A DNA stretch of 39,377 bases from positions 1 through 39,377 of the IMG/VR virus record IMGVR_UViG_3300028388_006417. One strand, written 5' to 3'. Shown piece after piece: positions 1 to 39,377 of this stretch (positions are counted from its first letter, which is position 1; each line of letters starts with the position of its first letter). The stretch is from a virus. The notes under the pieces were generated by a model. It saw only the letters and a list, made by a program, of their open reading frames with translations, searched no databases and was not told the origin of the DNA. The position numbers and the translations under genes are program-made.

Positions 1-183
1 ATGCTCGAATGGCTGTTCGATAACGCCCCCCACATCAGCATGGTAATTGCCGGAGCGCACGCCGTTGCGGTGGCCATCACAAACATGACCGACACCCCCA
101 AGGATGACGCGGTGGTCGCCAAAGTCTACCGAGTGGTGGAGGTTGCTGCCGGCATCTTCCGCCCGTCGAAGGTCAAGCAGTAA
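1..183 (+). CDS. small membrane protein, candidate holin
   Basis: This 60-residue protein has a single hydrophobic segment at about residues 12-28 (ISMVIAGAHAVAVAITN), a short TPKDD linker and a basic C-terminus. It lies directly upstream of the endolysin gene, which starts on the last base of its stop codon (TAATG), so the two are probably co-translated. Position and topology suit a small holin or holin-like protein of the lysis cassette. The window opens exactly on this ATG, so upstream in-frame sequence cannot be excluded. The holin role is inferred from context. Confidence 0.55.
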   Translation: MLEWLFDNAPHISMVIAGAHAVAVAITNMTDTPKDDAVVAKVYRVVEVAAGIFRPSKVKQ

Positions 184-917
184 TGCACGAAGTCTACATC
201 GATGGCGTGCGGTACGTGCCGGAGCAAGCGGAGCAGCCGGGGCCGATTCCGGAATTCGCCATCGCCCCTGCCGGGTTCACGTACAGCGACCGATGGTTCT
301 CCGTGGCGTTCGACCCCGACAACATCCCAGTGCAGCTTGCGCTGAGTGATGATGACATCCAGTTGGAGGCTGAACGTCTCGGCGTGCACCCCGCGCACAT
401 CGACGCGGTGCGGCAGGTAGAGGCCGGTGACAGCGGCTTCCTGCTGCGAGAGCCACCCCCCGCGCGGCCGAAGATTCTCTTCGAGGGTCATTGGTTCTAC
501 CGGCTTACCCCCAAACCCGTAAGCAAAACCCGCCCCGATCTGTCTCACCCAACTTGGACGAAGGAGCACTACAAGGGTGGAAGCGCCGAGTGGGAGCGGC
601 TGCGGGACGCCTGCGGCTTCGATTTCCACAATGCGCTCAAGTCCGCGAGCTGGGGCATGGGGCAGGTGATGGGGTTCAACTACGAGCTCGCTGGCGCGGC
701 GTCGGTTGAGGACTTCGTGGAGCAGGTGTTTTCCGGGGAAGCCGCGCAGTTCTCGCACATGCTAAACTACGTGGTGAACACCGACTTGTTGGGCGCGCTG
801 CGCGACGGGCGCTGGACCGAGTTTGCTCGGGGTTACAACGGCCCGGGCTACGCAGAAAACCAATATCACGTCCGGCTCGCGGCTGCTGTGGCGGCTTCCA
901 AACTCCTGAACAAGTGA
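183..917 (+). CDS. endolysin, N-acetylmuramidase (DUF3380-type)
   Basis: The 244-residue protein carries an N-acetylmuramidase domain over about residues 70-244. The hallmark pieces are the catalytic-type Glu80 in RQVEAGDSGF, the KILFEGHWF strand and the SWGMGQVMGFNY and GYNGPGY motifs. The domain cleaves the glycan strand of peptidoglycan during lysis. The first 70 residues are not recognised and could be a small wall-binding region. No signal peptide or N-terminal membrane segment is present, so export would depend on a holin, and the preceding small membrane gene is the candidate. Confidence 0.88.
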   Translation: MHEVYIDGVRYVPEQAEQPGPIPEFAIAPAGFTYSDRWFSVAFDPDNIPVQLALSDDDIQLEAERLGVHPAHIDAVRQVEAGDSGFLLREPPPARPKILFEGHWFYRLTPKPVSKTRPDLSHPTWTKEHYKGGSAEWERLRDACGFDFHNALKSASWGMGQVMGFNYELAGAASVEDFVEQVFSGEAAQFSHMLNYVVNTDLLGALRDGRWTEFARGYNGPGYAENQYHVRLAAAVAASKLLNK

Positions 918-973
918 GGACGCACAACCTTCGCCAGGGCGGCGAATGAACACCACCCTGGAAAGAAGGTTTT

Positions 974-1432
974 ATGGTATCGAAGCGAGATGAGTATGTG
1001 AGCGAGCAGACAGTCGGCCGAATTGTGGACGCGCTTAATCGCGTAGATGAGCGCCTTCGTGGTTTAGAGGGAGAGGTCAAGCTGCTGGCTTACAAGGTAG
1101 ATGCTGCGGTCGCAGATTCGCAGAACGCACTACACCGCGCTGCCGACACGAATGGCCGTGTGCGGCACATGGAGCAGATGCACGAAGAGGACCATAAAGC
1201 ACACGTAGAGGCGCAAAAGCACTTCGCTGAACACCTGGCTGAGTCCCAGCCGTTGATGGACAGTATTCAGACGCTACTCGCCATGGCGCAGGCGGAGCGC
1301 GCAAAGAAGTGGGTGCATCAGCGCGGCGGGATGTTTCTTCGGCTTGTCGTCCTGGTAGGTGGTGCGGTGGCGGCTGTCGGCACCATAGGTGCCGCAGCTT
1401 GGACTATCATGCGCAACACGGTCGTTAAGTGA
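974..1432 (+). CDS. coiled-coil protein with C-terminal TM, XhlA-like
   Basis: This 152-residue protein has a long charged helical region with heptad-like spacing (about 10-100) and one C-terminal membrane segment at about 115-145 (LRLVVLVGGAVAAVGTIGAA) ending in a basic tail. The layout resembles XhlA-type hemolysin/holin-accessory proteins. Placement directly after the endolysin supports a lysis role, although a structural role is possible. A strong ribosome binding site (AAGAAGG, about 5 bases before the ATG) supports the start. The next gene overlaps its stop by four bases. Confidence 0.5.
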   Translation: MVSKRDEYVSEQTVGRIVDALNRVDERLRGLEGEVKLLAYKVDAAVADSQNALHRAADTNGRVRHMEQMHEEDHKAHVEAQKHFAEHLAESQPLMDSIQTLLAMAQAERAKKWVHQRGGMFLRLVVLVGGAVAAVGTIGAAAWTIMRNTVVK

Positions 1433-1965
1433 TTCTGATGCTAGAGCTACTTACAGTTGATTTTGATCTATTGCCCGCACAATTATTGTGCGCGGCAAAA
1501 GAGCATCTGCGTGTTGAGTATGACCGAGACGATGGTTACATCAAAGGGGCAATTTCTCGCGCAATCGGCGAAGTGGAGTCTGTAACTGATATCACGGTTA
1601 ACCCATCCACGTATGAGTGGGAGCCAATCTTTTGTCGCGGGCAAAGACTGCCGGTGCAAATCCCAAAAGTGCCTGTACGCAATTTATTTATATTGGACGT
1701 CGATGGCAATCAAGAACAGGTTTTGTTCAACGTTTATGAGAACACGGCTTTTTTGCCGGACACTTACTACGGAACAAAACAGAAATATTTGATCGAAGCG
1801 GGATTTTCCGACTTGAGTCAAATGGCCCCTGTGGTGGCAAATGCCATTTTTATGATTACAGGCACCCTTTACGAAAACCGTGAGTCGTTGCAATTCGGCT
1901 CAATGAATGAATTGCCAGATATGGCCCGGCGATTGCTGAGCGGTCTTTGGCGCCCTGCTTGCTGA
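1429..1965 (+). CDS. head-tail connector, gp6-like
   Basis: The 178-residue protein matches the gp6-like head-tail connector pattern. It has an N-terminal AKEHLRVEYDRDDGYI helix region, a central VQIPKVPVRNLFI strand and a C-terminal helix TGTLYENRESLQ followed by ARRLLSGLW. Such proteins form a dodecameric ring under the portal. I used the GTG at 1429, which overlaps the previous stop as GTGA; the ATG at 1438 is an alternative. The composition looks more AT-rich than the lysis genes before it, like the tailspike after it. The head genes expected upstream are absent from the window. Confidence 0.72.
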   Translation: MILMLELLTVDFDLLPAQLLCAAKEHLRVEYDRDDGYIKGAISRAIGEVESVTDITVNPSTYEWEPIFCRGQRLPVQIPKVPVRNLFILDVDGNQEQVLFNVYENTAFLPDTYYGTKQKYLIEAGFSDLSQMAPVVANAIFMITGTLYENRESLQFGSMNELPDMARRLLSGLWRPAC

Positions 1966-1975
1966 GGAATATCTG

Positions 1976-3961
1976 ATGTCGAACGCTCGCCAACTCGCCA
2001 CTATCGCGCGGACTGGTATTGCTACGGTTGATACCGTTGCAGACCTTCGTGCACTGAATAGGGAAATTTATCCTGAGTGTGTTCAAACGCTTGGGGCAAC
2101 TGCTTTTGGCGACGGCGGCGGCGGTACTTTTTACTGGGACGCTACAAGCGTTTTAGATGACAATACTGCGACGGCAGTGCTTCCAACAGGGCACACCGGA
2201 CCTGGGCGCTGGATAAGGGACGTGCAGAGGTCCATAAGCGTTTTATGCTTTGGGGTTGTCGGGGACGGGGTGACTGATGACACGGTTATATTCCAGCAAG
2301 CGATTCAGTATTGCGCAGAAAATCAATACGAACTGTTGATAGACGTACATTTGCAAGTAAGAGTGACGAGCCAGATAATCTTGTATACGGGAACGAATCT
2401 GGTTATTGACGGAAAAGTTCTTAGAGACTGGGAGTCTATAAGTCTAGACAAGGGGGCGGCCGCGACTTTCAAAAACGAAAACGCGGTTAATTACTTCGAC
2501 GTCTCAGCTAATCATCCCGCTATTACAGAGCCGGTTGTGTGGGATACGGATATAACGATAACAGGACACGGAGAAATTGCTCTTGAGCCCGCCCTTCAAC
2601 AAAAGATGGAGGCTTTGGCCATTGATCCGGCTGATTGGAGAAGAAAGCCGCGTGATACTATTTGCGGCCCACACCTCTACTTGTTTGGCGTGATCAATTA
2701 CCAAGAGGGGCCTATCACTTTAAGAGGCCCTGTGAACGACTGGATTACGTGCTATTACGTATTTGACAGTTCAATGGAAGGGATTAAAATCTATGGACAG
2801 CGAGCTGTCTTTGAAGACGGGTTTCACATTTGGGGAGGGAAAAACATCACAGCTCGGTGCGGGTACGTGGAAGCGGGCGACGACGCGTTTGCTATATCGA
2901 ACGGGTTTAATCTGCCAGCAAACAATATCTATTTGAGTGGAACGGGCGAAGCAGACGCCGGTAATCTAGTGCGGGTTGAGTTTGCTTCTCCACTAGACGG
3001 CCCAGCATTCAGCACACCCTGTGGAGCGTTCAACATAGACGTTGCAGGGAAGGAGGGCCGTTACAAAAACGGCGGAGTATTCATCTGGGACCAAGGCGGA
3101 GTAATTGAAAGCTGTCAAATAACAGCCGCGATGAAAACGGATGACGTTGCAGACCATATAGGAACAAACCCGGACAGTATTTGGATCATAGCGCATCCGA
3201 ACACAAAAAACTTGAAATTGAATGTCATAACCGGAGCATCGCGACGCAGCATTTTGCGCGCAGAAAATTGGCACAACGGAAGCATTACAGTAAAAGGGCC
3301 GGCGCCGCAGCAAAGGGTGTCCGGGTACGGTGCCGTGACCTTGCGTGATTGCGATAGGGTAACGGTTCGTTTTGATCAGTTTGATATGGAAAGCACCGCG
3401 CTGCTTTCGGCGGTGAATAGTTACGACTCAACCAATATCAGAGTAATAGGGGAGGTATACAACTTGGCTGCGAGCCAAGCCGTTGTGTTCGCTTCTGGTG
3501 GGTCTGTAGATGTGCGAGATGTGCTATTCACAGGAGACACAACGTCCCATATTGCTGTTGTTGACACAACAAACTGCACCGTTACTTACGGTGGCGCAAC
3601 TGAATATGTATCTGACAACCAAGCTGTTAGATTCCAAAACGGAGCCACTGAAGAAACAAGGTTTTTTGGTCCTCCGGGATTGATTCGCAGGACGAATTTT
3701 GAGACAGTGTCCGGTGTTTTGCGCTCGGAAAGTGGCGCTGTTGTGGAAGCGTTTGGGGAAGGAAACGTTGCGGATGACATTTTCACTGTTGCGTATACCG
3801 GGAATCACACCAGGTTTACGCTAAAAAATATTGGAAGTGGCTCCCTTACACTGAAAAGTGTCGGCGGCAATTTATCGCTGCCTGCGGATGTTGAGGTAGT
3901 GCGCGGCCAGAGCATTGAGCTTTATTATGACGACCTGAATAGTGTTTGGCGGGTATTCTGA
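1976..3961 (+). CDS. tailspike/tail fibre with pectate-lyase-like beta-helix
   Basis: The 661-residue protein opens with a particle-binding-like region (about 1-75; a GTFYWDATS motif is typical of tailspikes). It continues into a Pectate_lyase_3-type start (VLCFGVVGDGVTDDTVIFQQ, about 90-109) and a right-handed beta-helix running to about residue 530. The C-terminal 120 residues are beta-rich and may be a trimerisation or binding cap. Such spikes bind or cleave host surface polysaccharide, but I cannot identify catalytic residues or substrate. A GAGGAA ribosome site precedes the ATG. Its place between connector and head-closure genes is unusual and suggests insertion as a cargo gene. Confidence 0.8.
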   Translation: MSNARQLATIARTGIATVDTVADLRALNREIYPECVQTLGATAFGDGGGGTFYWDATSVLDDNTATAVLPTGHTGPGRWIRDVQRSISVLCFGVVGDGVTDDTVIFQQAIQYCAENQYELLIDVHLQVRVTSQIILYTGTNLVIDGKVLRDWESISLDKGAAATFKNENAVNYFDVSANHPAITEPVVWDTDITITGHGEIALEPALQQKMEALAIDPADWRRKPRDTICGPHLYLFGVINYQEGPITLRGPVNDWITCYYVFDSSMEGIKIYGQRAVFEDGFHIWGGKNITARCGYVEAGDDAFAISNGFNLPANNIYLSGTGEADAGNLVRVEFASPLDGPAFSTPCGAFNIDVAGKEGRYKNGGVFIWDQGGVIESCQITAAMKTDDVADHIGTNPDSIWIIAHPNTKNLKLNVITGASRRSILRAENWHNGSITVKGPAPQQRVSGYGAVTLRDCDRVTVRFDQFDMESTALLSAVNSYDSTNIRVIGEVYNLAASQAVVFASGGSVDVRDVLFTGDTTSHIAVVDTTNCTVTYGGATEYVSDNQAVRFQNGATEETRFFGPPGLIRRTNFETVSGVLRSESGAVVEAFGEGNVADDIFTVAYTGNHTRFTLKNIGSGSLTLKSVGGNLSLPADVEVVRGQSIELYYDDLNSVWRVF

Positions 3962-4296
3962 TGAAAGCTGGTCGACTAAGACACCGCATCCGTATCGAGC
4001 AACAAGGTCAGAGCGTCGATGAATTCGGCGCTCCGACCAAAGTGTGGACGCCGTTGATCGAAACGAGCGCCAGCGTGGACGCGGTCAGCGGGCGGGAATA
4101 TTTCGGGGCGGAACGTGATCTGTCGGAGGAGTCGTTTAAAATCACCATGCGCCGTTGGCCGGGCTTCCACCTCGACGGCACGTTCCGCGCGATCGACCTC
4201 GACAGCGGTGCCCAATACGACCTACGCGCCGTGCTGGAGAGCCACAACCGCGACATGGTGACCGTCACAGCTAAAGCGGGGAGCAGCCATTCATGA
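3961..4296 (+). CDS. head closure / head-tail joining protein
   Basis: The 111-residue protein fits the phage head-tail joining family (SPP1 gp16 / HK97 gp7 type). It starts MKAGRLRHRIRIEQQ, then has a DEFGAPTKVWTPL beta-turn and a C-terminal YDLRAVLE strand. These proteins form the ring that closes the connector and receives the tail. I chose the ATG at 3961 over an in-frame TTG at 3946 because it overlaps the tailspike stop as TGATG and gives the family's usual N-terminus. Confidence 0.75.
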   Translation: MKAGRLRHRIRIEQQGQSVDEFGAPTKVWTPLIETSASVDAVSGREYFGAERDLSEESFKITMRRWPGFHLDGTFRAIDLDSGAQYDLRAVLESHNRDMVTVTAKAGSSHS

Positions 4297-4646
4297 CAGA
4301 AGCAATGCTTTATGCCGCCATGCAGGCTCAAGTTGCCCCGGTACCCGTGTGGCGGTTACACGCACCACAGTCGGACGACCAGCACTCCGTGCAAACACCA
4401 TACATAATCTTTACTAGAGAGCAGTACAACGAAGCCTCCATTGAGGATTTCTGTGCTGCTGAAACTAGCCTTGCAGACAGTTACCTGGTTGATTGCCTGC
4501 ACCACAACTATGCCGGTGCCCGTGAGCTGAACCGGCTAATGACCGCGGTCTACAAAGCATTCGGCGCAGTCCCGGAATCTGTTTTTGAGGACTACGATAG
4601 TCAGATGCGAGTATACCGTGTGACCAGCTCGTTCGTTTTGCGTTAA
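4293..4646 (+). CDS. tail completion/terminator-like protein
   Basis: This 117-residue protein overlaps the head-closure gene by ATGA and precedes the tail tube gene. It has the alpha/beta pattern of DUF3168-like tail terminators: an N-terminal helix, PYIIFTREQYNEA strand, LADSYLVDCLHHNYAGARELNRLM helix region and a final VYRVTSSFVLR strand. Tail terminators cap the tube and dock to the head. Family membership is inferred from position and pattern. Confidence 0.6.
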   Translation: MTEAMLYAAMQAQVAPVPVWRLHAPQSDDQHSVQTPYIIFTREQYNEASIEDFCAAETSLADSYLVDCLHHNYAGARELNRLMTAVYKAFGAVPESVFEDYDSQMRVYRVTSSFVLR

Positions 4647-4658
4647 TTGGAGGCAATC

Positions 4659-5642
4659 ATGCCAAAGCTCTCGACCCGCGGATTGAACATCTACATGTCG
4701 CAAGCCGCTAACCCTGCACCGGCCGACACCATTACTAATGTGACCAATGCCGCTCCGGCGGTCGTTACGCCGGCGACCATCGGCAATTACTCCGACGGGG
4801 ACATCGTTTGGGTTCAGGGGACCGATTTTGAAGAGATTGACGACCAGCCTTGGGTCATCACAAATGTGACTGGCACAACTTTCGAGCTTCAGTGTTCGGA
4901 CACTAGCGCGCAGCCCGCCGCGGCAACGACGGGCGTCGCTAAGGTATACAAGTACACGACCAACTTGACCAGGTGGTGCCTTACAAGCTACAGCTACGAC
5001 CAGGCGGCTGCGGAAACAATCGATCTCAGCACTTTCTGCGGGACAGAGTCTGCCTCAGGCCAGCCACAGCCCGCCAGCTACAGCGTGGCTGGATTCAGCG
5101 ACGGCTGCGAAGAAGGGTTCCAGGAAATGATGAAGGCGCTAAAGGATGCTCAGGAGCGCATGCTGATCATCCAGAAACCTTCCGACCCGCCGAGCTATGT
5201 GATGGAGACCATTGACGTTTCAAGTTTCTCGGAGTCGTATGAGCTGAATGCGGGTATCAGTTTTACCTCAGGCGGCGCGGTAAAGGCAGGCCCCTGGTAT
5301 CGGGACTGCGCTTCTTGCATCACCTACACCCCTGTCGTTTCTGCTGTAGCGGGCAGCGGCACGACCACCGCCACCATTACGTTTAGCGGTGGCCCGGCTG
5401 ACGCTTCGGCAACGGTTACTCTGACGGCCACCGGACCGACCGGCGCTATCACGGGGCTGACCCCGGTGGCGTTCACCAAGGGCGCTACCGTGGATCAGAT
5501 TGCTACCGCCGTGGCGGCTGAATTGGATGGCAAGCAGGACGCCACCACTACGGACACCTTGGTTGCTGTTGCTGCCGGTGGTGTGGTGACTGTGACGGAA
5601 TCCGGCGGCGGCGTCGTGACTGTGACGGCGGTTATTGCTTAA
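4659..5642 (+). CDS. major tail (tube) protein with C-terminal Ig-like domain
   Basis: The 327-residue product has a beta-rich body with features of siphovirus tube proteins, including the insertion-like TNVTGTTFELQ strand and the EGFQEMMKALKDAQERM helix. A Thr/Gly/Val-rich C-terminal domain (about 220-327) resembles the Ig-like decorations found on tail tubes. I start at the ATG at 4659 because GGAGG sits six bases upstream; an in-frame TTG at 4647 lacks that support. The gene is followed by a GC-rich hairpin, which fits a highly expressed structural gene. Confidence 0.75.
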   Translation: MPKLSTRGLNIYMSQAANPAPADTITNVTNAAPAVVTPATIGNYSDGDIVWVQGTDFEEIDDQPWVITNVTGTTFELQCSDTSAQPAAATTGVAKVYKYTTNLTRWCLTSYSYDQAAAETIDLSTFCGTESASGQPQPASYSVAGFSDGCEEGFQEMMKALKDAQERMLIIQKPSDPPSYVMETIDVSSFSESYELNAGISFTSGGAVKAGPWYRDCASCITYTPVVSAVAGSGTTTATITFSGGPADASATVTLTATGPTGAITGLTPVAFTKGATVDQIATAVAAELDGKQDATTTDTLVAVAAGGVVTVTESGGGVVTVTAVIA

Positions 5643-5653
5643 CCTTGGCAACA

Positions 5654-5683
5654 CCCGTCGTCGGACGCGGCGGCGGGCTTCTT
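5654..5683 (+). terminator. possible terminator hairpin after tail tube gene
   Basis: Twelve bases after the tube stop, nine-base arms (5654-5662 and 5669-5677, with two G-U pairs in RNA) enclose a six-base loop, followed by CTTCTT. The T tract is weak, so it may act as an attenuator or an mRNA 3' stabiliser. Confidence 0.35.
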
Positions 5684-5704
5684 AAATCTGACTGAGACAA
5701 AAGC

Positions 5705-5971
5705 ATGATTACTCGCAAAGTCATTACCGTGAACATCCCGGCTCTTGGGCAAACAGTAGAACTTCGAGAGCCAGCGGCAATCGACATGATTGCCGCTTCG
5801 CAAGGCGTGGACGATAAGATGTCCGGATTTCGGCAACTTGCACTGATGTTGTTTGTTGACGGGCACCAGTACACGGCCGAAGAAATCAGCCAATGGGGGT
5901 TCAGTGTAGTTGGCCCATTGTTCAACGCTATGAACGATCTGATGCCATCTTCCACAGAGGGAAACGGATGA
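5705..5971 (+). CDS. tail assembly chaperone, upstream part (gpG-like)
   Basis: The 88-residue protein lies between the tube and tape measure genes, the standard site of the tail assembly chaperone pair. It begins with a beta strand and PAAIDMIAASQG helix and ends at a TGA just past a slippery heptamer. Chaperones of this type coat the tape measure during tube polymerisation. The family assignment rests on position, size and the frameshift arrangement. Confidence 0.7.
   Translation: MITRKVITVNIPALGQTVELREPAAIDMIAASQGVDDKMSGFRQLALMLFVDGHQYTAEEISQWGFSVVGPLFNAMNDLMPSSTEGNG
5959..5965 (+). other. -1 ribosomal frameshift slippery site G_GGA_AAC
   Basis: The zero-frame codons of the upstream chaperone gene read G_GGA_AAC here, four codons before the stop counting the stop itself. 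A -1 slip continues as GGG AAA CGG and enters the downstream frame as Gly-Lys-Arg before Met5968. The heptamer fits the canonical X_XXY_YYZ rule and matches the G/GT arrangement known in lambda-like tails. Confidence 0.8.
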
Positions 5972-6168
5972 CGCCAACGGAGGAATTCTGCCACTACCTA
6001 GCTTGGGAGCTGAAAATGACCGTTGAGCAGATGCTCCAGCAAATGTCGTTGAGCGAATTCCTTCGTTGGCAGAAGTTCCTGGAAAAGAAAGCGATGCTGG
6101 AGCGCGGTGAGCAAGACCCGAACGATATGGACGCTGAAGCGTTCGGCAAGGCTTTTGGGGCGCGGTGA
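5968..6168 (+). CDS. tail assembly chaperone, frameshift extension (gpT-like)
   Basis: This 66-codon frame is open upstream of its ATG to beyond the slippery site and overlaps the gpG-like stop as ATGA. It can therefore be made as a GT-type fusion by -1 frameshifting, or possibly initiated on its own. Content is helical and charged (LAWELKMTVEQMLQQM, EFLRWQKFLEKKAMLE). In related phages only the fused form binds the tape measure. Confidence 0.7.
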   Translation: MTPTEEFCHYLAWELKMTVEQMLQQMSLSEFLRWQKFLEKKAMLERGEQDPNDMDAEAFGKAFGAR

Positions 6169-6170
6169 TG

Positions 6171-6698
6171 TTAGTCGAAGCTGATATTCGTCAACGACAC
6201 CTGCGAGCAGTTTGCGGGGGTGTTGAGGAAGTTCATGCTGAAGGTGCCACCGGCGTTGACGATTCCGACGCTTGTGCCCGCGAATACCCCGTCGCACTGA
6301 AGGGCCGCATCAATGTAGTCCGCTTGCACAGTGACGATACCTTCGACCGTGACATAACCACCCTTATCAACCGCGCGCCAATTCGAGATTGGGCCATTGA
6401 GCGCAGAATTCCGGGCCTTGTTAAGCCCCTGATTGCAGAAATCGCGGGCGTCTGCTTCGCTCATGTCGTACATGGCTTTGACTACAGTCGGGGTGAACAA
6501 TTTGCGCTCGATAGCGGTGTCAAAGTCAACCTCAGCCATTTCGCAAGTTATTCGGATTCCCTTAGCGGCATTTTGGTATGTCAAGCTGCGGGCAACCGCG
6601 GCTTGCGTGGTGCGGGCTTGGTCTTCTTGCCAACCAGCCTGAACGTTGAAGCTAGCGGCGATGATGGCGGCTGCGAAGATGATGATGATGCGGTTCAT
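6171..6698 (-). CDS. secreted protein of unknown function (moron)
   Basis: This 175-residue protein is coded opposite to the tail operon, between the chaperone and pre-tape-measure genes. It begins with a clear Sec signal peptide (MNRIIIIFAAAIIAASFNVQA, cut expected after residue 21) and has no lipobox Cys. The mature part has paired Cys residues and a beta-rich C-terminus, consistent with a periplasmic or outer-membrane role. I use the ATG at 6698 because AAGGAA precedes it; the upstream in-frame ATG lies in the leader stem-loop. Its position and private promoter mark it as a moron; envelope modification or superinfection exclusion is a guess. Confidence 0.75.
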   Translation of the reverse strand: MNRIIIIFAAAIIAASFNVQAGWQEDQARTTQAAVARSLTYQNAAKGIRITCEMAEVDFDTAIERKLFTPTVVKAMYDMSEADARDFCNQGLNKARNSALNGPISNWRAVDKGGYVTVEGIVTVQADYIDAALQCDGVFAGTSVGIVNAGGTFSMNFLNTPANCSQVSLTNISFD

Positions 6699-6717
6699 GT
6701 CGATTTCCTTCTGTTGT

Positions 6718-6776
6718 GGCGGGGGCTTGTCCCCCAACCGATGAATATAGTATAAGATCCGCCATTACTGTGTCAA
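6718..6776 (-). promoter_or_regulatory. promoter plus 5' stem-loop for the moron gene
   Basis: Reading leftward: TTGACA (6776-6771), 16-base spacer, TATACT (6754-6749), then a stem-loop within 6739-6718 (GGGGG-ACAAG-CCCCC core) and AAGGAA before the ATG at 6698. The arrangement is the same as in front of early genes at 27840, 28470 and 31026. Confidence 0.75.
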
Positions 6777-6782
6777 CACCTG

Positions 6783-7550
6783 ATGGCTAAAATCTACATC
6801 AAAGACAAAGACCTGTTTGCCGGCGGTAACCGCGCGGCGCTGGCGGTCATGGGCGCGGACCCTAAGTTCAAGTCTACGCTTGCTTTCATGGACGCGGATC
6901 GGTTGGAGGCTGTGGAGCGTCAGAGCAAAGTTGATCAGCGGTACAAGCTGATCCCGACCCCGGCGGACGTGAAGGTTGGCACGTCGTTTCGTAGCGACTA
7001 CAAAGGCGACCCGCTGTCGCTGCTGAAAAAGACACCCTGGGCCGGCATCACCATCTTCGAGCGTGCCGGCGCAGGGGCGCAGGTGGACTTGCGCGAGGAG
7101 CTTCGCATTATCTATCGGATGCTCCTGGCTGCTGCATCGCCGTTCCAGCGTAGCGGCAAGTACGCGCAAAGCTTCCGCTTCCAGGTCGGTGGGAATCTCA
7201 GCCGGTCTGTGCCATTTACGGATTTCAACATCGCCGGTATCACCAATGTCGCGGCTTACGCCTCTTCGCTGGAGGGGTCTCGCACGCGCAACATCTTCCG
7301 CCGGGTGTTCACCAAGGTGCAGGCACGAGCCCGCAAGCTGGGCTACGATGCGCGGTACACATTCTTGCTCGGGGTCGCCGAGGGCAGTAAGAGCGTATCG
7401 AGCTACCCAGCACCTGTGATTCAGATCGGTTACCTAAACACCATGCGCGGTAAGACCGGCCTGCAATCCAGGCGCCGCCCAGTAGCGAGCGGGCGTTGGA
7501 TGCCCCCTGAAAGTGGTTGGGGTCGGCGACGACGTGACTGGAGACGTTGA
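6783..7550 (+). CDS. tail-region protein of unknown function
   Basis: The 255-residue protein lies just upstream of the tape measure. The central part (IYRMLLAAASPFQRSGKYAQS, then VAAYASSLEGS and a basic ARARKLGYDARY segment) recalls the SP-x-tG-x-Y pattern of small neck or tail-completion proteins, but the match is loose. The C-terminus is very basic (RRRRDWRR). I do not recognise the family; a minor tail role is inferred from position. No clear ribosome site precedes the ATG. The tape measure start overlaps its stop as TGATG. Confidence 0.6.
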   Translation: MAKIYIKDKDLFAGGNRAALAVMGADPKFKSTLAFMDADRLEAVERQSKVDQRYKLIPTPADVKVGTSFRSDYKGDPLSLLKKTPWAGITIFERAGAGAQVDLREELRIIYRMLLAAASPFQRSGKYAQSFRFQVGGNLSRSVPFTDFNIAGITNVAAYASSLEGSRTRNIFRRVFTKVQARARKLGYDARYTFLLGVAEGSKSVSSYPAPVIQIGYLNTMRGKTGLQSRRRPVASGRWMPPESGWGRRRRDWRR

Positions 7551-10003
7551 TGGCAACACGCACACTTGAGATTGTTCGGAAATACACGGCTGACACCAGC
7601 CAGTGGCAAAGAGCCCTGCAACAAATAGATCGCTCCAGCGCCAGCACTGCGAAGGCAATGCAGCGGATGGAACAGCGCATGGACAAAGTTGGCAAGACCA
7701 TGCGCTTGCTTGGAACTGCGGCAAAAGGTTTTGCAGTCGGTTTCGCCGGTGCGTTTTCCGTCAGCTCCCTTCGCAGCGTGACAAGTTTTGCCGACGAGCT
7801 GTCCAACACCGCGCAACGGGTTGGGCAGTCTGTGGAGACGATCCAAGCTCTGCGGGCTGAAGCCGAAAAGGTTGGGTTGAGCTTTAGCGCGACTGATACC
7901 GCCTTGCAACGCTTCAGCCGTCGTGTTGCGGAAGCCCGCCAAAATACGGGGGTGCTGGCCAAAGTCTTCGAGCAGTACGGCGTAAGCTTGCGTGATTCCC
8001 AAGGCAATCAACGCAACGTTAATGCGCTCCTGGAAGATTTCCGAAAGGTGCTGTCCGGGATTCAGGACCCGGCCGAGCGCAACCGGGTAGCAATGGCCGC
8101 GTTTGACACAGAGGGCGTAAAGCTTGGACAGACTCTTGCCAATTTGAACGGAACGCTTGCAGACACTACGGAAGAACTTGCGCGCCAAGGCCGAGTCATT
8201 AGGTCGGAGGCAATAACTGCCGCGGCAGAGCTTGAGACAAGATTCACTGAGACCGCACAACGGCTGCAAACCGTTTGGCGAAACGCAATCGTTAATGTCG
8301 TAGGTTTCATAGACACGTTGGTTGCTCGGTTCAAGACATTTGATCAGCAGTTGGGCGCTTCCACCACCTATCAGATTGACTTGAACATTGACGAAGTTCA
8401 GCGCCAAATCGATAAAGTCACTACCGAAATCAGAAACCTAACAACAGAAGGATCTGGCGGGGCGGTTGGGGTTTTTCAGCGGTTGTTTGGGTCTGACAAC
8501 GCTTTGGCTGCTGCACAAGCGCGCCTCGCGGAACTCAGAGAGCAGCTTGACGCGCTGATTGACCGCCGCAATGCTTTGAGCGCAGCAGAGACGCCTGATT
8601 TTTCGGCTTTGGCCCCGCCTGTAACTGAAGCCTCTGCGCCTGACACATCAGGTTACTCGAAAGCAACGAACGATCTGCGCGAATGGGAGCAGGTTGTAAT
8701 ACGAACGCTGAAGCTTAATCAAACGCAGGCGCAGCGTTTCACTCAGCTTTCTTCAGCGTTTGATGCGGCGGCGAAAAAATTCGGTGTAGATCGAAACCTG
8801 CTTGCGGCTATCGCTAAGCAGGAGTCCGGCTTCAATCAGTTAGCTAGATCAGGCGCCGGAGCTATTGGCGTCATGCAGCTAATGCCTGGGACGGCAAAAG
8901 ACATTGCCCGAGAGACAGGCATTGCTTATAAAGATCTGGTTTCGACGGCTGTTGGTAACATTGAAGGCGGCGCGTTCTACATCGCCAAGCGCCTAAAGCA
9001 ATTGGGCGGGGACGTTACCAATGCATTGGCTGCGTACAACGCAGGCATAGGCAATGTCCAAAAGTTTGGCGGTGTGCCTCCCTTCAAAGAAACGCAAGGC
9101 TATGTCGCCAAAATCGTCCCTGACTACGAGCGGTTGTCTAACGCGACTGGCAACTTGTCGGTGATGATAGATAGATTGAATTCCGCGCAACAGGCTCAAA
9201 ACGACCTATTGCAGCGCGGCGCTGCTGTGTTTGCGGAAACTAGAAATGATGCAGAAAACTATGTAGCCAAAATTCGAGAGCTACAAGAGCTATATTCCGC
9301 TAACGTTATTAGCCAAGAAACCTATATGCGCGCGGTAGAGCAAGAGTCTACCGCGTATCAGCAAGCTACATCTGGCCTTGAGCAATACGCAGCGGGGCTC
9401 AAAGGCGTTAACGAAACCTCAAACACCCTTGCGCAGTCAATAGGTGAGAATGTCACGGTCAGTTTCGGCAATTGGATCGATTCCGCAGTGGACGGCACCT
9501 TCCGACTCCAAGACGCGCTCCGGGGCTTGTTGGGCGACTTGGCAAAAATCGCTTTGCGCTTCGCCTTTTTCGGCGCAAATGGCGGTGGCGGGCTGCTTGG
9601 CGGGCTGCTTGGCGGGCTGTTCGGCTTCGCCAAGGGCGCTGCGTTCCCCGGGCTGCCGCTGCCACAAGGCATCTACACGCAGCCTACGTTCTTCCAGATG
9701 CCGGAGCCAGGCCCGCTCAAGCGGTACGCCAGCGGCGGCGTCCTCGGCGAGGCGGGCGCAGAGGCCGTGCTGCCGTTGAAGCGGCTGCCGAACGGGGATT
9801 TAGGAGTGCAAGGCGGCGGAACCGAGGTCACTATCCACAACTACACCGGAGAGGCCGTCAACCGTCGCAGCCGCCAGCTTGGTGATCGAGAAATTATCGA
9901 GATCGCCATCGGCCAGGTGGAGGAGCGCATTGCCCGCGGTGGCAATAGCACTGCCCGCGCTCTTCAGCAAGCCTACCCCGGAGTCCGCAGGGGAAGACTA
10001 TGA
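7550..10003 (+). CDS. tape measure protein with lytic transglycosylase domain
   Basis: The 817-residue protein begins with helical, coiled-coil-like sequence and a Gly/Ala-rich hydrophobic stretch (about 50-75). A soluble lytic transglycosylase domain follows at about 405-520: catalytic-type Glu425 in AIAKQESGFN, GVMQLMPGTA and ALAAYNAGIGNV. The C-terminus has a Gly-rich segment and the tape-measure ending YASGGVLGEAGAEAVLPLKR. It should set tail length and open peptidoglycan during DNA entry. At 817 residues the tail would be fairly short. The ATG at 7550 overlaps the previous stop; a TTG at 7547 is the only alternative. Confidence 0.88.
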   Translation: MATRTLEIVRKYTADTSQWQRALQQIDRSSASTAKAMQRMEQRMDKVGKTMRLLGTAAKGFAVGFAGAFSVSSLRSVTSFADELSNTAQRVGQSVETIQALRAEAEKVGLSFSATDTALQRFSRRVAEARQNTGVLAKVFEQYGVSLRDSQGNQRNVNALLEDFRKVLSGIQDPAERNRVAMAAFDTEGVKLGQTLANLNGTLADTTEELARQGRVIRSEAITAAAELETRFTETAQRLQTVWRNAIVNVVGFIDTLVARFKTFDQQLGASTTYQIDLNIDEVQRQIDKVTTEIRNLTTEGSGGAVGVFQRLFGSDNALAAAQARLAELREQLDALIDRRNALSAAETPDFSALAPPVTEASAPDTSGYSKATNDLREWEQVVIRTLKLNQTQAQRFTQLSSAFDAAAKKFGVDRNLLAAIAKQESGFNQLARSGAGAIGVMQLMPGTAKDIARETGIAYKDLVSTAVGNIEGGAFYIAKRLKQLGGDVTNALAAYNAGIGNVQKFGGVPPFKETQGYVAKIVPDYERLSNATGNLSVMIDRLNSAQQAQNDLLQRGAAVFAETRNDAENYVAKIRELQELYSANVISQETYMRAVEQESTAYQQATSGLEQYAAGLKGVNETSNTLAQSIGENVTVSFGNWIDSAVDGTFRLQDALRGLLGDLAKIALRFAFFGANGGGGLLGGLLGGLFGFAKGAAFPGLPLPQGIYTQPTFFQMPEPGPLKRYASGGVLGEAGAEAVLPLKRLPNGDLGVQGGGTEVTIHNYTGEAVNRRSRQLGDREIIEIAIGQVEERIARGGNSTARALQQAYPGVRRGRL

Positions 10004-10491
10004 CACTTTCTCCGGCCATGCAGCAGCGGTACACCAGCCAAGTAGACGTTGACTGGTTCGACGTGTTGATCATTAGTCATCCAACCGGGGGCACGTTTTA
10101 TTTGACCAATGCCCATCAGGAGCAAGTCGGCGAGTGGGAAGGCGTTCAACGTACTTTTGCGCCGATTCCTTTTGAGGTTACGCTGCCAAGAATGGATGGC
10201 GAAGGGCAGCAAGACCTCCAAGTTGTTATCTGCAATATAGGAAGTGAGATGTCTAAGGCTCTTGACAAAGTGAAAGAACAGCCGGAAGTCCCAATCACTT
10301 GCGCGTTCACTCAGTACATCAAAGGCAACTTCGCGCCGCAATTTGATCCGCCTATTGTTTTGACGCTTTCCGACGTGGAGCTAACGCGCGAGGTCTTACG
10401 CGGGACGGCAACGCGCAGTGACGTTTTCAATCAGCGGTTCCCCCGAGAGCTGTACCGTACTTCCAACTTCCCAGCGCTGGCCCGTAGATGA
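10000..10491 (+). CDS. minor tail protein, DUF1833
   Basis: The 163-residue protein follows the tape measure with an ATGA overlap and shows the DUF1833 pattern: an early LIISHPTGGTFYLTN segment, FAPIPFEVTLPRMDGEGQQD and a late strand-rich region. Members sit between tape measure and NlpC/P60 genes in many siphoviruses and are probably tail-tip components equivalent to lambda gpM or gpL. Confidence 0.75.
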   Translation: MTLSPAMQQRYTSQVDVDWFDVLIISHPTGGTFYLTNAHQEQVGEWEGVQRTFAPIPFEVTLPRMDGEGQQDLQVVICNIGSEMSKALDKVKEQPEVPITCAFTQYIKGNFAPQFDPPIVLTLSDVELTREVLRGTATRSDVFNQRFPRELYRTSNFPALARR

Positions 10492-10901
10492 TGACGATCG
10501 ATTACACTGACCTTATTGGCAAACCTTGGGTATGGGGCGCCCGTGGGCCAGATGCTTATGACTGCTTTGGTCTGTTGAAAGAGGTTATGCGGCGACTCGG
10601 TATCGACTGGCAATGGGAGGTTGAGCAAGACGGCTTCACCGTTGACCTTGCGCGGAAGATCATTACTCACACGCTTGATAACACGCCGTGGCGAAAGGTT
10701 GACGACGGGACGCTGCAAGTTGGCGACGCAATCTTGATGGGGAGTAACGCTAATTTCAGCCATGTGTGCCCAGTAGTCACCGAGCATGGCGATGCGTTGC
10801 ACACGTCAGCTGGATCAGTAGGTGTGGTTCTGCTGGACCAGCGGCGAATCCGCCGCTACGGGTTCATGCGGCAGGAGGTTTATCGGTGGCACGGATCATA
10901 A
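10488..10901 (+). CDS. NlpC/P60-type tail tip peptidase (gpK-like)
   Basis: The 137-residue protein is a compact NlpC/P60-like domain. The catalytic-type Cys26 is in PDAYDCFGLL, the His92 in FSHVCPVV and a possible third residue is His105. Such enzymes sit at the tail tip and cleave peptide cross-links or process tip proteins. It is the single-domain form, without the Mov34/JAB domain of lambda gpK. It overlaps DUF1833 by ATGA and the J-like gene by 16 bases. Confidence 0.78.
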   Translation: MMTIDYTDLIGKPWVWGARGPDAYDCFGLLKEVMRRLGIDWQWEVEQDGFTVDLARKIITHTLDNTPWRKVDDGTLQVGDAILMGSNANFSHVCPVVTEHGDALHTSAGSVGVVLLDQRRIRRYGFMRQEVYRWHGS

Positions 10902-13327
10902 TTGTCAACAACCCTTTAAACCCTGCCGACTTGGTAGAGCGGGAATGGGTCGGCCCGTATTGCTCGGACGACGGGAAAAGTGGATTCCTGAACATATTCT
11001 ACCCTGAGGGGTTTCCGGGCACTCACCGCACGGTGCTCAATCGGCAACTGCTAGAGGTTGAGGATTACGATGTCGTTTTGAAGCCTGAAGATGAAGTTGT
11101 CCTTATGATTGCTCCAGGTGCCCCCGTCGTGGCGGCAATTGGCGCTGTTTCGTCCGCTATAGCTTCTTCCGCAGTGCTCACGTCTTTGGCCGTTGGGCTG
11201 GCGCTTACCGCAGTCTCCTACATGCTCGCGCCGAAGCCGGGAATGCCTTCTATTCCCGAGACGCCTGCGAGTTTGTCAAGGCCAAAAGCTGAATCCGTAT
11301 ATAACCTTTCCGTTCCGACAAATCAGACCCGCCTTGGGGACGCTATACCAGTAGCTTATGGCAAAAATTTGATTGTGCCTGATTTTATCGCTGAACCATA
11401 TTCTGTTTACGAAAATAATGAGCAAATAGTAAAAATGCTCATGTGTTTAGGGCAGGGAGATTTTGATGTTCATGACGTCTTTTTGAGTGACACAAACGTC
11501 AATAGCCTCAGTTATGACGTTTTCAGCTATAAAATATATCGGCCGAATGAGCACGGCGGTCTAATAGGCCACATATCCAACGACTTTGATGTTGACGAAG
11601 ACGTGATTACGTCGGATGAAGTCGCTGGAATTGAGTTAAAAGGCCCGGAACTCATAAACGTTTCTGCCACTATAGTCAGCGCTGACACGCTCGCTTTGTC
11701 TGCCGCGCATGCGGATATAGTTCCTGGAGCTGATATAACCATAGGTGGAGTTCCTTACACAGTGCAGACGGTGACCGGTCTTGACGTTGTTGTGTCACCG
11801 GCAACACTTACTGATGAGCATTTGTTCTATGATGGCGCGCCAAATAACCCGCGTTATTTATATGATGGCAGCAAGCTCTTATTTGAAACAAACGACTATG
11901 GAGCTTCATACATAAACTCGTGGCCTAACGGTCTTGTTCGGATAGAATTTGATACAGCCACTGGCTTTGACCCGTCAAACCCATATGAAGCAACTGGGGA
12001 CTTGTATAAGTCCCTTACCAATTTTGGCATATATAACAGCTTAGCCATAACCCCGTCTGGGTTGCCGACGACTTCTGGGCTGTACCTCGAAATCGGCGAT
12101 CTGAAATTATATTCCACAGGTACAATTGGGAGCGAAGTAACCATAAATCGCATTGTTTCCAATGGCGGTCTTTCTTTTACTGCGTGCAATGAACATCAAG
12201 TAGTTGACGCTGTCCAATTTGATTATACATTATTACAAGGGCTATTTAACACCGATGAACAGACCGGTGAGTTTTTGGATAAGCAAGTTGATTTAGAATT
12301 TAAGGCGATTGAAATCGATTTGAACGGAGATGATGTTGCAGGAGGTAACGTGGTAAACGAATCTGTAAGCCATGTTGGCGCGACTAACGATCCTTTAAGA
12401 TTTACTCACGCCCTTCTTGTACCGCGCGGCCGGTATCGGGCCGAAATGTTAAAAAGCACTGTGGATAGTGAAAAGAATACGGTTTCAGACAAGGTGACGT
12501 GGAGCGGCCTTAAGGGATATAGCTATTCACGATACAACACCAATGGCTACGGGGACGTGACTCTTCTAGCAATCAAGGCTCAGGCAACCAATGCTTTAAA
12601 CGGTGGCGCGCTTAACCGCGTGTCCGTGCTGGCTACGCGAATTCTGAACGGATCACCGACAACATCTGCGTATGAAGCTCTTAGGGATATAATCACAAAC
12701 ACCCGGTACGGTGCCGCTAGACCTGTATCAGAAATAGACGGTGCTATTACAGGCGAGTTTAATGCCGTTTTTGATTTCGACAGTACCATTTGGGAAGCAT
12801 CTAATACAGTTGTGCAAGCTGTAGATGGTACTATTACGCCGTTAGCAAATACCTTCAAGATTCGGCAGTCGCAACCATCCACAACCCCGCGCATGCGGTT
12901 TAAAGAAGGGGTGACTAGTGGTGGGCTGATCGTTGACGGTAGCTTAGTGCGCACGTATTCGCTTGGGAATCGGTCTGAAAATGATGGGATCGAGATTGAG
13001 TATCGTGACCCAGTTACTTATTTGCCCGCTTATTCTATATACCCTCCTGACTCTGTTAGGCCAAAACTAGTTAAATTGCTTGGTTGTGCGTGCCCGATTA
13101 CTTCATTGAGCAGGGCAAAGGTTTTATGGAATCAAGAACTATACAACCGCTTCACATGGTCTTTTGATAGTGAGCTGGATGCTTTAGTGCTGGAGCCCGG
13201 GGATACAATAGAAATAACTCCGCTGGACGAAGATCCTGTCTTGTGCGTTGTGTCAGAAGTTGCTCACAAAGGACAGTTCAGCTCTTCGGTTATTGCCTTT
13301 GAATATGACGCGAGAGTATACGCATGA
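10886..13327 (+). CDS. tail tip attachment protein, J-like (gpI/gpJ fusion type)
   Basis: The 813-residue protein starts with a beta-grasp-like region (about 1-85), a hydrophobic Ala-rich stretch (about 90-130) and then MLAPKPGMPS leading into the J-type sequence (TRLGDAIPVAYGKNLIVPDF). The rest is beta-rich with fibronectin-like character near the end. These proteins form the central tip and often decide host specificity. I place the start at GTG 10886, because CAGGAGG lies seven bases upstream; the open frame before it is not family-like. Parts of the gene are noticeably AT-rich, as expected for a fast-evolving adhesin. Confidence 0.78.
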   Translation: MARIIIVNNPLNPADLVEREWVGPYCSDDGKSGFLNIFYPEGFPGTHRTVLNRQLLEVEDYDVVLKPEDEVVLMIAPGAPVVAAIGAVSSAIASSAVLTSLAVGLALTAVSYMLAPKPGMPSIPETPASLSRPKAESVYNLSVPTNQTRLGDAIPVAYGKNLIVPDFIAEPYSVYENNEQIVKMLMCLGQGDFDVHDVFLSDTNVNSLSYDVFSYKIYRPNEHGGLIGHISNDFDVDEDVITSDEVAGIELKGPELINVSATIVSADTLALSAAHADIVPGADITIGGVPYTVQTVTGLDVVVSPATLTDEHLFYDGAPNNPRYLYDGSKLLFETNDYGASYINSWPNGLVRIEFDTATGFDPSNPYEATGDLYKSLTNFGIYNSLAITPSGLPTTSGLYLEIGDLKLYSTGTIGSEVTINRIVSNGGLSFTACNEHQVVDAVQFDYTLLQGLFNTDEQTGEFLDKQVDLEFKAIEIDLNGDDVAGGNVVNESVSHVGATNDPLRFTHALLVPRGRYRAEMLKSTVDSEKNTVSDKVTWSGLKGYSYSRYNTNGYGDVTLLAIKAQATNALNGGALNRVSVLATRILNGSPTTSAYEALRDIITNTRYGAARPVSEIDGAITGEFNAVFDFDSTIWEASNTVVQAVDGTITPLANTFKIRQSQPSTTPRMRFKEGVTSGGLIVDGSLVRTYSLGNRSENDGIEIEYRDPVTYLPAYSIYPPDSVRPKLVKLLGCACPITSLSRAKVLWNQELYNRFTWSFDSELDALVLEPGDTIEITPLDEDPVLCVVSEVAHKGQFSSSVIAFEYDARVYA

Positions 13328-13863
13328 CAAAAGTAATCTCAGGCGACCCATGTTTCGGCGGCTATGTCAGCACTGTAGCTTACGAGATGCCATGCCCTGC
13401 CATAGAAGGGTTTGGCTACAGCTCCGGAATGGGGGTGTTGCGCACCACGGTAGCGACGGGCCATGCGCGGCAACGGCGGTTGCATCTAGAGGAGCCCAGG
13501 ACATATAACCTGACCTGGCAGCTAACCACGACGCAGCTTCGGGACTTTGAGGCTTTTGCTTCTAATCATGGGTATGCGTGGCATTTTATGCCGATGGTCA
13601 CTGGTCAGGTCTACGGTTGGTTCCCGGTAGAGCATCCATTGCGTTTTATTTCGGACTACTCAGTAGAGCTTTTGCGTGAAGACCTGTGGGGGGTCTCGGT
13701 CCAGGCTGAACAATACGTCCTAGATCCTGATTGCATGTTTGAACTAATTTGTGATGAGTTGTTGGATTGCCTGCCCCATTATTTCCCTCTTACCAATGCA
13801 GACTTCTCCGGTTTCGCGGCGGCTGTAGGAGCCGACACTACATGGGGGTCCCCAAATGGCTGA
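13324..13863 (+). CDS. tail-tip or baseplate-associated protein, unknown
   Basis: This 179-residue protein overlaps the J-like gene by ATGA. It is beta-rich, with a repeated aromatic pattern (YNLTWQLTTTQLRDFEAF, HGYAWHFMPMV, VYGWFPVEH) and an acidic Cys-containing C-terminus. It lies between the J-like gene and two fibre-like genes, so a tail-tip or fibre-attachment role is likely. I do not recognise the family. Confidence 0.6.
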   Translation: MTKVISGDPCFGGYVSTVAYEMPCPAIEGFGYSSGMGVLRTTVATGHARQRRLHLEEPRTYNLTWQLTTTQLRDFEAFASNHGYAWHFMPMVTGQVYGWFPVEHPLRFISDYSVELLREDLWGVSVQAEQYVLDPDCMFELICDELLDCLPHYFPLTNADFSGFAAAVGADTTWGSPNG

Positions 13864-14278
13864 GGAATGCTGTAAAAAACTAGAAGACGCAATACTGCAA
13901 ACAGAAACCAACGCAGAAAGCGTGTTTGTCCACGCTTGGCAGTATTGGTGGGACACGCTACGGGACTTTGCCAGCAAGCCGGCAGGGTTTTTCATAACAT
14001 TGCCAGGCGCAGCTTACGCTGTTCCTGTGCTGTCGGAGATGCTGCAACGGCTCCAGACCCCACTCGACACCGGGTTCGGAACTTGGCAGTGGTACAACCA
14101 AGATCAGGCCGGAAAAACCATCCTCACACTCCCGCAGGCGCCGGGGAAAGCCAAAGTAGACATTAACGGATCAGACCTTGCCGCACCGCGAGATTATACG
14201 CTGGCTGGGGCCACACTTACTTTCACAGATGGACTTGATGTTGGCGATCTAGTCACAGTGAAAAGCTACGGGGGCTGA
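13856..14278 (+). CDS. tail fibre-like protein with repeated C-terminal module
   Basis: The 140-residue protein has a helical N-terminal half and a beta-rich C-terminal module of about 60 residues (GKTILTLPQAPG, KVDINGSDLA, DYTLAGATLTF, VGDLVTVKSYG). The next gene carries a diverged copy of the same module. Modules with this alternation of NG, DY and GD turns are common at the ends of phage fibres. Binding to a host surface is inferred. Confidence 0.6.
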   Translation: MAEECCKKLEDAILQTETNAESVFVHAWQYWWDTLRDFASKPAGFFITLPGAAYAVPVLSEMLQRLQTPLDTGFGTWQWYNQDQAGKTILTLPQAPGKAKVDINGSDLAAPRDYTLAGATLTFTDGLDVGDLVTVKSYGG

Positions 14279-14282
14279 AGAG

Positions 14283-14726
14283 ATGGCTGTTAACTGTATA
14301 AAGGCGGTCTGTAACGCTGCCGATCTGCTAGCCGACAGATTGGCAAAATTCACTAAAGACATGGGTGAATTGATCGGCAAGTTGCCAATCTACCTTCAAC
14401 ACATTCGATGTGTTGTGACTGGCGCCGCGGGGCAAATATGCAATACGCCAAGCATCCCGGCCGCGCACCCAACGCTGGCCGAGATGCTGTCAAGGTTAAA
14501 CGCAACCTCAATTGCTGGAGTCGACGGGGACAGCTTTACGGCATCTGACGGGCAAACGGTGTTCACCCTAGGTGGCGCAGTAACAAACGCCAATTACATT
14601 GAGGTCAAGATGAATGGCGCGCTGCAACACGAAACGCAAGATTTCAGCGTAGCTGGCACTACGCTGACTTTTGTTTACCCTCTGGTCGCCGGGGACCTTG
14701 TGGACACTAGGCGCTTCTACGTCTAA
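14283..14726 (+). CDS. tail fibre-like protein, paralogous module
   Basis: The 147-residue protein starts four bases after the previous stop. Its C-terminal module (GQTVFTLGGAV, EVKMNGALQH, DFSVAGTTLTF, AGDLVDTRRFY) aligns with that of the preceding gene; both have a Cys-containing helical N-terminal half. This looks like local duplication and divergence. It is the last rightward gene of the structural block and converges on the leftward gene at 14738 with only 11 bases between stops. Confidence 0.6.
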   Translation: MAVNCIKAVCNAADLLADRLAKFTKDMGELIGKLPIYLQHIRCVVTGAAGQICNTPSIPAAHPTLAEMLSRLNATSIAGVDGDSFTASDGQTVFTLGGAVTNANYIEVKMNGALQHETQDFSVAGTTLTFVYPLVAGDLVDTRRFYV

Positions 14727-14737
14727 CAGCAAGGTCG

Positions 14738-15127
14738 TCATTGCCACCGCCGACGCGTTGCGTAGTGCAGCGCAACCGCTGCGGCGAGCATCAGCGCCAG
14801 CGTCGAGGGCGCGCTGATAGGGATTGGACCGCCGCCGCCCTCGGCCTCGGGCCGCGGCGTGCCGTCGGGCGCGACGCTTTGGCAGGTCACGTACAGGTCC
14901 TGGTGATGGTCGTTCTCCAGGCGGAAGTGCGTGCACTCCTTGTAAGAGCCCACGTCGCGGATCGCGAACGGAACTGCGGCTGCATGCACCGCGTAGTGTC
15001 CGGGCTCCATGCAGTACGCAAGCTTCCAGTCGTCCCACCGACCGCGCGCATCCCACACCGCGAACTGCTGAGTGCCGTCCGTGGCACGCGGAAGCTGATG
15101 TACCAGAAACGTGTTCACAGACCCCAA
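14738..15127 (-). CDS. C-terminally membrane-anchored protein with PEP-CTERM-like tail
   Basis: The 129-residue protein has a soluble N-terminal region with several Cys and aromatic residues (YCMEPGHY, ECTHFRLEN). A Pro/Gly linker follows, then a C-terminal segment SAPSTLALMLAAAVALHY ending TRRRWQ. That ending has the form of a PEP-CTERM sorting tail (Pro-Ser, hydrophobic helix, Arg cluster). No N-terminal signal peptide is visible, which is atypical for an exosortase substrate. It overlaps the lipoprotein gene by 13 bases. Role unknown; a lysis or envelope function is possible. Confidence 0.6.
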   Translation of the reverse strand: MGSVNTFLVHQLPRATDGTQQFAVWDARGRWDDWKLAYCMEPGHYAVHAAAVPFAIRDVGSYKECTHFRLENDHHQDLYVTCQSVAPDGTPRPEAEGGGGPIPISAPSTLALMLAAAVALHYATRRRWQ

Positions 15128-15621
15128 ACCCCGCGGTCAGCGTCCATCTTCGCGTCCAGCGCCTTGCGCTCCGCCTCTGTCAGCGGCCTGGCGTCCTCAC
15201 AGCGCGCCTCAGCGCCCTTCTCGATGAGCGGCCAGGCCAGTGCTGGGACACCCACTAGAGCCAGTCCTGCCCACCCTACAGGCCCGAACGCGGCTACTGT
15301 GGCGCCCCACGCCGCCGGGCCTAGACCCCCGACAGCGATGATCTTCTGCGCTTCCTCGCAGTCCTCTGGGGTGTTGTTCTCCGCCATGGCGGCCATCCGC
15401 ATCTTGACGGGCGCCAGCATAAGGCCCATGGGGTTCATTTCGACGAACCCGCTGGACAGCGTAGCGCCGATGGCCGTGCCGGCGTCCGCGGTCTGCGCCA
15501 CGTCGCCGACATAGGCCAGCGGATTGTCGGGGCGGCCTTCGACCTCCCGGCCCGGGGGCTTCGTGATGGCACAACCCGTCACGGTCAGTGCCACCACCGC
15601 GGAAATAATTGCTCGTTTCAT
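15115..15621 (-). CDS. lipoprotein with hydrophobic C-terminal region
   Basis: The 168-residue protein opens with a lipoprotein signal (MKRAIISAVVALTVTGCA, lipobox Cys at 17). A Gly/Ala/Trp-rich hydrophobic region lies at about 95-135 (GLGPAAWGATVAAFGPVGWA), then a charged C-terminus. It would be lipidated and held in the envelope. GAGG lies upstream of the ATG. Possible roles include an outer-membrane spanin or superinfection exclusion, but no spanin partner is obvious. Confidence 0.65.
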   Translation of the reverse strand: MKRAIISAVVALTVTGCAITKPPGREVEGRPDNPLAYVGDVAQTADAGTAIGATLSSGFVEMNPMGLMLAPVKMRMAAMAENNTPEDCEEAQKIIAVGGLGPAAWGATVAAFGPVGWAGLALVGVPALAWPLIEKGAEARCEDARPLTEAERKALDAKMDADRGVWGL

Positions 15622-15668
15622 GTTTAAATCCTCGTTGGTTTTGATTTAGCGTATCAGCTTGCCAAATT

Positions 15669-15818
15669 TCAAATTACATTTTGAGCCTCCTCAGCAATTC
15701 GCTGAATTTCTTCGCCGATTTTCTTAACGGCTTCCCAGTCGATGGGTTGAGGGAGAGAAAGGATTTTTTGCACTTCAGCGACCAGCCGGAGTTCATATTC
15801 AGATAGATCTTTGATCAT
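15669..15818 (-). CDS. 49-residue helical protein, unknown
   Basis: Read directly from the sequence: an ATG at 15818 opens a 49-codon frame coding MIKDLSEYELRLVAEVQKIL and continuing through SLPQPIDWEA to EEIQRIAEEA. The product is two amphipathic helices split by a Pro-rich turn. The start overlaps the preceding zinc-knuckle gene by 20 bases, and the frame fills an otherwise empty gap. No strong ribosome site is visible, so coupling to the upstream gene is assumed. Confidence 0.5.
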   Translation of the reverse strand: MIKDLSEYELRLVAEVQKILSLPQPIDWEAVKKIGEEIQRIAEEAQNVI

Positions 15819-16158
15819 GGTAGTAGCTCAGCTTCTTTGGGTTAGAACCAGCGGGCACGGGCCAGCTAGGTCCGGTGCTGAAAGGAGGTTCGGCAGCTTT
15901 TTTGTGCCCGCCGTCACTCAATTCTCTCACGCAAGAAGGGCACAGCATCGGGTACACAGTTCGCTTTATGCGCCGTCGTACTTCGCTTACTCTGTAAGCG
16001 TATTCTCCTCCACAGCATGAGAATTGTACTTTCAGTCTGTCCGCTGAAGGGCGGCCGCCTGGGTCTGCTTTAACGTCCAAAATCCTCGCGTTCATTTCAG
16101 GTATGAAACCGCCGTTGACGTAGGAATGAGGTTTTTGTTTTCCCGGCATTTTACTCAT
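15799..16158 (-). CDS. small zinc-knuckle protein, unknown
   Basis: The 119-residue product has a CCGGEYAYRVSEV segment followed by YPMLCPSCVREL, giving a CC...CPSC set that could bind one zinc ion, and a basic helix between them. The C-terminal 35 residues are Pro/Ser-rich and probably disordered. AGGAG lies 14 bases before the ATG. It is the first gene after a strong leftward terminator and so should have its own promoter, which I could not identify. Confidence 0.55.
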   Translation of the reverse strand: MSKMPGKQKPHSYVNGGFIPEMNARILDVKADPGGRPSADRLKVQFSCCGGEYAYRVSEVRRRIKRTVYPMLCPSCVRELSDGGHKKAAEPPFSTGPSWPVPAGSNPKKLSYYHDQRSI

Positions 16159-16215
16159 TTTTTGCGCTTAGTCTCCTGATAGATACTCGGCAAGACTTTT
16201 CCCTTTGTCTTCTTC

Positions 16216-16241
16216 AAAAAGGTAGCCGCTTACGGCGGCTA
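16216..16241 (-). terminator. rho-independent terminator, leftward
   Basis: Perfect seven-base arms (16241-16235 and 16229-16223, TAGCCGC/GCGGCTA) enclose a five-base loop and are followed leftward by CC and five T. It would end leftward transcripts from the MazG and zinc-finger region. Confidence 0.75.
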
Positions 16242-16414
16242 ATCGGATCGGTCACCCAAGGGCAGGATGTACCTAGCGAACTAGGTGGACGCGATGTATG
16301 GAAGCTTGCGACACCGCGGACCTCTTTGACCCAGGCCCGATCTGTCGGCGTTTTTCACGCAACGGGGCACTGACTTGAATAGGTTAAACGTGTGGAAACA
16401 CCTATTCGAGCCGC
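16242..16414. other. noncoding stretch with several inverted repeats
   Basis: No credible gene is seen here. The stretch holds ACCTAG-CGAA-CTAGGT, a small CCGA/TCGG hairpin followed on the plus strand by CG and five T, and a long dyad at 16374-16384/16400-16410. The dyad has 11-base arms with one mismatch and encloses 15 bases; its arms contain AATAGGT/ACCTATT, resembling the motif repeated at 38884-38996. It could be a structured RNA, a regulatory site, or the 3' leader of the leftward unit. Confidence 0.4.
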
Positions 16415-16669
16415 TCACGATGAGCTGCCGACTAATCCCCGTCCGGGCTGTGACTCCCCGGCAGAGTTCAACTGTTGATTCGGTTCTCCGTTTTCATACG
16501 GCGGCGGGATGGGGATGAATGCGCCGCGGCTGCGGGCGTAATTGATCATATCCTGGTGCGCAGATGTCAACCCAGTCAATTGCGGTGGGTTATGTTGACA
16601 CCCACAAATGTAACCCAAGGGGCTGTCGATGCAGAGCGCATCGCACTGTTTGCACAAAAAGCTACTCAT
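16415..16669 (-). CDS. small Cys-rich protein, unknown
   Basis: The 84-residue protein begins MSSFLCKQCDALCIDSPLGY and continues ICGC, a cluster of Cys (CxxC, C, CxC) that looks like a zinc-ribbon knuckle. A disordered Pro/Gly/Ser tail follows. I place the start at 16669, where GGGAGA precedes ATG, rather than at the upstream in-frame ATG. A TGCCGG/CCGGCA hairpin lies 26 bases upstream of the start. Confidence 0.55.
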   Translation of the reverse strand: MSSFLCKQCDALCIDSPLGYICGCQHNPPQLTGLTSAHQDMINYARSRGAFIPIPPPYENGEPNQQLNSAGESQPGRGLVGSSS

Positions 16670-16753
16670 TGCGTTCTCCCGCTTCGGTTGATAGTGCCGG
16701 TCTCTCCCGGCAGTCACACCACTAAGCAGGTGTCGCATCACACCCGACTGGTG

Positions 16754-16885
16754 TCAGGCAGTGACCTTCTCACGACGGCTACGAAGCACACCCGTCAGTC
16801 CAAACATGCCCAGCCCGAGCAAGGCCAGAACGCTGGGTGCAGGCACGCCCTGCGCGCTGAAATCGCTGTTAAAACTCCTTCCCAT
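16754..16885 (-). CDS. 43-residue PEP-CTERM-like membrane peptide
   Basis: Read directly from the sequence: an ATG at 16885 opens 43 codons. The body is GVPAPSVLALLGLGMFGL, then TGVLRSRREK, a textbook PEP-CTERM arrangement of VPxPS motif, Leu/Gly membrane helix and Arg cluster. An in-frame stop lies two codons upstream of the ATG, so no signal peptide can belong to it. The start overlaps the MazG-like gene end by 17 bases and the ribosome site (AGGAG) is far upstream. It may be a real micropeptide or the surviving end of a larger PEP-CTERM gene taken from a host. Confidence 0.5.
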   Translation of the reverse strand: MGRSFNSDFSAQGVPAPSVLALLGLGMFGLTGVLRSRREKVTA

Positions 16886-17402
16886 GCTTCAGAGGGCGTC
16901 TCCTGTTATACTCAAGCTTATCCACGATCGCTTCAGGGATGTCCATCGCGTGCGCCGCGGTGAAGTCCATCACTCGGATGATCAGGTCTGCGAACTCCTC
17001 CTCGGCATTGGTGTAGCCTGGGATCTTCTTAGACTCCGGGTTGCCGTGGCGGTAAGCTTCCAGCGCCTCGGACAGCTCGGAGTGCATCAGCGCGATAGCC
17101 TCGCCGATGTTGCGCTCTGCAGTACCGCCGTCCCAAAACCCCTTCTCCACGTTGTCGCGGTGGATACGATCAGCGACGTCGCGCCAGATCGAGGTGAATT
17201 CACGGATTGAGGTCTGCTCAGGCTCGGGCGTCTCGGTGACTTTGCGCCCGCCGACCTGGCGGGCGTGGGTCAGCAGCAGGCCGAGGGTGATGAGCGCCTC
17301 GTTGAATTCCTCCTCTTCGCCTTGGGCGTATTTGGCCTGGGCGAGCTGGGCTGTTGCGGTGAGGTGGGAGAGGGATGCTGCGAGTTCAGGGTAAGTTTGC
17401 AT
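16869..17402 (-). CDS. MazG-like nucleotide pyrophosphohydrolase
   Basis: The 177-residue protein has a MazG-type C-terminal half: the first acidic helix around residues 107-116 (MHSELSEALEAY) and the second at about 134-147 (EEEFADLIIRVMD). This is the ExxE...ExxD metal-binding layout of all-alpha NTP pyrophosphatases. The N-terminal 60 residues are helical and unassigned. Phage MazG proteins are thought to alter nucleotide or (p)ppGpp pools in infected cells. The gene overlaps the RHH gene by 17 bases. Confidence 0.75.
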   Translation of the reverse strand: MQTYPELAASLSHLTATAQLAQAKYAQGEEEEFNEALITLGLLLTHARQVGGRKVTETPEPEQTSIREFTSIWRDVADRIHRDNVEKGFWDGGTAERNIGEAIALMHSELSEALEAYRHGNPESKKIPGYTNAEEEFADLIIRVMDFTAAHAMDIPEAIVDKLEYNRRRPLKHGKEF

Positions 17403-17553
17403 GGTTCTTTAGGTATTCTTTGACGGCAAATTCGACGACGCTGGTCATGGTACGGTCCTCTTTCTCGGCGTGCCGGACTAGCTGCTGATAGAGCTGAGGA
17501 GGCAGCCTCACCGTGAACTGTACCCGACCGTGGTGGACGCTACGTGCTTTCAT
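17386..17553 (-). CDS. ribbon-helix-helix DNA-binding protein (55 aa)
   Basis: Read directly from the sequence: an ATG at 17553 opens 55 codons. VQFTVRLPPQLYQQLVRHAE and then DRTMTSVVEFAVKEYLKNH match the Arc/MetJ/CopG pattern: a beta strand with alternating residues (QFTVRL), helix 1 and helix 2 with the Thr-Ser-Val-Val turn. It would bind operator DNA as a dimer and could be the phage's only recognisable small repressor. The basic start (MKARSVHHGR) fits DNA contact. No good ribosome site is seen. Confidence 0.7.
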   Translation of the reverse strand: MKARSVHHGRVQFTVRLPPQLYQQLVRHAEKEDRTMTSVVEFAVKEYLKNHANLP

Positions 17554-17589
17554 CGGCTTTGTCGGTCTCGTACTGCAGTGTCCAGGATT

Positions 17590-17775
17590 TCATTTCTTTT
17601 CACGATCAGGTCCTCGTGATGCGAATGAACGCGCTACGACATGGGTGCACGTCCCACCTTCATCGCTGGCGCAAAACTGTGTCTCTTTCGGCGTGTAGTA
17701 GTCACACCGACGCTGAGAACGTGCGGAGTTGGCAATGCACTTCCAGCGCTTGCCGGATTTTTTGCAATAGTTCAT
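17590..17775 (-). CDS. small basic Cys-rich protein, unknown
   Basis: The 61-residue protein starts MNYCKKSGKRWKC and has five Cys plus a CTH ending segment, suggesting a small metal-binding or disulfide-free zinc fold. The ATG at 17775 overlaps the previous stop (TGATG). Highly basic; nucleic-acid binding is possible. Family not recognised. Confidence 0.5.
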   Translation of the reverse strand: MNYCKKSGKRWKCIANSARSQRRCDYYTPKETQFCASDEGGTCTHVVARSFASRGPDREKK

Positions 17776-18092
17776 CACAGCCTGATCGTTTCTTTCTGCA
17801 CGCCGAGTTGATCAATCAAAGATTTTGATAATAGATTGTCGAACAGATACGGTAGAAGATCTTTTAAATCACGCTCGACGTGAATTTGGTTGAGATCTCT
17901 TTCGCCGGGACGCCTGCTTTTGCCGGATATGACGAGAACATACTTGCGCGTATTTGTTTTGTATACGGCGAGCTCAGTCCAGCGACCACTGTTTCTTGCA
18001 CGCGTTCCTTCCTCGCTGGAAACAAAGGCAATCCGTTCGCCGGTAAACTCAACAGCAGGCGCGTCGGTTTGATCGATAATATAGGTTTTCAT
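17775..18092 (-). CDS. 105-residue protein downstream of polA, unknown
   Basis: The protein overlaps the polymerase stop by ATGA and is therefore co-translated with it. It is beta-rich at the N-terminus (KTYIIDQTDAPAVEFTGERI), has a KYVLVISGKSRRPGERDLNQ strand-turn and ends with helical DLLPYLFDNLLSKSLIDQLG. No family recognised; position suggests a replication accessory or regulator. Confidence 0.6.
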   Translation of the reverse strand: MKTYIIDQTDAPAVEFTGERIAFVSSEEGTRARNSGRWTELAVYKTNTRKYVLVISGKSRRPGERDLNQIHVERDLKDLLPYLFDNLLSKSLIDQLGVQKETIRL

Positions 18093-20872
18093 TTTACATT
18101 TCCCCAGTCTGTGCCGACTTCGCAGTCTACGAGAACTGGCACTCTCAAGATTATAGCCGAAGACATAATTTGGGTCAACTCCTTAAAACCGTCTGCTGAC
18201 TCTGCCGTTCCTGGATCTGAAAAGTCCAGCTCGTCATGGACAGTGACTACGGGATACCCAGTAGCATCAAAGACTCCCGCCTCATGCGCTTTCACCATTG
18301 CTTGTTTCATCAAGTCGGCAGCGCTGCCCTGTAGTCTCCTGTTCAATGCCTTGTGCGTAGCAAAGCGTTGAATATTACCTTTTCCATATTTCTCGCAGGC
18401 TTGTTCGTAAGGCAGCCCTTGCCGTGCTCCATTAGAGCGACCTTTTCTTTCCCACAAAGCGAACCGCGATCTGCGGCCCATAATGGTCTCGATGTAACCA
18501 TCTTTCAGCGCTTTGTCGGCAAAGTAGTCGAACGTGGCTTTTACAAACGGCACACCTTTGTGATAAGCGGCAAATAACTCTTCGGCTTCTCTTCGGCTGA
18601 GGCCAAGCGTCGCAGCGAGCTTGTCTTTGCCCATGCCATAACAGTTAGCTACTAAAACGCCTTCGCAAGTAAAGCGATGTCTAGGCCCTGCATTTAAGAT
18701 GTCGAACGTTTCCGCCGATTGAGTAGATTCTCTGATCGAGTAACCAAGCGTAAATTTTTTGGAGAATAGTTTCCGTCGTTGTCCGTCCGGTCGAAATCCA
18801 GAGCCAAGATATCGTCGTCTTTGAATTCTTCCAAAGCCCAGCGTATAAAGTGCTCTCGACTCTCGAACTCCACGGTTATCCCGCGGCCGTGATAGTTTTT
18901 GCTTGACACGTGTGTGGTTCTTTCGCATCGCTGAATCATCGAATCGTATCTCGCTCCCAGTGAATCGATAACCTGCACAGGTCGATTGAAGTATTTCCGT
19001 TTCTTGCATCGCTTGCACTTGTTTGTCTTTCCATTTCTTAAGTTGTATTCGTAAACGGTAAAGACTTCTCCGCAAAGTTTGCAGCGTACGTCCAGCATCA
19101 AATCGCCTCTTCCTTGACGACGCAGCGTATTCGGTTGAATCTCCAAGAAAGGTAGTTTTAATTGCTTCAGCATCGTTTCCCGTTCGGACAAGTCGAGAAA
19201 CCTCGGATGCTGCTTTCCAGAGCGGAACGAAGTCGAATTTCTTGCCATCGTACACAGCCACCTTGTGGTCCGGGGTTGCGGTTAGACCTTCGTAGGTCAT
19301 TATCTGCTTGATGCCTTTTGACACAACGCCATCGTGTTTGACCCAAGTCACGCCGTCCCACAAAAGGTCTGTGGTCAGAACTTGTTCGATTGGCACAGGC
19401 CCACGATTTGTGAGAACGCGCTGTCCTTTAGCGATGCAAAGTCCAAAGTTTATACCTTTGGTCGCCGTCCTCTTTAATTGCTTGCCCGACCTTTCAAGCA
19501 CGAGGTGTTGTGTGCTTTCGTGAAAGTCCGTTGACGGATCATTGCGGTACATTTCTCTCGCGCGCTCCGCTCCGTCTCCTACCGCATCATGCACCAGCAA
19601 CCGGTATTCGATCTGCGAGTAATCAAACTTTCTCCAGCACGAGTGACCTTCAAACGGAACAAACAACCCACGAATAAGCGGGCCAAGCTCAGGGTCTCTT
19701 GCTGGGATGTTTTGAAGGTTTGGGTCCGAGCTACTAAACCGACCCGACGCGGCGCCTCCGTCATCTTTTCTAAGCGGATGAAAAGAACAGTGGACTAGGC
19801 CGTCTACTTGCTTCTCAAGCAAGTAATTCTGAATAAAGGTAGTGGCTGCTTTGTGGTAACGTCGAGCAGACACTATATGCTGAGCGAGAGGATGGTCTTG
19901 CGATTCGAGCCATTGCTGAGTGAAAGACGGTTTATTAGTCTTAGCGGTAGTTGGATAAGATACGCCTACCGCATCAAACGCTAAGGCAAGTTCTTCCGCG
20001 CTGTGTATATTGACTTCCGCTCTGCCTGAAATCTGCTCGATAGCCTTTACGTGGAATGCTTCCTTTACTAGAAGTTCTTCAGTAGCAACTTCTGCTTTGT
20101 CCAAGTCAACACGCACTCCGGTCTGTCGCATTTTCAGAAGCAGAGGAATCAATGCGGATTCCATTTCAAATACGTCAAGCAAGTTTTCTTTGTGTAGCAG
20201 GTCGTACTGCTTCTTAAAAACTTCAATCGGCAATGCTGCATCTTGTTCCGCGTATGGACCGACAAGCTCTACAGGAGCGCGCCATATATTAGCGCGTTGC
20301 TTACCGTCTGGTGCTCCGCCATAGCTTGCTGCACACCACTCGTAAAGCTCGTTCGAGACCTTTCCCTCACCGCAATACTTCCGACCTAACGCTTCAAGCG
20401 AATAGGACAGCGCCCAATCGTCTAAAAGAGCTTCGGCAAACTGCACATCGTAGAGCTTGCCTTTGACTTCTACTCCGCTATCAGACAGCCATCCGCAATC
20501 GTAGAGCAGGTTTGCGCCTACCTTGACTTGTTTTTCATTACTAAGAGCGTCCGCCACAAAGCGAAGGACAGCATCGCGGTCTAGGTTTCCTCCTAAGTGG
20601 TGCGCTATTGGAAAGTACCACGACGCGTCTTCTGTGGCAAGTGAAATGCCGACAACATATCCGCTATTTCTGCTCCATCCTGGACCAGCCGTTGTCATTT
20701 CCGGGTCGTAGGTTTCCGTGTCGAACGCAATGACGGGCGTGTTAGAAAGATTCGGGAACTCTGTCGGCGGTTGCCAGCCAGTGGCCGGAATTGGCGCCAA
20801 AGGCCGTGATCCGCCTTTCATACCCCGAGCTCTTTTGTGCTCCTGCGTGTAGAAAAGACCTTGTTGAAACAT
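18089..20872 (-). CDS. polA: family A DNA polymerase interrupted by an intein
   Basis: The 927-residue precursor is a PolA-type replicase of about 662 residues plus a 265-residue intein. A DEDD 3'-5' exonuclease is intact: FDTET (Exo I), ANLLYD (Exo II) and YAEQD (Exo III). Polymerase motif A is DYSQIEYR and motif C is VHDEL. Motif B reads GINFGL, then the intein, then CYGMG, so splicing is needed for activity. The residue aligned to E. coli F762 is Phe. No 5'-nuclease domain is present. I start at ATG 20872, which overlaps the clamp stop as TAATG; the open frame continues upstream to 20905. Confidence 0.9.
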   Translation of the reverse strand: MFQQGLFYTQEHKRARGMKGGSRPLAPIPATGWQPPTEFPNLSNTPVIAFDTETYDPEMTTAGPGWSRNSGYVVGISLATEDASWYFPIAHHLGGNLDRDAVLRFVADALSNEKQVKVGANLLYDCGWLSDSGVEVKGKLYDVQFAEALLDDWALSYSLEALGRKYCGEGKVSNELYEWCAASYGGAPDGKQRANIWRAPVELVGPYAEQDAALPIEVFKKQYDLLHKENLLDVFEMESALIPLLLKMRQTGVRVDLDKAEVATEELLVKEAFHVKAIEQISGRAEVNIHSAEELALAFDAVGVSYPTTAKTNKPSFTQQWLESQDHPLAQHIVSARRYHKAATTFIQNYLLEKQVDGLVHCSFHPLRKDDGGAASGRFSSSDPNLQNIPARDPELGPLIRGLFVPFEGHSCWRKFDYSQIEYRLLVHDAVGDGAERAREMYRNDPSTDFHESTQHLVLERSGKQLKRTATKGINFGLCIAKGQRVLTNRGPVPIEQVLTTDLLWDGVTWVKHDGVVSKGIKQIMTYEGLTATPDHKVAVYDGKKFDFVPLWKAASEVSRLVRTGNDAEAIKTTFLGDSTEYAASSRKRRFDAGRTLQTLRRSLYRLRIQLKKWKDKQVQAMQETEILQSTCAGYRFTGSEIRFDDSAMRKNHTRVKQKLSRPRDNRGVRESRALYTLGFGRIQRRRYLGSGFRPDGQRRKLFSKKFTLGYSIRESTQSAETFDILNAGPRHRFTCEGVLVANCYGMGKDKLAATLGLSRREAEELFAAYHKGVPFVKATFDYFADKALKDGYIETIMGRRSRFALWERKGRSNGARQGLPYEQACEKYGKGNIQRFATHKALNRRLQGSAADLMKQAMVKAHEAGVFDATGYPVVTVHDELDFSDPGTAESADGFKELTQIMSSAIILRVPVLVDCEVGTDWGNVK
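18644..19438 (-). mobile_element. intein in polymerase motif B
   Basis: The insert runs from Cys1 (CIAKGQRVLTNRGPVPIEQV, block A) through block B (LTATPDHKVAVYDG) to the C-terminal splicing blocks (ETFDILNAGPRHRFTCEGV, then LVAN). It is followed by Cys+1 of the C-extein (CYGMGK). All splice-junction residues are present: Cys1, block-B TxxH, penultimate region ending in Asn, and +1 Cys; the usual penultimate His is replaced by Ala. The 265 residues exceed a mini-intein, but the middle 170 residues in this frame are basic and match no endonuclease. The endonuclease lies in the +1 frame instead. Confidence 0.88.
18694..19173 (-). CDS. HNH homing endonuclease nested out of frame in the intein
   Basis: This 159-residue protein is read in the +1 frame relative to the polymerase/intein. 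It has an N-terminal CxxC...CxxC zinc domain (CKLCGEVF and CKRCKKRKY) and a family-typical HNH region: YDSMIQRCE, NYHGRGITVEF, LDFDRTDNDGNYSPKN and LRLVTRSENLLNRRKR. It spans exactly the gap between intein blocks B and F, where an in-frame homing endonuclease usually sits. The frame is open up to 19248 (an earlier ATG); I chose the ATG at 19173, just before LKQLKLPFLEIQPN. Translation would need internal initiation or frameshifting. Confidence 0.82.
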   Translation of the reverse strand: MLKQLKLPFLEIQPNTLRRQGRGDLMLDVRCKLCGEVFTVYEYNLRNGKTNKCKRCKKRKYFNRPVQVIDSLGARYDSMIQRCERTTHVSSKNYHGRGITVEFESREHFIRWALEEFKDDDILALDFDRTDNDGNYSPKNLRLVTRSENLLNRRKRSTS

Positions 20873-21852
20873 TACTTGAGTCCCACCATAACGCCGACAA
20901 AACAATCGCCTTTGAATCGAGCAGGCTGGGAGAACAAGTCGGCGTGGGTAGCGTTCTTTAGAGTCCTCGTGATGTGCCCAGCTCGGTAGTTTCCTCTGCC
21001 TACCTGTTCGCTCTCGACTTCAGCAGAGGTGTTCCCTTCAACTGTGGAAAGACCTTTTTCAGTTAAAGAAATCACTTGAGTTGCCGAGTCTTCGCAGAAG
21101 ACAGACAAAGCTTTCACATCATCACGAAGTGTTTGCTGAAGCTCAAACTCATCGCCTAAATCAAAAGCCAGCATGTCAGGAATGGTTTCCGGCCATTGCT
21201 CGTCGATCATTGGCGAGCTCAGCCATGCGGTATCGTAACCAAAGATTATTTGATTATCGCTCACATCCAAGAATGTTGGAAAAACATCGTTGTTCTTTAC
21301 GATTACTCCGACCGTATAGACTGGAACGATGATGGGGGTTTCAATCGGAAGAGGAAGGTCGTATCGAATGAGTGTTGTGTTGTTAGTGGCGTACGCGTAT
21401 TTACCATCGAGCATAATACCGCAAGACCACAGCGCGGTTCTTCCAGCTTCACCAATAAAGGGGAGCAAAGTAGTAAATGCGTCGATGAGCTGCTCCCCAT
21501 TGTCGATGACGTTAGAATGCTCTGGCGCCGCTACAGCGGGGTACTGGTCGAGCTTGCCGCCCGGGACCATTTGAACTTTCAGGGAGCCTCGCTTGATTAC
21601 GAGTCTCTTGTTGAAAGAGATGTTCAACTCATCGCGGTTTAGTGTGTACGCTTTGATGAACTTAGATGCAGGGACTATCACCTCTAGCTCTCCAAGCTGA
21701 GGATCGTCGCTCATCGCTCCGGCAGTGATCTTGCCGTCGCTTACCTGAATCATGCCGTTATCGATGTAGATATTGGCAAGAATAGGATTGAGCGGTTTTT
21801 CAGTGACTACACGACTGAGAAATTCGAGTTGCTGAACAGTTGTTGCAGACAT
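20872..21852 (-). CDS. DNA polymerase sliding clamp-like protein
   Basis: The 326-residue protein resembles phage beta-clamp-like proteins. Supporting segments are LEFLSRVVTEKPLNPILANI, IYIDNGMIQVSDGKI, EVIVPASKFIKAY and GRTALWSCGIMLDGKYAYAT. They give the repeated strand-helix units of DnaN-like clamps, though similarity to bacterial DnaN is low. It would tether the polymerase to DNA. Both neighbours support this: it starts on the last base of the dpdA stop and its own stop overlaps the polymerase start (TAATG). The alternative is an unrelated replication accessory protein. Confidence 0.68.
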   Translation of the reverse strand: MSATTVQQLEFLSRVVTEKPLNPILANIYIDNGMIQVSDGKITAGAMSDDPQLGELEVIVPASKFIKAYTLNRDELNISFNKRLVIKRGSLKVQMVPGGKLDQYPAVAAPEHSNVIDNGEQLIDAFTTLLPFIGEAGRTALWSCGIMLDGKYAYATNNTTLIRYDLPLPIETPIIVPVYTVGVIVKNNDVFPTFLDVSDNQIIFGYDTAWLSSPMIDEQWPETIPDMLAFDLGDEFELQQTLRDDVKALSVFCEDSATQVISLTEKGLSTVEGNTSAEVESEQVGRGNYRAGHITRTLKNATHADLFSQPARFKGDCFVGVMVGLK

Positions 21853-22730
21853 TAGAAAAGAGTCGCCTGTCGAAGTTGAGGGAGACGTTCCGGAGCGTAT
21901 TGCTCAAATTGTTTAAACGTCGGGATGTTGAAAAAACCTCTGTTCAATGGATGTTCAATGCACGCCTCGATAGTAGTGCCCCTTTCGATGGCAAGTTGCC
22001 GAATAAATTCCTGCGTACCTTTGTCAAGATACCGCCAGTGCGGGGAGTCAAACTTATCCGCGGTCGGGTTCTCTTCGGTGACAGAAACTGCGTACAACTC
22101 AGAACCGTTAATGTACGCAAGCTTGCCCATTGCGCCTGTCCAGACCCACGAAGTTGAATCCACGTAGGTCCACGGGTAGCGCTTTATGACTTGCAACCCT
22201 GTGAGAGCAAAGCCGTGCACTTCGACCTTCGGCTTTCCTTCCTCATCGGCGATGATGTCCCAGCAGGCATCGAGCCACTCATACAGCGGCGGTCCTGACC
22301 CAAGTTGTGCAACACCTCCAAGACCAATTAACGGCGCCTCTTGGACAAGAGTCTCAAGAAAGTCGAAAGGTTCGCTATAGTGGAACGTCGGAAACACATC
22401 GGCGCCTTGTTCTCGCTGCCATCGATAGTTCTTGTAAGAGGCATCTGCGTCACCAATGACGTCGAGTGCAGCTATCAGAGAATGCTTATCGCGATGCTTG
22501 ATACAGTACTCAGTCAACAGGTGAATGTCGATAGTCTTGTTCTGCGTGAACGCCGAGAACGCTCCACTATCAAGAAACACCGTATTGCCCTGATCTAAGG
22601 ACAGCATAATGCTCTTGTGTGGCTCAAGAGTTTTAGGGTTGCACGGCGAATAGAAAAACGTTAGCAGCTGACTGCCGAGCAGATGGCCGAGCCGCCCGTT
22701 GTAGTAATCGCCTGAGAAGTAAAGTTTCAT
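21852..22730 (-). CDS. dpdA: DpdA: DNA guanine transglycosylase for 7-deazaguanine
   Basis: The 292-residue protein is a TGT-like TIM barrel of the phage DpdA type. Hallmarks in order are FLDSGAFSAF (Asp54), AALDVIGDA (Asp90), FPTFHYSEP, IGLGGVAQLG, VEVHGFALTG and VDSTSWVWTG (Asp191, a candidate nucleophile). DpdA exchanges guanine in DNA for a 7-deazaguanine base, which protects phage DNA from restriction. It lacks the zinc domain of tRNA TGTs. Coupling to the clamp and polymerase genes fits post-replicative modification at the fork. I cannot assign it to a DpdA subfamily by eye. Confidence 0.87.
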   Translation of the reverse strand: MKLYFSGDYYNGRLGHLLGSQLLTFFYSPCNPKTLEPHKSIMLSLDQGNTVFLDSGAFSAFTQNKTIDIHLLTEYCIKHRDKHSLIAALDVIGDADASYKNYRWQREQGADVFPTFHYSEPFDFLETLVQEAPLIGLGGVAQLGSGPPLYEWLDACWDIIADEEGKPKVEVHGFALTGLQVIKRYPWTYVDSTSWVWTGAMGKLAYINGSELYAVSVTEENPTADKFDSPHWRYLDKGTQEFIRQLAIERGTTIEACIEHPLNRGFFNIPTFKQFEQYAPERLPQLRQATLF

Positions 22731-22791
22731 TAGAATAGGGTTTGTTGTTTGTTATACCGCTGAAATATAGTTCATAGACCAGCGGGCAAGA

Positions 22792-23811
22792 TCAACTCTC
22801 GAACAACGACATCTGGCGCCTGTCCTCGGTCTTGGGCGCCTTCCACTTCTCCTCTTTGATACCGAGATATTTGCGGTCGTTACGCCAGACTTTGTAGAAC
22901 ATCACGCGGTTTGCCATCTCCCCCTTGGGCCACTCGCCGAAGTGAGCGCGGTACTGGGTAATGTGCTTTCGGCCCAAGCGGTAAACCAATGGATCGAACT
23001 CATCGAGCACCATGGTCTCTTCAATGGTGCCCTTTGCCCCTTTCGGCGGATAGGTGAGAGTGTCGCCTTCATTGTAAGGGAAAACGGTGCCACAAAGCGG
23101 GCGAGCGCGCTTCTTGAGGTTCCAGCTATTGGTGGAGCACACGATAGGGCAAGCGAGATCAAACCGCGCGGCCATCTTCAGCCGCTCCATCCAATCCTCG
23201 CCGCCGCCGTAGCCGAAGTCAGTGACAATATGCTCGCCGGTCTCGGGGTCCTTTTTCTTGATGGGGTAGGAGGCCACGCCGAACTTGATCATGCTGACAA
23301 CCAGGTCAGGGGAACCGAGCGCGATGTGGTACCAGACCGGGGAGCTGTAAGCTTCCCAGCAGAACAGCACGCCCGCGCGGACGCCCTTGACTTCAATCGG
23401 CGTGATTCGATTCCTGTAATCCGTTTCGGGCGAAACCCGCATCTTGCCTTTGGCTTCAATGTGGTCATACCCCGGCAAGTGGATCTTGTCCTGATAGCCC
23501 GTCATGCCGTGTTCCGGGTCAATCCCATAGATGCGTTCGCGCACCTGATCCAGCACGCGGTCCTTGATCAAGGCCCCGAAATAAAAACCGACATCATGCT
23601 TGCGTGCCAGCTCCAGCATTGGCTCAATGACCTCTTCTTCATGGTAGTGAAGAGGTTCACCGGTTTCGTAGTAAAGGTTCTGGATTCCTCCAAACAGTTC
23701 TTGAGGAGTAACGAAGATGTCTGGTTTGAACTCTTCGCACTTGCTGTCAAGCCATTTGATCTTGTCAGCAAGCGAGAAGCGCTGTTCGGGAACGCAGGAA
23801 AGTATTCTCAT
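22792..23811 (-). CDS. nitrilase-superfamily carbon-nitrogen hydrolase
   Basis: The 339-residue protein has the Glu-Lys-Cys triad of the nitrilase fold: Glu38 in FVTPQELFGG, Lys109 in YQDKIHLPG and Cys151 in AGVLFCWEAYSS. The family hydrolyses nitriles or amides, or uses amides as nitrogen donors. In this operon the natural substrates are the nitrile PreQ0 or its amide, either free or in DNA, so it could make the 7-amido or 7-carboxy base. That role is inference; an unrelated amidase role is possible. It lies 61 bases upstream of dpdA and 31 bases after the unknown gene. Confidence 0.75.
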   Translation of the reverse strand: MRILSCVPEQRFSLADKIKWLDSKCEEFKPDIFVTPQELFGGIQNLYYETGEPLHYHEEEVIEPMLELARKHDVGFYFGALIKDRVLDQVRERIYGIDPEHGMTGYQDKIHLPGYDHIEAKGKMRVSPETDYRNRITPIEVKGVRAGVLFCWEAYSSPVWYHIALGSPDLVVSMIKFGVASYPIKKKDPETGEHIVTDFGYGGGEDWMERLKMAARFDLACPIVCSTNSWNLKKRARPLCGTVFPYNEGDTLTYPPKGAKGTIEETMVLDEFDPLVYRLGRKHITQYRAHFGEWPKGEMANRVMFYKVWRNDRKYLGIKEEKWKAPKTEDRRQMSLFES

Positions 23812-23842
23812 AGTATGCCGTGTGGAGCAGTAACAAACGATT

Positions 23843-24196
23843 TCATGGAAAAAGATTCAGCGCGAGGTGTCTTTCCTCTTGTTCTTGTCTTCGCTTTTCT
23901 TCTTCGATCAGTTTTTTCATCTCCGTTTCCGACAGGTTTTTCTTGCTCTTTGCGAAATGAATCATCCGCTCAAACCACAAACTGGGGACATACGATCTGA
24001 TTACGGCGAGAGCAGAAACAAGTCGAATCAATGCTCTGGCTTGCCTGTGCATTGTCCTGTAATGCTTTTCGGCAATTTCATTTCCGTACTGCTCACGGAG
24101 TGCTGAAATAATTGCATCAGGAGTAACGAACTCTTCGTAAATTGCGTTATGTGCTTCAGCCATCAATCCGACCCAGGTTTCGTCATTGCTTTTCAT
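23843..24196 (-). CDS. 117-residue helical protein in the deazaguanine operon
   Basis: The protein overlaps the PRTase-FolE stop by ATGA. It is mostly helical: an N-terminal half with WVGLMAEAHNAIYEEFVTPD, a central hydrophobic helix (ALIRLVSALAVIRSYVPSLW) and a highly charged coiled-coil end (MKKLIEEEKRRQEQEER). No family recognised. Its location between folE and the nitrilase suggests an accessory role in the modification pathway. Confidence 0.6.
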   Translation of the reverse strand: MKSNDETWVGLMAEAHNAIYEEFVTPDAIISALREQYGNEIAEKHYRTMHRQARALIRLVSALAVIRSYVPSLWFERMIHFAKSKKNLSETEMKKLIEEEKRRQEQEERHLALNLFP

Positions 24197-25062
24197 TTGC
24201 CAATTAACCTCATGAACTCCGCTCGAGCGGAAGGATTAGTGAGCATGACCCCGCGCATAGCGGAGGTCGTGGTGAGTGCGCCGGAATGACGAACGCCCCG
24301 AGATTCCACGCACATATGCCTTGCTTCGATGACGACTGCAACGCCTTTCGGATGCAGGTTGTCATCGAGAGCTGAAGCGATTTGATTAGTCAGACGCTCT
24401 TGCACCTGGAGTCGGCGCGCAAAGCAGTCAACTACGCGGTTGAGCTTAGAAAGGCCAACGATGCGGCCGTTGGGAATGTAACCGACGTGCGCCACGCCTG
24501 TAATTGCGGCGAGGTGGTGTTCGCAATGCGAGTAGACAGGAATACTAGACTCAATGATCAGTTCGTCGTAGTTTTCGGCGCCGTCGTTGAACTCCTTCAG
24601 AATAGTCTTAGGGTCTTCGGTGTACCCTTTGGTCCAATACTTCCAAGCTTTGATAACGCGGGCGGGAGTTTCTAGCAGCCCTTCACGGGTCGGGTCCTCT
24701 CCGACAATTTGCAGCAGCCGACGAATTGCATCTGTCTCGGCACCTTCGTTTTCTTCCCATGGGAATTGAACAAAAGGGTCCCCGGGCTTTCGTTCAAAAG
24801 CCGCCATAAAACGCGCGTTCGGGAACTCTTTTTCAAACCGACGTTTGGTTGCGCCGCTATCGATAATATCGTCGACAATGACTTTTGCCTGCTCCGGCGA
24901 ATTCGTTATGATAAAGTCACTGCTGAAAGACCGCATCATGTACGCGATAGACACACCGCCTCTTGGAACACCGTACACGTGTATAGGACCTGGAATAGCA
25001 AGCGACCGCACGATGTTCGCTACTGCCGAGAAGACTTCTTCGTGGGTTATTTTCTTGATCAT
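24193..25062 (-). CDS. folE: phosphoribosyltransferase-FolE fusion (GTP cyclohydrolase I)
   Basis: The 289-residue protein has two domains. Residues 1-104 are a compact type I phosphoribosyltransferase: VPRGGVSIAYMM, the PRPP motif VIVDDIIDSGATKR (61-73) and a DPFVQFPWE end typical of purine PRTases. Residues 107-289 are a complete GTP cyclohydrolase I with zinc ligands Cys180 and His183 (SHCEHHL) and Cys251 (HMCVESRGV). FolE makes dihydroneopterin triphosphate, the first intermediate of the 7-deazaguanine pathway. The PRTase might recycle guanine released by DpdA into GMP, which is inference. The gene overlaps queE by ATGA. Confidence 0.85.
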   Translation of the reverse strand: MIKKITHEEVFSAVANIVRSLAIPGPIHVYGVPRGGVSIAYMMRSFSSDFIITNSPEQAKVIVDDIIDSGATKRRFEKEFPNARFMAAFERKPGDPFVQFPWEENEGAETDAIRRLLQIVGEDPTREGLLETPARVIKAWKYWTKGYTEDPKTILKEFNDGAENYDELIIESSIPVYSHCEHHLAAITGVAHVGYIPNGRIVGLSKLNRVVDCFARRLQVQERLTNQIASALDDNLHPKGVAVVIEARHMCVESRGVRHSGALTTTSAMRGVMLTNPSARAEFMRLIGK

Positions 25063-25754
25063 GGGAGATGCAAAATCTTATGCTGTTGAAGGCTGACCCG
25101 GTAGCCGTACTTCATGGCAGAGACGGCAACTTCCTGTAGGTTGAGTTCGTTACGCATCTTGTCCTTTTCGTCCAATGGTGAAACCCAGATCTTGTTTGTA
25201 TTTTCTGGACGAGCAAGTTTTACAGGCTTTCCATTCGGGTCCTGCGTGTTTGTGCTTGGAAGCCCATCGTCGGGTGACGTCTCGCCGTAAGCAAGCACAT
25301 ACTTCCAGTGAGCAAGAGGATCGTCGTAAATACGCGCTACTTTCGCAGTCTTAGGGCTGACTACGACTGTGCAAAAGGAATACAGCTCGGACCAATCAAC
25401 AGGAACAGTTCCATTGGTCTCGATCTGCACTTGACGCGTTTTGGCGAGCTCAAAGATCAATGGTTTGATCGGTTGGCGGAAAGGTTCCCCGCCCGTGAAC
25501 ACGACTAGCTTCACGTTTGCAAAGCTTCTAACGCGGTTAATGATTTCATCCTTGGTCATAACCCAGTTCGCTGGGTATTCTGTATCGCACCAATGGCATT
25601 GGAGGTTACAGCCGGCAAAGCGCACGAACACCGCCGGCAAACCGGCGTACGGGCCTTCTCCCTGTATGGTGTAGAAGATTTCGGTAATCGCGTATTCGCC
25701 TGTGTTCTCAGCGACACGCGGGCTTGGAGCCTGCTTATTTATGACTCGTTGCAC
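25059..25754 (-). CDS. queE: QueE: 7-carboxy-7-deazaguanine synthase
   Basis: The 231-residue radical SAM enzyme has the cluster motif CNLQCHWCDT (Cys49, 53, 56) and GGEPF (88-92). It converts 6-carboxytetrahydropterin to 7-carboxy-7-deazaguanine (CDG). The N-terminus EIFYTIQGEGPYAGLPAVFV is typical of QueE. I start at the GTG at 25754, which has GAGG seven bases upstream and overlaps queD by 20 bases; a TTG at 25787 would add 11 residues. A charged, low-similarity insert lies near residues 155-195. Confidence 0.88.
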   Translation of the reverse strand: MQRVINKQAPSPRVAENTGEYAITEIFYTIQGEGPYAGLPAVFVRFAGCNLQCHWCDTEYPANWVMTKDEIINRVRSFANVKLVVFTGGEPFRQPIKPLIFELAKTRQVQIETNGTVPVDWSELYSFCTVVVSPKTAKVARIYDDPLAHWKYVLAYGETSPDDGLPSTNTQDPNGKPVKLARPENTNKIWVSPLDEKDKMRNELNLQEVAVSAMKYGYRVSLQQHKILHLP

Positions 25755-26151
25755 TGCATTTCCTCGTTTCTTCGACGATGACTTCAATTAGCTCGCAGCC
25801 TTCTAACACGCTTGGACCTACTTCTTCAAGTAGATACTTTGCCATATTCTCAGCCGTGGGATTAAATGGTACCACAACTGTCCCTTCGGGGTCAATCTTC
25901 AAAAAGGTCTCTACCCAAGGGTCTCTCTTGAACAGCAAAAACTTGTGATCCCAGTTGACCTCAAGCCATTCACACAGTTTTGACTTGATTACGCCAAAGT
26001 CGAGCACCATGCCAAGCTCGTCGAGCTCAGGTGCGACAACAGTGAAATGAATGCGGTAGTTGTGCCCGTGCGCGTGCCCGCACTTGGTCTTGTGCCCGAG
26101 CACGCGGTGGCCGCATGAGATGTCGTGGTAACGTGTTGCTGTGATGGTCAA
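25735..26151 (-). CDS. queD: QueD: 6-carboxy-5,6,7,8-tetrahydropterin synthase
   Basis: The 138-residue enzyme carries the QueD zinc ligands His15, His28 and His30 (CGHRV and HGHNY) and catalytic Cys24 (KCGHAHGH). It converts dihydroneopterin triphosphate from FolE into 6-carboxytetrahydropterin. I prefer the TTG at 26151, because GGAG lies six bases upstream and it gives the canonical N-terminus; a TTG at 26163 is possible. It is the first gene of the modification operon and follows a strong promoter. Confidence 0.85.
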   Translation of the reverse strand: MTITATRYHDISCGHRVLGHKTKCGHAHGHNYRIHFTVVAPELDELGMVLDFGVIKSKLCEWLEVNWDHKFLLFKRDPWVETFLKIDPEGTVVVPFNPTAENMAKYLLEEVGPSVLEGCELIEVIVEETRKCSATSHK

Positions 26152-26304
26152 TGAAGGCTCCAAAGGTCAAACAAACAGTTGCTGCTGAACGAGAGATGTT
26201 CGGTTTTGTATCAACTAAACGTACTCTTGCCTTTGCTCAATCGTGTCAATCACTTTCTTTTCCTCAAGTTCCCAAGGCCGAGGCGACTCCCCAGCCGACA
26301 AAGA

Positions 26305-26333
26305 GTTATACCGAAAGACCGCAAAGCTGTCAA
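26305..26333 (-). promoter_or_regulatory. sigma70-like promoter of the queD-dpdA-polA operon
   Basis: Reading leftward: TTGACA (26333-26328), 17-base spacer, TATAAC (26310-26305). The -35 box overlaps the stop codon of the YkgJ-like gene. The leader from about 26298 to 26152 holds no gene I trust; it includes GAGG followed by a 12-codon GTG frame. Confidence 0.78.
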
Positions 26334-26686
26334 CCTTGCTTCAGTAGCTCTTTACCCTTTTTCCATACCGTCAAACGGATGCCTTTGAACTTGCGAGCTT
26401 GAGTATAGGTCAAGGCTCTGGCGATGTTTCGGCAATCAAAGGTCCTGCACATGATCGGTTTGGTCTCGTGGATTGTGCAGCCACCTTTGCCGAGGTAAAC
26501 GCAGTTGCCATTAGGTTTGTGCGCTAGCATGAGCTGCCCCGGAAACAGCGGGTGAGGCTCTGTCTGGTACTCGCTTGGAAAGTCTCCCGGCAGGAGCCTG
26601 ACCATATCGCCGCGACAGCACAAGGTGCATCCGTTGCACGGCACAACGCCCGGGTCCTTCGACCCGGGTGTCGCACCATCTCCCAT
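26330..26686 (-). CDS. YkgJ-like Cys-cluster protein
   Basis: The 118-residue protein has the CxxCxxxCC signature (CNGCTLCC) at about 17-24 and a second set, NCVYLGKGGCTIHETKPIMC, then RTFDC. These define the putative zinc- or iron-chelating family. Biochemical function is unknown; members occur in many phages and bacteria. The ATG at 26686 overlaps the upstream stop (TAATG). A strong palindrome (CCCGGGTC/GACCCGGG) lies inside the first codons. Confidence 0.7.
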   Translation of the reverse strand: MGDGATPGSKDPGVVPCNGCTLCCRGDMVRLLPGDFPSEYQTEPHPLFPGQLMLAHKPNGNCVYLGKGGCTIHETKPIMCRTFDCRNIARALTYTQARKFKGIRLTVWKKGKELLKQG

Positions 26687-27594
26687 TACGCAGCCTCGGC
26701 CTTGTCTTCGGTCTCCTCCTCAGCCTTGGGCTCCTCGCGGAACTTCTCGCCAGTCAGATCCTCGGCGAGCTCGACTGCGAGGTTGAACGTGCTCCAGTAG
26801 GACTGAGCCATCGCGGCGCTGATGTCCATCTCGGCCCATGCGACGAACGCCTCGCCTCGCTTGGCGTCGAGGTGATCCTTAAACCACTTCCATGCGGCCT
26901 CGCGCTTCTCCGACCCACCGCGATCCGATGCCAGGCCCATCGACTTGATGGTCGACTGGTAGACGCCAGCCGCGCTGTTTTCGGTGTAGCCAAACTCGTC
27001 GATCAGATCCTGGATGATGTCCTTGCGTTCCTTGTTCGCGTCCAGACCCTTCTTGATCAGCGCGGTGCGCTCTTCAACAGAGGCCCGAGCAGTGGGGCGG
27101 CCGGTGAGCTCGAAGCCGTGCATCTTGAGGTAGTTGCGCATGTGCGCCTGAAGCGACGCATCCGTCAGCCCGGACTCTTCCTTGGCCTTCTCGAAGGCTT
27201 GCTTCCGAGCCTCCTGGAGATCGTCCGGCGGGTTCTCCGGATCGATCATCTCGCGAAAGACTTTGAAAGCCGCGATCTTGCCCGCACCGCGGTCGGAAGT
27301 GGCCGTGATGTTGTGAATCTGGCAGAACATCGGGTAGAGAGTCGTCGCGAGGTTCTTTGAGCACTCGCTAGCTGCGATCATGCGGTCGATCACACCAACG
27401 CGGGTGACGTCCGGGTCTTTCACGGCTTCCAGGAATGCGGCCTCGGCGAGATCGCGCTTGGACATTTTGGCTTCGGTCATAGCTTTCTCCAGCTTATTGA
27501 TCAATTGATCTTTGGTTGAGCGCTTTGCGTAAGCAACTCCTGCATCATCGGCCACTTTTCGCAGTTCAGCAACGGTCATTTCTTCAAAATTCAT
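26686..27594 (-). CDS. SAP/HeH-like protein with repeated HTH-like motif
   Basis: The 302-residue protein begins with a SAP/HeH-like helix-extended-helix unit (MTVAELRKVADDAGVAYAKR, then TKDQLINKL). It then carries up to three copies of an HTH-like motif shared with neighbouring genes. The clearest is KERKDIIQDLIDEFGYTENS, AAGVYQS; weaker ones are near residues 60-90 and 240-275 (AMAQSYWSTFN). The C-terminus is acidic (EEPKAEEETEDKAEAA). DNA or chromatin-like binding is likely from the SAP-like part; the function is unknown. Confidence 0.62.
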   Translation of the reverse strand: MNFEEMTVAELRKVADDAGVAYAKRSTKDQLINKLEKAMTEAKMSKRDLAEAAFLEAVKDPDVTRVGVIDRMIAASECSKNLATTLYPMFCQIHNITATSDRGAGKIAAFKVFREMIDPENPPDDLQEARKQAFEKAKEESGLTDASLQAHMRNYLKMHGFELTGRPTARASVEERTALIKKGLDANKERKDIIQDLIDEFGYTENSAAGVYQSTIKSMGLASDRGGSEKREAAWKWFKDHLDAKRGEAFVAWAEMDISAAMAQSYWSTFNLAVELAEDLTGEKFREEPKAEEETEDKAEAA

Positions 27595-27615
27595 GTTGAC
27601 TTTTCCTTTTAGTTG

Positions 27616-27635
27616 GCGGAGCCCGAAGGCCCCGC
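27616..27635 (-). promoter_or_regulatory. UUCG-capped leader hairpin
   Basis: On the leftward RNA, GCGGGGCC-UUCG-GGCUCCGC forms an eight-pair stem (one G-U) with a very stable cUUCGg loop. It lies 22 bases before the ATG at 27594, with AAGGA between. No T tract follows, so it is a leader structure rather than a normal terminator. Confidence 0.6.
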
Positions 27636-27648
27636 GTGGATAAGCAGG

Positions 27649-27840
27649 TTAAAATCCGGCCTCGGTGCCGATCAACGTTTGCTGCCCGTCAGTGACATCG
27701 AAGACCTTGTCATCGATGGCAGCGCTGATCATGGTGCCGTTGTCGGTCAAGAAGACTCCGATAATCCCCAAATCTTGAATCTGGCGGACGGAGATCTGAA
27801 CCTCGGTGCCGTTCAAGTCAGTGTAGGTCAAGGTGTTCAT
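27649..27840 (-). CDS. 63-residue protein, unknown
   Basis: A small beta-rich protein (MNTLTYTDLNGTEVQISVRQ, GIIGVFLTDNGTMISAAIDD). It has its own promoter, leader stem-loop and GAGGAAACGAC ribosome site, so it is probably highly expressed early. No family recognised. Confidence 0.65.
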   Translation of the reverse strand: MNTLTYTDLNGTEVQISVRQIQDLGIIGVFLTDNGTMISAAIDDKVFDVTDGQQTLIGTEAGF

Positions 27841-27859
27841 GTCGTTTCCTCGGGCGCTT

Positions 27860-27920
27860 GGTTGGGAGCTGTTCTCCCAACCGTTAGAGACACTATACTA
27901 GTGTCTGCGAGGTTTGACAA
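27860..27920 (-). promoter_or_regulatory. promoter plus 5' stem-loop for the 27840 gene
   Basis: Leftward: TTGTCA (27920-27915), 17-base spacer, TATAGT (27897-27892), then a perfect nine-pair hairpin (27882-27874 with 27868-27860; loop AACAG) starting near the expected mRNA 5' end. The stem ends 20 bases before the ATG. Confidence 0.78.
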
Positions 27921-28470
27921 CCCAAGCTTCCATGATCCTGCGCTTAGAGTAAGCTGCCCAATCTTGAATCTCGTAGCCGTCAAATCCTACTACGTGCCCT
28001 CGCACCAGGAGGACAACTTTCTGGCCTGCGTAGTTAGCACGAAGCTCCGTCTCCGAGGACCGAAGGGTTTTAGCGTTGAGCTCAATCGGCTCCACGTCGA
28101 AGCCCAACCGGTCGAAGATAGGGAACCATCGATCAAAGCGCATGCCTTGCCCACTTTTCCGACCCTCAATCTCGCAGAGCATATGCATGGTCTTGTAGTG
28201 GACGCCTGTAACTACGGAAAACATTTTGACTACGCAGTCGTTGCGTTCGCCGAACGTACTAGACAAAGCAACGAGCTCAGAATACTCGTAAGTAGGCTGG
28301 TAAGCTGACCTGGCTTGCTCTGCAACGCGGTGTTCTTTTTTCCAAGCAGCGTAGATCGTTGACGCAGTCGTTGCCTTGACGCCTTGCGCAACGCACAGCT
28401 CGATGATTTTCTTTCGAGGCGCTGAAGGATAAGCATCGGCGATGGCTCGGACTCGAAGTGTCGGTTTCAT
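27898..28470 (-). CDS. HTH-like domain fused to a cysteine-protease-like domain
   Basis: The 190-residue protein starts with the HTH-like motif (RVRAIADAYPSAPRKKIIEL, then CVAQGVKATTASTIYAAWKK). Residues 75-190 show a pattern I associate with papain/C39-like folds in phage proteins: GERNDCVVKMFSVVTG with a Cys after Asp, HMLCEIEGRKSGQG, VVLLVRGHVVGF with a Gly-His, and EIQDWA with Asp. Cys/His/Asp are in catalytic order, so a peptidase-like activity is possible but unproven. Its promoter cassette lies directly upstream. Confidence 0.6.
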   Translation of the reverse strand: MKPTLRVRAIADAYPSAPRKKIIELCVAQGVKATTASTIYAAWKKEHRVAEQARSAYQPTYEYSELVALSSTFGERNDCVVKMFSVVTGVHYKTMHMLCEIEGRKSGQGMRFDRWFPIFDRLGFDVEPIELNAKTLRSSETELRANYAGQKVVLLVRGHVVGFDGYEIQDWAAYSKRRIMEAWVVKPRRH

Positions 28471-28489
28471 TTTCGTTTCCTAGTCTCGT

Positions 28490-28549
28490 CGGTCGGGGCC
28501 TGCCCCCGACCGTTAGAACTATCTTACCGAAACCTTATGCCTTGGTCAA
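28490..28549 (-). promoter_or_regulatory. promoter plus 5' stem-loop for the 28470 gene
   Basis: Leftward: TTGACC (28549-28544), 17-base spacer, TAAGAT (28526-28521), then a perfect nine-pair hairpin (28512-28504 with 28498-28490; loop GCAGG). The ribosome site AGGAAACGAAA follows and the stem ends 20 bases before the ATG. The -35 overlaps the end of the upstream gene. Confidence 0.75.
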
Positions 28550-28957
28550 CTTGTTCTTGACGTCTTCGGGCATCGGAATCTTCCAGACACCGTCAACTTC
28601 TTTGTAGCCGAGCGCGCTGATCTCTTCATCTCTCAGGCACCGCCGTCCGTAGGTCGGGTGATCCATCGTGAACTCGCCGACTCGATGAGCATCGAAGGCT
28701 GTGATGCCGCCGAAGCTCTTGCCGCAGCTTATGCACTTGCAGCGGTTCTTCGGGATGTAGGAGCTGGGTGTGCTGGTCCGTGCGTAGTCGACAGTTTCTC
28801 CACGCTTCCAAGCCGCGAAGAACGTGCTCGCGCTGCCCTTGGAAATACCCTGCTTCGCGCAGAGGTCCAGCATCTCTTTGCGAGAAGCGCCCGGATTGGC
28901 TTCGCAGATCGCGTAGACCTGCGCTTTCACAGTCATGTTCTTTTTGCTTGCTTTCAT
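28535..28957 (-). CDS. HTH-like motif plus C2H2-like zinc finger protein
   Basis: The 140-residue protein has the same HTH-like motif as the 28470 gene (VYAICEANPGASRKEMLDLC, then AKQGISKGSASTFFAAWKRG). After it comes a finger-like CISCGKSFGGITAFDAHRVG. Both regions suggest nucleic acid or protein binding. I chose ATG 28957; GAGG is 17 bases upstream, which is long, and the frame is open to 29152. The finger has CxxC but only one His in the usual spacing, so zinc ligation is uncertain. Confidence 0.62.
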   Translation of the reverse strand: MKASKKNMTVKAQVYAICEANPGASRKEMLDLCAKQGISKGSASTFFAAWKRGETVDYARTSTPSSYIPKNRCKCISCGKSFGGITAFDAHRVGEFTMDHPTYGRRCLRDEEISALGYKEVDGVWKIPMPEDVKNKLTKA

Positions 28958-28992
28958 AACTTTCGTGGTTGTTTCCTCAGGCGGTACGCATA

Positions 28993-29253
28993 TCAATTTT
29001 CTCCGATGCGGTGTGGTGGCGTCCGTGCCCCGCAAAACGTGCAAAATCCCTCCCGCACGTAGGCGGCCGGGTCGTTTTCGCAACCGTGGCAGCCGCGGTG
29101 GACGGGCGGAGTCGCGTAAGACTCCGCTCGAAGCTGACCATTCTCCAAACACACTGCGCCGGTTGGCACAGTGTCCGGGTTGGTGGGGTCGATCGGGTCA
29201 GCCGGCGCGTCCGGGAACGCGAACCGGCTGACGGTTTTGGTTGCTTTGTTCAT
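28993..29253 (-). CDS. small zinc-ribbon-like protein
   Basis: The 86-residue protein starts MNKATKTVSRFAFPDAPADP and has CHGCENDPAAYVREGFCTFC, a compact CxxC...CxxC set, in the C-terminal third. The ATG at 29253 overlaps the upstream stop by ATGA. The middle is Pro/Asp-rich and probably flexible. Function unknown. Confidence 0.6.
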   Translation of the reverse strand: MNKATKTVSRFAFPDAPADPIDPTNPDTVPTGAVCLENGQLRAESYATPPVHRGCHGCENDPAAYVREGFCTFCGARTPPHRIGEN

Positions 29254-29444
29254 CCGGAGTGATCCTCCGTCGGGCCGTAGTACTTCTGCTTGGGGTCGTG
29301 TGCGGGCTGTGCAAAATGCAGCCCGCCGCAATGGTGGCAAGTGGTGAAGCCAATCTTGTTATTGGCTTCCTCCTCGCTTCGCGCCATGACGCGAACATCT
29401 GCGGATGCCCCGCAGGTGCCGCAAAAGAACTGGTACTCGGTCAT
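29250..29444 (-). CDS. small zinc-ribbon protein (64 aa)
   Basis: The protein has CGTCGASADVRVMARSEEEA followed by TTCHHCGGLH: two CxxC knuckles about 25 residues apart, as in a zinc ribbon. It overlaps both neighbours by ATGA, so three genes form one translational unit. Role unknown; such ribbons often bind RNA polymerase or nucleic acid. Confidence 0.65.
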   Translation of the reverse strand: MTEYQFFCGTCGASADVRVMARSEEEANNKIGFTTCHHCGGLHFAQPAHDPKQKYYGPTEDHSG

Positions 29445-29761
29445 AACGCCGCCTTTCTCACGTGCACCATCGGCGGCGCTCCGTCCGCATCCAACCGGCC
29501 TTCTGCGGCCGCCATGCCGCTTGCGTGCGCATCCTCATAGGACGCGAACCAGCCAGGCACTTGCTCCTCATGAAACCCCCCACTCCATGAGGCGTTGACG
29601 AACAACAGGCTGGCCCTAAACGGGCGGGGTAAAGGCTCCTCAGTCCAATAGCATTCCCGTTCGTCCATGATTACCGGGAACCCATAGTCATCCGGCCGTT
29701 TGTTTTCCGTAGCGAAGGGCTGCCCCGTAATGGCGTCACGCAGGACCCAGTGTGTATTCAT
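29441..29761 (-). CDS. 106-residue protein, unknown
   Basis: First gene of a four-gene unit. The sequence (MNTHWVLRDAITGQPFATEN, PGWFASYEDAHASGMAAAEG) has the look of a small alpha/beta protein with a short repeat of strand then helix. AGGAG precedes the ATG and a CCCCGC-UUAG-GUGGGG hairpin lies 13 bases upstream (29789-29774). No family recognised. Confidence 0.55.
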   Translation of the reverse strand: MNTHWVLRDAITGQPFATENKRPDDYGFPVIMDERECYWTEEPLPRPFRASLLFVNASWSGGFHEEQVPGWFASYEDAHASGMAAAEGRLDADGAPPMVHVRKAAL

Positions 29762-29773
29762 TTCTCTCTCCTA

Positions 29774-29789
29774 CCCCACCTAAGCGGGG
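29774..29789 (-). promoter_or_regulatory. leader hairpin before the 29761 gene
   Basis: On the leftward RNA, CCCCGC and GUGGGG pair around UUAG (one G-U). No convincing promoter boxes are seen between this hairpin and the upstream stop at 29820. Confidence 0.4.
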
Positions 29790-29819
29790 CGCTGTAATGG
29801 GTTAGGGTTGGGGTTTGTG

Positions 29820-30305
29820 TCAGCCGCGGCCGCGGCCGCACTCTCGAAAGCGAAGGTGACGGAATACCGCCACTTTTCGAACCGAGCCGTCGGGCTGCGT
29901 TTGATCCTCGCTCACGCGCTCAGTGAGCGCGCGCACAGGGATGCCGCCGACGCGGCGGATAGCCGCTTCCAGGTACTCCATCAGATCGGCTTGCCCGCCG
30001 ACCATGAAGCGGACGGCGGCCGCTTGACGGTGGACGCGGATTACGTCCGCGTCGTCATCGGCATCAGCGCCGGCGGCGGAACGGATGCGCTCCGCGATGG
30101 CCGGGACAGCCCAGCGGGACACTATCTCTTGGGCGCGGCCCGAGAGATCGTAATCCAAGAACTCGTCCGACGCCTTCAGGGCGTCGGCCGGCACCGTCAG
30201 AAGCTTGGACAGCTCTAGACGTTCAGCAGTAGGGAGGTCCGCCAGTCCAGCGGCGGCCTGGCTCTCGGTCGCGGTGTGTTGCGTCAAATTTACGATCTTA
30301 GGCAT
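29820..30305 (-). CDS. 161-residue phage protein, unknown
   Basis: The protein begins MPKIVNLTQHTATESQAAAG, an opening I have seen in other phage accessory proteins of no known role. It has a helical middle and a C-terminal half RFMVGGQADLMEYLEAAIRR, then VFRHLRFREC. GGAG precedes the ATG and a separate promoter is present. The codon choice is strongly GC-rich compared with the replication genes. Confidence 0.6.
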   Translation of the reverse strand: MPKIVNLTQHTATESQAAAGLADLPTAERLELSKLLTVPADALKASDEFLDYDLSGRAQEIVSRWAVPAIAERIRSAAGADADDDADVIRVHRQAAAVRFMVGGQADLMEYLEAAIRRVGGIPVRALTERVSEDQTQPDGSVRKVAVFRHLRFRECGRGRG

Positions 30306-30346
30306 GTCTCTCTCCGTTGTTGCGGTGGGCGGTGGGTTTGCCGGCG

Positions 30347-30418
30347 TCCTAGCCGACTAGGAGCATGTTTATCGTCTCGCTTCCATGACAGTATGCACGT
30401 CCTTGTGTCGAAGATCAA
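30347..30418 (-). promoter_or_regulatory. promoter and leader hairpin for the 30305 gene
   Basis: Leftward: TTGATC (30418-30413), 17-base spacer, CATACT (30395-30390), then TCCTAG-TCGG-CTAGGA (30362-30347). The -35 overlaps the stop of the 30813 gene. Boxes are weaker than in the other cassettes and the hairpin lies farther from the start (42 bases). Confidence 0.55.
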
Positions 30419-30813
30419 CGCCTTGTGAACTTGTGCCAATAGGTCGCAGCAGTCGCCGGATTGAGCCCGCTCTCAAGCGCAGCCCTCATGTAGCTCTTGC
30501 GAGTCGGCCAAGCACGACTATAGTAGAGCTGGCGGAGCTGGTAGACCGGAGTCTGCTCTTTCTTGAGCATCTTCTGAGTCTGCTTCATTTCCTTGATCTT
30601 GACCCGGACTTCTTTAGCTTCTGCCTCCAACGCGCGGAGACGGCACTCCAGCCTCTCCAGCTTGGTATTATCGGGCATGCTCGCTTCCGCGATCGCTTGA
30701 GCAAGCTGCTCTTTGGTCCAGCGCTTACCATGCTCGATACTGTGTTCTTCGCAGTATTCCAGCAGCTCTTTTTTGCTGGCTTCGGGGAGGTTGTTAAGAT
30801 CGATGGCCATCAT
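30415..30813 (-). CDS. SAP/HeH-like, coiled-coil, HTH-like protein
   Basis: The 132-residue protein repeats in short form the plan of the 27594 gene. It has a SAP/HeH-like start (SKKELLEYCEEHSIEHGKRW, then TKEQLAQAI), a coiled coil (about 55-95, LERLECRLRALEAEAKEVRV) and a C-terminal HTH-like motif (TRKSYMRAALESGLNPATAA, then TYWHKF). GAGGGAAACGAAAC precedes the ATG. Sequence-nonspecific DNA binding or a dimeric regulator is plausible; function unknown. Confidence 0.6.
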   Translation of the reverse strand: MMAIDLNNLPEASKKELLEYCEEHSIEHGKRWTKEQLAQAIAEASMPDNTKLERLECRLRALEAEAKEVRVKIKEMKQTQKMLKKEQTPVYQLRQLYYSRAWPTRKSYMRAALESGLNPATAATYWHKFTRR

Positions 30814-30834
30814 GTTTCGTTTCCCTCGTTCAGC

Positions 30835-31026
30835 TTACGCGGAAAACCAAAGGTCATAGAGGCGGCTTCCGATCGCGGTAGGGCTTTCCAAGAAACTGTA
30901 GTTTACCCCGGCAGCAGCCTGCACCCCGAAAATGATGTGCCCGGTGATGTTCCGCGGGCTGCCGATCAGGACAACACGGTCCTCGATTCGGCTCATCTTC
31001 GGCTGGAAAGTGGTTTGGTTGGTCAT
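30835..31026 (-). CDS. 63-residue protein, unknown
   Basis: The small protein (MTNQTTFQPKMSRIEDRVVL, GSPRNITGHIIFGVQAAAGV) is beta-rich with an aromatic C-terminus. It has a full promoter, stem-loop and AGGAAACGAAA ribosome site, so strong early expression is expected. No family recognised. Confidence 0.62.
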   Translation of the reverse strand: MTNQTTFQPKMSRIEDRVVLIGSPRNITGHIIFGVQAAAGVNYSFLESPTAIGSRLYDLWFSA

Positions 31027-31049
31027 TTTCGTTTCCTGTTGTTTCTGGC

Positions 31050-31106
31050 GGGGGCCTGTCCCCCAACCGATGAAGACAGTATACTAGGCTCCCTTGTCGG
31101 GGTCAA
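31050..31106 (-). promoter_or_regulatory. promoter plus 5' stem-loop for the 31026 gene
   Basis: Leftward: TTGACC (31106-31101), 17-base spacer, TATACT (31083-31078), then GGGGG-ACAGG-CCCCC (31064-31050). From the -10 box to the ribosome site this copy is closely similar to the cassette at 6718-6776. Confidence 0.78.
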
Positions 31107-31257
31107 CAAGTTTCAGCTTCCCCGCAGGAGTTGCGCCTTGAAGTTCAGTTCGACGTTTCATAATCCGCGCGTCAGCCCTCCCATCTTGCCAGCACTGCTC
31201 CAAGGGGATCTTGCGCTTGCGGAAGATCATCGCATCAGTCCAGGTCAAGGTAATCAT
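31084..31257 (-). CDS. 57-residue basic protein, unknown
   Basis: The protein reads MITLTWTDAMIFRKRKIPLE and continues QCWQDGRADARIMKRRTELQ. It is strongly basic with a Trp-rich start. The ATG at 31257 shares a base with the upstream stop (TGATG); the in-frame start at 31290 is less likely. No family recognised. Confidence 0.5.
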   Translation of the reverse strand: MITLTWTDAMIFRKRKIPLEQCWQDGRADARIMKRRTELQGATPAGKLKLVDPDKGA

Positions 31258-31466
31258 CAGAAAGGGATCTTCTCTGTTCCTTGCCCGCACCCTGTCACCT
31301 GAACTTCAGGTGGTGGCTTTTCACCAAACTTTTCGCACTCCCCTTGAGAAAAGTGCTCGCATTCAGCGCATGGTATGGTCACCTTAATCTGCTCAATCAG
31401 ATCGATCAGCCTCCTTTTCTGATTCGAAGTCAAGTCGAACGACTTTAGGATATTTTCCGCTGACAT
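31257..31466 (-). CDS. small Cys-containing protein, unknown
   Basis: The 69-residue protein has a helical start (MSAENILKSFDLTSNQKRRL) and a Cys set CAECEHFSQGECEKFG plus a late CGQG, suitable for one zinc ion. Its ATG (31466) lies inside the 3' end of the helicase gene, an overlap of 74 bases, with GAGG upstream. A TTG at 31469 is also in frame. Confidence 0.55.
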   Translation of the reverse strand: MSAENILKSFDLTSNQKRRLIDLIEQIKVTIPCAECEHFSQGECEKFGEKPPPEVQVTGCGQGTEKIPF

Positions 31467-32958
31467 CAACGCGTATCCTCGCTGGTTTGGCTAGTTCGTG
31501 AGTTCTCTCCAGAGCTTCATCTACAGAATCCGGATAAGGCTTTTCGCCGCCCATCTGAAGCCAGAAATTTGACGAGATAAAGCGCTGCTTAAAAGATACC
31601 CAGTGGTAAAACTCTTGTAAACCGCACTGAAAGCTCAGTTTAAGAGAAGCGTTGCCGTTAGATCTTTTGATGTGTTTGCTGTACTCGACAGAATCGACAT
31701 TGACCCATGCCGGTTCAACCATAAAGTCTTCGAGACGCACCACATTATCGTTAGCAGCCGTGGACGAGATTTTTTCCTGAAATTGAAACTCGTGACCGCA
31801 TGTGGAGCACGTTTTTGAAGCTGCATGAATGATCGATGAGCATTTAGGGCAGGTTTTGGTGAAAGGTTTTCCGTTGCCATCTCCTTTGCGCTTGGGACCG
31901 AGGTGCACATCGTTGATTGGTCCGAGACGGTGAGTATTGCCAGCAAAGTCGAGAATGAGGCAATTTTCCTTGCCTTCAGCAACACGGAACCCTCGACCAA
32001 TCATCTGAACATGCAAAACTGGCGAAGCGGTAGGGCGCAACAGCACAATCAAGTCAATACGCGGATCGTTGTACCCAGTGGTAAGCATATTAACATTGAC
32101 CAGCGCTTGGTAAGCATCGGCGTTATCCAGTATTTCATCGCGGTTCATCTTTGAATGGATGACGCCGCTTTTGATACCGTGGTCGTTTAGCCAATCGTTG
32201 ATATGTTCTGCATGCTCGATATCAATCGCGAAGACCAGCCACTTCTTGCGACTGTCCTTATACTGCAGGGTTTCTGTCAACGCGTTGTGCGTAATGGCCT
32301 CGCGGTCTACGGCCTCCCGCAGTTGCTGAGGCAGGAACTCACCGGCTCGGATGCCGACATCGGAAACATCGATTTCTGTCCGCGGTTGCTTGGTGATCAG
32401 GTTGGTCAAATATCCTTCTCGAATTAGCTGACCAAGCTTGTCTTTGCAGTCATACGCGATATCAGTAAACAGCTCACCATCGGTCAACATTCCAGTGCCG
32501 AGCCGAAACGGCGTGGCGGTGAATCCAACGACATAGCTGTCGACTTGATCCAGGAACTTTCGGTACATTGACCGACCGCGATCTGGCACCAAATGTGCTT
32601 CATCGATCAACACAAGGTCAAACTCCAGAATCTCCGCCATGCGCCAAATCGATTGAATGGACGCGAACGTGATCGGCCGAAGCTCTCGGCGATTGAGCCC
32701 CGCAGAGAAAACGCCGACAGGCGCGTTTGGCCAGATTCGCAACAGTTCCTGTTCGTTTTGCCGGACCAGCTCTTTTTGATGGGTCAAGCAAACAATCTTT
32801 TGATCTGGCCACTTTTCGAATGTTTGCCGGAGGAACTCCGCAATGATAAAGGATTTGCCGCCACCAGTCGGAACGACGACAAGCGGGTGCCCTTTCTTGG
32901 TCTGAAAGTAATTGAAGACCGCCTTGACGGCTTCAGTTTGATACCATCTTGGGTGCAT
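31393..32958 (-). CDS. SF2 helicase (DEAH type) with zinc ribbon
   Basis: The 521-residue protein has a complete SF2 core: PTGGGKS (30-36, Walker A), LIDEAHLVP (DEAH 119-122), VGFTATPFR (motif III), LTTGYNDP and MIGRGFRVAEG (motif VI). A zinc ribbon follows (CPKCSSIIHAASKTCSTCGH). It resembles phage RecG/UvsW/RAD3-like DNA helicases used in recombination-dependent replication and branch migration. I start at ATG 32958 (MHPRWYQTEAVKAV); an upstream ATG at 33075 has a fair ribosome site but would overlap the nuclease gene by 143 bases. Confidence 0.87.
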   Translation of the reverse strand: MHPRWYQTEAVKAVFNYFQTKKGHPLVVVPTGGGKSFIIAEFLRQTFEKWPDQKIVCLTHQKELVRQNEQELLRIWPNAPVGVFSAGLNRRELRPITFASIQSIWRMAEILEFDLVLIDEAHLVPDRGRSMYRKFLDQVDSYVVGFTATPFRLGTGMLTDGELFTDIAYDCKDKLGQLIREGYLTNLITKQPRTEIDVSDVGIRAGEFLPQQLREAVDREAITHNALTETLQYKDSRKKWLVFAIDIEHAEHINDWLNDHGIKSGVIHSKMNRDEILDNADAYQALVNVNMLTTGYNDPRIDLIVLLRPTASPVLHVQMIGRGFRVAEGKENCLILDFAGNTHRLGPINDVHLGPKRKGDGNGKPFTKTCPKCSSIIHAASKTCSTCGHEFQFQEKISSTAANDNVVRLEDFMVEPAWVNVDSVEYSKHIKRSNGNASLKLSFQCGLQEFYHWVSFKQRFISSNFWLQMGGEKPYPDSVDEALERTHELAKPARIRVDVSGKYPKVVRLDFESEKEADRSD

Positions 32959-33739
32959 AGTATTGACAGCCTTCTCGCTGTTGTGCTTCTGTTCTGTTAT
33001 GTTTGTGGAGCATGCAATACCAGACCCCGGAGTCTCTCTTTTCGTGGTGCTTGCATGTGCGGCAGTTTTGTTCATAAGGTCTACCTTCCCAACAAATCGC
33101 TCGAGCTTGGCAGTATGTGCAATCTATGCAGTCAGGATTACTAAACCCGCGAGGAGGCGGAAAATCGGAGAGGACGATTTCTTCTTCTCTTTTCTTGTAT
33201 TGCTTTCCTATTTCTTTTGAAGGCGTATACCGCCTTGCCAAAACCTCGTCAGTGTTTTTATTGATCGCGATATATAGAGCTCTGCTGAGTTTCAAGTCAT
33301 AGCAGTATCGCTCCATCTGCCCGGTATGCTTGGTCGGTATACCGACCTCTTTCAGCTTCTGGAAGCTCTTTTCGTTGTGCGTTTTGATTTCCAGCAAATG
33401 AAGAGTGTCGGGGGCCTCGAGCACTCCGTAGCAGGTTCCGTCGATGTGCCCTTTGACAAACCCCCACGCGCCCACCAGCTCGAGTTGTGTGTCATGAACT
33501 TCGATTCCGTGGTCGCCGAGCATTTCGTAGATGACGTCTTCGATTAAGTGCCCTCTTTTGAAAAGGCGCTGCAACCGAAGCGGTATTGTTTCTACAAAAG
33601 CCCAGTGAAGGTAGTACCACAGATAGCGATTGCAGGGATGCCCGATCATGGACATTCCGAGGTACGGCCGAAGAGGCACGTCTACGGTTGTTTCGTTGAG
33701 CGCAATGGAGGTTTGCAGTTCGAGAGGAAGTTTCGCCAT
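32933..33739 (-). CDS. Cas4/RecB-like PD-(D/E)XK nuclease with Cys clusters
   Basis: The 268-residue protein has the PD-(D/E)XK core: RGHLIEDVIYEML (His/Glu), GHIDGT (Asp100) and LLEIKT (Glu117, Lys119). Cys36 plus CIDCTYCQARAIC (204-216) match the 4Fe-4S arrangement of Cas4/AddB-like exonucleases. A second set follows (CRTCKHHEKRDSGVWYC, then GCQYY; Cys226, 229, 242, 258), which may bind zinc. It probably makes single-stranded ends for the neighbouring recombination proteins. Confidence 0.8.
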   Translation of the reverse strand: MAKLPLELQTSIALNETTVDVPLRPYLGMSMIGHPCNRYLWYYLHWAFVETIPLRLQRLFKRGHLIEDVIYEMLGDHGIEVHDTQLELVGAWGFVKGHIDGTCYGVLEAPDTLHLLEIKTHNEKSFQKLKEVGIPTKHTGQMERYCYDLKLSRALYIAINKNTDEVLARRYTPSKEIGKQYKKREEEIVLSDFPPPRGFSNPDCIDCTYCQARAICWEGRPYEQNCRTCKHHEKRDSGVWYCMLHKHNRTEAQQREGCQYYAPKMVSN

Positions 33740-33939
33740 TAGCGAGAGAGACCGCGTTGCTTGAGTTCTTGTTCGAGTGAAATGCCGGGTGTTTCTGGCT
33801 CTAGGTCATCCCAGCAGTAAATGCAAAACCATCCTTGTTGTGAGTCAGACCACCAAAGGTCTTCGGCTGGCCACGTGTGGTCTTCGCAGCATGCTGAGTT
33901 TTTGCAGCAATAGAGGGGTTCGGGAAGTTTCTTAGTCAT
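33739..33939 (-). CDS. small zinc-finger-like protein (66 aa)
   Basis: The protein has CCKNSACCEDHTWPAEDLWW followed by FCIYCWDDLE, a CC...CC...CxxC set suggesting one or two zinc ions and a Trp-rich surface. I use the ATG at 33939; a C-UGCG-G capped hairpin ends 24 bases upstream. Its stop overlaps the nuclease start (TAATG). Function unknown. Confidence 0.55.
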   Translation of the reverse strand: MTKKLPEPLYCCKNSACCEDHTWPAEDLWWSDSQQGWFCIYCWDDLEPETPGISLEQELKQRGLSR

Positions 33940-34111
33940 GAAAAAACACCTGATAAAGCTCTGTCCTTGCCGCAGCAAGGACTCTCGGCCGAGCAAGCCG
34001 GCGGGTTCGGTCACGATAGGTGGCCCGGACCACGAGAGGATGGGCAGGCAAGGTCATCTGTGACATCCGCTGAGGCTGGGTAATTAGCGCCACCCATAGC
34101 CTCGGTGGGGC
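33940..34111 (-). other. structured noncoding leader region
   Basis: No credible gene is seen here. On the leftward strand the region contains GAGGCT-at-GGGT, a ten-base loop, then ACCCAGCCTC (ten pairs with a two-base bulge). It also has GTCA-CAGA-TGAC, GTGG...CCAC and, next to the downstream gene, GTCCTTGC-TGCG-GCAAGGAC (33982-33963; eight pairs with a cUGCGg loop). It could be a structured RNA or a 5' leader; no promoter boxes were convincing. Confidence 0.45.
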
Positions 34112-34306
34112 TTAACCGACTAGGTTATGGTCATCCTTCCAATGGAGGACCATTTCTTTGATGCACAGCCAAAGGCTTTCGTAGGGACCGTACATCCAGC
34201 ATCTGTGAACGATGACCCAGGTAGCGTATTCACACGTGACGCCTGGCGGGTCCCTTCCAACAGAAAAACCAAAGATGTGCCACGTTTTGTGCCTTATTTC
34301 TTCCAT
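34112..34306 (-). CDS. 64-residue aromatic-rich protein, unknown
   Basis: The protein (MEEIRHKTWHIFGFSVGRDP, then CEYATWVIVHRCWMYGPYES) is rich in Trp, His and Cys. The start overlaps the end of the DUF669 gene by 13 bases, but no good ribosome site is present. It may be a real small gene in the recombination operon; confidence is limited. Confidence 0.42.
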   Translation of the reverse strand: MEEIRHKTWHIFGFSVGRDPPGVTCEYATWVIVHRCWMYGPYESLWLCIKEMVLHWKDDHNLVG

Positions 34307-34734
34307 GGTGCCGACTGAGTAGCAGCGGGCGCAGAGGAGGCCATGGGCGCAGGGCCGACGGCCATGACATCCAGAACGTTGTTGCGGTCGGGATACATGC
34401 CGCCCTCTTCGATTCCGAGCTTCACTTTGATCGGGATGCCGTGCAGCTCTTCGGTATCCGTGATCGCGACCTTATGGCACGCCTTGACGACCTTGGAGAG
34501 CTTGCCCTTGCCGATGCGTTCGGCAGTTGGGTTGCTGTTCTGGATGTTGAGCCGATCCACGACCACCGGCTCGCCTTGCGCGTGAATGCGATAGTGCAGC
34601 TCGACGTATTTGCCGCCGCTCTTCGAATCCTTGAGATCGCTGTTGATGATCTCGGCGGTGTATTCACCCTTGCTCAATACGGGGTTGCCCTCGTCTTCGT
34701 TTTCTTCAGCGTTGAATGTTCCGAGGAAGCTCAT
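34294..34734 (-). CDS. ssDNA-binding protein, DUF669
   Basis: The 146-residue protein matches DUF669: KGEYTAEIINSDLKDSKSGG, KYVELHYRIHAQGE, RLNIQNSNPTAERIGKGKLS and ELHGIPIKVKLGI. The tail is a flexible Ala/Pro/Ser stretch ending WKK, like the tails of phage SSBs. These proteins act as ssDNA-binding partners of Sak4/RecA-like proteins in phages. The start lies three bases after the Sak4-like stop. Confidence 0.8.
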   Translation of the reverse strand: MSFLGTFNAEENEDEGNPVLSKGEYTAEIINSDLKDSKSGGKYVELHYRIHAQGEPVVVDRLNIQNSNPTAERIGKGKLSKVVKACHKVAITDTEELHGIPIKVKLGIEEGGMYPDRNNVLDVMAVGPAPMASSAPAATQSAPWKK

Positions 34735-34737
34735 GGG

Positions 34738-35415
34738 TTATGCTCCGATAATCTTCTGAATGATCGCGCCAAGGTCAGGGTCTTCAAACACTTCGAGTCC
34801 GCCGCTGCGATCTTTCGCGACGTAATCGAATGATGGTTGCGTTTGAAGCTTTCGGTGAATGGTTCCATCCTCGTCTTCAAAGGTGCGCAAGCACATTACC
34901 TCGTCGAACAGATAGGGAACCTCTTGCGGAAGCTTGGTGCCGGGCAACGACGGCTGATTGATATACACGTTCTGATCATTCTTCGTCCGCTCCTGCTTTG
35001 ACGAAAAGTAAACGTGCTTATTCGGCAAATCGCGGAACTCGCGGCACAACTGCAAGGTCTTTACTTGCAACTCGCCGTAAGCTTGCCGGGGGTCCTTTGC
35101 GATGCCTTTCTCATAGGAAAGAACGGACTCGGCGATCTCACTTAGCGAGTCAAGACAGACAGTCTCGAAACCCTTTGCGTCGTCGGACTCAGTGATAAAA
35201 CGATACGCTTCGGCTAAATCATGCAGCGTTTTTACCGCGATCACTGGGATGTCGACATTGCGCAAGGACAGCAGACCGGCCTCGTTACTGATGATAACTG
35301 GGTTAGGCGCAGTGCTGCACAGAACGGTCTTGCCCACGCCGGGCATTCCGTACACCAGCGTTTTAACGCCGTGTTGAGCACCTTCTTCTTTCGTCGTTGT
35401 TAAGCGAATAGCCAT
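34738..35415 (-). CDS. Sak4-like RecA-fold ATPase
   Basis: The 225-residue protein is a single P-loop domain: Walker A GMPGVGKT (23-30), Walker B FETVCLDSL with Asp89, and KHVYFSSKQERTKND as a later strand. It fits AAA_24/Sak4-type single-strand annealing or strand-exchange ATPases. With DUF669 downstream, a nuclease and a helicase, it forms a phage recombination module. The gene shares its first base with the upstream stop. Confidence 0.8.
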   Translation of the reverse strand: MAIRLTTTKEEGAQHGVKTLVYGMPGVGKTVLCSTAPNPVIISNEAGLLSLRNVDIPVIAVKTLHDLAEAYRFITESDDAKGFETVCLDSLSEIAESVLSYEKGIAKDPRQAYGELQVKTLQLCREFRDLPNKHVYFSSKQERTKNDQNVYINQPSLPGTKLPQEVPYLFDEVMCLRTFEDEDGTIHRKLQTQPSFDYVAKDRSGGLEVFEDPDLGAIIQKIIGA

Positions 35416-35714
35416 TAGAATTCCTCTGCAAGGTCAAGCATTTTATCAGACGAGTTCTCTGCGGAGAAAACCAACCCTTCAAGCTGTCCGGCGACAGCCG
35501 CAAACATTACCATGCGGCTGACGACGTTTTCAAACTGAAGGTCCGTAAGCGATCCTAAAGCAACGTCAATAGCTGCATACTCGTTTCGCAAGGTCAAGTA
35601 CCATCGCTGCTTACCTTCCCTGTGCTCGCCGTACAAAAACCTGCAGCCTGACCAATATCGGCAAATCTCGGCCTGAAGGCATTCAGCCTTGCGGAATTGT
35701 CTGCTTCTTTGCAT
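35415..35714 (-). CDS. 99-residue protein, unknown
   Basis: The protein starts MQRSRQFRKAECLQAEICRY. A central beta section (CRFLYGEHREGKQRWYLTL) is followed by a hydrophobic helix (VVSRMVMFAAVAGQLEGLVF). The ATG at 35714 overlaps the upstream stop as TAATG; a TTG at 35726 is also open. No family recognised. Confidence 0.55.
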   Translation of the reverse strand: MQRSRQFRKAECLQAEICRYWSGCRFLYGEHREGKQRWYLTLRNEYAAIDVALGSLTDLQFENVVSRMVMFAAVAGQLEGLVFSAENSSDKMLDLAEEF

Positions 35715-35887
35715 TATTTTCCCCAACCTCGGCGTCTCGGTAAGTCTTCTAAGAGTTTGGTATAAAGAAAGATCTCATACCGACCGCTCTTGAAGACCAC
35801 CTCCAATTTTTCAAACCCTGGAGTTCGTAGCGCAGCTTCTATCTTTTTTGAAGCTTGTATCTCAGTGTAAGCGTAAAAGGTTTTCAT
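35714..35887 (-). CDS. 57-residue basic alpha/beta protein, unknown
   Basis: Read directly from the sequence: an ATG at 35887 opens 57 codons (MKTFYAYTEIQASKKIEAAL, then TPGFEKLEVVFKSGRYEIFL) ending in a TAATG overlap with the next gene. Its start overlaps the 36075 gene stop by ATGA. The perfect coupling on both sides argues that it is real. Confidence 0.65.
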   Translation of the reverse strand: MKTFYAYTEIQASKKIEAALRTPGFEKLEVVFKSGRYEIFLYTKLLEDLPRRRGWGK

Positions 35888-36075
35888 TCGTAAATCTGCT
35901 CGACCACATTCACCAGCTCTTCAGGATTGAGAGCACGCAAAGCCCTGACCGCGGTGTCAATCGGGTCCGCGCCTTTTGGAGGTCTTTCAATGATCCATTG
36001 ATAGACAATGCGTTGATCGTTTTCGCTGCAATCATGGTACAGCTCTAGAAAAGCATTCATTTCTTTTGGCTTCAT
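35884..36075 (-). CDS. 63-residue helical protein, unknown
   Basis: First gene of the leftward recombination operon (MKPKEMNAFLELYHDCSEND, QRIVYQWIIERPPKG). It is helical and acidic at the C-terminus. A second ATG five codons in is possible, because AGGAA lies almost on the first ATG. No family recognised; its promoter-proximal position suggests an early role. Confidence 0.58.
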   Translation of the reverse strand: MKPKEMNAFLELYHDCSENDQRIVYQWIIERPPKGADPIDTAVRALRALNPEELVNVVEQIYE

Positions 36076-36094
36076 TTCCTAACTTCCACTTAAT

Positions 36095-36121
36095 GGTATA
36101 TTCAATTCTAAATTGAATCAA
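36095..36121 (-). promoter_or_regulatory. leftward promoter overlapped by a perfect dyad operator
   Basis: The weak boxes TTGATT (36121-36116) and TATACC (36100-36095) have 15 bases between them. The spacer is filled by ATTCAATT-CTA-AATTGAAT (36100-36118), a perfect eight-base-arm dyad, as expected for a repressor or activator site. Confidence 0.5.
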
Positions 36122-36150
36122 CAGCTTTATTTAGTGCATATTTGTTTCTC

Positions 36151-36179
36151 TTGCCTTTTTAATGGTCTCACTGTATAGT
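36151..36179 (+). promoter_or_regulatory. rightward sigma70-like promoter for the prim-pol gene
   Basis: TTGCCT (36151-36156), 17-base spacer, TATAGT (36174-36179). It diverges from the leftward promoter about 30 bases away, so both early operons may share control. Confidence 0.7.
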
Positions 36180-36199
36180 AAATAATTTCCGAGTGAAAA

Positions 36200-36222
36200 A
36201 AAGGGTCCTCGCAGGACCCTTT
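36200..36222. terminator. perfect 10-bp hairpin with flanking A/T tracts
   Basis: AAAGGGTCCT-CGC-AGGACCCTTT is a perfect hairpin. On the leftward strand the stem is followed by a T tract (36203-36196), so it can terminate leftward transcripts. On the rightward strand it is a leader stem-loop ending 14 bases before the ATG at 36236, like the other leader hairpins in this genome. Confidence 0.65.
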
Positions 36223-36235
36223 AAAAGAGGTGACC

Positions 36236-38521
36236 ATGTATTACCGAAAGCTGTACGAGACTTTCGATTCGGCAATTATACCCGTAATTCCGCCAAAGGC
36301 AACCCTCTCTAAAACCTCCACGCTTTCACAGAGCAATCTCGGAAAAATTCCGGGTAAATATCGAGAGCAACACGATTGCTGGTCTGGCTTTTCGAATTGG
36401 CCTGACCACGAAGCCACCGAAGAAGATATCGCGCTCTGGGAAACATGGCCCGAGCATAACGTAGGCGTGAATGCGCGCTACTTTCCAGGAATTGACATTG
36501 ATATAGAAGACCAAGCTCTGGTCGATGAGATTGTAGCCCTTTTACCAACGACTAAGGTTCGGCGGCGAGAGGGCAGTCCTCGTGTCATTCTTATTTATCG
36601 TATCGATGAGCCTTTGGAATTCTTCCACCGCCTGAAGTTCGGCGATAAGGGAATGGTCGAGTTCCTTGGCGCGGGACGCTTTTACGTCGTGCAAGGGAAG
36701 CACAAGAGCGGCGCCGAGCAATGGGTTACGGAAGATCCAATCACCACAATCACTTTACAGCAGCTCTATGACATTATCGAACTGCTTCGCGACAAGTTTG
36801 ATTTAGAGGAGCACGGTGCCGAGCCCGGTGCAGTTATAGACCAGGATGGCCACATTAAATGGACACCGCGTCAGTTGGAGCAGATTTTCTGCTTGTGGCA
36901 AGGGAGTAGCGGTCGGCACGACGCGCTTCGAGACATTATTTATTACCATACTCGAGCAGCCGGAAGCGACTGGGCGCGGCACCACGCTACCCGCTACATG
37001 AATGATGTGCCAGAACACCTAAGAGATGAAGTATGGCACACGTATTACAAAGATATTGATCGCATGATAAAAGGAGCGCTTCGAATTACGGAGCGCGATC
37101 AAGTCTTTATTGATCAGCCACCAAGTCAAGACGCCAGAAAGCGCACCTTACCGATGACAAATGGACGCTTTGATAGGTTAGCGCAAAGTGTAATGGTCGC
37201 AGCTCCTCACCCTAACCCGACGGTAGCGTTTACGACCGCGATAGGGATTATCGCAGGTATCGCCGGCAGACGTTTTAATGTCAGTGGCACCGGAGTCAAT
37301 ATGTATGTCGCCTTGCTGATGGAAACCGGCAAGGGAAAAGACATCATTTCAAACTACACGAACTGGCTATTCCGTCTTGCGGCGCCTATGGAGATTGATG
37401 GATCAAAGTTCATTGGGCCAAGTCACTTCACTGGCCCACGGCCTTTGTTCAAAAGATTCGATGAAGGTCGTAGCCGAGTCTCTATCATGACTGAGGCCGG
37501 ACTAATTTTTGGCGAGAACAAAATTGGAAACGTCTCGGGAATCCGGCGTGCTCTTCTCGACCTTTTTACCAAGTCAGGCCAGAATAACTTCTCTAGCGCC
37601 ACTGATTATTCAGAGACCGAAAACAATATTCCAGCGATGCGAGCACCTGCGCTCACGCTGATAAGTGAGTCCACGCCCCGCGTTTTCGTGGACGCTATGC
37701 GCGCTCGGAATGCAGAAGAAAGCGGCGAATTAGCACGCATGCTTCTCCTAAAAGTAAACGATCAGAAATCGTATTTTAACTTAGAACACCATTATGATCT
37801 CGATGAAGACACATTGGCAGCGGTTACTCGCTTGATGCGTTTTTGCTACGAAACGCATGAAGATGAAGACCCGCAAGCGATCAATCTACAGTTTGAAAAT
37901 ATAGACCGCGTGCGTGCTTTCAGCAATGCGTGCGTCGACAAGCAAAACGAGTACGAACTCAGCGATCCATTCACGGCCTCTCTTTATAGCCGAGCATGGG
38001 TCAAAATGGTCCGCCTCGCTGTAATCGGATACTTGCTGGACCATGAAGGTCCATATGAAGAAGCGCGTTATGTGCCTGACCATTACGTTCTCTGGGCGAT
38101 TCAGGTCATTGAATACGAGCTTCATCTGCTCTATAGCTACACGGAAAGTGCTACGACTGATTCGCTGGACACCCTGATTAAGACCATCATGGTTCCAACA
38201 ATTCAGAAGATTATTCACGGTCAGTCTAACAAAGAAGTCAAGAAAATAATCAGTACTCGCATGCGCCAGGCGGCGGTGATTCCATTGAGCGCGTTGACTA
38301 CTGCGCTTAAACAAAACCGCGTTCTGCTCGACCTGTCCGACATACCTGCCAAGTGTGGCTACCCCAAAACTGGGGTCACAAAGCTTGTGAATGCAATGGT
38401 CGAGATGCATTTGCTTGTGCAGTTGAAGCCGGAGGAAGTGGTCAAGTTTGGTTTACGTAGAGATAGGATCGCGTACCAATGCACCAAGGATTTCGAGGCC
38501 ATTCAGACACGCAATAAATAG
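36236..38521 (+). CDS. prim-pol / helicase-like replication protein
   Basis: The 761-residue protein has an N-terminal prim-pol-like domain: WPEHNVGVNARYFPGIDIDI (metal-binding DxD at about 87-89), LIYRIDEP and FYVVQGKHKSGAEQW. A C-terminal DUF3987-like ATPase part has METGKGKD (362-369) as an atypical P-loop, IMTEAGLIFGEN and ALTLISEST. It should prime and perhaps unwind DNA. The P-loop lacks the usual GKS/T, so ATPase activity is uncertain. I use the ATG at 36236 (AGAGG upstream) over the GTG at 36230. Confidence 0.78.
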   Translation: MYYRKLYETFDSAIIPVIPPKATLSKTSTLSQSNLGKIPGKYREQHDCWSGFSNWPDHEATEEDIALWETWPEHNVGVNARYFPGIDIDIEDQALVDEIVALLPTTKVRRREGSPRVILIYRIDEPLEFFHRLKFGDKGMVEFLGAGRFYVVQGKHKSGAEQWVTEDPITTITLQQLYDIIELLRDKFDLEEHGAEPGAVIDQDGHIKWTPRQLEQIFCLWQGSSGRHDALRDIIYYHTRAAGSDWARHHATRYMNDVPEHLRDEVWHTYYKDIDRMIKGALRITERDQVFIDQPPSQDARKRTLPMTNGRFDRLAQSVMVAAPHPNPTVAFTTAIGIIAGIAGRRFNVSGTGVNMYVALLMETGKGKDIISNYTNWLFRLAAPMEIDGSKFIGPSHFTGPRPLFKRFDEGRSRVSIMTEAGLIFGENKIGNVSGIRRALLDLFTKSGQNNFSSATDYSETENNIPAMRAPALTLISESTPRVFVDAMRARNAEESGELARMLLLKVNDQKSYFNLEHHYDLDEDTLAAVTRLMRFCYETHEDEDPQAINLQFENIDRVRAFSNACVDKQNEYELSDPFTASLYSRAWVKMVRLAVIGYLLDHEGPYEEARYVPDHYVLWAIQVIEYELHLLYSYTESATTDSLDTLIKTIMVPTIQKIIHGQSNKEVKKIISTRMRQAAVIPLSALTTALKQNRVLLDLSDIPAKCGYPKTGVTKLVNAMVEMHLLVQLKPEEVVKFGLRRDRIAYQCTKDFEAIQTRNK

Positions 38522-38993
38522 GGCAAAAACACGTGAGAATTTGGATCTACCTGATTTGAAAGGGAATTTGATAAGACAGAGGTGTAATGAAAAAAGGGAT
38601 GTTATAACTTCTTGGTTTTATTGAGAAAAAAATAACGCGTATCCACCAAAATATTCTAGATTTCTTTTTAAAACCAAGAAGTTAGCGTAAGGTGTAATGA
38701 ATTTGAAGATACCGTGTGTCCGCCCGTGCTCAGGGCTCCCCCTTAATAAATGCCCGAAAGAGAGGGGAACTAGGTCAGGATACATCTTAACAAAAATCCC
38801 CCTAACTCCCTTGAAAAATAAAGAAAAATACACGTGAATTTACGTGTAATATTTTATGTATTTTACCGTAATATAGACATACACCTATCAATTTTGGCTT
38901 TTCGATAGGTTTTGCCTATCGCCTATCAATCCCCGGCTGCCGATAGGTAATACCTATCACCTATCGAAATCCGGTTTTTAATAGGTTTTACCT
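38522..38993. other. AT-rich intergenic region, candidate origin/operator region
   Basis: This 470-base stretch holds no credible gene. It contains a 12-base direct repeat around a 16-base inverted repeat (38580-38701), a TACACGT/ACGTGTA dyad near 38830, and a dense array of CCTATC/GATAGG hexamers (38884-38996). A 46-codon ATG frame at 38697-38837 is open but weakly supported. Its position between replication genes and its AT richness suit an origin. Confidence 0.55.
38580..38701. repeat. 16-bp inverted repeat flanked by 12-bp direct repeats
   Basis: The direct copies AGGTGTAATGAA lie at 38580-38591 and 38690-38701. Between them are perfect arms TAACTTCTTGGTTTTA (38605-38620) and TAAAACCAAGAAGTTA (38669-38684) separated by 48 bases. 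The layout resembles a tiny inverted-repeat element with target duplication, or an origin stem. Confidence 0.7.
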
Positions 38994-38996
38994 ATG
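38884..38996. repeat. CCTATC/GATAGG hexamer array (candidate iterons/operators)
   Basis: Seven exact hexamers lie at 38884, 38904 (reverse), 38915, 38922, 38942 (reverse), 38953 and 38960, with near copies at 38980 (AATAGG) and 38991 (CCTATG, covering the start codon of the last gene). One pair forms a perfect dyad, GATAGGT-AAT-ACCTATC. Confidence 0.75.
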
Positions 38997-39377
38997 GCAT
39001 CTCGAAGTAAACAAAAAGGTAGTGCAGGTGAACGGGAAGTGGCGAAGCTACTATCGCAAGTCACCAATCGTGCTGTCTCTAGGAACCTAGAACAAACGCG
39101 CTCGGGTGGCGCTGACCTTTTGGACGTTCCAGGGCTCGTCATTGAAGTGAAGCGGAGGGAGGTGCTAACGGTCAATGTTTGGTGGAAGCAGGTGACCGAT
39201 GCAGCACGCGCTAGTGGAGGGATTCCAGTGCTGGCTTATCGGCAAAATAGGAAGGCATGGAACTTCTGCTTGCCAATGCGGTTAGTTGACTATCGTCTCA
39301 CGTCTGGGTTCTTTCAGTTACAAGAAGCGGAGTTCATTGAGTGGCTTGAGCTTTATATGGAAGCGAAGACCGACTGA
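38994..39377 (+). CDS. PD-(D/E)XK resolvase-like endonuclease
   Basis: The 127-residue protein matches the small Hjc/VRR-like PD-(D/E)XK pattern: KGSAGEREVAKLL (Glu helix), RSGGADLLDVPG (Asp) and VIEVKRREVL (E-x-K), then a conserved WWKQVTDAA helix. It probably cuts branched DNA such as Holliday junctions. The last repeat of the upstream hexamer array covers its ATG and no ribosome site is obvious, so its expression may be controlled by the array-binding protein. The window ends exactly at its stop codon. Confidence 0.75.
   Translation: MASRSKQKGSAGEREVAKLLSQVTNRAVSRNLEQTRSGGADLLDVPGLVIEVKRREVLTVNVWWKQVTDAARASGGIPVLAYRQNRKAWNFCLPMRLVDYRLTSGFFQLQEAEFIEWLELYMEAKTD

What the first reader, a model, noticed from the sequence alone, without database searches (positions are those of the whole stretch)
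18644..19438. Intein whose homing endonuclease is encoded in a different, overlapping reading frame
The polymerase intein has clear splicing blocks (Cys1 at 19438, block B, block F, terminal Asn, +1 Cys), but its in-frame middle is a basic, endonuclease-free stretch. The +1 frame of exactly that middle (18694-19173, open to 19248) encodes a full zinc-ribbon HNH homing endonuclease ending just before block F. About 170 codons of the intein frame stay open across it; with 3 of 64 codons as stops, chance is roughly 3 in 10,000, so both frames seem to be kept. Inteins normally carry the endonuclease in frame, and I know of no described out-of-frame nested case. Two compensating indels would be needed to explain it as a sequencing error.
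Basis: partly seen in the sequence, partly recalled or inferred. Interest (0 to 1): 0.92.

Follow-up and report, generated by a model that had tools for sequence, protein, structure and literature searches.

The report
Intein hiding an out-of-frame endonuclease
In this phage the DNA polymerase gene holds a self-splicing protein element (intein) whose DNA also encodes, in a shifted reading frame, the cutting enzyme that should spread it; the same two-layer design occurs in over 200 related inteins, never with the enzyme in frame, so it is a real and overlooked way of packing a selfish gene.

Summary
The polA intein (18644-19438, minus strand, 265 aa) has intact splicing blocks at both ends and a disordered, unconserved middle. 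That middle overlaps, in the +1 frame, an intact zinc-ribbon HNH gene (19248-18694). I surveyed related inteins in viral contigs, bacterial genomes and phage records. 213 inteins have both splicing blocks in one ORF plus an HNH. The HNH is in +1 in 141, in +2 in 72, and in frame in none. The intein frame has no stop in any of them; synonymous shuffling predicts 8 stops for this one. Substitution patterns switch to the HNH frame (dN/dS about 0.1) across the overlap and back at the C-terminal block. Many +1 members have a Shine-Dalgarno site and ATG for the HNH inside the splicing domain; the window has AAGGTGG, then ATG at 19248. Best reading: a complete HNH gene entered a mini-intein out of frame and is translated separately; splicing rescues the host protein, homing spreads the element. 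An out-of-frame HNH insertion without splicing domains (ShiLan) is published, and an unread 2025 preprint on non-canonical inteins may overlap. Splicing, expression and cleavage are untested.

The parts
18089..20905 (-). DNA polymerase I (family A) precursor ORF with exo domain, 938 codons including the intein
   Evidence: DNA_pol_A E 4.6e-59 and DNA_pol_A_exo1 E 6e-8; ORF open throughout
18644..19438 (-). intein, 265 aa, inserted after ...KGINFGL in polymerase motif B; +1 residue Cys (18641-18643)
   Evidence: splicing blocks aligned with 34 relatives; AlphaFold model 1-90 and 241-265 at pLDDT about 88-98, PDB matches all inteins/Hint domains
19169..19438 (-). N-terminal splicing region (blocks A and B; C1, T55-x-D57-H58)
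   Evidence: alignments A8/A10
18644..18733 (-). C-terminal splicing region (blocks F and G, ending in Asn265)
   Evidence: alignments A8/A10; invariant D246, N265
18734..19168 (-). passenger stretch of the intein, read in frame but unconserved and mostly predicted disordered
   Evidence: pLDDT mostly under 60 apart from one helix; intein-frame dN/dS about 1.8-2.0 in relatives
18694..19248 (-). HNH homing endonuclease ORF in the +1 frame, 184 aa, stop codon 18694-18696
   Evidence: PHROG 374 E 8.5e-28; AlphaFold pLDDT 87 with viral HNH endonucleases as fold matches
19258..19264 (-). Shine-Dalgarno-like AAGGTGG, 9 nt before the ATG at 19246-19248 (likely HNH start)
   Evidence: duplex energy -7.4; a start at the equivalent place occurs in relatives L092 and L098
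19106..19115 (-). alternative SD-like AAGGAAGAGG 7 nt before ATG 19096-19098 (shorter HNH product); a further ATG is at 19171-19173
   Evidence: sequence; energies
19291..19293 (-). place of the HNH start used by many +1 relatives (SD AAAGGAGGT plus ATG); here it reads ACG, so it is lost
19006..19083 (-). zinc ribbon of the HNH protein (C56, C59, C78, C81)
   Evidence: invariant in 39 aligned relatives
18718..18894 (-). HNH nuclease core (Y119 R122 G123 ... D153 R154 ... Y161 ... N165 R167 ... N174 N177)
   Evidence: invariant or nearly invariant in 39 relatives

Best explanation
This is a mobile intein with two superimposed coding layers. Layer 1 is the polymerase ORF: it is translated straight through, and the N- and C-terminal splicing blocks fold together, excise the intein and join the polymerase halves. 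The stretch between the blocks is a tolerated passenger loop, selected only to contain no stop codon. Layer 2 is a complete HNH endonuclease gene with its own start and stop, lying out of frame inside that loop and translated separately by internal initiation on the polymerase mRNA. In the window the likely start is ATG 19248 with SD AAGGTGG. The free HNH protein then cuts intein-less polA alleles in co-infecting phages, and repair copies the whole intein. Out-of-frame insertion is what lets a self-contained gene with its own stop codon sit inside an essential ORF without truncating it. Shown here by sequence: both frames, the selection on both, the conserved start signals in relatives, and occupied and empty sites in close relatives. 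Inferred: splicing, expression of the HNH protein, cleavage and homing.
For: Same arrangement in 213 inteins, with HNH in +1 (141) or +2 (72), in frame 0. 0 stops in the intein frame against about 2,000 in the third frame; synonymous shuffles expect 7.6 (+1) or 2.2 (+2) per intein. HNH-frame dN/dS 0.08-0.11, intein-frame 1.8-2.0. The synonymous position switches frame about 150 nt (+1) or 120 nt (+2) before the zinc ribbon and back at the C block. 95 of 141 +1 members have a start codon at one column, preceded by a strong SD (mean -10.7 against -7.9 in synonymous shuffles; Tyr TAT:TAC 96:23 against 313:520 in exteins). Cys1 in 213/213, terminal Asn in 212, +1 Cys/Ser/Thr in 212. Hint fold and HNH fold. 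In Jersey/Kagunaviruses the joined empty site is matched over 80% or more in 186 of 343 records, while close relatives carry the intein. No Rfam intron.
Against: No experiment shows splicing, HNH translation or cleavage. The window intein has Ala instead of the usual penultimate His. SD signals are weak or unclear in the +2 class. HNH-less mini-inteins keep the same SD and TAT codon (25 of 31), so part of that signal may reflect amino-acid constraint or recent loss of the HNH. Homing is inferred from presence/absence, not measured.
Confidence: 0.9

Rival explanations
1. The HNH is made by programmed ribosomal frameshifting out of the polymerase/intein frame, giving a fusion, rather than by internal initiation.
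For: The HNH-frame open stretch often begins upstream within the N block, and SD evidence in the +2 class is weak.
Against: Two opposite shifts (+1 and +2/-1) would be needed for one family. SD plus start codons are conserved beyond amino-acid need in the +1 class. 30 of 141 +1 members have an HNH-frame stop between the main start column and the HNH, so they would have to shift downstream of it. No slippery motif was searched for.
Confidence: 0.06
2. Sequencing or assembly error, or a frameshifted relic of an ordinary in-frame HNH intein.
For: A few copies are indeed broken (L027, L329).
Against: 213 inteins show it and 0 of 213 are in frame; both frames are under selection; the frame class changes only once on the HNH tree.
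Confidence: 0.01
3. An inserted selfish HNH gene with no protein splicing, like the ShiLan domain: the insert stays in the polymerase or is removed as RNA.
For: ShiLan shows that such elements exist (PMC11855218); splicing is untested here.
Against: Cys1, TxxH, block F/G, Asn and +1 nucleophile are conserved; the model gives a Hint fold with PDB matches only to inteins and Hint proteins at the top; no Rfam intron; HNH-less mini-inteins of 111-188 aa keep the splicing blocks at the same sites.
Confidence: 0.03

Closest known systems
ShiLan domain / Pacc40 insertion (out-of-frame HNH in phage DNA methylases; Arsenault, Gosselin, Gogarten 2025, PMC11855218)
   Same: An insertion read through by the host ORF without stops, with an HNH endonuclease in another frame.
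   Different: It has no intein splicing blocks and is thought to stay in the protein; no RBS was found, and leaderless initiation was proposed. Here splicing blocks are conserved and many members have SD plus ATG.
Gosselin, Arsenault, Gogarten bioRxiv 2025 (10.1101/2025.01.02.630785), actinobacteriophage inteins with 'non-canonical architecture', and Gorbalenya 1998 'Non-canonical inteins'
   Same: Cited in PMC11855218 for overlapping reading frames in actinobacteriophages; may describe related inteins.
   Different: Neither text was available, so the overlap with this finding could not be judged.
HNH inteins with the endonuclease in frame (e.g. Synechocystis GyrB intein, from memory)
   Same: A splicing domain interrupted between blocks B and F by an HNH endonuclease.
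   Different: There the endonuclease is part of the intein polypeptide; here it is a separate product of another frame.
Fractured genes: split inteins with a free-standing homing endonuclease gene between the halves (Dassa et al. 2009; content from memory, citation seen)
   Same: The endonuclease is its own gene between the two intein halves.
   Different: There the host gene is split in two ORFs joined by trans-splicing; here the host ORF stays whole. L228, L199 and L241 hold fractured-looking relatives of this family.
Group I introns with HNH ORFs (I-HmuI type)
   Same: A self-contained endonuclease gene inside a self-removing element in an essential phage gene.
   Different: Removal is at protein, not RNA, level; no Rfam match.

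Membership tests
Intein (class 1, Hint superfamily) | N-terminal Cys/Ser and block B TxxH | tested here: met
   C1 in 213/213; T55 D57 H58 invariant in 31 aligned inteins
Intein (class 1, Hint superfamily) | block F/G, terminal Asn, +1 Cys/Ser/Thr | tested here: met
   terminal Asn 212/213, +1 C/S/T 212/213; window ...VLVAN|C
Intein (class 1, Hint superfamily) | penultimate His (usual, not obligatory) | tested here: not met
   window has Ala; 177 of 213 have His, 28 Ser, 3 Ala. Other known inteins lack it too (own knowledge)
Intein (class 1, Hint superfamily) | Hint fold | tested here: met
   model termini at pLDDT about 97; PDB top matches are NpuDnaE, Prp8, AceL, hedgehog, prob 0.99-1.00
Intein (class 1, Hint superfamily) | protein splicing activity | not testable with these tools
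   needs expression
HNH homing endonuclease | HNH core and zinc ribbon | tested here: met
   PHROG 374 E 8.5e-28; invariant residues; BFVD fold matches to phage HNH endonucleases. Pfam HNH_3 only E 0.008, below cut-off
HNH homing endonuclease | site-specific cleavage of the empty allele | not testable with these tools
   only indirect: empty and filled sites among close relatives
Canonical HNH intein (endonuclease in frame) | endonuclease is part of the intein polypeptide | tested here: not met
   0 of 213 in frame
Fractured gene / split intein | host gene split in two ORFs around the endonuclease gene | tested here: not met
   polA ORF is continuous in the window and in the 213
ShiLan-type insertion | out-of-frame HNH with no splicing domain | tested here: not met
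   splicing domain present
Group I intron | conserved catalytic RNA structure | tested here: not met
   no Rfam match up to E 1 in 17900-21000

The most novel reading that the evidence does not exclude
A large, previously undescribed class of inteins in which the homing endonuclease is always encoded in an overlapping frame, initiates from a Shine-Dalgarno site written inside the splicing-domain codons, persists in two stable frame classes, and is the evolutionary neighbour of fractured genes with split inteins.
Probability: 0.5. Interest if true: 0.87.

Novelty: new variant of a known kind. Interest (0 to 1): 0.78.

Why it matters
Inteins are taught as splicing domain plus in-frame endonuclease in one polypeptide. 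This family separates the two products while keeping them on the same DNA, so the endonuclease can be regulated and dosed independently, and most stop or frameshift mutations in the selfish gene's second layer would also kill the host protein. It is a clean natural overlapping-gene system with a sharp frame switch, it suggests how an HNH gene could colonise a mini-intein, and it offers a plausible step between nested inteins and fractured genes with split inteins. It also means that many annotated phage polymerases, including those of common Salmonella Jerseyviruses, hide an unannotated endonuclease gene.

Tried and rejected
One search covered the intein-frame middle by mistake of frame: no relatives, which fits an unconserved passenger. 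(mixed intein N-block alignment) had no conserved stretch, so split alignments A3/A4 were used. Alignments A5/A6 held two wrong-frame rows or a short end and were replaced. A first SD scan over all start codons showed only a weak signal; the ATG at alignment column 116 (window 19173 region) is conserved but has no SD. Foldseek against PDB gave nothing for the HNH model; the viral library did. Rejected: sequencing error, in-frame ancestor among these relatives, relic ORF, RNA intron. Literature searches for out-of-frame endonucleases in true inteins found only ShiLan and a genome announcement.

Full report
WHAT IS THERE. The minus strand carries a family-A DNA polymerase ORF, 18089-20905 (DNA_pol_A E 4.6e-59). 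After ...KGINFGL in polymerase motif B, residue Cys at 19438 starts a 265-aa insertion that ends with Asn at 18644-18646, followed by Cys and ...YGMG. It has block A (CIAKGQRVLT), block B (TPDH), block F (FDILNAGPRHRF) and block G (VLVAN|C). The AlphaFold model gives pLDDT about 97 for residues 1-60 and 241-265, still near 90 up to residue 90, and mostly under 60 between about 91 and 240 apart from one helix. Its best PDB matches are inteins and hedgehog Hint domains. In the +1 frame the same DNA holds a 184-aa ORF, 19248-18694: zinc ribbon plus HNH core (PHROG 374 E 8.5e-28; pLDDT 87; fold matches to phage HNH endonucleases). Its stop lies inside the block F codons.

HOW WIDESPREAD. tblastn in phage records found the same HNH inside polymerase inteins of Salmonella, Pseudomonas, Streptococcus, Gardnerella and Caulobacter phages. 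In all eight loci first examined the HNH was out of frame, in +1 or +2, and the intein frame was open. Scans of viral contigs and bacterial genomes with the HNH and with the intein N block plus profile searches gave 261 non-identical inteins. 213 have both splicing blocks in one ORF and an HNH: +1 in 141, +2 in 72, in frame in 0; 36 more have no HNH. The scans use peptide patterns on either strand and do not favour any frame relation. 232 of 249 lie in one connected group of polymerase-like hosts, at several motif-B and downstream sites; 13 lie in a DEAD/ResIII helicase, one in an SNF2-type helicase and three in an unidentified gene. After thinning near-copies, 166 nested and 33 free-standing HNH proteins form a tree on which the +1/+2 label changes only once. 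The frame class is old and stable, though many forks of that tree are unresolved.

BOTH FRAMES ARE KEPT. Across the HNH the intein frame has 0 stops in 213 inteins, while the third frame has about 2,000. Shuffling synonymous HNH codons gives on average 7.6 (+1) or 2.2 (+2) intein-frame stops; for the window 8.1, with 0 of 500 shuffles open. Only 3 of 39 HNH loci without an intein N block had any open alternative frame over the same stretch. In close pairs the HNH frame has a median dN/dS of 0.08 (+1) and 0.11 (+2), against 1.98 and 1.76 in the intein frame. Along the intein, differences sit at intein third positions in the N block, switch to HNH third positions about 150 nt (+1) or 120 nt (+2) before the zinc ribbon, and return to intein third positions at the C block. 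So the HNH is a functional protein, the splicing blocks are functional, and the middle of the intein polypeptide is selected essentially only against stops.

HOW THE HNH COULD BE TRANSLATED. In the +1 class one alignment column reads as a start codon in 95 of 141 members, mostly ATG, and in 90 of these the frame is open to the HNH. It lies where the intein encodes Y-D/E-G, and the preceding K-E-V-I codons form AAAGGAGGT-like Shine-Dalgarno sites: mean energy -10.7 against -7.9 for synonymous shuffles. Tyr is TAT rather than TAC 96:23, while the exteins show 313:520. Caveat: HNH-less mini-inteins keep both features (25 of 31), which may mean recent HNH loss or amino-acid constraint. The window has lost that ATG (ACG at 19293) and instead has AAGGTGG 9 nt before ATG 19248; relatives L092 and L098 start at the equivalent place. 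In the +2 class the start is not settled. HNH stops lie within the intein in 181 of 213; most of the rest end 19-58 nt into the C-extein, and L267 is masked sequence.

MOBILITY. In Jersey- and Kagunaviruses a query made of the two joined polymerase flanks matches 343 records. In 186 one place covers at least 80% of it (empty site, 81-94% identity among the rows listed), while other close relatives, up to 99% identical in the flanks, are split by the intein. This presence/absence pattern fits homing but does not prove it. Relatives of the window's own polymerase, such as Variovorax phage VPv64 at 58% identity, have the empty site.

EVOLUTION. A complete gene with its own stop cannot sit in frame inside an essential ORF without truncating it, so an out-of-frame position is the one that can survive while splicing is needed; this is inference. 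Three loci (L228, L199, L241) show what looks like the next step: the N half ends at a stop, the HNH stands free, and the C half starts its own ORF, as in the fractured genes of Dassa et al. 2009 (comparison from memory). L199 and L241 are near-copies, so these are two independent cases.

KNOWN OR NEW. The nearest published case is the ShiLan domain (PMC11855218): an out-of-frame HNH in a phage methylase, read through without stops, but with no splicing domain and no detectable RBS. That paper cites a 2025 preprint on actinobacteriophage inteins with 'non-canonical architecture' and Gorbalenya 1998; neither could be read. I therefore call this a new variant of a known kind and leave priority open.

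LIMITS. Everything is computational. Splicing, HNH expression, cleavage and homing are inferred. The 213 include related sequences, so counts are not independent events; the tree suggests very few founding insertions.

Noticed in passing
L228, L199, L241 (upstream polA intein): Fractured versions: IntN ORF ends at a stop, the HNH is a free ORF, and the IntC block begins a separate ORF (e.g. MKSNNFKHVYDIANAG in L228).
   Followed up: partly
L270, L308 (upstream polA intein): A second intein in the same polA with the N half stopped early; in L270 the C block lies in another frame and no HNH lies between: split or frameshifted.
   Followed up: no
L069 2212-4419: Two separate out-of-frame-HNH inteins in a single polymerase gene.
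   Followed up: no
L254, L255, L298, L300, L323 and others: Mini-inteins without HNH at the same polA site; several keep remnants of the HNH start region, suggesting recent deletion.
   Followed up: partly
Jerseyvirus records, e.g. NC_023608 (L001): Annotated as an intein with splicing domains only; the 248-codon overlapping HNH-frame stretch is not annotated there, while a predicted viral protein of Salmonella phage LPSE1 (A0A1L7DRS1) resembles the HNH.
   Followed up: partly
window 21852-22730 and 24193-25062: Queuine tRNA-ribosyltransferase-like and GTP cyclohydrolase genes, which suggests 7-deazaguanine modification of the phage DNA.
   Followed up: no
window 22792-23811: 339-aa ORF with no PHROG match and no tblastn match in 50,697 phage records.
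   Followed up: no
L027 and L329: Copies with frameshifts in the N block (a phage record in IMG/VR; a Eubacterium plexicaudatum chromosome), probably errors or decaying copies.
   Followed up: partly

Follow-up and report, generated by a model that had tools for sequence, protein, structure and literature searches.

Hairpins that sit at the extreme 5′ end of an mRNA and protect it from decay have been described for individual genes and in expression vectors, and the 5′ stem-loops of ompA and papA are further examples of the type found in the gene 10 leader of phage T7. A passage in PMC2254391 describes the T7 gene 10 leader as RNase E-protected and protection by such 5′ stem-loops as sequence independent, and one in PMC3997798 states that RppH and RNase E depend on single-stranded 5′ ends. 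A section of PMC6146998 reports that the T7 stem-loop raised reporter protein 1.5–3 fold in the betaproteobacterium C. necator, with increased mRNA abundance. In the T7 leader pairing begins at +1, and the 8-bp stem closes a 5-nt loop (−13.4 kcal/mol). Promoter and stem-loop are also coupled in the promoter early stem-loops (PeSLs), reportedly the subject of Arbiol et al. 2010 and Comeau et al. 2014, the latter under a title said to speak of promoter-terminator motifs. Passages in PMC4503421 and PMC3950731 describe PeSLs of T4-type phages and the HGTV-1 motifs as units of an early promoter and an inverted repeat or stem-loop, which crowd some regions of the genome and are proposed to aid gene shuffling.

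The viral DNA analysed here, a stretch of 39,377 nt (the window; IMG/VR record IMGVR_UViG_3300028388_006417), carries at least four copies of a unit of this general kind. A first-pass annotation had picked out at least four leftward genes, starting at 6698, 27840, 28470 and 31026, with σ70-type boxes followed about 8 bases past the −10 by a GC-rich stem with a five-base loop. The boxes are present (spacers 16, 17, 17 and 17) and the stem begins 8–9 bases past the −10 in all four. The elements, together with a possible fifth unit, are:

6171–6698, minus strand: 175-aa leftward ORF behind cassette 1, moron-like, alone within the rightward tail region
6771–6776, minus strand: −35 TTGACA, cassette 1 (11/12 matches counted with the −10)
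6749–6754, minus strand: −10 TATACT, cassette 1; spacer 16, predicted +1 at 6742
6718–6739, minus strand: 5′-terminal stem-loop, cassette 1; 8 bp plus bulged U, loop ACAAG
6700–6710, minus strand: ribosome site AAGGAAATCGA, cassette 1, preceding ATG 6698
27915–27920, minus strand: −35 TTGTCA, cassette 2
27892–27897, minus strand: −10 TATAGT, cassette 2; spacer 17, predicted +1 at 27885
27860–27882, minus strand: 5′-terminal stem-loop, cassette 2; 9 bp, loop AACAG
27842–27850, minus strand: ribosome site AGGAAACGA, cassette 2, preceding ATG 27840 (63-aa ORF 27649–27840)
28544–28549, minus strand: −35 TTGACC, cassette 3
28521–28526, minus strand: −10 TAAGAT, cassette 3; spacer 17, predicted +1 at 28514
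28490–28512, minus strand: 5′-terminal stem-loop, cassette 3; 9 bp, loop GCAGG
28473–28481, minus strand: ribosome site AGGAAACGA, cassette 3, preceding ATG 28470 (190-aa ORF 27898–28470)
31101–31106, minus strand: −35 TTGACC, cassette 4
31078–31083, minus strand: −10 TATACT, cassette 4; spacer 17, predicted +1 at 31071
31047–31068, minus strand: 5′-terminal stem-loop, cassette 4; 8 bp plus bulged U, loop ACAGG
31029–31037, minus strand: ribosome site AGGAAACGA, cassette 4, preceding ATG 31026 (63-aa ORF 30835–31026)
18104–18178, minus strand: possible fifth unit, TTGACC-17-TATAAT, ahead of ORF 17775–18092

Taking +1 as the seventh base past the −10, pairing starts at +3 or +4 in all four cassettes, which for this predicted start supports the earlier proposal that the stem stands at the mRNA 5′ end, and the leaders run 44, 45, 44 and 45 nt to the start codons at 6698, 27840, 28470 and 31026. 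The stems of 27840 and 28470 pair without flaw over 9 bp; the stems of 6698 and 31026, with 8 bp and a bulged U, reach −13.7 kcal/mol. Cassettes 1 and 4 share 90% identity across 41 nt, and the genes downstream of them are unrelated. The predicted probability that the AGGA of the ribosome site is unpaired is 0.81 (6698), 0.25 (27840, with the gene start included in the fold), 0.64 (28470) and 0.76 (31026). Rfam gave no match at or above the gathering threshold in the window.

The closest analogue is the T7 gene 10 (phi10) leader, which likewise combines a stable helix at the very beginning of the mRNA, here the predicted beginning, with a downstream ribosome site, and has the 5-nt loop in common with the cassettes. 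Whereas the T7 stem lies at +1 of a phage-polymerase promoter, however, the cassettes have σ70-type promoters and a stem from +3/+4, and they form a repeated family across a clade with a start sequence of its own. With PeSLs they share the joining of promoter and stem-loop into one repeated intergenic unit, present in four copies in the window; judged from passages and titles on PeSLs, the two differ in that the 2014 title reportedly couples promoter with terminator, whereas the cassette stems have neither a T-run nor a terminator call. As with lambda nut boxB and HK022 put RNA, the hairpin would be part of nascent early phage RNA, but those elements are expected to keep their loop letters for a cognate protein or polymerase, whereas the cassette loops vary and sit at the very 5′ end.

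We consider it likely that the cassette joins a stabilising 5′-terminal stem-loop to promoters of the host polymerase and is used over and over in one phage clade. From a host σ70-type promoter, the first transcribed bases would fold stably and be followed by a short stretch and then the ribosome site. If transcripts begin where the −10 predicts, as we infer, the mRNA 5′ end would read A-(U/A)-C-GG..., with only 2–3 unpaired bases ahead of the helix. RppH and RNase E would be hindered by the near absence of a single-stranded 5′ end, because both rely on one, and the messages would live longer; the ribosome site, about 7–9 nt past the stem, may mostly be left open. The hairpin thus most likely shields messages from decay, and the cassette genes are presumably early genes. 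In the cassette such a hairpin appears to be an integral part of a whole family of phage promoters for the host polymerase, which recurs within genomes and covaries across phages. Such a family would offer stabilising leaders of naturally varied sequence, and it would allow a test of how phages gain new genes that bring their expression parts with them. No description of the cassette was found among the titles and abstract openings returned by searches of open-licence literature, and the words promoter, stem-loop and hairpin are absent from the S0112 and VpKK5 genome papers.

That the cassette is repeated, as the first-pass annotation held, was borne out by a fixed unit rule, which found 7 units in the window relative to a mean of 1.0 and a highest count of 4 in 10 shuffles. 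These comprise the four cassettes, unit 31138 on the plus strand (the opposite strand of cassette 4), and units 18092 and 18001 on the minus strand, the former the possible fifth and the latter weak. Applied to phages added later, the rule, which had been set after the promoters of GH32 and 1.117.O were already known, gave 7 units versus 1.1 in shuffles for GH32, 7 versus 1.3 for 1.117.O and 4 versus 0.5 for M39; related phages have several units each, S0112 only 2. A lax scan of all loci returned 158 matches versus 92 expected from shuffles, so the signal is limited to part of the set; many single matches of that scan are chance.

Fold energies were compared with dinucleotide shuffles of the leader, giving z-scores of −1.98 (6698), −3.37 (27840), −3.87 (28470) and −1.20 (31026), with 7, 1, 0 and 26 of 200 shuffles, respectively, folding equally well. 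The hairpins of 6698 and 31026 are therefore energetically ordinary for G-rich sequence, and their significance accordingly lies in place and repetition; the hairpins L003:35587 (z −0.55) and L083:2342 (z +0.58) are likewise not unusually stable. Near the strong promoters of the window (n = 4, three cassettes plus 18155, with 28526 below threshold), mean energy was lowest, −12.0, for the stretch beginning 6 bases past the −10, compared with −8.6 at offset 0, −8.8 at offset 12 and −0.1 to −7.6 at the remainder. The corresponding energy minimum at the 5′ end of strong promoters was −8.5 in related phages (n = 38) and −4.2 in the rest (n = 59); z fell below −2 against letter shuffles in only 15 of the 38 strong promoters of related phages. 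A paired test on eight sources gave −10.0 versus −6.3 in flanks (n = 37, p = 4 × 10⁻⁵), these sources including L032 and L083, grouped because the cassette was already evident there, as well as VPv64 and Baskent, each with a polymerase 97–98% identical to that of ytsc. For five phages chosen as polymerase relatives the result was p = 0.009 (n = 28), and a first held-out test on GH32 and 1.117.O reached only p = 0.06 (n = 17). Other IMG/VR relatives showed no energy difference (47 promoters, p = 0.73), nor did Septimatrevirus-type phages (n = 7, p = 0.47) or other phages (n = 4, p = 0.56).

Relatives with cassettes include VPv64, Me-ZS1, VpKK5, S0112 and GH32, and the polymerases of cassette phages are 53–70% identical to that of one member. 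Their cassettes share a start, TCATGG or ATCGG (ATCGG and AACGG in the window copies), followed by a G-rich arm. The first letters of the 5′ arm are partly conserved in sequence as well. Cassette similarity is 0.72 within a genome or near-identical phages versus 0.59 between phages, a larger gap than for upstream DNA (0.37 versus 0.30). Covariation was counted only on a gapless 17-column alignment, A3, because whole-cassette MAFFT alignments (A2, A4) misregistered the loops. A3 holds 17 of 32 hand-picked cassettes (16 distinct hairpins), namely the ones whose fold has a 5-nt loop. In this set, where selection by own fold favours pairing and relatedness makes counts non-independent, 95.8% of cells are paired versus 75.2% in shuffles, and covariation is 0.599 versus 0.207, with none of 500 shuffles as high on either measure; covariation drops to 0.08–0.20 when the partner is slid. 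Two-sided changes number 17 versus 5.1 in shuffles, while two of five measures are not clearly above shuffles (pairs with two-sided change, 4 versus 2.7; further pair types, 10 versus 9.0). Directly past the polymerase gene, at one syntenic place, VpKK5 and 1.117.O have quite different hairpin arms. Among 31 distinct members of the 32 hand-picked cassettes, non-Watson–Crick stem positions are G.T in 21 cases and A.C in 8 (p = 0.024), the bias that RNA copied from this strand should show, with the strand-blind stem finder departing from the fold in a few cases (e.g., L006:48201, L012:63, L013:10370). Pairing is thus kept while arm letters vary, both in the window, as previously suggested, and across relatives; conservation of pairing in relatives had been named as the point on which the claim could fall, and the claim survives that examination. 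Because relatives keep the hairpin while its letters change, it probably acts as an RNA shape.

Such a shape could serve mainly translation, folding the leader away and offering the ribosome an open standby stretch, with stability as a by-product. The uniform distances from stem to ribosome site to start codon in the window suit this reading, as does the statement, in a section of PMC6146998, that the T7 stem-loop raised reporter protein in C. necator with three ribosome sites. In relatives, however, anywhere from ~3 to ~30 nt separate the stem from the ribosome site while the stem stays near the 5′ end, and two copies in one IMG/VR phage, without a clear −35, stand ahead of untranslated tRNA genes, making a translation element unlikely. 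The hairpin ahead of tRNA genes in that contig is compatible with a nascent-RNA signal of the nut boxB or put type, where a phage or host factor would read the hairpin and suppress pausing or termination. A ~9-bp stem that closes a 5-nt loop close to the transcript start also recalls boxB, but loops differ in letters and length between copies in one genome and between phages, and we regard such a signal as distinctly unlikely.

A DNA operator, with the inverted repeat at ~+3 to +26 binding a dimeric repressor that shuts the promoters, seems very unlikely: although a site directly downstream of +1 suits a repressor and the 5′ arm letters GGTT and GGTC are partly shared, the arms differ among copies of one genome and change jointly across phages, and G.T is tolerated over A.C. 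That G-rich sequence past promoters simply folds regardless agrees with the ordinary energies of the single hairpins of 6698 and 31026, yet placement, repetition and covariation make chance most improbable. An RNase III site was rejected, as this enzyme needs longer stems than 8–12 bp, and so was an intrinsic terminator, given that no T-run follows the stem and terminator scans do not return it. The TCATGG of relatives places an AUG at about the message start; a leaderless mini-ORF beginning there was dropped, since the window copies, ATCGG and AACGG, have no AUG.

Beyond the stabilising stem-loop itself, a wider picture, which we hold to be rather doubtful, is that of a homologous, spreading promoter and 5′ hairpin unit in a clade of phages whose hosts are Variovorax, Stenotrophomonas, Pseudomonas, Vibrio, Shewanella and (as reported) Microcystis. 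The unit would provide newly acquired genes, among them the lone leftward moron-like gene of the tail region and, in a single contig, tRNA genes, with stable transcripts from the outset. In addition, a phage factor might recognise the hairpin and so mark the phage's RNA against decay.

Searches for further relatives of the window gave no near-DNA relative in phage records, no confirmed relative among viral contigs scanned with the helicase and the moron protein, and no match to a strict motif. The one contig returned by a FolE scan, L002, showed no recognisable cassette of this type, and none of four places from a pattern scan of bacterial genomes folds into the cassette hairpin.

Five further leader hairpins had been proposed, and folds do stand before four of the genes, 27594 (z −2.85), 29761 (−2.02), 33939 (−1.22) and 36236 (−2.95); the fold before 30305 is not above shuffles (z −0.39), and none of the five is of the cassette type. 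The promoter scan found none at the right distance ahead of 27594, 29761, 30305 or 33939. At 36236 a promoter is present, but the hairpin starts ~20 bases past its −10 and scored terminator-like on the minus strand.

For the ORF behind cassette 1 (6171–6698), whose N-terminus resembles a signal peptide by eye, no homologue was found, nor for the opposite-strand ORF 6165–6755. The possible fifth unit sits within the 3′ end of the DNA polymerase gene; its hairpin is larger and less regular than in the four cassettes, and because of this different shape we treat the assignment as tentative. VPv64, Baskent, VpKK5, GH32 and 1.117.O have a clear cassette directly past the DNA polymerase gene.

The promoter and stem-loop cassette is real, exceeds chance and is conserved, as we observed in its anatomy, placement, repetition and pairing. 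At four of four places on the minus strand, ahead of the start codons at 6698, 27840, 28470 and 31026 (cassettes 1 to 4), sigma70-type −35 and −10 elements with a 16- or 17-base spacer are followed by six bases and then a stem-loop unit reading A-[T/A]-C-GGT[T/C]GGG..., a loop of 5 bases, the complementary arm, AGGAAA and ATG. Assuming a start at the seventh base after the −10, all four predicted messages begin with A, enter the helix at +3 or +4 and carry a leader of 44 or 45 nt. The helices are perfect over 9 bp ahead of 27840 (−16.7 kcal/mol) and 28470 (−20.2 kcal/mol), and 8 bp with one bulged U ahead of 6698 and 31026 (−13.7 kcal/mol). Cassettes 1 and 4 share 90% identity across 41 nt, although they lie 24 kb apart and precede unrelated genes. 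A fixed rule (no more than 4 promoter mismatches, helix start at +1 to +6, energy of −8 or lower, ribosome site, ORF of at least 40 codons) recovered 7 units in the window against a mean of 1.0 in 10 Markov shuffles: these four, one opposite cassette 4, a possible fifth at 18092 and one weak unit.

The repeated unit described in the first-pass annotation held in both anatomy and recurrence, but the five further leader hairpins it had grouped with the cassette did not prove to be members. Hairpins do fold before 27594 (z = −2.85), 29761 (z = −2.02), 33939 (z = −1.22) and 36236 (z = −2.95), while that before 30305 was no better than shuffles (z = −0.39), and no promoter was called at cassette distance for any of the five. 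They look like gene-boundary hairpins and, at 36200–36222 in the divergent region ahead of the primase gene, a 10-bp hairpin that is terminator-like on the minus strand.

The window is a virus record of 39,377 bases from a tailed phage, whose replication set (DNA polymerase A, clamp, GTP cyclohydrolase, helicase, Cas4-type exonuclease, AAA ATPase and primase) is similar to that of phages with a 7-deazaguanine (queuosine-type) gene set. Searching with positions 26,500–34,500 of the window gave no DNA-level near relative among phage records, where the top polymerase matches had 51–53% identity (Variovorax VPv64, Stenotrophomonas vB_SM_ytsc_ply2008005c (ytsc) and vB_SmaS_Bhz54, Pseudomonas Baskent_P4_1 and PSASB_03, and Microcystis Me-ZS1). 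Around strong promoters, mean fold energy along the DNA was lowest where the mRNA 5′ end is predicted, both in the window (−12.0, n = 4) and in related phages (−8.5, n = 38), with a slight dip at the remaining promoters (−4.2, n = 59); 3 of 4, 15 of 38 and 9 of 59, respectively, fell below z = −2 against letter shuffles. In a paired test (n = 37; window, VPv64, Baskent, Me-ZS1, VpKK5, S0112 and contigs L032 and L083, the last two selected for having shown the cassette; ytsc and L015 excluded as near-duplicates), energy was −10.0 at the 5′ end versus −6.3 in the flanks (P = 4 × 10−5). The same comparison restricted to five named polymerase relatives gave P = 0.009 (n = 28), and no such difference appeared in Septimatrevirus-type phages (n = 7), HD01, PaMx25 and R3 (n = 4) or other IMG/VR relatives (n = 47).

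A common beginning, TCATGG or ATCGG and then a G-rich arm, marks units in VPv64, ytsc, Baskent, Me-ZS1, VpKK5 and S0112 and in IMG/VR contigs L012/L098, L015, L032 and L083, with extra single copies at L097 (record of L032), L102 (record of L016) and L107 (record of L015). Against shuffles, the fixed rule found 5 versus 1.5 units in VPv64, 4 versus 0.9 in ytsc, 5 versus 1.2 in Baskent, 4 versus 0.7 in Me-ZS1, 9 versus 1.6 in VpKK5 and 2 versus 0.5 in S0112. Four previously unused phages gave 7 versus 1.1 (GH32), 7 versus 1.3 (1.117.O), 4 versus 0.5 (M39) and 3 versus 1.5 (Yong-L2-223), under a rule defined once their promoters had been seen. The strong-promoter test was only suggestive in GH32 and 1.117.O (n = 17, P = 0.06; 9 of 17 promoters reached −8 or below); with 1 and 4 strong promoters, Yong-L2-223 and M39 had too few to test. 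Elsewhere, counts were 1 versus 1.4 (lambda), 1 versus 0.7 (BP63), 3 versus 0.8 (Seurat), 2 versus 0.8 (R3), 2 versus 0.3 (HD01), 3 versus 0.4 (PaMx25), 3 versus 0.6 (PSV3) and 7 versus 1.0 (Kaya). On these counts the form of the unit may extend past the sequence-sharing clade, most clearly in Kaya, whose hairpins are unrelated. In the Septimatrevirus phages Kaya and PSV3, TTGACA-17-TATAGT promoters precede another, unrelated 5′ hairpin in three identical copies (locus L009, 9910, plus strand; locus L007, 33701 and 33822, minus strand). Contig L098 (IMGVR_UViG_3300044608_001820) carries hairpin units at 1501 and 1824 ahead of tRNA-Lys and tRNA-Glu, within a stretch of 9 tRNA genes; these copies have no clear −35.

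Pairing is what is conserved, and the outcome that the first-pass annotation said would refute its reading, pairing lost among relatives, did not occur. In a set of 17 hairpins (16 distinct) whose loops are all 5 nt, pairing held in 95.8% of stem cells versus 75.2% with partners shuffled, both-side changes numbered 17 cells versus 5.1, and the covariation score was 0.599 versus 0.207 shuffled and 0.08–0.20 with the partner slid. Pairs with any two-sided change (4 versus 2.7; equalled or exceeded in 61 of 500 shuffles) and additional pair types (10 versus 9.0; 182 of 500) were not clearly above shuffles. Between cassettes 2 and 3, U-A becomes C-G and, one step off the loop, A-U becomes G-C; at the syntenic site directly past the polymerase gene, the arms are GGTTAAGGC...GCTTTAACC in VpKK5 and GH32 and GGGGGAG...CTCCCCC in 1.117.O. 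Non-Watson-Crick stem positions in 31 cassettes comprised 21 G.T, 8 A.C and 34 other mismatches, and the excess of G.T over A.C (P = 0.024, weakened by kinship among sequences) fits a transcribed-strand RNA rather than a DNA palindrome.

The cassette stems have no following T-run, and no terminator was called at them, in contrast to PeSLs (promoter early stem-loops of T4-type phages), which the title of a 2014 paper in the reference list of PMC4503421 calls promoter-terminator motifs. Variation in the loop letters counts against a boxB-like protein site, and arm variation inside one genome counts against a common operator. No Rfam family matched the window.

Protection from decay is the likely mechanism, by analogy. 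RppH and RNase E both depend on a single-stranded 5′ end, the stated cause of stabilization by 5′ structures (PMC3997798), and stable 5′ stem-loops such as those of ompA and T7 gene 10 reportedly protect against RNase E independently of sequence (PMC2254391). The T7 gene 10 leader, the nearest working example, forms in its own record 8 bp with a 5-nt loop (−13.4 kcal/mol), pairing from +1. Its stem-loop quadrupled GFP when added to one vector, with mRNA stability unmeasured there (PMC2254391); in C. necator the stem-loop gave 1.5–3 fold more reporter protein with three ribosome sites and increased mRNA abundance, and an arabinose construct lacking it kept a similar dose response (PMC6146998). 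Given this analogy with known 5′ stem-loops, the cassette should lengthen the life of phage messages, provided that they start where predicted; the genes would be early, a timing read solely from their host-type promoters.

Cassette 1 serves a lone leftward 175-aa ORF (6171–6698, minus strand) among rightward tail genes, a candidate moron with a signal-peptide-like N-terminus; searches of PHROGs, Pfam (above cut-off), phage records and IMG/VR gave it no homologue, and the ORF opposite had none among phage records. DNA polymerase A (18089–20905, minus strand) contains, by eye, a candidate intein, a ~260-residue in-frame insertion inside the conserved INFGL/YGMG motif that begins CIAKGQRVLTNRG and finishes VLVAN ahead of C-YGMG; Pfam at E up to 1 returned polymerase and exonuclease domains only. 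A 302-aa protein (26686–27594, minus strand) has a Rho_N domain at its N-terminus (Pfam score 32 bits, cut-off 24.9). At 38882–39003, a CCTATC/GATAGG-rich tandem of three copies at 38-base spacing lies near a 24-base inverted repeat (38605–38684), and the copies are possible iterons or an origin.
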